This document shows positions 1-37,129 of a DNA stretch of 37,129 nucleotides, piece by piece. The number at the start of each line of letters is the position of its first letter. Positions within the stretch are counted from its first letter, which is position 1. Made by a program: the position numbers and the translations under genes. The stretch is taken from positions 1 through 37,129 of the forward strand of contig JACZKE010000051.1 of NCBI GenBank assembly GCA_014860225.1, read 5' to 3'. The stretch is from Desulfuromonadales bacterium. Lineage in GTDB: Bacteria > Desulfobacterota > Desulfuromonadia > Desulfuromonadales > BM103. Under the pieces are notes generated by a model. It ran no database searches and was not told the origin of the DNA. It was given only the letters and a program-made list of their open reading frames with translations.

Positions 1-1
1 G

Positions 2-154
2 CGCATGGGCCATGCCGGCGCCATCATCTCCGGCGGCAAAGGCGACGCTGCCAGCAAGAAAGCGTTCTTGCGCGAGTGCGGCGTGAGCGTTGCCGACAGT
101 CCGGCCGAGATGGCTGAAGCACTTCTGAAAATCTGGCAACCATTGAATACGTAA
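2..154 (+). CDS. sucD: Succinyl-CoA ligase (ADP-forming) alpha subunit, C-terminal end
   Basis: Only the last 50 codons are present; the gene begins before the window. The visible reading frame starts [20 protein letters not shown] and ends in a TAA at 152-154. The [12 protein letters not shown] stretch is the conserved C-terminal segment of the SucD/ATP-citrate lyase family, which lies near the phosphohistidine and nucleotide region. The enzyme interconverts succinyl-CoA and succinate in the TCA cycle, with nucleotide phosphorylation. The beta subunit gene is not in view. The next recognised gene is a methyltransferase, not a TCA gene. A tiny frame opening with ATG at 162 stops after five codons, so no second TCA gene follows directly. 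Confidence 0.9.
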
Positions 155-182
155 GGATCTAATGGCACAAAGCAATTAAGTT

Positions 183-299
183 ATGATGAGACATTCAGAT
201 GATCCGGTAACACATAGCATTACCTTCCAGATGTTTATGAAGGGCAATTATGTTCCTGCATGCGACCCGGTCATCTGCCACAGAGGATCATGTATATGA
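183..299 (+). CDS. Candidate 38-residue small ORF overlapping the methyltransferase start
   Basis: An ATG at 183 opens a 38-codon frame. It ends at TGA 297-299, overlapping the ATG at 296 of the methyltransferase in an ATGA arrangement typical of translational coupling. The product is unrecognised. It carries three cysteines in its last 13 residues (around PACDPVICHRGSCI) and has no evident membrane segment. The ribosome binding site is poor. The ATGA overlap is the only positive evidence; it may be a leader peptide, a decayed gene remnant in the sucD to methyltransferase gap, or chance. Confidence 0.25.
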   Translation: MMRHSDDPVTHSITFQMFMKGNYVPACDPVICHRGSCI

Positions 300-1195
300 G
301 CTCGACTTCAACCCGTGTTGAGGATCACTATGCCCGTCAGGATCTTGAGCTCGCGATTCTGAATGCCCTGGACCAGGCTGGGATAAACCTGGACCAACTC
401 AAAAGTGAAGATCTGTCTGCCATTGATCAATTTCATATAGGCGGCCGCAAGGCCACGCTTGAACTCGCCCGGCAACTGGAGCTTGATGAAACGATGCAGG
501 TTCTGGATATCGGCAGCGGCCTCGGCGGCGCTTCCCGTTGTCTTGCTGTGGAGTTCGGTTGCCAGGTCACCGGGATCGACCTTTCTGACGATTACTGCCG
601 GGTCGCCAGCATGGTGGCTCGGCGTCTCAGCCTTGACTCTCGTGTTTCCTATCGCCGTGGCAACGCCCTTGATATGCCCTTTGAAGATGGCCTCTTCGAT
701 GTCCTCTGGACCCAACACACGTCGATGAATATCTCCGACAAAGCCGGACTCTACGCTGAAATGTGGCGGGTCTTGAAGCCTGGCGGGATACTGGCCATCT
801 ATGACGTCCTCGCCGGAGAGGGCGGCCCGGTCCATTTTCCCGTCCCCTGGGCTCGCGAATCAGGCACCAGCTTCCTGATCAGCCCGCAGCAGTTACGGCA
901 AAGGCTTGAGGAGCTCGGCTTTGAAATTTTGAGCTGGCAGGACAACACTGAAAAAGCCATGTCCTTGTTCCAGCGCATGAGCGCGAAAATCACCAGAGAT
1001 GGCTTGCCGCCACTCGGAATCCATCTGTTGCTGGGAGAGGATTTTCAACTGATGGCGCAAAACCAGGTACGCAACCTTGAAGAAAATCGCATCGCACTGA
1101 TAGAAGCAATCGTAAAACGGCCATCCTCGCCGATGAAGGCTGAGCCTATCGCACTGCGAGTTAATAGCTTTCAAAACAACCTGAACGGGGTGTGA
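296..1195 (+). CDS. Class I SAM-dependent methyltransferase
   Basis: A 299-residue cytosolic methyltransferase of the Methyltransf_11 type. Motif I, VLDIGSGLGG, starts at residue 69 and forms the SAM-binding loop. GIDLSDDY with its acidic residue follows, then GNALDMPFEDGLFDVLWTQHTSMNI (motifs II/III) and LKPGGILAIYDV. The general layout resembles sarcosine/dimethylglycine and sterol-type small-molecule methyltransferases; the acceptor cannot be told from sequence. An earlier in-frame ATG at 260 exists. The AGAGGA at 282-287 lies about 8 bases before the ATG at 296 and too close to the ATG at 290, so 296 is preferred. The stop overlaps a possible GTG start of the next gene, suggesting co-transcription with the MoxR ATPase. 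Confidence 0.85.
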   Translation: MSSTSTRVEDHYARQDLELAILNALDQAGINLDQLKSEDLSAIDQFHIGGRKATLELARQLELDETMQVLDIGSGLGGASRCLAVEFGCQVTGIDLSDDYCRVASMVARRLSLDSRVSYRRGNALDMPFEDGLFDVLWTQHTSMNISDKAGLYAEMWRVLKPGGILAIYDVLAGEGGPVHFPVPWARESGTSFLISPQQLRQRLEELGFEILSWQDNTEKAMSLFQRMSAKITRDGLPPLGIHLLLGEDFQLMAQNQVRNLEENRIALIEAIVKRPSSPMKAEPIALRVNSFQNNLNGV

Positions 1196-1200
1196 CAACC

Positions 1201-2043
1201 ATGAAATTTAGCGGAACTGATTCCTATATAGCGACGAATGATCTGAACCTGGCTGTGAATGCGGCCATCACTCTGGGCCGGCCGTTGCTGATCAAGGGTG
1301 AACCGGGCACTGGCAAAACCATGCTGGCCGAGGAAGTGGCGCGGGCTTTAAATATGCCCCTCTACCAGTGGCATGTCAAATCGACGACCAAGGCCAACCA
1401 GGGTTTGTACGAATATGATGCCGTCTCCCGTCTGCGCGATTCGCAACTCGGCGATGAACGGGTTCATGAGATTGGCAACTACATCGTCAAGGGCAAGTTG
1501 TGGGAAGCCTTCGAATCCGAACAACGATCTGTGCTTTTGATCGATGAGATCGATAAGGCCGACATCGAGTTTCCGAACGACCTGCTACAGGAACTCGACC
1601 GCATGGAGTTCTACGTCTACGAAACCAGGCAGTTGATCAAGGCCAGACATCGTCCGGTCATTATCATCACCAGCAATAACGAGAAGGAGTTGCCCGACGC
1701 CTTTTTGCGACGGTGCTTCTTCCACTATATCCGTTTTCCCGATGCCGAGACCATGGTACAGATCGTTGAGGTCCACTATCCGGGAATCAAGCAGTCATTG
1801 CTCAAAAGCGCTCTGGAAACATTTTTCGGCATGCGCGAGGTGCCCGGGCTGAAGAAGAAGCCCTCCACCTCAGAACTGCTTGACTGGTTGAAGCTGCTGG
1901 TCGCCGAGGAGATCCCAGCCGAAGCCCTGCACAGCAAAGAGCCCGGCAAGTCGATACCGCCACTGCACGGTGCCCTGCTGAAGAACGAGCAGGACCTGGG
2001 GTTGTTTGAACGGCTGGTGGGTATGTCGCGGCGCGGGCGCTGA
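1201..2043 (+). CDS. MoxR-family AAA+ ATPase (CoxD/CbbQ-like)
   Basis: A 280-residue AAA+ ATPase. Walker A GEPGTGKT is at residues 33-40 and Walker B LLIDEIDKAD has its acidic pair at 115-116. Sensor 1 is seen as IIITSNNEKELPDAFLRRCFFHYI. The DAFLRRC arginines form the arginine-finger segment usual for MoxR. Such ATPases act with a von Willebrand factor A partner to insert metal cofactors or remodel enzyme complexes, and a VWA protein gene follows 146 bp downstream. A GTG at 1192 could also start the frame; the ATG at 1201 with GGGG upstream at 1187-1190 is favoured. The client enzyme is not evident. The C-terminus (GLFERLVGMSRRGR) looks complete. Confidence 0.85.
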   Translation: MKFSGTDSYIATNDLNLAVNAAITLGRPLLIKGEPGTGKTMLAEEVARALNMPLYQWHVKSTTKANQGLYEYDAVSRLRDSQLGDERVHEIGNYIVKGKLWEAFESEQRSVLLIDEIDKADIEFPNDLLQELDRMEFYVYETRQLIKARHRPVIIITSNNEKELPDAFLRRCFFHYIRFPDAETMVQIVEVHYPGIKQSLLKSALETFFGMREVPGLKKKPSTSELLDWLKLLVAEEIPAEALHSKEPGKSIPPLHGALLKNEQDLGLFERLVGMSRRGR

Positions 2044-2189
2044 CGTCAGGGACTACTCCCAAGACAAAATCTGTATTGTCACTAAGGGGTACAGCTTCAG
2101 GACGAATAATAAGTTTTCTGTATCGGCGACTTTGTGGCTCATCTTTGTTTCGATAATACGTTCGTACCATTTTACTAAGGCATCAACCC

Positions 2190-3377
2190 ATGCTGGTCGA
2201 TTTTTTTCTGCAACTGAAACAGGCCAAGGTGCCGGTGACCGTTCGCGAGTATCTGAGTCTGCTCGAGGCTCTGGATCGGCAGGTCGTCTGGGGAAGCGTC
2301 GAGGATTTCTACTATCTGGCGCGCCTCTGCCTGGTCAAGGACGAAACCAATTTCGATAAGTTCGACCGGGTCTTTGCCCAATATTTCGAGGGTGTGACTG
2401 CACTCGGCGAGGAGCTTGAGACACAGATTCCCGAAGAGTGGCTGCGCAAACTTTCCGAGCTGGTGCTCTCTGAAGAGGAAAAGTCTCAAATTGAAGCGCT
2501 CGGTGGTTTCGAGAAGCTCATGGAGACGCTCAAGCAACGACTGGCTGAACAGAAAGAGCGCCACCAGGGCGGCAGCAAGTGGATAGGTACTGGCGGACGC
2601 TCCCCCTTCGGTGCCTACGGTTACAATCCGGAAGGGGTACGCATTGGACAGGACGGCTCCCGGCATCGCCGGGCGGTGAAGGTCTGGGATCGACGAGAAT
2701 TCAAAAACCTCGATGGCTCTGTGGAACTGGGCACCCGCAACATCAAGGTCGCCTTACGGCGATTACGGCATTTCGCAAGAGAAGGTGCCCCTGAAGTCCT
2801 CGATATGCCGGGCACAATCCGGGCAACGGCTAACAACGCCGGATACCTTGATCTGAAGATGGTGCCCAAACTGCACAACAAGGTTAAAGTTCTGCTTTTC
2901 TTCGATGTCGGCGGTTCAATGGATGAGCACATCAAGGTCTGCGAAGAGCTCTTCTCCGCCGCCCGGGTAGAATTCAAGTCTCTGGAATACTTTTACTTTC
3001 ACAATTTCATTTACGAGAACGTCTGGCGCGACAATCAACGCTACCGGGCCGAACGGATCGACCTATGGGACGTGATTCACACCTACGGTCCTGACTACAA
3101 GCTGATTTTTGTCGGTGACGCCGCTATGAGCCCTTACGAAATTTCCATGGTCGGCGGCAGTGTTGAACACTATAACGACGAGGCGGGTTATGTCTGGGGA
3201 CAGCGCTTACTCGATGCCTACCGTGACGCTATCTGGCTCAACCCAACACCTCAAGGATGGTGGAACTTCACCCAGTCGGTCGGCATGGTGCGACAACTCA
3301 TGGACGGCAGGATGTTCCCCCTGACCCTTGCTGGGCTCGACGAGGGGATTCGGCTGCTGAGCAAGATACAGCGGTAG
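2190..3377 (+). CDS. VWA domain protein, CoxE-like partner of MoxR ATPase
   Basis: A 395-residue soluble protein. The N-terminal half (about 1-120) is helical and charged. A glycine-rich linker near residues 130-150 precedes a C-terminal VWA-like domain from about 230. The metal-site motif is DVGGSMD at 239-245: the canonical DxSxS has lost its middle serine to glycine, which I recall as usual in this subfamily. FVGDAAMSPYEI supplies a later acidic site. With the preceding MoxR ATPase it likely forms a chaperone pair that activates an unidentified target. The 146-bp gap before it holds no gene; a weak AAGG precedes the ATG. It converges on the histidine kinase gene. Confidence 0.8.
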   Translation: MLVDFFLQLKQAKVPVTVREYLSLLEALDRQVVWGSVEDFYYLARLCLVKDETNFDKFDRVFAQYFEGVTALGEELETQIPEEWLRKLSELVLSEEEKSQIEALGGFEKLMETLKQRLAEQKERHQGGSKWIGTGGRSPFGAYGYNPEGVRIGQDGSRHRRAVKVWDRREFKNLDGSVELGTRNIKVALRRLRHFAREGAPEVLDMPGTIRATANNAGYLDLKMVPKLHNKVKVLLFFDVGGSMDEHIKVCEELFSAARVEFKSLEYFYFHNFIYENVWRDNQRYRAERIDLWDVIHTYGPDYKLIFVGDAAMSPYEISMVGGSVEHYNDEAGYVWGQRLLDAYRDAIWLNPTPQGWWNFTQSVGMVRQLMDGRMFPLTLAGLDEGIRLLSKIQR

Positions 3378-3400
3378 CCATAAACGATGCGTGAATGCGG

Positions 3401-6073
3401 TCAAGGAGCCTGTCGGACTTGGTTCCGCTCTGAGAGGCAACTTTCAATTGCCGAGAAAAGCTCTTTTATATGCACCGGCTTGGTCAGGACCTTATCCATC
3501 CCAACAGCAAGACAATCCTCCTTAACCTCACGGCGGACATGGGCGGTAAGCCCGATGATGCAGACATGATGACCGTTTTCTTTCTCTCTGATTATCCGGG
3601 TAGCCTCAAGGCCGTTCAATTCAGGCATCTGCAAATCCATAATAATCAGGTCGAAGTCTCCTTCTTGCCATTTGCTAACAGCCTCAAGTCCATTCTCTGC
3701 AAATTCCGCAAGCCACCCACCACGAGTCAGGGTTGCCAAAATCAGGTCCCGAAGCACCGAATCATCCTCGGCGAGTAAAATGCGTGCTTCCTGCAATTCT
3801 ACTTCTCTTGTGTGCTCTTCTTCGCCAGCGTCAGCAGACTGTACGCCGGCAAGCTTCAGCGGAAGGGTAAAATAGAAAACACTCCCTTTCTCTTGACCAT
3901 TTCTGACACCGATTTTTCCGCCCATCAACTGGACCAATCCTTCGCAAATGGCCAGACCTAGCCCGGTGCCTCCGAACTTGCGCCTGAAAGAACTATCGGC
4001 CTGGATGAAACTCTGGAAAATCATATTCTTTTTGTCTTGCGGTACACCGATACCGGTGTCACTCACGGAGAACTCCAAAAGGTTTTTCCGGACCTGGACG
4101 GTAACCTCCACGCTTCCCTCAGGCGTGAACTTGATAGCATTGTCAAGCAGGTTGAAGAGAATCTGGCCAAGTCGATCAGAGTCGCCGAGCACCAGATGGG
4201 GCAAGTCAGGAGAAGGTGTAAACGTTAAGGGAAGATTCTTTTTATGTGCTTTAAGACGCATCATTTCAACCGTACTTTGAACGCACCACCGCAGATCGAA
4301 CGGTTCTTCCTCAAGCTTCACCTGTCGTGCCTCTATCCTGGAGAAGTCAAGGATGTCGTCGATGAGAGTGCGCAAACGCTGCGATGATTCATCAGCCATC
4401 TCCAGCAACCTGAGGTGATCCGGGTTTTTGTCGATCAGTCGCAGATGCTCGATGGCCATCATGATGACGCTCATAGGCGTACGGATCTCATGGCTCATAT
4501 TTGCCAAAAACTCGCTCTTGGTGCTGCTGGCCTTTTCGGCGGCGGCTTTGGCTTTCCTGAGTTCCTCTTCCACCCGCTTGCGCTCGTTGATATTTTCTAT
4601 GATTGCTATCTCATAGTCAGGCTGACCCTGGGCATCGCGCACTATCGACAGGGAGAGTCGCGCCCAGACATGGTGCCCACACTTGTGAATATAGCGTTTC
4701 TCCACCGTGTAGCTGTCCAGTTCGCCGGCAGCCATGCGGCGGAACGGAATGAGATCGAGATCCAGGTCCTCCGGATGCGTGATCTGTGGCCAGGGCATTG
4801 CACAGATCTCCTCGTGGGAGTAGCCAAGCATGCGGCAAAAAGCGTCGTTTACTTCGATCCAGCGTGCATCGGTAAAACGGACCCGTCCCATACCCAGGGC
4901 CGCTTGTTCAAAAACGCGGCGGTACGTTGCTTCGCTCTCGCGAAGCAGTTTCTCCGCCTGTTTGCGATCGGTGATGTCTTCGGCAAAGAAAATGATCCCA
5001 CCCGTTAGCTTGCCGGAATCAACCCACGGATGGATTTCCCAAAGGGCTGTGCGCTCAGTTCCGTCAAGGGCAACGTATTCATCTTCGCCACTAAGGCTTT
5101 CGCCACCCAGTCCACGTCGGTGAGTCTCCTTTATGTGTTCCGGTAAATTCGGAAAGAAGTCGTAATGTGATTTGCCAATGACATTCTTATCAGACAGCCC
5201 TGCATCTTTTAGCCAGCGATTGCTGGCATACACATAGCGCATGTTGCGATCGAATATCACCATGCCTACCGGCGCAGCCTTTATCATGCTTTCCAGCCGG
5301 TTCTTGCTCTCGAGCACCGCTTGCTGCATTCGGACCCTCTCGGTGACATTCCGAATGATATGGGCAGCACCGATCTCTTGTCCCCTGGAGTCGTATATCG
5401 GATTGAAAAGAAAATCGTATGTCTGCCGTTCCTGCTCCGGCTGCCCGAAATCCATGGTAATGCTGAACGTTTCGCCATTGAGGGCGCGACTCCAGAGATC
5501 TCTGGCCTTGCGCTGCTCCTCTGGCCACGGGGCCATCACTGCGATCATGCTCATCCCGATTTCAGGTTCCCGACCCCATAGTTTTTTGCACTCCAAACGG
5601 TATGCTTCATTGAAGAAAATAAAACGGAAATCAGGGTCCTGCGCGGCAATTATGTCCTCGGTTCCATTGGTGATTCCTTCCAGCAAGGCGACTGTCTGCC
5701 TGAGCGTCTCATCAGCCTGTTTCTGCACGGAGATATCACGAAGGGTCACAAAAGCCCTTTGATTCTCACCCAGGAGGACTGAAGTCGTCTCGGCCGGGAA
5801 CGTGCTTCCGTCCTTTTTCTTAAAAATCAGCTCCCCCCGGTATCTCCCGGACCGCTTACGCTCCTCCATGAAGGCTATAAATCTCGGATCGGTCGTATCG
5901 GTAAGCCCCTCCCTGCCAACGGCACATATCTCAGCTTCACTCATTCCGAACATTGTGCATGCCGCAGGATTCGCTGCGATGATTTTCCCGTCGGGAATCG
6001 TAATAAGGACAGCATCCATGCTGTTTTCAAACAGCAACTGGCAAGCATCGATCGGGGGCGTTTTCGATTGCAT
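3401..6073 (-). CDS. Multi-PAS hybrid sensor histidine kinase with receiver domain
   Basis: An 890-residue soluble hybrid kinase without an evident transmembrane segment. Four PAS domains occupy roughly residues 9-115, 124-243, 250-370 and 378-500, each ending in the usual DIT/NIxERK-type PAC tail. A short coiled coil leads into HisKA, with the phospho-accepting His528 in NMSHEIRTP. The HATPase_c domain shows NLLDNAIKFTPEG (N box), DTGIG (G1) and GGTGLGL (G2). A C-terminal receiver has acidic EDD, phospho-acceptor Asp813 in IIMDLQMP and a lysine in LTKP. The layout matches BarA/TorS-like hybrids but lacks an Hpt domain, so phosphotransfer to another protein is expected. Redox or small-ligand sensing by the PAS domains is an inference. 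It is divergent from the SDR gene. Confidence 0.92.
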   Translation of the reverse strand: MQSKTPPIDACQLLFENSMDAVLITIPDGKIIAANPAACTMFGMSEAEICAVGREGLTDTTDPRFIAFMEERKRSGRYRGELIFKKKDGSTFPAETTSVLLGENQRAFVTLRDISVQKQADETLRQTVALLEGITNGTEDIIAAQDPDFRFIFFNEAYRLECKKLWGREPEIGMSMIAVMAPWPEEQRKARDLWSRALNGETFSITMDFGQPEQERQTYDFLFNPIYDSRGQEIGAAHIIRNVTERVRMQQAVLESKNRLESMIKAAPVGMVIFDRNMRYVYASNRWLKDAGLSDKNVIGKSHYDFFPNLPEHIKETHRRGLGGESLSGEDEYVALDGTERTALWEIHPWVDSGKLTGGIIFFAEDITDRKQAEKLLRESEATYRRVFEQAALGMGRVRFTDARWIEVNDAFCRMLGYSHEEICAMPWPQITHPEDLDLDLIPFRRMAAGELDSYTVEKRYIHKCGHHVWARLSLSIVRDAQGQPDYEIAIIENINERKRVEEELRKAKAAAEKASSTKSEFLANMSHEIRTPMSVIMMAIEHLRLIDKNPDHLRLLEMADESSQRLRTLIDDILDFSRIEARQVKLEEEPFDLRWCVQSTVEMMRLKAHKKNLPLTFTPSPDLPHLVLGDSDRLGQILFNLLDNAIKFTPEGSVEVTVQVRKNLLEFSVSDTGIGVPQDKKNMIFQSFIQADSSFRRKFGGTGLGLAICEGLVQLMGGKIGVRNGQEKGSVFYFTLPLKLAGVQSADAGEEEHTREVELQEARILLAEDDSVLRDLILATLTRGGWLAEFAENGLEAVSKWQEGDFDLIIMDLQMPELNGLEATRIIREKENGHHVCIIGLTAHVRREVKEDCLAVGMDKVLTKPVHIKELFSAIESCLSERNQVRQAP

Positions 6074-6221
6074 TACATTTCCCTCAGAAGAAATTCCAAA
6101 GATGGTGCAGACATAAGATCTGTTATCAGTATGGAACGTTAATCCGGAAAGGCAAGTACCAGAGATCGTAGGACTTATATCTATATGGAGTTAAATCAGA
6201 TCGTCAACTCAAATTTTTGAT

Positions 6222-6240
6222 AAAATGATAACAATCATTA
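6222..6240. promoter_or_regulatory. Fur-box-like dyad in the kinase/SDR intergenic region
   Basis: AATGAT (6224-6229) and ATCATT (6234-6239) form a perfect 6-bp inverted repeat with a 4-bp spacer. The segment TGATAACAATCATTA matches 11 of the 14 fixed positions of the classic 7-1-7 Fur consensus. It lies about 30 bp before the SDR start codon and 150 bp from the divergent kinase start. Iron regulation is an inference; any AT-rich dyad could score this well. Confidence 0.35.
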
Positions 6241-6269
6241 CATCACCTCTATTTTGAAAGGACAGGTTT

Positions 6270-7046
6270 ATGGCAAAGTCAGCGAATTCAACCGCATTAA
6301 TCGTCGGCGGATCAAGCGGAATGGGTAAAGAAACAGCAGCCCGCTTGCGGGCACAAGGGCTTGACCTGATCCTCCTGGCGCGCAATACCGGGCATCTCGA
6401 AACAGCCAAAGAAGAATTATCCCGGCATGGATCAGGTCAGATCGATTTGCTGGTCGCCGACCTCTACCACCAGGATGAGGTTGACCAGGTCATCAAGACG
6501 ATCAGAGACGAGACCAGACACTTGAAATACCTGGTTAATGCCGCAGGCACCTTCAAACCTACAGCCTTTCTTGAGCATTCCCGGGAAGATTATGACACCT
6601 ACATGAAACTCAACAAAAGTTTCTTTTTCATCACTCAGGCAGTCGCAGAAAACATGAAAGCCAATGATGGCGGATCAATTGTAAATATCGGTTCAATGTG
6701 GGGAAAGCAAGCCATCAAGGCAACCCCGTCCTCTGCTTATTCAATGGCAAAAGCCGGACTGCATTCCCTGACCCAGCATTTGGCGATGGAGCTGGCGGAT
6801 TACAAGATCCGTGTTAACGCCGTCTCACCTGCGGTGGTTGTAACACCCATATATGGCGCCTTCATTGACGAAGATCAAATCGAAAAAACGCTGACCGAGA
6901 ACTTCGATGACTTTCATCCCATTGGTCGTGTCGGCCGGGTCAATGACGTCGCTAATGTCATCGAATTCCTTCTATCCGATAAGGCCGCCTGGGTCACTGG
7001 AGTTGTTTGGGATGTCGATGGTGGCGTGATGGCTGGACGCAACTAG
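6270..7046 (+). CDS. Short-chain dehydrogenase/reductase (SDR)
   Basis: A 258-residue classical SDR. The cofactor loop is GGSSGMG near residues 13-19 (TGxxxGxG with the first Thr replaced by Gly), followed by NAAG near 91 and a catalytic YSMAK with Tyr157 and Lys161. The upstream catalytic serine falls in the GSMWGKQ region. The C-terminus holds [11 protein letters not shown], usual for 3-oxoacyl-ACP-reductase-like SDRs. NAD(P)-dependent oxidation or reduction of a hydroxyl/keto group is expected; the substrate is unknown. The start is supported by GAAAGGA about 8 bases upstream. The stop codon TAG (7044-7046) touches a palindromic repeat element. It could supply a 3-hydroxyacyl-CoA dehydrogenase activity, but it lies far from the acyl-CoA operon. 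Confidence 0.88.
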
Positions 7047-7186
7047 TTTTCGTCCGGAAACGGTCCTTTTCCGCAATCTCTGCGTCAATCGGCGGATTTG
7101 TTTGTGCGGCGTAAAGAACTACGCCTCCGCTCAAATCCTTGATTTCCTTGACCGTGCGAAAAATTGCTCGTTTCCAGATCGAAAAC
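7046..7186. repeat. MITE-like nested palindrome between SDR and peptidase genes
   Basis: The outer arms are 7046-7062 and 7169-7186, related as GTTTTCG(A)TC(C/T)GGAAACG with one indel and one mismatch. Inside is a perfect 7-bp pair, GGATTTG (7094-7100) with CAAATCC (7132-7138), and a perfect inner hairpin GGCGTA (7108-7113) with TACGCC (7120-7125). It starts on the last base of the SDR stop codon and ends about 10 bp before the convergent peptidase stop. No coding capacity is seen. It may act as a bidirectional transcript end or be a non-autonomous mobile element. Confidence 0.55.
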
Positions 7187-7196
7187 TGTGCATGTG

Positions 7197-8210
7197 TTAT
7201 CTGGAGTTTCCTGATGGCAACTGGTTATTTCCAAGTTCCCCTATAACCGCCCTTAGTCCAACCACAACCCTGGCCAATGAGTCATAATTGACTTTGTCGG
7301 GAGTATCTTCGGCGTCATGATAATACGGGTATCTGAAGAGCGCAGTATCTGTGACCATGACAGCGGGGCAACCGATTTTCCAGAAGGACCAATGATCAGA
7401 CCAGTCAACCCCTGTCAGCCATCCTGGTGCGATGATTCCTTGTGATGGGAAAGTACCGTGCTGTCGAAAAGCTTTGACACAACGTTTCAACATCTTGCCG
7501 GAAGTGATATTACCGACAAAGGCCAGAAAATCACCACGATCCGGATAAAAGAAACGTAGCAGAGGTAAAGGAAACTTCTGACTTAACGGCTCTGAAGTAT
7601 AGTAACCAATCGTCTCCAGCGAGATCATGCCGACAAGACGATCCCCACTTTCCAGAAGCTGTTTTGCATAAACCCGGCTGCCCATTCGAGAGGTTTTGAA
7701 AAAGGGTGGTTCCTCATTGACAAAGGCCACGAATCGCACCGTTTTGCCCGGCTTGCTGTGATTAACAAGGCGGGCCAGTTCAAGCAGGGCTGATATCCCC
7801 GACCCGTTGTCATTGGCACCGGAGGTGTGGATCAGTGAATCGTAATGAGCGCCCACGATAAGTATCCCGGATGAATCTTCCATACCGGGAACCTCGGCCT
7901 CAATATTGAAGACCTGCTTACCCATAGTTTCGTACGAAAGCAGCCGGGTGCTTATCCCGGCCTGTTTGAACGTCCCTTCTATATATTCGGCCGCTCGTTG
8001 CAGGTTGTTGTATTGCCAGATATTTCTTTCTCCGATTTTGCCGGCCAGCATGTCGACATGAGCATGCAAACGGTCCTTGAGAAGTAACTCGGAGGCAGTC
8101 AGCTCTGGCAACCTTCCAGAAACGGAGTGTTTCGGCATCCTGCTCATGAAATAGCCGCACAGAGCCAGAGATACGAGGACGATTAAACCAACAACAATCG
8201 AGTTTGTCAT
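7197..8210 (-). CDS. M28-family zinc aminopeptidase, membrane-anchored
   Basis: A 337-residue protein with an N-terminal hydrophobic segment (residues about 3-22) that fits a signal anchor, placing the peptidase domain outside the cytoplasm. The zinc ligands of the M28 family are visible: His in VGAHYDS, bridging Asp in GANDNGSG, the catalytic Glu-Glu in FVNEEPP, a further acidic residue in SLETIGYY, and His in YYHDAEDTPD. It likely removes N-terminal residues from periplasmic peptides. An in-frame ATG 48 bases upstream (8258) would add 16 polar residues before the anchor and has no ribosome binding site. The ATG at 8210, with AAGAG seven bases upstream, is preferred. It stands alone and is convergent with the SDR. 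Confidence 0.85.
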   Translation of the reverse strand: MTNSIVVGLIVLVSLALCGYFMSRMPKHSVSGRLPELTASELLLKDRLHAHVDMLAGKIGERNIWQYNNLQRAAEYIEGTFKQAGISTRLLSYETMGKQVFNIEAEVPGMEDSSGILIVGAHYDSLIHTSGANDNGSGISALLELARLVNHSKPGKTVRFVAFVNEEPPFFKTSRMGSRVYAKQLLESGDRLVGMISLETIGYYTSEPLSQKFPLPLLRFFYPDRGDFLAFVGNITSGKMLKRCVKAFRQHGTFPSQGIIAPGWLTGVDWSDHWSFWKIGCPAVMVTDTALFRYPYYHDAEDTPDKVNYDSLARVVVGLRAVIGELGNNQLPSGNSR

Positions 8211-8428
8211 GAAGCAACTCTTTTTTTGAAAAGGCTTGCAGTCGTTCGGGCCATCCATGAGCCGGCTGCTTGGCCATGATCTGAAAGTTTAACAGGAAAC
8301 AGCCGGGTTGCTGTGAGTGAAGAAGGAGAACCGGTTATCGGATGAGAGGAAAATGTTTCGCGTAGAACGGGAAACGGAACATATGATGTTCGTAAAATTA
8401 AAAGACAGGCATTAAAGGAGCCCGCCTC

Positions 8429-8466
8429 TTGCCCATTGCCATCTGGTCTTTATACTCTCTAGAGAG
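8429..8466 (+). promoter_or_regulatory. Putative sigma-70 promoter with palindromic operator
   Basis: TTGCCC (8429-8434) and TATACT (8451-8456) are separated by 16 bp, a fair sigma-70 match. A perfect 12-bp palindrome CTCTCTAGAGAG (8455-8466) overlaps the -10 element and the expected start point. It could be a repressor site. It sits just before the small gene at 8491. Confidence 0.4.
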
Positions 8467-8490
8467 GGATTCTGACAGAGGAGAGAGGCC

Positions 8491-8760
8491 ATGAAACGAA
8501 GCTTGGAAGAAGCAAGGCGCCTGATCGAGACCGACAAGACACTGGCGGGATTCACCCTCTCCCTGGAGGGCGATGAACTGCACCTGTCCAAGGGAGATGA
8601 ATGTTTTGTCCGCCTGATCCCGGAAGAAGAGAGCGGTCTGTGGTGGATCGAATACTTCCATAACGAGAAACGCTGGGAACGCATCGATTTTACCGGCTCA
8701 CTGGCCGCCTGTCTGGAATTGCTCGCGGAATCACCCCATTATCTCTACTGGGACCGCTGA
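8491..8760 (+). CDS. Conserved small hypothetical protein (89 aa)
   Basis: I do not recognise the family. The product is 89 residues, acidic and soluble. It has an N-terminal helix (SLEEARRLIETDKT), then alternating short strands rich in aromatic residues (WWIEYFHNEKRWERIDF), and a C-terminal helix ending YLYWDR. The strong AGGAGAGAGG (8476-8485) about 5 bases before the ATG and the candidate promoter at 8429-8456 support a real gene. It has no operon partner: the thioesterase downstream is on the opposite strand. A compact regulatory or adaptor fold is possible but not shown. Confidence 0.7.
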   Translation: MKRSLEEARRLIETDKTLAGFTLSLEGDELHLSKGDECFVRLIPEEESGLWWIEYFHNEKRWERIDFTGSLAACLELLAESPHYLYWDR

Positions 8761-8837
8761 GCATTCCATTTTCTTGAATCGTCAATTTCCTGCTTCAACA
8801 CAAAAGCGCTCTTGACGACGCTCTGCTACTCACTGAT

Positions 8838-9380
8838 TTAGCCGGCATCGACTTGTTCAATTTGCCAAAGACTCATCGCGCCGAATCTCGCTGCCAGAGC
8901 CTTCGATCCCTCGCGCTTCTCCAGTCGCTTCTGCGCCCGCTCCGGCGCACCCTCAAAAAGAAATTTTTCCAGCTCGGTCTCGGGTATAACCGCCGGGACC
9001 ATCTGCTTTTCACCATTGACATCAATCGCCACAAAGGTGACAAACGAGGTGGCACAGACAGCTCGTTCGCCGGTCAGCATGTCTTCTGAAACCACCTTGA
9101 CAAAGACTTCCACCGAGGTGCGCTTCGTCCAGGTGACAAAGGCTTCAAGACAGACCGACTGACCGTTGCGGATCGGATGGAGAAAATCAACCGAGTCGGT
9201 CGAGGCGGTGACCACCGAAGTGCGGGCATGACGGGTCGCAGCAATGGCTGCGATGTCATCGATATAAGACATGACCTTGCCGCCGAACATCGTGCCGTAA
9301 TGATTGGTGTCTGGGGGAAGAACCATCGCGGCTTTGATCGCCCTCGATTCTTTGCAGAACTTGGCTGGCTTGACTGTCAT
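8838..9380 (-). CDS. Hotdog-fold acyl-CoA thioesterase (YciA/BACH type)
   Basis: A 180-residue hotdog thioesterase that would hydrolyse acyl-CoA to free acid and CoA in the cytosol. The family segment runs NHYGTMFGGKVMSYIDDIAAIAATRHA, with the Asn-His-x-Gly and Asp residues of the active-site region, followed by DSVDFLHPIRNGQSV and the TKRTSVEVFVKV strand pair. A charged C-terminal extension (about 45 residues, RAQKRLEKREG) follows the fold. The frame is open 28 codons further upstream, but GGAGAG six bases before the ATG at 9380 and the conserved N-terminus select this start. It is monocistronic as far as seen. It may recycle CoA when acyl-CoA pools rise, consistent with the fatty-acid genes elsewhere. 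Confidence 0.88.
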   Translation of the reverse strand: MTVKPAKFCKESRAIKAAMVLPPDTNHYGTMFGGKVMSYIDDIAAIAATRHARTSVVTASTDSVDFLHPIRNGQSVCLEAFVTWTKRTSVEVFVKVVSEDMLTGERAVCATSFVTFVAIDVNGEKQMVPAVIPETELEKFLFEGAPERAQKRLEKREGSKALAARFGAMSLWQIEQVDAG

Positions 9381-9505
9381 CGTCGTCTCTCCTGTGCCGT
9401 GCAGCATCACGACCTTCACGTTGGCAGGGCCAGTGTAACAAAAACCTGGCCGTGAGATAAGCAAATGTGCTTTTTGTGCACAGAAGGCAAGAAAGAACCG
9501 GTTCG

Positions 9506-10285
9506 CTATTCAGTTTTCAGCAGCCGGGAAAGTATTACAGTGAGAGCCTTCTTGAGGTCATCCGCTCCGGAATAGTATAGATAGCCGTCATTGTACTGCT
9601 CGCCTAAGGGCACATTGTTCTGCGACTGGAGGATGATCAAAGGCTTGCCGATGCCATAGGCCAAACCAAGAGCCAGCATGACATTGGGGGCCTGACCGGA
9701 AAGGTTGAAGATCGCCAGCCGACAGGAGTGCAGCTCCTGACAGAGTTCGCAGAGCGCGGCATCGTCGGGCAGGGAACGATCCGCCCGGAAGAAGGAGAGC
9801 CCGTGAGTTTCCAGAGCCGGCTGGATCCCATGCCAGAAGAGCTTCAGATCTTCTTCTCCGGGTGGAATGGCGACGAAGATCCGTTGCTCCGCCGGTGGTG
9901 GCACGATCGGTGTCCCATCGCTCGCATGGTGAAAGAATTTCTCCAATGGATGTTTCCGGGCGAGTTGCTGTTCGGCCGCCTTGTTCATCTCCTCGATTTT
10001 GTTTTGCAGTCGGTCCACTTGGTGATTGATGGTCTTGACGAACTTTTCCACGCTCGCCATTCTGATTGACTTTCCCGTTGCGGAATAGTCGATGGGGCTC
10101 AGCCTGAAGGTTGGGACAGTAATGGTTTTATCGGCATTGAGCTGTGCCGCCAGATTATTGTAGCTGTCCTTCCAGCTGTCGAATGCGCGCAGATAGACGT
10201 ACTGATTATTTTTCAGGTATTTGCTGATTTTTGCCAGGATGTAATTGAATTCATCAACAAGCTTCGAGAGTTGTGCGACGTCCAT
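9506..10285 (-). CDS. Coiled-coil protein with C-terminal TIR/deoxyribosyltransferase-like domain
   Basis: A 259-residue soluble protein. Residues 1-70 are helical with many aromatics; 75-110 form a predicted coiled coil (VEKFVKTINHQVDRLQNKIE region); a proline-rich linker near 125-132 follows. Residues 133-255 form a Rossmann-like domain: RIFVAIPP, then a long helix, SCRLAIFNLSG, NVMLALGLAYGIGKPLIIL and a final helix. This order resembles nucleoside 2-deoxyribosyltransferase and TIR-like domains, in which a motif N-V-x-x-E-L-G carries the catalytic glutamate. Here that position is Ala205, so NAD or nucleoside cleavage is doubtful. The ATG at 10285 (GGGGG seven bases upstream) is preferred over a TTG at 10315. 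A role in nucleotide-signal binding or defence is only a possibility. A palindromic repeat lies 46 bp upstream. Confidence 0.65.
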   Translation of the reverse strand: MDVAQLSKLVDEFNYILAKISKYLKNNQYVYLRAFDSWKDSYNNLAAQLNADKTITVPTFRLSPIDYSATGKSIRMASVEKFVKTINHQVDRLQNKIEEMNKAAEQQLARKHPLEKFFHHASDGTPIVPPPAEQRIFVAIPPGEEDLKLFWHGIQPALETHGLSFFRADRSLPDDAALCELCQELHSCRLAIFNLSGQAPNVMLALGLAYGIGKPLIILQSQNNVPLGEQYNDGYLYYSGADDLKKALTVILSRLLKTE

Positions 10286-10331
10286 TGCTATGCCCCCGGG
10301 AATTGTGCCTGTCAAATTGCGGCAGAGTCTC

Positions 10332-10496
10332 AGGAGTCTGTCGGACTATCCATGAACCGGCTGCAAATTCGGCTGTTCGGCCCAGATTTTAGCTCCTTTT
10401 TGCCCTATAGCTACGGCTATAGACCTGCAAACGAGCTAAAATCTGTTCTCAAACATCCAAATTTTCGCTTCGGTCCGTATAGTCCGACAGACTCCT
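10332..10496. repeat. MITE-like element with 18-bp perfect terminal inverted repeats
   Basis: The ends AGGAGTCTGTCGGACTAT (10332-10349) and ATAGTCCGACAGACTCCT (10479-10496) are exact inverted repeats. Nested inside are a perfect 13-bp pair, CAGATTTTAGCTC (10383-10395) and GAGCTAAAATCTG (10433-10445), and a 7-bp hairpin CTATAGC/GCTATAG around a TACG loop (10405-10422). There is no coding capacity. The 165-bp unit can fold as one long cruciform and fits a non-autonomous transposable element or an extragenic palindrome. It lies just upstream of the TIR-like gene. Confidence 0.75.
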
Positions 10497-10604
10497 AGCA
10501 GAAAATAACACGGCAGCTTGTCCCAGGTTAAGTCACAAAAGATTGAAACCTCCGCATCGCTCCAGCTGCGACCCCGGACCTGAGCTCACTGAACCTTTAT
10601 CTTC

Positions 10605-10633
10605 TTGAATTATAGCGATAAAAACAATATAAG
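10605..10633 (+). promoter_or_regulatory. Putative sigma-70 promoter of the oxidoreductase operon
   Basis: TTGAAT (10605-10610) and TATAAG (10628-10633) have a 17-bp spacer. They lie about 200 bp before the gamma-subunit ATG. The 10497-10834 stretch otherwise contains no gene that I can support; its in-frame extension of the gamma subunit lacks family similarity. A second weak signal there, CGGCTTGAAAAAAGCA at 10708, has sigma-54 spacing but a poor -12 element. Confidence 0.35.
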
Positions 10634-10834
10634 TTGACGCTTAAAAGTGTTAGAATCAACGCGTTTTTGTTCAACAATCCTTAGCGTTACAGACGAGTTG
10701 TCCTGCCCGGCTTGAAAAAAGCAACTGTCAGACAACCAGACTTAAATGTCCAAGCCATAGCATTTTGGCCTCGGTTTGTATGTGCCGCCTCGGTAATATG
10801 GTTTTCGGAGAAATTGTACGGAGAGTTTCAACCT

Positions 10835-11428
10835 ATGCAGAGCGCAACAGAGCAGATTATTCAGATTCGCTGGCACGGCCGCGGCGGACAGGGGGCCATT
10901 ACTGCGGCAAAGGTCGTCGCTGAAGCGGCCTTCCGGTCAGGTTATGGCGGAGTCGTTATGGCACCGACTTTCGGTACGGAACGCCGTGGTGCCCCGGTAA
11001 CCACATCCTTGAAGATTTCCCACAGCAAAATTTACGACCTGTCCCCGATTACAACTCCGGATATCGTGGTTGTTCTTGATCACATGATTCTCCACGAAGT
11101 GGATGTCACTGCAGGGCTTAAGCCCGGTGGTTGGATCATCCTGAATACGCCGCGCCCGGTGGAGAAACATCTGTTCCCGGGTTATCGCACGGCGGTTGCC
11201 GATGTAACCCGGCTGGGAGTCGAGGCCGGATTGCGCAAAGGGATCGTCAACACCGGCATCATCGGTGCTCTTGGGCGCGCCAGTGGTCTGATCGACATTG
11301 AGGCTCTTGCCGACAACATTGCTGTAGAGTTCGCCGGACGCAAACCGGACGCCAATGCCATGGCGGCACGTCTGGTCTATGACGCAACGCTGATGTTTGA
11401 TAACATGGGAGGATCGACTGATGCCTGA
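10835..11428 (+). CDS. 2-oxoacid:ferredoxin oxidoreductase, gamma subunit
   Basis: A 197-residue subunit of the CoA-dependent pyruvate/2-oxoacid:ferredoxin oxidoreductase family. The hallmark is RWHGRGGQGAITAAKVVAEAA near residue 11, followed by FGTERRGAPVTTSLKIS. Both belong to the domain that completes the active site and binds CoA. The open frame extends 41 codons upstream to a TTG, but that stretch lacks family similarity; the ATG at 10835 has GGAGAG upstream. The stop overlaps the ATG of the delta subunit, so the four genes form one translationally coupled operon in the order gamma-delta-alpha-beta. Substrate (pyruvate, 2-oxoisovalerate, aryl-glyoxylate) is not decided by this subunit. 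Confidence 0.92.
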   Translation: MQSATEQIIQIRWHGRGGQGAITAAKVVAEAAFRSGYGGVVMAPTFGTERRGAPVTTSLKISHSKIYDLSPITTPDIVVVLDHMILHEVDVTAGLKPGGWIILNTPRPVEKHLFPGYRTAVADVTRLGVEAGLRKGIVNTGIIGALGRASGLIDIEALADNIAVEFAGRKPDANAMAARLVYDATLMFDNMGGSTDA

Positions 11429-11732
11429 TCCGAGATTTAAAGTCCTGACTTCTGCCAGCACTTCAGGCCCTGGCGATGCCGGCCGTACCGGCTCCTGGCG
11501 AGTTGAACGGCCGGTCATCGACATGAGCAGCTGCATCCCGGCTAAAACCGGCAAGCACGCCTGTCACCTCTGCTGGCTTCTCTGCCCCGATAATGTTGTC
11601 AGCAAGGAGATCGAACCGGCGATAGACCTTGAATATTGCAAAGGCTGTGGCATTTGTGCCCAGGAGTGCCCGGTCCAGGCGATTTCCATGGTTCCGGACG
11701 CAGATTTTCTCGAAGGAGCTGACAGTGAGTAA
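11421..11732 (+). CDS. 2-oxoacid:ferredoxin oxidoreductase, delta (ferredoxin-like) subunit
   Basis: A 103-residue protein that carries two 4Fe-4S clusters and passes electrons from the TPP site to ferredoxin. The second cluster motif is canonical, CKGCGICAQECPV. The first is odd: C-x9-C-x2-C-x3-C-P (CIPAKTGKHACHLCWLLCP) instead of C-x2-C-x2-C-x3-C-P, an insertion of seven residues after the first ligand. The ATG at 11421 overlaps the gamma stop, and GGGAGGA lies about seven bases upstream. Its own TAA (11730-11732) overlaps the alpha GTG start by eight bases. The insertion could be an ordinary lineage variant. Confidence 0.9.
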   Translation: MPDPRFKVLTSASTSGPGDAGRTGSWRVERPVIDMSSCIPAKTGKHACHLCWLLCPDNVVSKEIEPAIDLEYCKGCGICAQECPVQAISMVPDADFLEGADSE

Positions 11733-12939
11733 CCCCATTATCGAATCCGGCAATGTCGCCGCGGCCATGGCAGTCCAGCTAGCGCGTGCCGAAGTCATTG
11801 CAGCCTACCCGATCACCCCACAGACACCGGTCACAGAAAAGCTTTCCGAGCTGATCGCCGCCGGCAAGATGGATGCCGAATACGTCGCCGTGGAAAGCGA
11901 GCACAGCGCCATGGCCGTATGCATCGGCGCCGCCAGTGCCGGCGTGCGCGCATTTACGGCGACATCCTCCAACGGCCTGCTGTACATGAGCGAGCAGTTG
12001 CACTGGGCCGCCGGCGCACGTCTGCCGATCGTCATGTGTGTCGTCAACCGTGCCATCGGAGCGCCCTGGTCAGTGTGGAATGACCACCAGGATGCCATCA
12101 GCCAGCGCGATACCGGCTGGATTCAGATCTTCGCCAAGGATCACCAGGAAATCGTCGACATGACCCTGAAGGCCTTCCGCCTCGCGGAGCTTGTGCATAT
12201 CCCGGTTATGGTCAATTACGACGGCTACTATCTTTCGCACACCTACATGCCCTTTGAACCGCCGGACGCCGAGCACGTCGACGCCTTCCTCCCCGCTTAC
12301 ACGTACAAGCATGCCTTGACCCCGGAACGGCCGGAAAGCCTGAACACGGTGACGCTGCCGGATGCCCGCCTCGATGTGGACGGCATCAAGCGCGGCGGTT
12401 ACATGGACATCCGCCATAATCTGCACGAAGAAATGGGCAAGTCCATAGAAGTCTGGGAAGAGATTGACCAAGAGTTCCAGGCGCTGTTCGGCCGGGGTGG
12501 ACATCCGGTCATCGATCCCTACCGCTGCGATGATGCCGACGTCGTTATCGTCGCTATGGGCTCCATGGCCAACCAGTTCCGCGTGGTGGTGGATCGTCTG
12601 CGCCAGAACGACGGGCTCAAGGTCGGCATCCTGGCCCTGCAAATGTATCGGCCTTTCCCGAGCGCTATCATTGCCGAGGCGCTGCAGTCGGCCAGACACG
12701 TCATGGTCTACGAGAAAGGGCTGAGTTACGGCAATCAGGGGGCTCTTTATGGAGACATCAAGTCGGCCCTTTACCCCTACCCGGCAAGACCGCGTCTGCA
12801 CAATTTCATTGCCGGCCTGGGTGGTCGCGCCATCCCGACTGAGTCGCTGTATCAAACGATGAAAACGGCTTGCGAACAGGATCTGCAGACGCCATCGGCA
12901 CAGGCTGATGCACCGCAATGGATTGGATTACAGTTATGA
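11725..12939 (+). CDS. 2-oxoacid:ferredoxin oxidoreductase, alpha subunit
   Basis: A 404-residue alpha subunit with a GTG start at 11725; GAAGGAG lies about six bases upstream, and upstream frame residues do not resemble the family. AAYPITPQTPVTEKLSE near residue 30 and VESEHSAMAVCIGAASAGVRAFTATSSNGLLYMSE are the conserved pyrimidine-binding parts that pair with TPP on the beta subunit. ALQMYRPFPSAII and YEKGLSYGNQGALYGD are the C-terminal domain-II motifs. It oxidatively decarboxylates a 2-oxoacid to acyl-CoA with ferredoxin reduction. A branched 2-oxoacid would yield isobutyryl-CoA, the IcmF substrate, but that link is my inference. The stop overlaps the beta ATG (ATGA). Confidence 0.92.
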   Translation: MSNPIIESGNVAAAMAVQLARAEVIAAYPITPQTPVTEKLSELIAAGKMDAEYVAVESEHSAMAVCIGAASAGVRAFTATSSNGLLYMSEQLHWAAGARLPIVMCVVNRAIGAPWSVWNDHQDAISQRDTGWIQIFAKDHQEIVDMTLKAFRLAELVHIPVMVNYDGYYLSHTYMPFEPPDAEHVDAFLPAYTYKHALTPERPESLNTVTLPDARLDVDGIKRGGYMDIRHNLHEEMGKSIEVWEEIDQEFQALFGRGGHPVIDPYRCDDADVVIVAMGSMANQFRVVVDRLRQNDGLKVGILALQMYRPFPSAIIAEALQSARHVMVYEKGLSYGNQGALYGDIKSALYPYPARPRLHNFIAGLGGRAIPTESLYQTMKTACEQDLQTPSAQADAPQWIGLQL

Positions 12940-13841
12940 AAACAACCGCCAGAACCACCGTCCTCAACCTGACCGAGGAAGAGTTTATTCATCCGGGCAA
13001 TCGCGCTTGCTCCGGCTGCGGCCTCAGCATCCTTTACCGGGTCGGCGTCAAAGCCCTGGGCCGTGACTGCATCTTCGTGGTCCCGCCGAGCTGCCTGACG
13101 GTCATGCAGGGACTCTACCCGATTGCCGCGACCCAGATGCCGGTTCTGAACGGTACGTTTGCCTCAACCGCAGCGATCGCCACCGGTGTCAAGGCCGCCA
13201 TGAGACGTCTCGGCCGCGAAACCCAGGTCGTCGCATGGGCCGGCGACGGCGGCACCTCGGACATCGGTATTCAGGCCCTCTCCGGGGCGCTTGAGCGTGG
13301 TGAGGACATCATCTATATCTGTTACGACAACGAAGCCTATATGAACACCGGGGTGCAACGCTCAGGAACGACGCCGCAGGGCTCGCTGACCACAACGACG
13401 CCGTTTTCCGGGAAGAGCGAGGTCGGCAAGGATCTTCCGGCCATTATCGCGGCACACAACCCGGCTTACCTGGCAACCTGCTCCGCCAGCTATCCGCTTG
13501 ATTTTCATGACAAGCTGCTGAAGGCCAAACAGATCAAGGGGCTGAAGTACCTGCATGTACAGACCCCCTGCCCGCCAGGCTGGGGTATTGAGGAACACAT
13601 GACCGTCGCCCTCGGCAGGGCCGCCGTGGAAACCGGCCTGTTCGACCTCTATGAAATCGAAAATGGCCGCATGCAATTGACCGGACCGTCTCAGCAGCTG
13701 CTCGCCAAGCCCACCCTGCGACCGGTACGCGAGTACCTGGAACTGCAGACCCGCTTCAAGGCGCTTGGCGATGCGCAGGCCGACGCACTACAGGCGCAAG
13801 TCGACCGGCGATGGGCAGGCTATCGTGACAGGTTCAGATAA
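12936..13841 (+). CDS. 2-oxoacid:ferredoxin oxidoreductase, beta (TPP-binding) subunit
   Basis: A 301-residue beta subunit. The TPP/Mg motif is GDGGTSDIG followed 25-30 residues on by NEAYMNTGVQRS, the GDG-x(n)-N signature. Cysteines in NRACSGCGLSI and in VPPSCLTVM are placed as in the cluster-binding beta subunits of four-subunit enzymes. SYPLDFHDKLLKAKQIKGLKYLHVQTPCPPGW is the usual C-terminal region. The ATG overlaps the alpha stop. An ATG 18 bases upstream is in frame but would lie deeper in alpha. A strong stem with a U tract follows at 13875. Confidence 0.92.
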   Translation: MKTTARTTVLNLTEEEFIHPGNRACSGCGLSILYRVGVKALGRDCIFVVPPSCLTVMQGLYPIAATQMPVLNGTFASTAAIATGVKAAMRRLGRETQVVAWAGDGGTSDIGIQALSGALERGEDIIYICYDNEAYMNTGVQRSGTTPQGSLTTTTPFSGKSEVGKDLPAIIAAHNPAYLATCSASYPLDFHDKLLKAKQIKGLKYLHVQTPCPPGWGIEEHMTVALGRAAVETGLFDLYEIENGRMQLTGPSQQLLAKPTLRPVREYLELQTRFKALGDAQADALQAQVDRRWAGYRDRFR

Positions 13842-13874
13842 CCAGCTTCGCTAATAAATGGTGAATGTTGACCT

Positions 13875-13905
13875 AAAAAACCCGGCCACAAGAGCCGGGT
13901 TTTTT
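13875..13905. terminator. Bidirectional rho-independent terminator
   Basis: AAAAAACCCGGC (13875-13886) pairs perfectly with GCCGGGTTTTTT (13894-13905) around a 7-base loop. The A and T tracts make it able to end both the plus-strand oxidoreductase operon, 34 bp before it, and the minus-strand universal stress protein gene, whose stop lies 32 bp beyond. Confidence 0.9.
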
Positions 13906-13937
13906 ACGTTGCTACTCTGAAGATCCTGCCGTCTCTG

Positions 13938-14726
13938 TCAGTGCGACAACAGCATCGGGACGGTCATCTGGCCGAGGAGGTAACTGCCGATCTCACCCAT
14001 ATCCAAGTGGCCGCGCCTGGTTGTTATGTGGACACCGAGTACCAGGAGATCAATATTATCATCAGCGACCAGGTTGAGAAGCGTGTCGCCGACGCTCAGG
14101 TCCCCGGGAGGGATCAGCTCGATATCGGCCGCCACGTTGTGGAGCGCAAGATAGCGGGAAAGCCGCTCAGCTTCTCCCGGGCTGAAGGTGGTCTTACCGA
14201 TGGAAACCAGATTGACATGCTTGGCAGCCCGCAGCAGGGGCATTGCATCGTGCATCGCCCGGGAGGCCTTGGGACCGGCCTTCCAGGCGACCATCACCCG
14301 TTCGCCGAGATGTGGGAACGTACCGAAAGCCGGCACGATCAACACCGGTCGACCGGAACCGAGCAACAGGCGCTCGGGGCTGGTGATGCATGAATGCTGT
14401 TTTTCTTTATCGGCAACAAGAGGCTGGCTCACCACCAGCAGGTCGGTGAAACTGGCATAATAACCGATAATTTCCGCAACGCCGACATGTGAGAACCCGA
14501 GGTCTACAGGTAGCCATTCAGAGGCAACCCCGGTGCCGTCAGTACGCTGCTGAAACATCTCGCGAACTTCATTCAGCTGCTGGTCCGAACGTTCCAGATG
14601 TGGTGATGAATAGACATAGAGTCCCGTCAGGCTCGCACCATGCTGCTTTGCCAGTGTGATTGCTGCTTCAAGCCTGCTTTGGCAGGACAGCGCCTGGTCC
14701 AGATGAACCATAACATCTCTCAACAT
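13938..14726 (-). CDS. Universal stress protein, tandem UspA-like domains
   Basis: A 262-residue protein with two UspA folds (about 1-140 and 145-262). The first opens MLRDVMVHLD and ends with a GSGRPVLIVP strand, part of the ATP-binding signature. The second has ERVMVAWKAGPKASRAMHDAMPLL and ends LLVLGVHITTRR...GQMTVPMLLSH, with an incomplete nucleotide motif. Such proteins bind ATP or dimerise under starvation and respiratory stress. AAGGAGAG eight bases before the ATG supports the start. It lies just downstream of the acyl-CoA operon on the same strand (117 bp gap, no clear terminator), so read-through is possible. The A/T-flanked terminator at 13875 follows it. Confidence 0.9.
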   Translation of the reverse strand: MLRDVMVHLDQALSCQSRLEAAITLAKQHGASLTGLYVYSSPHLERSDQQLNEVREMFQQRTDGTGVASEWLPVDLGFSHVGVAEIIGYYASFTDLLVVSQPLVADKEKQHSCITSPERLLLGSGRPVLIVPAFGTFPHLGERVMVAWKAGPKASRAMHDAMPLLRAAKHVNLVSIGKTTFSPGEAERLSRYLALHNVAADIELIPPGDLSVGDTLLNLVADDNIDLLVLGVHITTRRGHLDMGEIGSYLLGQMTVPMLLSH

Positions 14727-14843
14727 AATGAGTCTCTCCTTACCGCGATAATCTCATGCACCATAAGTTGCCCCAACCCGGAAACTATACGGAAACCTTG
14801 TCTCTTCAACTGGCAATCAGGAGCTTGATCATCACTGTATGCG

Positions 14844-15635
14844 TCATCCCTTGACCCAGCTCGGGATGCGTTTTTCCAGGTAGGCGGATAGTCCTTCGCG
14901 ACCCTCGACTGAAGCCCGGGTCTCGGCAATCCGCTCGGCTGTGTCAGCAATCAGATCATCATCCAGGTAGCCCAGGGCGACCTCGGAGATCAGCGCCTTC
15001 ACTGAAGCCATGGCTTCCGGCCCGTTTTTGAGGAGCCGGCGGCTGAGATTATCAGCATATTCCTCCAATTCCTCCGGCTTGACCACTTCATGAATCAAAC
15101 CGAGCCGGCATGCCTCAGCAGCATCGAAAGGTTCCGCGGTCAAGAAATAACGGCGCGTTGCCCGGGAACCGATTGCTGCGGCAAGATAGGGCGAGATCAC
15201 TGCCGGAATCAGGCCGAGCTTAACTTCGGGAAGGCAGAAGATGGCATCCTCGGTGGCCAGCGCGATATCACAACAGGCGATCAGCCCGACTCCGCCGCCG
15301 ATCGCCGCACCCTGCACCAGAGCAATGGTCGGTTTCGAAAGGTTGGCCAAGGTCTTCATCAATTCCGCCAGCCCCGTGGCATCGCTGAGATTCTCGACAA
15401 AGGAATAGTCTGCCATGCGACGCATCCAGTTGAGGTCTGCACCTGAAGAAAAACTTTTCCCACGGGCTCCCAAAAGGATGACCCTTACGCTCCGCTCGCG
15501 CTCCAGTCTTTTGAGCTCGTCAGTGAGGGCGCTGATCAGGGTATCATCAAAAGCGTTATGCATCTCAGGCCGGTTAAGGGTAATCCTGGCCCGGCCATGT
15601 TCGTCAATTTCACTTAAAAGCGCAGCAATACTCAT
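14844..15635 (-). CDS. Enoyl-CoA hydratase family, methylglutaconyl-CoA hydratase (LiuC)-like
   Basis: A 263-residue crotonase-fold protein. The CoA/oxyanion segment SSGADLNWMRRMADYSFVEN and the stretch AAIGGGVGLIACCD match the bacterial LiuC-like group of leucine and isoprenoid degradation. One of the two crotonase glutamates is Gly117 here, which I recall as usual for this group; the second is kept (Glu137 in CLPEVKLGLIPAVISPY). The likely reaction is hydration of a branched 2-enoyl-CoA; other enoyl-CoA substrates cannot be excluded. It is the last gene of the minus-strand acyl-CoA operon, 78 bp after the DUF6125-like gene. No carboxylase partner of the Liu pathway is visible, so a complete leucine route is not shown. 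Confidence 0.82.
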   Translation of the reverse strand: MSIAALLSEIDEHGRARITLNRPEMHNAFDDTLISALTDELKRLERERSVRVILLGARGKSFSSGADLNWMRRMADYSFVENLSDATGLAELMKTLANLSKPTIALVQGAAIGGGVGLIACCDIALATEDAIFCLPEVKLGLIPAVISPYLAAAIGSRATRRYFLTAEPFDAAEACRLGLIHEVVKPEELEEYADNLSRRLLKNGPEAMASVKALISEVALGYLDDDLIADTAERIAETRASVEGREGLSAYLEKRIPSWVKG

Positions 15636-15713
15636 AGTTTCACATCCAGAAAATTCCGCTACCTGTCTTTACCATCGGTACATACAGTTCCCGCCGACAG
15701 CGTAGTCATACAC

Positions 15714-16250
15714 TCAACTGTTCATGACAAATTCCCACGCACACCAGTAATCTTCAGGGTGCGGGTCGGGGGGGCACGCAATACAGCGGGTCTCGATTCG
15801 GGGGTCGATGGTCCGGGCAAACCCGGCATATTCGACCACACCAACAGTTTTACACGGGAAATCGGGCAAACCCTTGCGCTTGCGGGTTGACTGAACCCGA
15901 CAGTCAACCATGCGGAAGACCGCGCGCGTATCAGTAACTTCAATCGATTCCTGCAGATTGAGTCGCGCATACAGGCGGTGCTTGAGGCATTCGACCAGAG
16001 CCGGGATGCCGCCTCCCGGTTCAAGGCCGAGGCGCGCCATGATCCGATTGGCTTCAACCACGGTGAATTTCTCCCAGGCTGCCCGATCGATCTCGATCGC
16101 CGTTTCAATTCCGTAGCGTTGTTCGACAGCCTGAAACCAGAGTCCGTCATGAGCCAGCCAGTTCTTGGCATCATCGACGACAATGGCAATCAACTCCTCT
16201 TTGCTTAATCCCTGTAGCAGAGCAACCCCTTCGTTCAACTTTGCTTGCAT
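15714..16250 (-). CDS. DUF6125-like conserved cytosolic protein
   Basis: A 178-residue soluble protein that I associate with the DUF6125 family of deltaproteobacteria. The N-terminus (LNEGVALLQGLSKEELIAIVVDDAKNWLAHDGLWFQAVEQRYG) is helical. The C-terminus is rich in cysteine, CIACPPDPHPEDYWCAWEF, with other cysteines at VDCRVQ and FPCKTVG, a pattern able to bind a metal or cofactor. No catalytic role is known to me. Its place between acyl-CoA dehydrogenase and hydratase genes hints at a role in acyl-CoA metabolism or its sensing. The ATG at 16250 with GGGTGG seven bases upstream is chosen over an in-frame start at 16310 that would overlap the dehydrogenase gene. Confidence 0.7.
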   Translation of the reverse strand: MQAKLNEGVALLQGLSKEELIAIVVDDAKNWLAHDGLWFQAVEQRYGIETAIEIDRAAWEKFTVVEANRIMARLGLEPGGGIPALVECLKHRLYARLNLQESIEVTDTRAVFRMVDCRVQSTRKRKGLPDFPCKTVGVVEYAGFARTIDPRIETRCIACPPDPHPEDYWCAWEFVMNS

Positions 16251-16306
16251 ATCATTCCACCCTTTCGCAGCCTGTGTCACTTGGCCCTTGCCAAACCCCG
16301 CACAAC

Positions 16307-17455
16307 TCAACCTCGGGTCACCGCCGAACCGATCACGACCCTTTGCACTTCGCTGGTGCCTTCGTAGATTTCAGTGATTTTGGCGTCGCGCATCATTCTT
16401 TCCACAGGAAAGTCGCGGGTGTAGCCGTAGCCGCCATGCACCTGAACGGCCTTGGTCGTCACCCACATGGCGGTCTCCGATGCACTTAGCTTGGCCATAG
16501 CGGATTCCTTGCCATAGGAGAGACCGGCACTCGCCCGCCAGGCAGACTGGTAGACCAGCAGGCGCGACGCTTCGATACGCACAGCCATATCTGCCAGCAT
16601 GAACTGTACAGCCTGGAAACTTGCGATCGGCTGCTCGAACTGTTTGCGTTCGCGGGCGTATTTCAGAGCCTCTTCGTAAGCGCCCTGGGCAATACCGAGT
16701 GCCTGAGCAGCAATACCGATGCGCCCCCCGTCCAGGGTCTTCATGGCGATCTTAAAGCCTTCGCCCTCCTTACCGAGCAGGCGGTCCGCAGGGATGCGGC
16801 AGTTCTCGAAAACCAGTTCACAGGTTGGCGATGAGCGAATGCCCATCTTCTTTTCCTTTTTGCCGAACACAAAACCCGGGGTGTCTTTTTCAAGAATGAA
16901 CGCACTGATGCCATGGTGTTTCTGGGCATTCTTGTCGGTCCGCGCAAAGACAATGTAGATTTCCGCATCGCCGCCATTGGTGATGAAGATCTTGCTGCCG
17001 TTGAGAACCCATTCGTCGCCGTCACGAGCGGCAAACGTCTTGGTGCCGCCGGCGTCGGAACCGGCTCCTGTCTCGGTCAAACCGAAAGCGCCAAGCTTGG
17101 TCCCCTCCGCCATGGGTGTCAGAAACGTCTGTTTCTGCTCATCGGTGCCAAACAGCCAGACCGGGTTGGCGCCCAGTGACAGGTGGGCCGACAAGGTCAC
17201 ACCGGTCGATGCACAGACCCTGGAGAGCTCTTCCACGGCGATTGCGTAACTGATGTAGTCAGCACCAGCGCCACCGTACTCCTCGGGGAAGACAATCCCG
17301 GTCAACCCCAGTTCAGCGAGCTTGTCAAACATCAGTGCCCGGTCGAAGCGTTCATTCTCATCGCGCTCGGCCGCCGACGGGGCCAGTTCTTTTTCGGCGA
17401 AGCTGCGGACCGTTTCGCGGATCAGGCTCTGTTCTTCTGACAACTGGAAATACAT
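16307..17455 (-). CDS. Acyl-CoA dehydrogenase (first paralogue)
   Basis: A 382-residue flavin-dependent acyl-CoA dehydrogenase. It begins [42 protein letters not shown] and FITNGG are the FAD and substrate loops. [34 protein letters not shown] holds the catalytic base Glu365. The length and motifs fit short-chain/butyryl-CoA dehydrogenases, which pass electrons to ETF. AAGGAGG eight bases before the ATG at 17455 sets the start, excluding a 24-codon longer frame. It lies directly after a second paralogue in the same operon. Chain-length and branch preference cannot be read safely; isobutyryl, butyryl or isovaleryl-CoA are candidates. Confidence 0.92.
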
Positions 17456-17488
17456 GTGGCTGCCTCCTTTGAGTCTGAATGCGTGGAG

Positions 17489-17553
17489 CGTGAGGGGTGA
17501 GGAGGGAAATGGGTCCTGACCTCTCACAAGTTAAGCGTTCCTCACTCCTCACG
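17489..17553. repeat. Inverted repeat spanning the stop codon of the upstream dehydrogenase
   Basis: CGTGAGGGGTGAGGA (17489-17503) and TCCTCACTCCTCACG (17539-17553) pair at 14 of 15 positions around a 35-base loop. The right arm covers the TGA of the gene at 17549-18706. There is no U tract on the minus strand, so it is more likely an mRNA-stabilising or processing hairpin between the two dehydrogenases than a terminator. Confidence 0.5.
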
Positions 17554-18706
17554 TATAACTGCGCAGCACTTCCCGGGCAATGATCAGACGCTGAATTTCG
17601 CTTGTGCCTTCGTAAATAGTGGTAATCCGCGCGTCACGGCTGAAGCGCTCTACAGGAAAATCGGCGGTATACCCGTATCCCCCGTAAATCTGCATGGCCT
17701 CGTAACAAACGCGATTGGCCGTTTCTGTGGCAAACAGCTTGGCCATCGACGCTTCTTTAGAGTAAGACTTGCCCTGTTCCTTGCGAAACGCGGCGCTCAT
17801 CAAGAGCAGTCGAGCCGCTTCCAACTCTGTCGCGGCGTCTGCTATTTTCCACTGAATTGCCTGAAAATTGCATATGGGCTGACCGAACTGCTTACGTTCA
17901 AGGGCATAGCGCGACGCCGCTTCGATGGCTGCTTGGCCTATGCCGAGCCCCAGGGAACCGATACCGATCCTGCCACCGGCGAGTTCACTGACCGCAATCC
18001 GGAAACCGTCGTTGAGCCTGCCCATCAAGGCACTTCCGGGGATGCGGCAATCCTGTAGCAGCACTTCGTTGGTCGCTGAAGCATGTTGTCCCATCTTCTC
18101 CTCGGCACGCCCGACAAGGCACCCGGGGGTCCCGGCCTCCACCAGAAAACAACTGATCCCTTTCCCCTTGGCAGCGTTGCGGTCGGTGACCGCCCATACG
18201 ACAAAGACCCCGGCATAGGGCGCGCTGGTAATAAAAATCTTGTTGCCGTTAAGAACCCAGTCATCACCATCCTGCACTGCTATGGTAGTCATCGCCGCGG
18301 GGTCGGAACCAGCACCGCTTTCGGTCAGAGCGAAGGCTCCGGCCAGAAACTCGCCACCGCAGATTTTGGGGATATAGCGCAATCGCTGCTCTTCACTGCC
18401 GACCGCCTGAATCACCTCGCAGACCATGTTGTTGACCGACACGGTCACCGCCGTCGAGGCACAGGCACGCGCAATTTCCGTCAAAGCAACGCTGAAAGCG
18501 ACCACACCGGCATCAGAACCGCCGTAATCAGCCTTGACATTCAGCCCCATGAAGCCGATTTCCGCCAACTTTTTCAGATTGTCCAGGAACAGTTCCTGGT
18601 GCTCACCGCGGTCGAGTGCCGCGGCAAGCGGAGCCAGTTCGGTTTCAGCGAACTGGCGTGCGGTGGCGCGGATCAGGTTCTGCTCTTCGTTGAGGTCAAG
18701 AAACAT
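17549..18706 (-). CDS. Acyl-CoA dehydrogenase (second paralogue)
   Basis: A 385-residue acyl-CoA dehydrogenase opening MFLDLNEEQNLIRATARQFAETELAP. FALTESGAGSDPAAMTT and FITSAPYAG are the flavin/substrate loops, and ITTIYEGTSEIQRLII holds catalytic Glu366. It is clearly a paralogue of the next gene but differs in the substrate-pocket region, so the two may act on different acyl-CoAs (for example straight and branched C4-C5). It lies 18 bp after the enoyl-CoA hydratase gene, within one operon. A long inverted repeat spans its stop codon. Confidence 0.92.
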   Translation of the reverse strand: MFLDLNEEQNLIRATARQFAETELAPLAAALDRGEHQELFLDNLKKLAEIGFMGLNVKADYGGSDAGVVAFSVALTEIARACASTAVTVSVNNMVCEVIQAVGSEEQRLRYIPKICGGEFLAGAFALTESGAGSDPAAMTTIAVQDGDDWVLNGNKIFITSAPYAGVFVVWAVTDRNAAKGKGISCFLVEAGTPGCLVGRAEEKMGQHASATNEVLLQDCRIPGSALMGRLNDGFRIAVSELAGGRIGIGSLGLGIGQAAIEAASRYALERKQFGQPICNFQAIQWKIADAATELEAARLLLMSAAFRKEQGKSYSKEASMAKLFATETANRVCYEAMQIYGGYGYTADFPVERFSRDARITTIYEGTSEIQRLIIAREVLRSYT

Positions 18707-18724
18707 CAGATGCCTGCCCTTTAT

Positions 18725-19507
18725 TTATTTGCCGGTAAAGGTTGCCGGGCGCTTTTCCAGAAAGGCCTGCATGCCCTCTTTCTGGTCGGCCGTGGCAAAG
18801 CAAAGACCGAACAGGTCGGCTTCGAAACGACCGGCACGGTCGAGATCCATCTCAAGGCCATTATCAATGGATTCTTTGGCGAAACGTACGGCGACCGGGC
18901 CCTTGGAGGCAATCTTGGCTGCCAGACCACGCGCGGCGGCAAGCAGCTCATCGGCCGCAACCACTTTGTTGGCGAGACCGATGCGGTAAGCCTCCTGGGC
19001 GTCGATCATGTCTCCGGTAAAGATCAGTTCCTTCGCGCGTCCCTTGCCGACCAGCCTGGCCAGGCGCAGGGTGCCGCCGAAACCGGGGATGACGCCGAGG
19101 TTGACTTCCGGCTGACCGAAACGGGCATTGTCTGCGACAATTCTGATGTCGCAGGCCATCGCCAGTTCACAGCCTCCACCGAGGGCAAAGCCGTTGACGG
19201 CAGCGATGACCGGCTTGGGAAACTTTTCGATGACGTTGAGCACGGCATGACCGAGCCGGGCGAAATGTACTGCAGACACCGCGTCGAGGGGTTGCATCGC
19301 AGCAATATCGGCACCGGCGACAAAGGCCTTGGCGCCGCTGCCGGTCAGAATCACGCAGGCCACCTCGTCATTGTGCTGCAAGTCGGCAAATGCAGCGGCG
19401 AGTTCATCGAGAACCTCGGCATTCAGCGCATTGAGCGCAGCCGGGCGATTAATTGTGACAACCGCAGTAGCATCAGCAATATCGATCAACAGGTTGGTGA
19501 AATTCAT
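18725..19507 (-). CDS. Short-chain enoyl-CoA hydratase (crotonase)
   Basis: A 260-residue crotonase. The substrate/oxyanion segment is FVAGADIAAM; both catalytic glutamates are present, Glu114 in GGGCELAMACD and Glu134 in FGQPEVNLGVIPGFGGT. The reaction is reversible hydration of crotonyl-CoA or similar 2-enoyl-CoA to the 3-hydroxyacyl-CoA. GGAGGA seven bases before the ATG at 19507 sets the start; the open frame upstream is not conserved. It follows thiolase after a 231-bp gap that holds no gene, only a weak GC-rich sigma-54-like signal at 19558-19571. This gap could separate thiolase from the rest of the operon. Confidence 0.93.
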   Translation of the reverse strand: MNFTNLLIDIADATAVVTINRPAALNALNAEVLDELAAAFADLQHNDEVACVILTGSGAKAFVAGADIAAMQPLDAVSAVHFARLGHAVLNVIEKFPKPVIAAVNGFALGGGCELAMACDIRIVADNARFGQPEVNLGVIPGFGGTLRLARLVGKGRAKELIFTGDMIDAQEAYRIGLANKVVAADELLAAARGLAAKIASKGPVAVRFAKESIDNGLEMDLDRAGRFEADLFGLCFATADQKEGMQAFLEKRPATFTGK

Positions 19508-19738
19508 TTGTATCTCCTCCATATCAGTAAGTGTAAAAGCCCTTGCCTCTCTTCCGGGCAATCCCGCCGCCCATCGTGCCAGCATCGCCTACTATGATTT
19601 TTTCTATCCTCATGGTTGACAAAAACCATTTCAACGCCCGTTCGCTGCGCTCACCCAAGACGCAAAGAAAACCCGGGAAAGACGCTAAGAAGCCCGAAGA
19701 CCGTTTTTTTTGTAAGACCAGGAAACATTGCTTTGACC

Positions 19739-20923
19739 TTAAAGCTGACCCACACGCTCGAAAACCACCGCCACGGCCTCGCCACCACCGATGCAGAGGG
19801 TCGCCAGGCCGTAGCGTTCGCCACGCCGACCCATTTCATGAATCAGGGTTGCCGCAAGTCGTGCCCCGCTGGCGCCGATCGGATGGCCGATGGCAACCGC
19901 GCCACCATTTACATTGACCCGCTCGACATCGAGACCAAGATCCTTGATGGCGATCATGGTCACCAGGGCAAAGGCTTCATTGATTTCAAACAGACCGATG
20001 TCCTCAGGACGCAGACCGGCATGGGCGCAGGCTTTTTCTATAGCGCCGACCGGTGCATCCGGGTAAAGGTCGGGATGCAGGCTGTGAGTGGAAACTCCGA
20101 TGATCTTTGCACGCGGCTTCAGACCGTGGCTTTTGACTGCATCGGCCCCTGCCAGCAGCAGGAAGGCCGCACCATCGTTGATCGTCGACGCATTGGCGGC
20201 CGTAATCGTGCCATCCTTTTTAAAGACCGGCCGTAAACTGGTCAACCTGTCGAAGTCAACCCGGAACGGTTCTTCATCCTCGCTGACTGTCACATCGCCC
20301 TTGCGCGACGACTTGACCACCGGCACGATTTCTTCGGCAAGCACACCCTCCCGGATAGCCCGCTGGGCCCGCTGGTAAGAACGCAGAGCATAAGCATCCT
20401 GCTCTGCTCGTGAAAACTCATGGACATCAACCCGCACTTCAGCAACCTCACCCATGTGACGACCACTGAATGGGTCGGTCAGACCGTCGTACACCATGAG
20501 GTCGAGGGCCTGAGCATGTCCCATGCGCTGCCCGTAGCGAAGTGTGGGAAGAGCATAGGGAGCCAGCGACATGTTTTCCATGCCGCCGGCGATGACAATC
20601 CCGGAGTCTCCAAGACGAATGGCGTCGGCAGCGAGCATAACCGCCTTCAGGCCGCTGCCGCAGACCTTGTTGATCGTCATGGCCGGCACCGTATCGGGCA
20701 GTTCGGCGAAACGCATCGCCTGCCGTGCCGGCGCCTGACCGGCGCCACCGGAAAGGACCTGTCCGGCAATAAACTGATCGATATCCTCACCCTTGAGATT
20801 GCTGGCCTCGAGCAAGCGCTTGATGACCGGGGCCGCCAGATGGGGAGCCGGCACATCGGCAAGAACACCGCCGAAGCTGCCGAAAGGGGTACGCAAAGCG
20901 TCAATCACAAAAACGTCCTGCAT
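19739..20923 (-). CDS. Acetyl-CoA C-acetyltransferase (thiolase)
   Basis: A 394-residue degradative/biosynthetic thiolase. Nucleophile Cys88 lies in NKVCGSGLKAV, His347 in GGAVAIGHPIGASGA and Cys377 in TLCIGGGEAVAV, completing the active site. It cleaves 3-ketoacyl-CoA (acetoacetyl-CoA for C4 chains) with CoA to acetyl-CoA, or runs in reverse. AAGGAGA nine bases before the ATG supports the start. It is the first gene of the minus-strand acyl-CoA operon, preceded by a sigma-54-type promoter at 21042-21057 and the GTCAC-N13-GTGAC dyad at 21190. No 3-hydroxyacyl-CoA dehydrogenase gene, normally needed between hydratase and thiolase, is seen nearby. Confidence 0.95.
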   Translation of the reverse strand: MQDVFVIDALRTPFGSFGGVLADVPAPHLAAPVIKRLLEASNLKGEDIDQFIAGQVLSGGAGQAPARQAMRFAELPDTVPAMTINKVCGSGLKAVMLAADAIRLGDSGIVIAGGMENMSLAPYALPTLRYGQRMGHAQALDLMVYDGLTDPFSGRHMGEVAEVRVDVHEFSRAEQDAYALRSYQRAQRAIREGVLAEEIVPVVKSSRKGDVTVSEDEEPFRVDFDRLTSLRPVFKKDGTITAANASTINDGAAFLLLAGADAVKSHGLKPRAKIIGVSTHSLHPDLYPDAPVGAIEKACAHAGLRPEDIGLFEINEAFALVTMIAIKDLGLDVERVNVNGGAVAIGHPIGASGARLAATLIHEMGRRGERYGLATLCIGGGEAVAVVFERVGQL

Positions 20924-21041
20924 GGGTTCAGTCTCCTTCCCAGAGCTTGCTATTATTCATTGAGGTGGAAGGTCACCGCCGATAGAAACTGTTCCGTTCG
21001 TAATCATCAGGTAAACCTATTGCCACACTGGAGAACTATAG

Positions 21042-21057
21042 AGCAAGGAAGGTACCA
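21042..21057 (-). promoter_or_regulatory. Putative sigma-54 (-24/-12) promoter of the thiolase operon
   Basis: Read on the minus strand, TGGTACCTTCCTTGCT has GG and GC separated by exactly 10 bases and matches the TGGCACG-N4-TTGCW consensus at all but two fixed positions. The expected start point is near 21031, giving a leader of about 108 bases. The 20924-21265 interval otherwise holds no gene. Confidence 0.7.
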
Positions 21058-21189
21058 AACAGCTTTCCCTGGCAATTACGGCAAGTACATTTTTCCGCTT
21101 TTCTTGAAAAACGCCTAAAAAAGCCGCTTTCGCGCATCAGGGAAATGGCTGCGAACGTGGGATTTAAAAGTAAAGGGCAGTAAACCCGG

Positions 21190-21212
21190 GTCACAGGTGT
21201 TTCGTTGGTGAC
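21190..21212. promoter_or_regulatory. Candidate activator site (UAS) upstream of thiolase promoter
   Basis: GTCAC (21190-21194) and GTGAC (21208-21212) form a dyad with a 13-base spacer, centred about 170 bp upstream of the predicted start. The right half read on the minus strand is TGTCACCAA. The same dyad and spacer occur upstream of icmF, and the same 9-mer upstream of livG. This fits a shared binding site for the sigma-54 activator encoded at 31589-33352. Confidence 0.55.
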
Positions 21213-21265
21213 ACTTTCTACTGGTGTTTACAGCGGCCGAACGGTTCAAATCTGTGACAAGCCGA

Positions 21266-22405
21266 CTAACAGGCCGACTGTTCCCGCTCCAGCAGCCAGT
21301 CGGCAGCAACCGTCTCGACAGAAACTTCACGCAGAGGCTTACGTGGTCGCGACATTCTGCCATTAATTTTAGCCGGAAAGCGGATTTCGGCCGGCAGAGC
21401 TTCACCTTGCGCAGGTTCCAGCAGCTGCCGTGACATCACCTGCGCATGCCCGGCAACTTCTTCCGGTTCAAGCAACGGCTCAAAGCAACAATCGGTGCCG
21501 GCCAGCCGTTGCACCCAGGCATCGCGCGGCGCTGTAGCGAAAAAGGCCCGCAGTTCCCTGATCAGTGCGGTCTGCGGCATCGGTTCATGCTGCCTGGCAA
21601 TCCATTGCGGTTGCGCGACCGCGGCGCAGAACGCCTGCCAGAACTTGTCCTCGAGAGCTCCAAGTACCACGAATTTTTCGTCAGCGGTGCGGTAAATCTG
21701 GTAGCAGGCCACGCCGCCGGTGATCAGGCCGCGGCCCGGTTCAAGGCTGCATCCTGCGCGACTCACCCCCGCCTGACCGAACGATTGCCAGGAGAGGACG
21801 GTCTCAAAGATGCTGGTGTCGATAGTGCAGCCTTTTCCCTGGCGCTCCCTGCGCAGCAAGGCCGCCAGGATCAGATTGGCCGCCTGCTGGCCGCTGGCGT
21901 AATCGGAGACCGGCGGAAAGGGGATAGCCGGGATTTCCACCGTGCCGGTGTGATGCAGCATACCGCTCAAGGCCATGTATGTCAGGTCATGACCGGCCCG
22001 CTGGCCGGCAGGACCGTCCTGGCCGAAACCGGAGAGCGCACAGTGCACCAGGCGGGGATTGAGGGCTTGCAGGTGAGCGGGACTGAAGCCAAGGCGCTCC
22101 ATCACGCCTGGCCGATATGACTCAAGCAAAACATCGGCAACCTTCACCAGCTCGGTAAAGCGGCTGCGACCGCTCTCGCTTTTCAAATCGAGGCGCACGA
22201 CGGTTTTGCCGGCATTGACTTGTTTATAGAGTGGCGAGAGGCCGTCATCATCGAGAAAGATGAAGGTTCGCATCGGGTCGCCGTCAGGCGGTTCGATCTT
22301 GATCACATCCGCACCGAGATCGGCGAGCAGGCGCGTGGCGTAAGGCCCGGGAAGATACTGGCTGAGATCGAGTACCCGGCAACCCCGCAAGGTCTCGTCA
22401 AGCAT
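21266..22405 (-). CDS. CaiB/BaiF family (class III) CoA-transferase
   Basis: A 379-residue class III CoA-transferase. The N-terminus CRVLDLSQYLPGPYATRLLADLGADVIKIEPPDGDPMR is the family CoA-binding signature, and VNAGKTVVRLDLKSESGR follows. The catalytic aspartate expected in such enzymes falls in the AGHDLTYMALSG segment. It moves CoA between an acyl-CoA donor and a free acid; the substrate is unknown. The ATG at 22405 overlaps the stop of the PaaK-like gene by eight bases, so the pair is coupled. A 48-codon longer frame reads back into that gene and is not used. Neighbouring transporter and ligase genes suggest activation of the same imported acid. Confidence 0.85.
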   Translation of the reverse strand: MLDETLRGCRVLDLSQYLPGPYATRLLADLGADVIKIEPPDGDPMRTFIFLDDDGLSPLYKQVNAGKTVVRLDLKSESGRSRFTELVKVADVLLESYRPGVMERLGFSPAHLQALNPRLVHCALSGFGQDGPAGQRAGHDLTYMALSGMLHHTGTVEIPAIPFPPVSDYASGQQAANLILAALLRRERQGKGCTIDTSIFETVLSWQSFGQAGVSRAGCSLEPGRGLITGGVACYQIYRTADEKFVVLGALEDKFWQAFCAAVAQPQWIARQHEPMPQTALIRELRAFFATAPRDAWVQRLAGTDCCFEPLLEPEEVAGHAQVMSRQLLEPAQGEALPAEIRFPAKINGRMSRPRKPLREVSVETVAADWLLEREQSAC

Positions 22406-23639
22406 CGATTGGCCGGAGGTCTTCAATGACCTTGCCATCGTTGACGAGACTGCCGGCGGGTACAAAGGCCACCTCGCCGCGCAGGTTACAGACCTGACGC
22501 AGCGTGCCCACCACCGCGGCTTCCAGACCTTGCGGAACGTCGTTGGCAATTTCGCAATGAAGCGTCATTGCGTCCACGTCGTTAATCCGCTCGACGACCA
22601 GCCGACCCTTGAGCACCTGCGGGTGCCGGCGCAGCACCTCGGCCACCTGCGAGGGGCGCACGAACATGCCGCGCACCTTGGCGGTCTGATCGGCGCGGCC
22701 CATCCAGCCCTTGATGCGGCAATTGGTGCGACCGCAGGGGCTCGGTCCGGTCAGAATGGCGGATAGATCGCCCGTGGCAAAACGGATCAGAGGATATTCT
22801 GGAGACAGGCTGGTCACGATCACTTCACCGACCTCGCCGTCCGCTACCGGATCGCCGGTGCCGGGGCGCACGATTTCGAGAATGATTCCCTCGTCGACGA
22901 TCATCCCCTCGCGAGCCGATGATTCATAAGCGATCAGCCCGAGGTCGGCGGTCGCGTAACACTGCAACACTGCAATGCCGCGCCCGGCCAAGGTGTCCCG
23001 CAGGCTCGGCGAGAGGTATTCGCCAGTGACCAGGGCCTTGCTCAGGCTGGAGAGATCGATGCCGAGTTCATCGGCCTTGTCGAGAATCATCTTGAGAAAT
23101 GACGGCGTACCGACATAGCCCTGGGGTCGGACGTGTGCCATGACCTGGACCTGCAGCTCTGTCTGGCCGCCCCCGGCCGGGACCACCGCGCATCCCAGCG
23201 CCTGGGCTCCCGCTTCGAGCATCATCCCCGCCGGGGTGAAATGGTACGAAAAACAGTTGTGCACGATCTCACCGGCCCGGAAGCCTGCGGCATGCAGAGC
23301 GCGGGCGAAGCGCCAGAAATCCGGGCGCCGCGCACCGGGCTCGAAGATCGGCCCGGGCGAGGCGAAGATCTGGGTCAGCGCCGGTGGTGCGAGACCTGTC
23401 AGGCCGCCGAAGATCGGCTGTTGCTGTTGACGCTCGATCAGCTCCGACTTGCGCAGCAGCGGCAGCGCCTCAAGGGCGCTGCGTCGGATCATGGTGGCGG
23501 CATCGACGCCGGCAAGCAGCTCTGCAAAGGCCGGTGCCTGCTGTTGGGCGTGAGCGATTTGCGCTGCAAGCTGGGTGAACAGTTCCGCCTCGCGCTGCTC
23601 TGGTGGGCGGGTTTCGAGGGAATCGTAAAAGTCACTCAT
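22398..23639 (-). CDS. PaaK-like AMP-dependent ligase family protein, degenerate P-loop
   Basis: A 413-residue protein resembling phenylacetate-CoA ligase. The C-terminal motifs are good: RFATGDLSAI, and GRADQTAKVRGMFVRPSQV, the hinge and PaaK C-terminal lid. The N-terminal Ser/Thr/Gly-rich phosphate loop (SSGTTGKP in PaaK) is replaced by ASPGPIFEPGARR near residue 93, and the A5 motif reads CYATADLGLIAYES. Adenylation may be altered, or this is a distinct subfamily of the adenylate-forming enzymes. GTGGAG precedes the ATG. It is coupled to the CoA-transferase and lies downstream of livF beyond a palindromic element. An aromatic or other organic acid is a plausible substrate. Confidence 0.75.
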   Translation of the reverse strand: MSDFYDSLETRPPEQREAELFTQLAAQIAHAQQQAPAFAELLAGVDAATMIRRSALEALPLLRKSELIERQQQQPIFGGLTGLAPPALTQIFASPGPIFEPGARRPDFWRFARALHAAGFRAGEIVHNCFSYHFTPAGMMLEAGAQALGCAVVPAGGGQTELQVQVMAHVRPQGYVGTPSFLKMILDKADELGIDLSSLSKALVTGEYLSPSLRDTLAGRGIAVLQCYATADLGLIAYESSAREGMIVDEGIILEIVRPGTGDPVADGEVGEVIVTSLSPEYPLIRFATGDLSAILTGPSPCGRTNCRIKGWMGRADQTAKVRGMFVRPSQVAEVLRRHPQVLKGRLVVERINDVDAMTLHCEIANDVPQGLEAAVVGTLRQVCNLRGEVAFVPAGSLVNDGKVIEDLRPIDA

Positions 23640-23830
23640 GGCTGCTCCACTTGTAAACCTGAATTACCGGCTGTCTGACCATTTTGCAGGAAAAGTGTAC
23701 CAGGGTACCGATGTGGCCTGCGTCCAACGTGTTACTTGACTTCCCGCATTCCACACCGGCCCCCTGGTACAAGCCGTATGGACGAGAAATAGTAGGGCGA
23801 TGATATCGCACGGTCACCTTGCCCTCTTGA

Positions 23831-23948
23831 GGTGACCGAAAAAGGTTCGGATGCAAGGCTTGCGCAGGGGTGAGGCCTGCAGGCGTAGCGGAGCTACGTC
23901 GAAGGGAACCCCAAGTATAACGCCGCAGACGAGCCTTTCTCGGTCACC
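23831..23948. repeat. MITE/REP-like palindromic element between livF and PaaK-like gene
   Basis: GGTGACCGA (23831-23839) and TCGGTCACC (23940-23948) are exact inverted ends, and the match extends to 17 of 19 bp (AAAGG(T/C)TCG inside). A perfect hairpin CGTAGC-GGA-GCTACG sits at the centre. It stops four bases before the livF stop codon. No coding capacity. The 23640-23952 interval contains no gene. A further GGTCACC at 23812-23818 faces the left end. Confidence 0.6.
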
Positions 23949-23952
23949 GAAC

Positions 23953-24774
23953 CTACATCCAACGCTTGCGGCGCTTATACGACTTGAGGTTTTTGAAGGA
24001 TTTACGGTCCTTGTCGCCGCCGGACAGGTAAAACTCCTTCATATCCTCGTTATTCAGCAGCTCTTCGCCAGTGCCGTCGATGGCAATCTTGCCGGATTCC
24101 ATGACGTAGCCGTAGGAAGCGCAGCGCAGCGCCATATTGGCATTCTGTTCAACCAGCAGCATGGTGATTCCCTGCTCCTGGTTGATACTGCGGATGATGC
24201 CAAAGACCTCTTTGACCAGAAGTGGTGACAGGCCCATGGATGGTTCATCAAGCAGAATCATTTCCGGGCGGGCCATGACCGCACGGCCGATTGCCAGCAT
24301 CTGTTGCTCACCGCCCGAGAGATAGCCGGCCAGACCGGTGCGCTCCCTGAGCCGCGGGAAATAGTGGAAGACCTTGTCGATATCGTCCTTGATGTACTTG
24401 TCGCGCCGGGTGTAGGCCCCCAGGCGCAGGTTCTCGATAATGGTCATGTCTTCGATGATGCGGCGGCCTTCCATGACCTGGAATATCCCGCGACGCACGA
24501 TATCGTCCGGATCGCGGTTGCTGATCGATTCTCCCTTGAAATGAATGGAGCCCTTGGTCACCTCGCCGTCCTCGGTCTTGAGCAGTCCGGATACGGCTTT
24601 GAGAGTCGTCGATTTGCCGGCGCCGTTCGGCCCGAGCAGGGTGACGATCTCCCCCTTGGGTACTTCCAGGCTGATGCCGCGCAGCACAAGGATAACGTCG
24701 TCATAAACCACTTCGATGTTGTTGATCGACAGGATGGATTCTTTGATTTCGGTTTTTTCCAGTGCTTCACCCAT
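23953..24774 (-). CDS. livF: ABC transporter ATP-binding protein, LivF type
   Basis: A 273-residue ATPase of the branched-chain amino acid/organic acid ABC family. Walker A GPNGAGKST, signature LSGGEQQML, Walker B MILLDEPSMGLSP and the H-loop region LLVEQN are all intact. The C-terminal tail is unusual for LivF: about 20 residues rich in Lys/Arg (DKDRKSFKNLKSYKRRKRW). The N-terminus also has a short acidic lead before ILSINNIEVVYDD. AGGAGA precedes the ATG. It is the last transporter gene, separated from the binding-protein gene by 126 bp with two hairpins. Confidence 0.9.
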   Translation of the reverse strand: MGEALEKTEIKESILSINNIEVVYDDVILVLRGISLEVPKGEIVTLLGPNGAGKSTTLKAVSGLLKTEDGEVTKGSIHFKGESISNRDPDDIVRRGIFQVMEGRRIIEDMTIIENLRLGAYTRRDKYIKDDIDKVFHYFPRLRERTGLAGYLSGGEQQMLAIGRAVMARPEMILLDEPSMGLSPLLVKEVFGIIRSINQEQGITMLLVEQNANMALRCASYGYVMESGKIAIDGTGEELLNNEDMKEFYLSGGDKDRKSFKNLKSYKRRKRWM

Positions 24775-24795
24775 TGTCTTTCTCCTCTTGACAAG

Positions 24796-24889
24796 GCTTC
24801 AAATTCCAGGTTGACGGTCTGCAGCACACGCAGAATCGTCAACCTCGAATTTCAAGCACCGGAGGGACGGTACTGTGCACCGTCCCTCC
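24796..24889. other. Two consecutive hairpins between binding protein and livF
   Basis: Arms 24796-24816 and 24837-24857 pair at 19 of 21 positions (core AGGTTGACG/CGTCAACCT). Next to it GGAGGGACGGT (24861-24871) pairs perfectly with ACCGTCCCTCC (24879-24889). On the minus (transcribed) strand neither stem is followed by a U run, so they fit RNA processing or 3'-end protection of the upstream binding-protein message. On the plus strand the second stem is followed by a T tract and would be a good terminator. Confidence 0.65.
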
Positions 24890-24900
24890 GATTTTTTAGC

Positions 24901-26148
24901 TTACCATCCGAGCCAATCGTCGCGGCGAGGCACGTTGACCGTTGCTTCCTTGTTGAATTTGAAATCACCACCGTTGTACGTGGTGGTATAGATCGTAACT
25001 TCGGTCGTGCCACGATGATCTTCGCTGGTCCAGGTGGACGGCTGGCAGACGCCTTCCAGTCCGGCAGGCACGTGGTCTTTCATCTGCTCCATGCCTTTCT
25101 TGATGTTCGGCCCGGTAATGCCGCCATCCATCTTCTCAGCAGCAGCCATGGCGTCTTTCATGAAGTAGACGGCACAAATTCCGCGCATGTAATGCAGGTT
25201 GCGGTAGGTTTCGTCGTTGCCCGCAGATTGTTTGGAGATGGCCCGAACCAGGGTCATCCCCGGCGCATCACTCTTCCATGAGGGCGCAAAGAGGGGTACG
25301 GCAACGCCATCGCCGGATTCCTGGGCCGCCTTGATGGAGTTCTCATCCCAACCCCAGACATTCGCCATGAACTGGGGATTAGCGCCAACCGTACCGCAGG
25401 AGTTCAGCAGCGAGATGTTGGAGCCGGCGGTGTTGCCCATATAGGCGTAGTCGGCTCCGGAATCCTTAAGGGTCAGGCACTGGGCTTTGGCATCGCCGGG
25501 TTTGAGATCATAGACGATCGGGTTGAGGACTTCGAAGCCGAGTTCCTTGGCATACTCAGCACAGGCTTCCTTGGGGGCATTCGGATAAGGATGGTTGGCG
25601 CCCATGTGGATAAATTTCGGTGTGCCTTGTTTGCCCTTGGCTTTCCAGTCATCAGCAGCCCACTGCACGAGGCCGCGGCAGGTATCAGAGTAGGAAGCTC
25701 CGTAGAAGAAGTTGTAGGGTGCCGGGGACTTGGTCTTGGGCGACTTGCCGGTCGGATCGGTGAGATGGCCGGAATAGGAGGCCGAGAAATAGGGGATCTC
25801 ATCTTTGGCGACGAACTGGACAAGGGCTTCCGTGTCGGCGGTACCCCAGCCCTGGATTGCCACTGGCTCAAGGCCGGAGAGCCACTTCTTGTAGGTGGCG
25901 ATAGCCTGTGGTGCCTTGTAGGAGTAGTCAACGGTTTCATAGTCAAGCAGTTTGCCGTTGATCCCGCCATTCGCGTTGATGTAATTCATGGCGTCGGCGA
26001 CGCCGTTGCCATAGGGGACGCCGACATCCGAAGTTGGTCCGGTGTAGCAGGCCAGGTGTCCCACCGGAATCTTGTCGGCAGCAGTTGCCATGGTTGAAAA
26101 ACCAAAAATCGCCAGTAGAGCTGTTCCACAGAGTAACGTTTTGCGCAT
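24901..26148 (-). CDS. Periplasmic ABC substrate-binding protein, LivK type
   Basis: A 415-residue periplasmic-binding-protein type 1. A signal peptide is clear: MRKTLLCGTALLAIFGFSTMATA, with cleavage probably before ADK. The mature protein starts IPVGHLACYTGPTSDVGVPYGNGVADAMNYINANGGING, the standard family opening. Seven cysteines remain after cleavage (LACYTG, DTCRGL, KEACAE, AQCLTL, NSCGTV, GICAVY, GVCQPS), unusually many, suggesting disulfides. AAGGAGG precedes the ATG. Family members bind branched amino acids, amides, or aromatic and aliphatic acids; the acyl-CoA synthetase in this operon points to a carboxylic acid. Its gene is flanked on both sides by RNA hairpins, consistent with higher protein output than the membrane parts. 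Confidence 0.9.
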   Translation of the reverse strand: MRKTLLCGTALLAIFGFSTMATAADKIPVGHLACYTGPTSDVGVPYGNGVADAMNYINANGGINGKLLDYETVDYSYKAPQAIATYKKWLSGLEPVAIQGWGTADTEALVQFVAKDEIPYFSASYSGHLTDPTGKSPKTKSPAPYNFFYGASYSDTCRGLVQWAADDWKAKGKQGTPKFIHMGANHPYPNAPKEACAEYAKELGFEVLNPIVYDLKPGDAKAQCLTLKDSGADYAYMGNTAGSNISLLNSCGTVGANPQFMANVWGWDENSIKAAQESGDGVAVPLFAPSWKSDAPGMTLVRAISKQSAGNDETYRNLHYMRGICAVYFMKDAMAAAEKMDGGITGPNIKKGMEQMKDHVPAGLEGVCQPSTWTSEDHRGTTEVTIYTTTYNGGDFKFNKEATVNVPRRDDWLGW

Positions 26149-26193
26149 GACGTTTTCCTCCTTCTCATCGTTGATGATATTTGCCGGGCTACT

Positions 26194-26249
26194 GGGGAGA
26201 CATCTCCCCGGTCGAATAATCCGCGACCCCGGACAGCCATGTCCGGGGT
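26194..26249. other. Two hairpins between livM and the binding-protein gene
   Basis: GGGGAGA (26194-26200) and TCTCCCC (26203-26209) make a tight stem with a CA loop. ACCCCGGAC (26226-26234) and GTCCGGGGT (26241-26249) form a perfect 9-bp stem. No U tract follows on the minus strand. They sit in the 108-bp gap just before the binding-protein gene and may define a processed 5' end. Confidence 0.6.
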
Positions 26250-26256
26250 AATTGGT

Positions 26257-27321
26257 TCAGTATGAAAATGGATACAGTTTCCAGTAGTTCTTGATCATCC
26301 GCCAGCGGTGAGCCAGACCGTCCGGCTCAAAGATCAGGAAAAGGATGATGGCCAGACCTATGGCCATCTCTTTGATATAGGCCAGAGCCTGGGTCAGTGC
26401 GGTACTTTCACTGCCGACCAGATGGACGCCGAACTCCATGACTTCCGGCAGCAGGACCATGAAAATCGTCCCCAGCATGCTCCCCATGACGGATCCCAGG
26501 CCACCGATGATCACCATGCCGAGGAACTGAATGGAGAGGATCAAGGTAAAACCTTCGGCGGAGACAAAGCCCAGGTAATGACCGAACAAAGCGCCGCCGA
26601 TACCCGCATAAAAAGAAGAGATGCCAAAGGAAAGGATGCGGTACTTGTTCAGGTTGATGCCCATGATTTCGGCTGACAGATAATGATCGCGCACTGCGAT
26701 GAAGGCCCGTCCGTCTCGGCTGCGCATTAGGTTGGCGCCGGCAATGAACATGACGACCACGTAGAAGAGCACCACGAAGAAGAACGACTTGTCGCTGTTC
26801 ATCTCATAACCGTAAATCGAGAAGGGGCTGGCCATGGCGCCGGCGGAACCACCGGTAAACCATTCGGCGCGGGCAAAGAAATCTTCGAGGATGTACTGTG
26901 AAGCCAGGGTGGCAATGGCCAGGTAGAGTCCCTTGATGCGACCGGCCGGGATACCGACCATCAGGCCTACGGCCATGGTCAGAAGCCCGGCTAGCGGAAT
27001 GGCGAAAAACACCGGGATACCGGAATTGTTGCTGATCCAGGCTGATGCAAAGGCGCCCAGGCCGAAGAACGCGGCATGGCCAAGAGAAATTTGGCCGGTA
27101 AAACCGACGACAATGTTCAAACCCAGGGCTGCAATACCATAGTAGCCGATCTGAATCAGAAGGTTCAGATAGTAGGCATCCAGGCACAGCGGCGCCAGAA
27201 GCAGCAGCAGCACAGAAACGACCGCGACCCGTCGTGCCAGGGGGGTCGGAAAGATGGTCATGTCCGCCTGGTAGGTGGTGCGGAATTCTCCGCAACGCAT
27301 GCGTGAATGAGCAGATGCCAT
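26257..27321 (-). CDS. livM: ABC transporter permease, LivM type
   Basis: A 354-residue inner-membrane permease with about nine hydrophobic segments. GYYGIAALGLNIVVGFTGQISLGHAAFFGLGAF is the LivM family signature near residue 57, and the segment near 265 (LILSIQFLGMVIIGGLGSVMGSMLGTIF) carries the GGxGS coupling motif. A 25-residue hydrophilic N-terminal extension precedes the first helix. GAGAGGA lies upstream of the ATG at 27321, inside the end of livH; the genes are 3 bp apart. It pairs with LivH to form the transport channel. Confidence 0.92.
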   Translation of the reverse strand: MASAHSRMRCGEFRTTYQADMTIFPTPLARRVAVVSVLLLLLAPLCLDAYYLNLLIQIGYYGIAALGLNIVVGFTGQISLGHAAFFGLGAFASAWISNNSGIPVFFAIPLAGLLTMAVGLMVGIPAGRIKGLYLAIATLASQYILEDFFARAEWFTGGSAGAMASPFSIYGYEMNSDKSFFFVVLFYVVVMFIAGANLMRSRDGRAFIAVRDHYLSAEIMGINLNKYRILSFGISSFYAGIGGALFGHYLGFVSAEGFTLILSIQFLGMVIIGGLGSVMGSMLGTIFMVLLPEVMEFGVHLVGSESTALTQALAYIKEMAIGLAIILFLIFEPDGLAHRWRMIKNYWKLYPFSY

Positions 27322-27324
27322 CTA

Positions 27325-28218
27325 TTAAATCCTCTCGATATCTTTGGTGCCGAACAGGCCGTAGGGCTTGATCATGAGAATGATGACCAGGGCATAGAAG
27401 GGTGCAATGTTGTACATGTTGCCTAAATGCAGCCACTGACTGTCAAAAAACTCGGCCAGGTTCTCGAGCACACCGATCAGCAGACCTCCGACGATGGCAC
27501 CGACGATCGAGTCGAGACCACCGAGAATGACTACCGGAAAAACCTTGATACCGATGAAAGAGAGTGCCGATGAGACACCGTTGACCATGCCGATGACCAC
27601 CCCGGCCAGGGCTGAGACTACGGCAGAAATCGCCCAGGCAGCGGCAAACACATGCTTGACCGAAATGCCGAGGCTTTGCGCAATCTGCTGATTGAACGCT
27701 GTGGCGCGCATTGCCAGACCCATACGCGAATACTTGAAGAAGAAGTAAAAGGCGATCATGATGACCAGAGAAACGCTCACACTCATGATGTAGGCGGTTT
27801 CCACCTGCAAGCCGCCAATGTTGATCGAATCGGTTTCGAAAACCTTGGGGAAAGCCTTGGTGTAGCCACCGAAAATCCAGGAGACCAGTGCCTGGAAGAA
27901 CATCGACAGGCCAATGGTGACCATGATCACGGAAATAATCGGCTCACCGATCATCGGCCGCAGCACCACAACCTGCAGGACCACGCCGAAGATCATCATG
28001 AAAACCAGAGTCAGCGGGAAGCCCACATAAAAGGGCAGCTCAAACTTGACCAGCATGGCCCAGCAGGTCCAGGCACCGATAAGCAGAAACTCCCCCTGGG
28101 CAAAGTTAACCACCCGGGTCGATTTGTAGATCAGCACAAAACACATGGCCACGACCCCGTAAAGGGTGCCGACAATCAGGCCGTTGACAATCATCTGAGT
28201 CAACAATTCAAAATTCAT
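27325..28218 (-). CDS. livH: ABC transporter permease, LivH type
   Basis: A 297-residue inner-membrane permease. The N-terminal IVNGLIVGTLYGVVAMCFVLIYKSTRVVNFAQGEFLLIGAW is the LivH hallmark, and VVILGGLDSIVGAIVGGLLIGVLENL is the C-terminal coupling region. GGGAGA is six to seven bases before the ATG. It lies 20 bp after the acyl-CoA synthetase gene in the same operon, an arrangement in which the imported acid could be converted to its CoA ester on entry. Confidence 0.93.
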   Translation of the reverse strand: MNFELLTQMIVNGLIVGTLYGVVAMCFVLIYKSTRVVNFAQGEFLLIGAWTCWAMLVKFELPFYVGFPLTLVFMMIFGVVLQVVVLRPMIGEPIISVIMVTIGLSMFFQALVSWIFGGYTKAFPKVFETDSINIGGLQVETAYIMSVSVSLVIMIAFYFFFKYSRMGLAMRATAFNQQIAQSLGISVKHVFAAAWAISAVVSALAGVVIGMVNGVSSALSFIGIKVFPVVILGGLDSIVGAIVGGLLIGVLENLAEFFDSQWLHLGNMYNIAPFYALVIILMIKPYGLFGTKDIERI

Positions 28219-28238
28219 GGTTGTTCTCCCGGCACCGT

Positions 28239-30200
28239 TTACAGAACTTTTTTCATAGGCTCTCTTACAGCATGGTCATGTGCAGGCCCCAGATCCACAA
28301 TCCGGACATCAGTCTGAACCCGTGATTTGTTGCCATCCTGAAAAGTAATCACCGTGTCAATGTGCACCACATCCAAGTCGGAATAGATGGTATCGATGAT
28401 ATCGGCATATTTTTCTTTGATGACGCCTCGACGGACTTTCCTGGTTCTGGTCAGTTCACCGTCATCGGCGTCAAGCTGCTTGTAGAGCAGCAGGAATTTG
28501 CGAATCCTCTGCGCATCAGGCAGAGTTTCATTGACCGTCTCCACCTCTTTTTTTACCAATTCGTAGACGCTTTCCTGGGCGGAGAGGTTGATGTAGTTGG
28601 TGAAAGCAATGTTGCGCTGTTCGGCCCATTTGGCCACGATTTCGAAGCGGATACAGATGATCGCCGACAGGTAGTCGCGGCCATCGCCCTGGACAACCGC
28701 CTCGGCAATGAACGGCGAGAACTTGAGTTTGTTCTCGATGAACTGGGGAGAGAATTTGTCGCCGTTCGAGGTTTCCGACAGGTCGCTGATGCGGTCGATG
28801 ACCACCAGATGGTTGTTCTCTTTCTTGAAGTAGCCGGCGTCACCGGTATGCATCCAGCCGTCTTCAAGGGCCTTGTCTGTCTCTGCCTGGTTCTTGTAAT
28901 AGCCGAGAAACATGCCGCAGGTCCTGGCCACAACTTCACCGACGCCGTTATGATCAGGATTGTCAATGCGCACCTGGGCATTGCGGAACGGGATGCCGAC
29001 GCTGTCAAAATCGACATCATCGGCTTCATGGATGGTGTAGGCTCCGGCCAGTTCGGTTTGGCCGTAGAGTTGACGCAAAGGCACCCCCATGGCCAGAAAG
29101 AATTTGAAGGTGTCGGGTCCAAGGGCGGCGCCGCCGGTCGCGGCGGAGCGCAGGTAACTAAAGCCGAGCCGGTCCTTCAAGGGTCTGAACAGCAGCCAGT
29201 AGGCCAGTGTTGACTGGTAGCCCTGCCCCCTGGCAGAGGCCTTGTCGGCAAGCTTCATGGCGAACCGGTACATCGCCTGTTTGAATCTGGTCGCATCCAT
29301 CATCTTCGCCTTGACATCGGCGGCGATCGATTCCCAGACGCGCGGCGCCAGAAGCACAAAGGTCGGGCCGATTTCACGCAGGTCCGACATCATGGTCTCC
29401 GGTTCTTCGACAAAATTCACGATGATCCTGCTGATCAGTGCCTGGGCCACGGCATACACCTGTTCCATGATCCAGGGGAGCGGCAGCACCGAAACATAGT
29501 TGTCGCTCGGATACTTGGGGTCGGCCTCCAGGTAAGCGACACAGTGCTCCAGCATGGGTCCGGCCTGCAGCATGGCCAGCTTCGGATTGGAGGTTGTCCC
29601 CGAGGTCGGGCAGAGAATGGCCACGTCCTCGGCTTTGCCCTGATTGACCAAATGCATATAAAGCCCGGGCTGTTCATCATCGAGCTGTTGACCACTGGCC
29701 ATCAGGTCAAGATGACTCATCAGCCGGGGATCGTCATATTTGCGCATGCCGCGCGGGTCGCAATAAATAATATGTTCGACACAGGGGCATTCCGCAGTGA
29801 TCTCGAGGACCTTATCGACCTGCTCTTCATCCTCGGCAATAATGATCTTGGCACCGGCGTAGTTGATCAGGTAGGCGACTTCTTCATTGAGAGAGTCCTG
29901 ATAGATACCGAAGATCATCGCCCGCAGGGCATGCGAGGCGACTTCGCCATAGACCCATTCGGGCCGGTTGTCACCGATAATGCCGACCGAATCGTTGTGA
30001 GCGATCCCCAGCTTGTGCATACCGAGGGCAAACAGCTTGACATGCCGGTTGTAATCAGCCCAGGTGTAGGCGTTCCAGATGCCGTAGTCCTTCTCCCGCA
30101 GTGCGACCTCATCCGGCCAGTTGGCGGCATTGTGAGCAAGCAGTTTGGGAAAGGTATCGAAGGTTTTGACGTCGGTATATGCCGAAGGCTGCAGGGTCAT
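28239..30200 (-). CDS. Long-chain-type acyl-CoA synthetase (AMP-forming)
   Basis: A 653-residue adenylate-forming synthetase. The P-loop is CPTSGTTSNPK near residue 206; YGQTELAG (A5), DGWMHTGDAGYF (A7) and VIDRISDLSETSNGDKFSPQFIENKL (A8) are all present, as in FadD/ACSL-type enzymes of about 600-650 residues. It activates a fatty or other carboxylic acid with ATP and CoA. The ATG at 30200 overlaps the livG stop (ATGA) and has GAGGAGG upstream, so it is coupled to livG. A synthetase between livG and livH is unusual for an amino acid importer. A hydrophobic acid substrate is inferred from the context; actual specificity is unknown. Confidence 0.92.
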   Translation of the reverse strand: MTLQPSAYTDVKTFDTFPKLLAHNAANWPDEVALREKDYGIWNAYTWADYNRHVKLFALGMHKLGIAHNDSVGIIGDNRPEWVYGEVASHALRAMIFGIYQDSLNEEVAYLINYAGAKIIIAEDEEQVDKVLEITAECPCVEHIIYCDPRGMRKYDDPRLMSHLDLMASGQQLDDEQPGLYMHLVNQGKAEDVAILCPTSGTTSNPKLAMLQAGPMLEHCVAYLEADPKYPSDNYVSVLPLPWIMEQVYAVAQALISRIIVNFVEEPETMMSDLREIGPTFVLLAPRVWESIAADVKAKMMDATRFKQAMYRFAMKLADKASARGQGYQSTLAYWLLFRPLKDRLGFSYLRSAATGGAALGPDTFKFFLAMGVPLRQLYGQTELAGAYTIHEADDVDFDSVGIPFRNAQVRIDNPDHNGVGEVVARTCGMFLGYYKNQAETDKALEDGWMHTGDAGYFKKENNHLVVIDRISDLSETSNGDKFSPQFIENKLKFSPFIAEAVVQGDGRDYLSAIICIRFEIVAKWAEQRNIAFTNYINLSAQESVYELVKKEVETVNETLPDAQRIRKFLLLYKQLDADDGELTRTRKVRRGVIKEKYADIIDTIYSDLDVVHIDTVITFQDGNKSRVQTDVRIVDLGPAHDHAVREPMKKVL

Positions 30201-31015
30201 CAAACGACCTCCTCATCTGCTTGCTGCACTTCATCATCGAAGCCGACGCCGAGATAGGCGCTTTTGACCTGCTCGTTCTCCATGACTTCATCAGGCAATC
30301 CGGCACAGATCTTTCTGCCGAAATCAAGCACCATCACCCGATGAGAGATATCCATGACTACGCCCATGTCGTGCTCAATCATGATGATCGTCATACCCCA
30401 CTCTTCATTGAGATCAATGATATAGCGGGCCATGTCCTCTTTCTCTTCCAGGTTCATGCCCGCCATCGGTTCGTCAAGCAGGATCAGGTCGGGGCGTAGC
30501 GCAACCGCTCTGGCCAGCTCAACCCGCTTGCGCAATCCGTAGGAAAGCGTTCCGGCAATCTCTTTGCGGATATGGGCAATCTCGAGAAAATCGATAATGT
30601 CCTCAACCTCACGGCGATGCACCAGCTCCTCTTTGCGAGCTCCGGACAACCAGTACAATGAACCGCTCAGAAAGTTGTTCTTCAACAGGTGATGGCGGCC
30701 AACCAGGATATTGTCGAGCACAGACATGTGGTTAAACAGCGCCAGGTTCTGAAATGTGCGACCGATACCGAGCTTGCAGCGGTCGTTGGGCTTCAGGCCG
30801 ATAATACTGTTTCCCTTGAAGGATATTTGACCTTTGTTGGGTTGATAACGACCGGAAATGCAATTGAGCATCGACGTCTTGCCTGCGCCATTTGGGCCGA
30901 TAATCGAGAAAAGTTCTCCCGTACGGACCTCAAAAGAAACTTCGCGCAGGGCATGCACCCCGCCAAAAGACAGAAATATATTATCAACTTGCAATAGCGG
31001 TTGATTCTCGCTCAT
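30200..31015 (-). CDS. livG: ABC transporter ATP-binding protein, LivG type
   Basis: A 271-residue ATPase. Walker A GPNGAGKTS, signature LSYGLRKRVEL (LSYG in place of LSGG), Walker B LILLDEPMAGMNLEE and IEHDMGVVMDISHRVMVLDFG are intact, as in LivG. The frame is open 44 codons further upstream, but that part has no family match. AAGGAAGG just before the ATG at 31015 sets the start. It is the first gene of the transporter operon, preceded by a sigma-54-like promoter at 31094-31109 and a 570-bp region that separates it from the activator gene. Confidence 0.92.
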   Translation of the reverse strand: MSENQPLLQVDNIFLSFGGVHALREVSFEVRTGELFSIIGPNGAGKTSMLNCISGRYQPNKGQISFKGNSIIGLKPNDRCKLGIGRTFQNLALFNHMSVLDNILVGRHHLLKNNFLSGSLYWLSGARKEELVHRREVEDIIDFLEIAHIRKEIAGTLSYGLRKRVELARAVALRPDLILLDEPMAGMNLEEKEDMARYIIDLNEEWGMTIIMIEHDMGVVMDISHRVMVLDFGRKICAGLPDEVMENEQVKSAYLGVGFDDEVQQADEEVV

Positions 31016-31093
31016 GGTGCCTTCCTTCTGGAGTTGCCAGCGGCAACAGGCTGGTGGCGCTGAAACGACCTGTTGTGACAGTGAGTGCAAAGT

Positions 31094-31109
31094 TGCAAAA
31101 CGGATACCA
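31094..31109 (-). promoter_or_regulatory. Putative sigma-54 (-24/-12) promoter of the livG operon
   Basis: On the minus strand TGGTATCCGTTTTGCA shows GG-N10-GC with a perfect TTTTGCA -12 element; the -24 element is TTTGGTA, identical to that of the thiolase promoter. The expected start is near 31083, about 68 bases before the livG ATG. Apart from these signals the 31016-31588 interval contains no gene I can support. Confidence 0.65.
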
Positions 31110-31220
31110 AACAATGTTTTACAAAATTGGGACGATCCCGTCAACAAGCTAAGACACTGATCTTAATGAAAAATACCGCTAAATTAAAAGCACTTCAGCA
31201 AATTTCTCTCAGCAAGACAT

Positions 31221-31318
31221 GTCACCAATCGTTAACATCGTCACAACAGAATGTTAAAAGCAATGACACCAGAGCGCCAGAGCCTCCAATCGGCAAAGCC
31301 GAAAATCGGTTGGCCGAT
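31221..31318. promoter_or_regulatory. Candidate activator-binding region upstream of livG
   Basis: Two direct GTCAC half-sites lie at 31221-31225 (as TGTCACCAA from 31220) and 31240-31244, about 140 and 160 bp upstream of the predicted start. Further up, 31290-31318 holds three overlapping small dyads built on TCGG/CCGA: TCGGC-AAA-GCCGA, CCGA-AAA-TCGG and ATCGG-TTGG-CCGAT. The half-site matches those at icmF and thiolase, but the inverted partner is missing here. Confidence 0.4.
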
Positions 31319-31588
31319 GCAGACAAATATCTGGCAGATGTCGTATCACAATAGCAGAGGCGACCAGGGTGAACCAGGTCGCCAGAGACAAAACGGACCG
31401 GGTGCATTGAGCATCCCGGCACAGTAAATGTAATGAAACACCCTGACCTCTGAAAGAGTGCGGAGAAAAATGTGAGCTCCCGTTTATCCTTGAGAATAGA
31501 TCTTCACCCAGCACTCTTCACCCGGTAAAATGTGTAAGAATCCATTGAATCGACTGAGCATGCCAATCGTCACGGAGTCAGTCACCTG

Positions 31589-33352
31589 TCAGTGCAGGTT
31601 GTATTTCTGCAGCTTTTTGTAAAGTCCCGGGCGGGAAATCCCCAAAAGGTTGGCCGCGACCAGTTTGTTGCCGCCGACCTTTTCCATAGCTCCAAGGATC
31701 AGATCTTTTTCTATCTCTTCCATAATCTCCTGCAGCGAACGTGTTCCCAGATCCTTGACAGCATCCAGACTGAAGACACCGCTGCCGAAGACGGCTGGTT
31801 CATCGGAACGATGAAGTTCGGCAATCGGTGCGGGGAGATCATACAGCCTGATAAACGGCCCGTTGACCATATTGAAGGCACTCTCGATAGCACTGCGCAG
31901 TTCACGGACGTTCCCCGGGAAGGGGTAGGCTTTCAATGCCGCCCAGGCGCGGGAGCTGAGTCCCTGAACGTTCAGATCGAACTCGGCATTGAACAGCTCG
32001 ACAAAGTGCCTGGTAAGATAGAAGACGTCCTCCGGTCGCTCGCGCAACGACGGAATCGGCAACGCCACCACGTTTATACGGTAGTAAAGGTCAGAGCGCA
32101 GCCGCCCCTCCTTGACCAGAGCCAGAGCGTCACAATTGGTCGCCGTTACGAAACGGACATCAACAAAACGGATATCCTGGCTGCCGAGCGGAGCAACTTC
32201 GCGTTCCTGCAGAACCCGTAGCAGTTTGGCTTGCATAGAGAGAGGCATCTCGCTGATTTCGTCAAGGAAAAGCGTACCGCCATGAGCCTGCTCGAATTTG
32301 CCGATCTGCCCGCCGCGTCTTGCCCCCGAGAACGCTCCCTCGACATAGCCGAAAAGCTCTGCCTCCAGCAGGTTTTCTGGGATGGCGGCGCAATTGACCC
32401 TTACGAAGGGTCCATCACAACGTCGACTGGCAGAGTGAATCGCGTGCGCAAACAGCTCTTTACCGGTGCCGCTCTCACCTGTCAGCAACACTGTCGAAGA
32501 ACGGTCGGCAATCCTCACCAGACGTTCCTTGAGATCCCGCATGGTCTGACCATGACAGACAATCTGTTCGACATTGTAGAGCGCAGTCGGTCGATGGCCA
32601 GCGATAGCACGGCGGCTGGATTTACCTTCTAATGATGGAAAGTTGCCGCTCAGGCGGGAGATACCCGGACCTTCTCTTAGCTGTATCTTGCCATAGGCTC
32701 CAAAGGTCTTGCCATTCTTTATCAGCGGCCAGCGACTGGCAATTATTTGCCGGCCGTTCAATTGATGCGGTTCACCAATTTCAGCCTTTCCGGAATCCAT
32801 GACCTTGGGCAGACGCGACAGGGTTGAATCCGGGTAGGCCTCGTTGACATGGCGCCCGACCATTTCGACGACCTGCATACCCAGGATGTCGGCGAACTCG
32901 CGGTTGACCATCAGGACAAACCCGGCACGATCAACCAACAGAATTCCGCCCCCTGCATCCAGAGAAAAAGGATCAATAGACTGCACAAAATCATGGAGGG
33001 TCATGACGGCTTCATTACCACGGTCAAGAGCTGTCAACACCAGCTCCCCTCCAGACAGGGTTCCATCAGCACCGCCGGGCAGGTATTCTGCCACATACCA
33101 GCGATCATCGAGCGGAACCGGCACAGATTTGAAGCCAAAGCCTTTGGCCAGGAGGGCATGAAAGTGGCCCAAAGCGCCAATCTGCTCGAGGTTCCTCCCG
33201 ACTAAAGAGGCCTGCCCCTGCCCACCAAAAGGGCTGTTATCGCCGGCCGATACAACCTTCAGGTGACGATCAAGTCCAATAACCCATTGAAGTGAAGTCT
33301 CATTTGATTTTATGACAGAATCCAGACGTCGCAGCGATGATGACGATTTCAT
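31589..33352 (-). CDS. PAS-containing sigma-54-dependent transcriptional activator
   Basis: A 587-residue enhancer-binding protein. The N-terminal half has one or two PAS-like domains (about 20-110, and 130-245 with [26 protein letters not shown]). The AAA+ domain has Walker A GESGTGKE at 292-299, the sigma-54 contact loop GAFSGA at 339-344 (GAFTGA with Ser for Thr) and Walker [13 protein letters not shown]. The C-terminus is a Fis-type helix-turn-helix, [27 protein letters not shown]. No receiver domain is present, so activity is probably set by a ligand bound to PAS. AAGGG within a 10-bp palindrome precedes the ATG. It lies between the livG operon and icmF, both with sigma-54-type promoters, and is their likely regulator. 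Confidence 0.93.
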
Positions 33353-33439
33353 CTAAGGGCCCTTCAATATACTGAGTAACACTATTGTTTATCCGGCGGA
33401 TGCAGTCCATGGCTATTTTGTATTTAAATGTTATTTACG

Positions 33440-33458
33440 ACAGTAACAATAACACTGT
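33440..33458. promoter_or_regulatory. Dyad upstream of the activator gene
   Basis: ACAGT (33440-33444) and ACTGT (33454-33458) form a 5-bp inverted repeat in an AT-rich stretch about 90 bp upstream of the activator start. It could be an operator for the activator gene. Short and unsupported by a second copy. The 33353-33950 interval contains no gene; it also holds the icmF promoter and dyad. Confidence 0.2.
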
Positions 33459-33728
33459 TTTACCTTTATTGGAAAGCGAAAGCGCTACAATTAATACAAC
33501 TTTGATGAGGCTTAAAAAATCGTCCTGAGACATACTTGCAGTGCTCTTTTCGTTTACACAGGCTGCCTGCAGCGACCTTGCAACCACTGGCAAAGCAAGT
33601 TTTTAACAATTATAACAGACGAAAAGCATTGAGTGTCTGGAAGTTCTAAATAAAGCCATTGGCAGGTTGCAGCAGTTGGCCGCTCCGGGAAAAATGTAAA
33701 CAAAGGTAGACATTCAAGACGGCCAAGC

Positions 33729-33751
33729 GTCACCATTATGCTCACCGTGAC
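33729..33751. promoter_or_regulatory. Candidate activator site (UAS) upstream of icmF
   Basis: GTCAC (33729-33733) and GTGAC (33747-33751) with a 13-base spacer are the same dyad found upstream of the thiolase promoter. The left half reads GTCACCA. The centre is about 104 bp upstream of the predicted icmF start, within the normal range for sigma-54 activators. Confidence 0.55.
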
Positions 33752-33817
33752 CGGGCTGGAAACCTGGAAAATCCATGTCTGTGCCGTTTCCCATGTATTC
33801 AGCAGGTTCTCCCTGCA

Positions 33818-33833
33818 TGGCATGACACTTGCT
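33818..33833 (+). promoter_or_regulatory. Putative sigma-54 (-24/-12) promoter of icmF
   Basis: TGGCATGACACTTGCT matches the TGGCACG-N4-TTGCW consensus at every fixed position except one (T for C in the -24 element), with GG and GC exactly 10 bases apart. The expected start is near 33844, giving a leader of about 107 bases before the icmF ATG. Confidence 0.8.
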
Positions 33834-33950
33834 AAACTATGTGACGGATAAAACATCGTTCGTACAAATTGACAACACCAGACACAGCAAATCCTGCCGG
33901 CGCGCCAGAAACAGATCAAGCACAGGCAAGGCCTATGAGGAGAAGACGAC

Positions 33951-36900
33951 ATGGAAGCAGCTGTCTACCGACCGCAACACCCGATTCGCTTTGTAACAGC
34001 AACCAGCCTTTATGATGGCCATGATGTGTCAATCAACATCATGCGCCGGATCATGCAGGATTCAGGGGCCGAAGTGATCCATCTCGGGCATAACCGTTCG
34101 GTGCACGAGGTTGTTGACGCGGCGATCCAGGAGGACGCCCAGGGGATTGCCGTCAGCTCTTACCAGGGCGGGCACATGGAATTTTTCAAGTTCATGCATG
34201 ATCTTTTACAGGAGAAGGGCGCCGGACATGTGCGGATCTTCGGTGGTGGCGGTGGCGTGATTCTGCCGGAGGAGATCAAGGAACTTGAAGAGTACGGCAT
34301 CTGCAAAATCTTTTCTCCCGAAGACGGCCGACGTATGGGACTGCAGGGAATGATCAACTATCAACTGGAGCAGTGTGACTTCGCGCCTCCACGCCAGCTT
34401 GATCAGGACCTGGAGAGGTTGCCGCAGCACGACCCGCAGGCGGTAGCGCGACTGATCACCGCTGCCGAATTGCTGGTTCAGCAACCCGACGAACAGCTGC
34501 AGTCGACGCAGAAGAAGGTCCGTGAACTGGCCGGACAGGTGCCGGTGCTCGGCATCACCGGCACTGGCGGTGCGGGCAAAAGCTCCCTGACCGACGAGCT
34601 GGTGCGTCGTTTTCTGCGAGACTTCGAGGACAAGTCGGTGGCGATATTATCGGTCGATCCGACCCGTAAAAGGACCGGCGGAGCGCTGCTCGGCGACCGC
34701 ATCCGCATGAATGCCATCGACACACCGAGGGTGTTTATGCGCTCGCTGGCGACCCGCGATTCGCGCACGGAATTATCGGCCGCGATCAACGAGGCAGTCG
34801 AGGTACTCAAGGCGGCGGTTTTTGATCTGATCATCGTCGAGACCAGCGGTATTGGCCAGGGCAACGCCGGGATAGTCGAGGTCTGTGATGTCTCTCTTTA
34901 CGTGATGACCAGCGAGTTCGGTGCGCCGACCCAGCTGGAAAAAATCGACATGCTCGACTTCGCCGACCTGATCGCCCTGAACAAGATGGAGAAACGCGGC
35001 GCCGACGATGCCTTGCGCAATGTGCGCAAACAATACCGGCGCAACCGCCATTTGTTTGAAGCGAGCGACGAAGAGCTGCCTGTTTACGGCACCATTGCCA
35101 GCCAGTTCAACGACATTGGCGTCAACCGGCTCTACCGCGCTCTGATCGACAGGTTGAACGACAGGTGCCAGCTCGGTTGGCAGTCGCAAATGGTGGTTGG
35201 CGAGGGACACAGCATCGCCCAGCTGATCATCCCGCCGGAGCAGATCAGCTACCTGTCAGAGATCGCCCATACCGTCAAGGCTTATCGCAAACAGGTCAAA
35301 GAACAGATGCAGATCGGGCAACAGCTGTACCAGCTTGCCGGAGCGCAGCGACTGCTTGTGGAAAAATGCGGCTGCCAGGTCGCAGATCTCGATGCATTGC
35401 TTGTCCGGACCGAAAGTAAGCTCAGCGAGGAGAACCGCAAGCTGCTGCACAAGTGGCCGGAGATAAAAAAGTCCTATCGGGAGAAGGTGATGATCACCAG
35501 AGTGCGCGACAAGGAGATCCGCACCGAGCTGACCGGCACAACCCTTTCCGGGACGCGCATCCCCAAGGTCTGCCTGCCGGACTTTGCCGACTACGGCGAA
35601 ATTATCCGCTGGTGCATGAAAGAGAATGCCCCCGGTTTCTTCCCCTATACTGCCGGACTTTTCCCTTTCAAGCGCACTGCCGAGGATCCCAAGCGCCAGT
35701 TTGCCGGCGAAGGGACTCCGGAGCGCACCAACCGCCGCTTTCACTATTTGACCCGTGACGACGACGCCAAACGGCTCTCGACCGCATTTGACAGCGTCAC
35801 CCTTTATGGTGAGGATCCGGACGAGCGTCCGGACATTTACGGCAAGGTGGGAATGAGTGGCGTATCGATCTGTACGCAGAACGACATGGACAAGCTGTTT
35901 GCCGGCTTCGACCTCTGCGATCCGATGACCTCCGTCTCGCTGACCATAAACGGCCCGGCACCAATGCTGCTGGCCATGTTCATGAACACCGCCGTGCGCC
36001 AGCAATTGGAAAAGTTCCGATGCGAGAAAGGTCGGGAACCCTCGAAAGAGGAACAGGTCGAGATCCAGAGCTGTACCCTGCAGACGGTGCGCGGTACGGT
36101 TCAGGCCGACATCCTCAAAGAAGATCAGGGGCAGAATACCTGCATCTTCACAACCGAGTTTGCCCTGCGCATGATGGGTGACATCCAGCAGTATTTCATT
36201 GATCAGAAGGTGCGCAACTACTATTCAGTCTCGATCAGCGGCTACCATATTGCCGAAGCGGGAGCCAACCCGATCAGCCAACTGGCTTTTACGCTCTCCA
36301 ACGGCTTCACCTTTGTCGAATACTACCTGTCGCGCGGCATGCAGATCGATGAGTTTGCCGGCAACCTGTCGTTCTTCTTCAGTAACGGCCTCGACCCCGA
36401 ATACACGGTTATCGGACGGGTCGCCCGGCGCATCTGGTCGGTGGTGATGCGCGACCGCTACGGAGCCAACACCAAGAGCCAGATGCTCAAATATCACATC
36501 CAGACCTCCGGCCGGTCACTGCACGCCCAGGAGATGAACTTCAACGACATCCGCACCACCCTGCAGGCACTGATGGCGATTTATGATAACTGCAACTCGC
36601 TGCACACCAACGCTTATGATGAGGCGATCACCACCCCCACCGAGGAATCCGTACGCCGGGCGATGGCAATCCAGATGATCATCAACAAGGAGCTTGGCCT
36701 GGCCAAAAACGAAAATCCTCTGCAAGGGGCTTTCATCGTCGAGGAGCTCACCGACCTGGTCGAAGAAGCAGTGCTGGAGCAGTTCGAGCAGATAAGCCAG
36801 CGCGGCGGCGTGCTCGGGGCGATGGAGACCCTGTACCAGCGAACCAGGATTCAGGAAGAGTCGATGCTCTACGAGCACAAGAAGCACACCGGCGAGCTGC

Positions 36901-37129
36901 CGATCATCGGTGTCAACACCTATCTGAACCCGAAAACCGAGGGAGAGGGGTACGCAATCCCCGGCGAGCTGGCCCGTTCAACCGAAGAGGAGAAACGTCA
37001 CCAGATCACCAACCTGCGCGTATTCCAGGCGGAACACGCCATGGAAGCTCCCGAAGCACTCAAACGGCTGCAGAAGGCCGCCGAAGATGGCGGCAATATC
37101 TTTGCCGAGTTGATGGAAGCGGTCAAAGT
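33951..37129 (+). CDS. icmF: Fused isobutyryl-CoA mutase (B12- and G-protein-containing), 3' end outside window
   Basis: The first 1059 codons of a protein usually about 1090 residues. A B12-binding domain comes first (about 12-150) with the DxH motif YDGHDVS (Asp22, His24, the lower cobalt ligand). A MeaI-type G-protein chaperone domain follows, with Walker A GTGGAGKS at 204-211. The mutase barrel runs from about 530, with [11 protein letters not shown] and [17 protein letters not shown]. Phe571 and Gln728 stand where methylmalonyl-CoA mutase has Tyr and Arg, the known switch to isobutyryl/butyryl-CoA. The enzyme interconverts isobutyryl-CoA and n-butyryl-CoA with adenosylcobalamin. The G4 motif reads NKME (344-347) rather than NKxD. 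GAGGAG eight bases upstream sets the start; a sigma-54-type promoter lies at 33818. Confidence 0.95.

Follow-up and report, generated by a model that had tools for sequence, protein, structure and literature searches.

A putative sigma-54 regulon of acyl-CoA catabolism with a common upstream site at three promoters

We analysed a stretch of 37,129 nucleotides from a Desulfuromonadales bacterium (contig JACZKE010000051.1), hereafter called the window, and found three -24/-12 boxes of the sigma-54 type, above icmF, the livG operon and the thiolase operon, each with a common 18-bp inverted repeat further upstream. The boxes, and in part the repeat, are conserved in relatives, and the livG promoter pattern co-occurs with a neighbouring activator gene. 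It is likely that the three promoters constitute a sigma-54 regulon of acyl-CoA catabolism, in which they are co-induced under a PAS-AAA+-Fis activator. A single regulon had been proposed in a first-pass annotation, and it gained support from the conservation of boxes and gene order, the joint occurrence of the livG promoter pattern and the activator, and the common upstream site. For acyl-CoA catabolism in a host group that was seen here mostly through metagenome assemblies, the analysis supplies a candidate binding site together with a putative regulator and three target operons, and in the proposed regulon IcmF is tied to a specific pathway.

Sigma-54 boxes and the operons below them

The boxes are located at 33818..33833 on the plus strand above icmF (TGGCATGACACTTGCT), and on the minus strand at 31094..31109 above the livG operon (TGGTATCCGTTTTGCA) and at 21042..21057 above the thiolase operon (TGGTACCTTCCTTGCT), exactly where and on the strands on which the first-pass annotation had placed them. 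In all three the -24 GG and the -12 GC are 10 bp apart in a near-consensus context, and they fit the -24/-12 consensus TTGGCACGGTTTTTGCT described for the RpoN regulon of Geobacter sulfurreducens (PMC2725144). The positions thus stood, but the bare GG-N10-GC rule that had been used to describe them carries no information, because it matched 464 times in the window with 456 matches expected. The consensus with up to three mismatches was no better than chance (187 in the window, 184 expected). The strict pattern TGGYAY-N5-TTGCW, the Y positions of which were picked after the boxes had been seen, matched only the three boxes in the window; 0.17 matches were expected and none of 100 shuffles reached three, and by this measure the boxes stand out from random matches. 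Genome-wide the strict pattern was detected 45 times vs 13 times for the reversed control, with three of the 45 matches inside the 0.94% of the genome that the window represents. One match for rpoN was found in the genome. IHF sites, which in enhancer-type regulons often but not always lie between the enhancer and its promoter, were unsupported, as the IHF consensus matched two of 31 scanned upstream regions and none of the three promoter regions of the window.

The longest open reading frame of livG (30200-31147, TTG start) takes in the sigma-54 box. The start of this Liv-type ATPase is very probably the ATG at 31015 (30200..31015, minus strand), because of the spacing of in-frame ATGs below the box and the starts of homologue matches. 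In 11 of 17 loci an open in-frame ATG followed the box at a distance of 92-103 bp (94 bp for the window), in three more at 137-174 bp, and seven of 16 homologue matches to the long frame began at residue 39-45, the rest at 2-37. The following genes on the minus strand encode an AMP-binding acyl-CoA synthetase (28239..30203; best NCBIfam model FadD11, under its cut-off), two Liv-type permeases identified by domain scan and named by position as livH (27325..28218) and livM (26257..27321), a substrate-binding protein with a Peripla_BP_6 domain (24901..26148) and an ABC ATPase named by position as livF (23953..24774). A PaaK-like AMP-binding enzyme (22398..23639) and a family III CoA-transferase (21266..22549) are conserved neighbours. 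Uptake of carboxylates by the transporter, as annotated in the first pass, is plausible; being of the Liv type, it could also have branched-chain amino acids as cargo. All 17 livG loci, even the most distant, have the box; these counts are not independent, since the 16 relatives (15 records) belong largely to one clade. In the promoter alignment 37 of 280 positions were 85% conserved, with islands at the upstream site and the box.

The thiolase operon on the minus strand comprises genes for thiolase (19739..20923), enoyl-CoA hydratase (18725..19585), two acyl-CoA dehydrogenases (17549..18706 and 16307..17527) and a DUF6125 protein (15714..16310), a conserved operon member. The box was found at the counterpart promoter in all five close relatives for which upstream DNA was obtained, and 51 of 280 aligned positions were 85% conserved, again in islands at site and box. 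In the relatives the counterpart operon also includes etf and hbd genes. These are absent from the operon in the window, and their best copies elsewhere in the genome are 60% (hbd) and 68% (etf) identical; the window keeps the promoter without these two genes, which it drives in relatives. Two distant thiolase loci (L054 and L139, 65-67%) had no comparable box directly above thiolase.

The icmF gene (33951..37129, plus strand) encodes a fused isobutyryl-CoA mutase/GTPase and has lost its 3' end at the contig end at 37129. The product reached 1856 bits with the IcmF model NCBIfam NF045497 (cut-off 1500), and the B12-binding, MeaB-like GTPase and mutase parts of the fusion were recognised as three Pfam domains. 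Seven of nine icmF loci, the window included, carry the sigma-54 box; it was absent from L053 and L054. In the promoter alignment 38 of 280 positions were 85% conserved, and the islands likewise coincided with site and box.

A common upstream site and the neighbouring activator

All three promoters of the window share an 18-bp inverted repeat similar to TGTNNAC-N4-GTNNACA. By matrix, the putative activator sites are TGTAAACAAAGGTAGACA at 33695..33712 (plus strand), 123 bp above the -24 box of icmF, TGTTAACGATTGGTGACA at 31220..31237 (minus strand), 128 bp above that of livG, and TGTAAACACCAGTAGAAA at 21215..21232 (minus strand), 175 bp above that of thiolase. At these distances, at least about 100 bp above each promoter, the sites are positioned as in enhancer-type regulation. 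The motif was initially spotted by eye, before any matrix was built. A matrix built from seven relatives on the icmF side then gave the three window sites the top three ranks in the 37 kb (22.98, 16.18 and 15.07), with the next match at 8.28. With a matrix of eight sites their scores were, in ascending order, 15.0, 15.7 and 23.6; the 42 other genomic matches of the box pattern had 11.1 as their maximum, none being equal, and for each of the three sites none of 200 shuffles reached its score.

In relatives the site was found in all seven icmF loci having the box, and on the thiolase side TGTAAAC was retained in six of six aligned loci, where the promoter alignment also revealed a second conserved block, TGTCACCAACGAAACAC, next to the site (21197..21213, minus strand). 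With the eight-site matrix one of the six thiolase loci scored only 7.3 and ten of 17 livG loci scored below 8. Two of these low-scoring livG loci have lost 1 bp within the site, and at the distant ones the block is spaced differently. One genome of the family, L158 (G012), has the thiolase/etf promoter pattern, as four others do, and shows no trace of the site.

The exact form TGTNNAC-N4-GTNNACA occurs at four places in the genome and its reversed control at two, and the exact site alone is therefore no genome-wide marker of the regulon. When regulon members were sought elsewhere, a strict sigma-54 box nearby on the same contig was seen for only one of the four places, icmF. A near miss with one mismatch between two divergent boxes on contig C20 has a spermine-synthase-domain gene on one side and a gene without Pfam match on the other; we discounted it, as chance could account for it. 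Our first guess of the site, GTCAC-N13-GTGAC, has three exact genomic copies, of which the window contains two; with up to one mismatch it gave 116 matches vs 156 for the reversed control and was replaced by the present motif.

Between the icmF and livG promoters lies the activator gene noticed in the first pass (31589..33352, minus strand; 587 aa), and a domain scan bore out its description. PAS (26.9 bits), the AAA+ sigma-54 interaction domain PF00158 (223 bits) and a Fis-type HTH (HTH_8, 50.2 bits) were all detected by Pfam scan, giving the protein both a sensor and a DNA-binding domain. The Walker A motif GESGTGKE is located at residue 292 and the loop GAFSGA, a working variant of GAFTGA according to PMC4641369 and PMC6615313, at residue 339. 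A search of solved structures returned only the general AAA+ activator family. The HTH stretch SRPGLYKKL was identical between the window and 15 of the 16 syntenic relatives, all those that could be read there.

The activator adjoins the livG operon in relatives down to 48% identity. Among 22 family genomes the livG promoter pattern occurred in seven, and these were precisely the seven with the activator at 80% identity or more. The thiolase/etf promoter pattern was found in five of the 22, all of which have the activator. In two genomes that lack such an activator and have livG and the synthetase (70-73%), neither a strict box nor the site was seen above livG.

We infer that the activator would work as a one-component protein that responds to an inducing signal and binds the 18-bp repeat 123-175 bp above the -24/-12 promoters, which would depend on RpoN. 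Once bound, it would loop to the closed sigma-54 polymerase and open it by ATP hydrolysis. The targets co-induced in this way would be the Liv-type ABC transporter with its built-in acyl-CoA synthetase, the thiolase / hydratase / acyl-CoA dehydrogenase operon (with etf and hbd in relatives) and IcmF, which would convert isobutyryl-CoA to butyryl-CoA for the thiolase operon. The substrates of the regulon might, with less assurance, be short acids, perhaps branched ones, or else branched-chain amino acids.

A second palindrome and alternative readings

A second palindrome, TAAAACANNGTT, was found near the expected icmF start point (TAAAACATCGTT, 33849..33860, plus strand), abutting the livG -24 box (TAAAACATTGTT, 31110..31121, minus strand) and some 100 bp upstream of the activator gene (TAAAACAGTGTT, 33451..33462, minus strand); the thiolase promoter of the window has no copy. 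It was present in six of nine icmF loci and exactly in 13 of 17 livG loci, and in L149 it is kept above livG though a strict sigma-54 box is missing. The copy above the activator recurred exactly in two relatives (L069 and L070) and in none of the eight relatives having icmF beside the activator. Genome-wide there are 13 places, three in the window, vs nine for the reversed control. Proteins beside seven of the ten other places were scanned and proved functionally diverse: a Liv-type binding protein, NiFe hydrogenase with archease, hemerythrin, a beta-eliminating lyase, an AhpC-type protein, a DUF1302 protein, and an IclR-type regulator next to a 3-hydroxyacyl-CoA dehydrogenase. The last of these, on contig C64, has the palindrome about 125 bp above its start and the dehydrogenase gene in divergent orientation, and among the scanned places it alone suggests a candidate repressor. 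The arrangement hints at a repressor layer over the sigma-54 promoters.

The operons might instead be run by sigma-70 promoters and a repressor at TAAAACANNGTT, with the sigma-54 boxes secondary or relics. Three of the 13 places lying in this locus, the persistence of the palindrome in L149 and the IclR-type gene with its own copy would fit such an arrangement, which we nevertheless consider highly improbable, as the boxes were retained even in the most distant livG loci, the palindrome is missing at the thiolase promoter and its genomic count barely exceeds the control. Chance GG-N10-GC matches would agree with the count of the loose rule, but after the strict pattern, the conservation of the boxes in relatives and their co-occurrence with the activator the probability of this explanation is negligible.

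Shared sigma-54 dependence might also involve another enhancer-binding protein common to the three promoters, the neighbouring gene being a bystander. The genome holds 36 first-look candidates for other activator-like proteins, and related activators could conceivably recognise one another's TGT-ACA sites. This is unlikely in view of the same seven genomes having livG pattern and close orthologue, the missing box and site in the two genomes without the orthologue, and the lasting adjacency to the livG operon. That real promoters answer separate signals, the common site being a coincidence of short inverted repeats, would be in line with the spacing and half-sites that differ among the promoters and among livG loci, and with a motif first seen by eye. 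We judge it very unlikely, since, ranked by the matrix from icmF-side relatives, the other two sites of the window came second and third, far above the next match.

One regulon under the adjacent activator is thus our preferred reading, and the palindrome allows a tentative extension of it. In this two-layer regulon for branched-chain acids, which we regard as possible though rather doubtful, the PAS activator would sense an acyl metabolite and fire the three promoters, and a repressor at TAAAACANNGTT, possibly the IclR-type protein, would veto those of livG and icmF, so that transport, activation, isomerisation by IcmF and beta-oxidation would proceed only under both conditions. If this were true, IcmF would gain a concrete physiological role in channelling isobutyryl units into butyrate oxidation.

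Relation to known systems

This kind of system is already known from the clostridial CrbR. In the CrbR regulon of Clostridiales the UAS group is formed by inverted TGT/ACA half-sites 10-12 bp apart, and by description the TGT-N12-ACA of the window site fits it (PMC6615313). In contrast, the butyrate-forming direction was proposed for CrbR, and its table row in that paper gives cotX-gntT beside the operon, whereas IcmF, a Liv-type transporter and an acyl-CoA synthetase do not appear in it (PMC6615313). The Clostridiales also belong to a different phylum from the host of the window.

AtoC forms a two-component system with AtoS, whereas the window activator is a PAS one-component protein. Identity with AtoC was rejected, as the activator scored 328 bits (cut-off 714) and the Pfam scan detected no receiver domain. 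In E. coli AtoC controls the catabolism of short-chain fatty acids through atoDAEB (PMC3118216). The top-scoring family model for the activator was PrdR (NCBIfam NF041552), but its 355 bits are far under the cut-off of 795 and this assignment was likewise discarded; in further difference from PrdR, no proline reductase was found among the scanned window genes. BkdR of Bacillus is a sigma-54 activator linked to branched-chain acyl-CoA metabolism and in that description may resemble the present system; BkdR is not known to be linked to IcmF or an ABC transporter. The nearest studied reconstructions are the sigma-54 regulome of Desulfovibrio vulgaris (PMC4641369) and the RpoN regulon of Geobacter sulfurreducens, a species in which RpoN is described as essential (PMC2725144). 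Neither paper uses the terms acyl-CoA, fatty acid or branched-chain in its main text. The host of the window is itself a Geobacter-related bacterium, and its relatives likewise keep such boxes beside the activator gene.

Sigma-54 boxes and the genes below them

A sequence scan confirmed three predicted sigma-54 -24/-12 boxes, upstream of icmF (33818-33833, forward strand), the livG operon (31094-31109, reverse strand) and the thiolase operon (21042-21057, reverse strand). The GG-N10-GC rule alone was uninformative, with 464 matches in the window vs 456 expected. The pattern TGGYAY-N5-TTGCW matched exactly three times, at these boxes, where 0.17 matches were expected, and none of 100 shuffles gave three or more; across the 3.94-Mb genome it had 45 matches vs 13 for the reversed pattern. 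Since its Y positions were picked after the boxes had been viewed, the window count is partly fitted, and conservation of the boxes in relatives is the stronger evidence. rpoN had one match in the genome.

The icmF gene begins at 33951 and has the score of a full IcmF, its end being cut by the contig end. Next to it the activator gene (31589-33352, reverse strand) encodes PAS, sigma-54 AAA+ and Fis-type HTH domains, with a Walker A motif and a GAFSGA loop (residues 339-344). GAFSGA replaces GAFTGA in the window and in nine readable relatives of at least 70% identity (L041-L049); the loop reads GAFTGA in L051-L055 and GAFTDA in L050. The livG unit comprises, in order, livG, acyl-CoA synthetase, two permeases, binding protein, livF, a PaaK-like enzyme and a CoA-transferase, and the thiolase unit comprises thiolase, hydratase, two acyl-CoA dehydrogenases and DUF6125. 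The livG box falls within the longest livG ORF. In 11 of 17 loci an in-frame open ATG was found 92-103 bp below the box (94 bp in the window, at 31015), and in three further ones 137-174 bp below it; homologue matches to the long ORF started at residue 39-45 in 7 of 16 cases and at residue 2-37 in nine. An inverted repeat, GTCACC-N12-GGTGAC, was observed between livF and the PaaK-like gene (23813-23836).

Conservation and co-occurrence in relatives

Scanning of genome contigs gave 26 loci, 16 of which carried the activator followed by livG and the synthetase, with an activator identity of 48 to 85%. These 16 syntenic loci represent the genomes of 15 records, as L041 and L043 share one. icmF was divergent on the other side of the activator in eight of them; at L053 and L054 it lay about 2 kb from the activator with another gene between, five other loci had in its place a gene resembling a methyltransferase, no more than about 2.2 kb away, and three offered too little sequence on that side. 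The sigma-54 box was present upstream of livG in 17 of 17 loci (window counted) and upstream of icmF in 7 of 9, being missing in L053 and L054. Contig L068 has box and upstream site at the icmF position and stops short of the gene. The block was also seen in a record named Phycisphaerae (L062), with a broken activator frame and runs of N-like ambiguity; this contig may have been mis-binned or poorly assembled.

The thiolase box was kept as TGGTATCTT-N-YTTGCT in all five close relatives whose upstream DNA was obtained (L132-L136); at seven of the other loci fetched around DUF6125, the thiolase gene lay outside the stretch. No comparable box was found within 1.2 kb upstream of thiolase at the distant loci L054 and L139 (65-67%), and just 333 bases were available at L140. 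In close relatives the promoter heads a longer operon, where etf genes precede thiolase (Pfam on L132 and L134), a membrane-type iron-sulfur oxidoreductase is also encoded (L132 and L136) and hbd follows thiolase (L119). The window's thiolase operon lacks the etf, hbd and oxidoreductase genes and retains promoter and leader. Elsewhere in its genome, the best-matching etfA and hbd (68% and 60% identical) are both on contig C14, together with a thiolase 66% identical to that of the window. In the leader below the box (20924-21041), GATGATTACGAACGGAACAGT was conserved with few changes in L132-L134, despite the absence here of the genes that follow; the leader is possibly an RNA element.

Among 22 family genomes, seven held the activator at 80% identity or higher and two more held one at 48%. 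The livG promoter pattern was found in all of the first seven and nowhere else, and its reversed control in none. The thiolase/etf promoter pattern was found in five, all within the activator-bearing seven; of the remaining two, G015 gave no match and G013 appears to carry a version that differs by one base (L133). Matching coordinates suggest that G024 and G013 are the same genome. G001 and G007 have livG and synthetase at 70-73% without such an activator, and neither the shared site nor a strict box was detected upstream of their livG; L148 showed weak matches alone, 0.7-1 kb from livG. Because these genes travel as one block, the co-occurrence is evidence of linkage and shared fate, not of binding.

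A shared upstream site and the predicted regulon

Promoter alignments revealed islands of conservation at putative activator sites. Upstream of icmF, TGTNNAC-N4-GTNNACA was present in all seven loci that have the box, at 100-130 bp above it; livG promoters have a related site, and the thiolase promoter has TGTAAAC-N8-AAAGTGTCACYAA, exact in five of six loci and one base off in its last part in L135. The motif was first spotted by eye, and the test matrix was built solely from icmF-side sites. For the livG and thiolase regions of the window this eight-site matrix gave scores of 15.0 and 15.7, vs a maximum of 11.1 for the 42 other box-pattern matches in the genome, and none of 200 shuffles of each region reached these scores. 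When a matrix of seven relatives' sites (L068 included) was used, the top three 18-mers of the window were those of icmF (22.98), thiolase (16.18) and livG (15.07), followed by a fourth at 8.28.

Across relatives, again with the eight-site matrix, 7 of 17 livG loci scored at least 15 and ten scored below 8; in two of the latter the site has lost 1 bp, and the distant ones carry a TGTTAAC block with other spacing. Four of the six thiolase loci beat all 42 controls, the others scoring 10.6 (one control higher) and 7.3 (four controls higher). The site was absent in one (L158) of the five family genomes that carry the thiolase/etf pattern. The exact site pattern occurred at four places in the genome vs two for the reversed control.

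The HTH stretch SRPGLYKKL is identical in the window and in all syntenic relatives that are readable there (15 out of 16). At L139 and L140 (genomes G016 and G018), paralogous activators (46-47%) have genes for thiolase, hydratase and acyl-CoA dehydrogenase as neighbours, and the box TGGCACCGTCTTTGCT follows about 250 bp below the gene of the activator, an arrangement that suggests a broader subfamily of activators for the catabolism of acyl-CoA. Their HTH reads SRPGIYKKL, and inverted TGT/ACA sites above a box near them score 14.2 and 14.5. In a clostridial study, fifteen activator groups use TGT/ACA sites with 10-12-bp spacers (PMC6615313), which the TGT-N12-ACA site here fits. The first-pass annotation had tentatively placed carboxylate uptake, beta-oxidation and IcmF in one three-promoter regulon under the neighbouring activator, and as a prediction from sequence we consider it well supported.

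Uptake and activation of short acids, with conversion of isobutyryl-CoA to butyryl-CoA, would be consistent with the combination of Liv transporter, synthetase, beta-oxidation set and IcmF. Since 2-oxoacid:ferredoxin oxidoreductase genes lie near icmF in the genome of L048 (an operon with an acyl-CoA ligase) and, as oxidoreductase-type genes, directly before livG in G001, the locus points to catabolism of branched-chain amino acids or acids, a substrate that we infer. The window itself holds such genes (gamma, alpha, beta) at 10712-13841 on the forward strand, and the subunits they encode score below the equivalog cut-offs; L048 has relatives of these genes close to icmF, and L149 has them immediately upstream of livG. 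In Clostridiales, butyryl-CoA genes have been proposed to be under sigma-54 control (CrbR; PMC6615313), and genes for beta-oxidation are over-represented among the sigma-54 targets predicted for Clostridia and Bacilli (PMC12316311). The terms acyl-CoA and fatty acid were missing from the main text of a Geobacter (PMC2725144) and a Desulfovibrio paper (PMC4641369), and no paper linking sigma-54 to IcmF was found among open-access literature listings.

A second palindrome and a candidate repressor

The palindrome TAAAACANNGTT had 13 copies in the genome vs 9 for the reversed control, thus no overall enrichment. The 37-kb window holds three of the 13: one abuts the livG -24 box, another lies at roughly the start of icmF, and the third is above the activator gene. 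Exact copies occurred at 13 of 17 livG loci and at 6 of 9 icmF loci; above the activator, L069 and L070 had an exact copy and the eight relatives with icmF beside the activator had none. L149 retained it above livG without a strict sigma-54 box. Its place suggests a putative repressor site. The core AAACANTGTTT, found at livG, resembles the operator bound by KdgR, a repressor of the IclR family, a similarity that we regard as a lead only.

Further copies lie about 100 bp upstream of a Liv-type binding-protein gene (contig C17) and about 125 bp upstream of an IclR-type regulator gene (contig C64), the latter divergent from a 3-hydroxyacyl-CoA dehydrogenase gene. The IclR-type protein of contig C64 is a candidate for the repressor that would bind this palindrome. 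Above its gene (L092) the palindrome TAAAACAACGTT (24767-24778) adjoins a TTGACA sequence.
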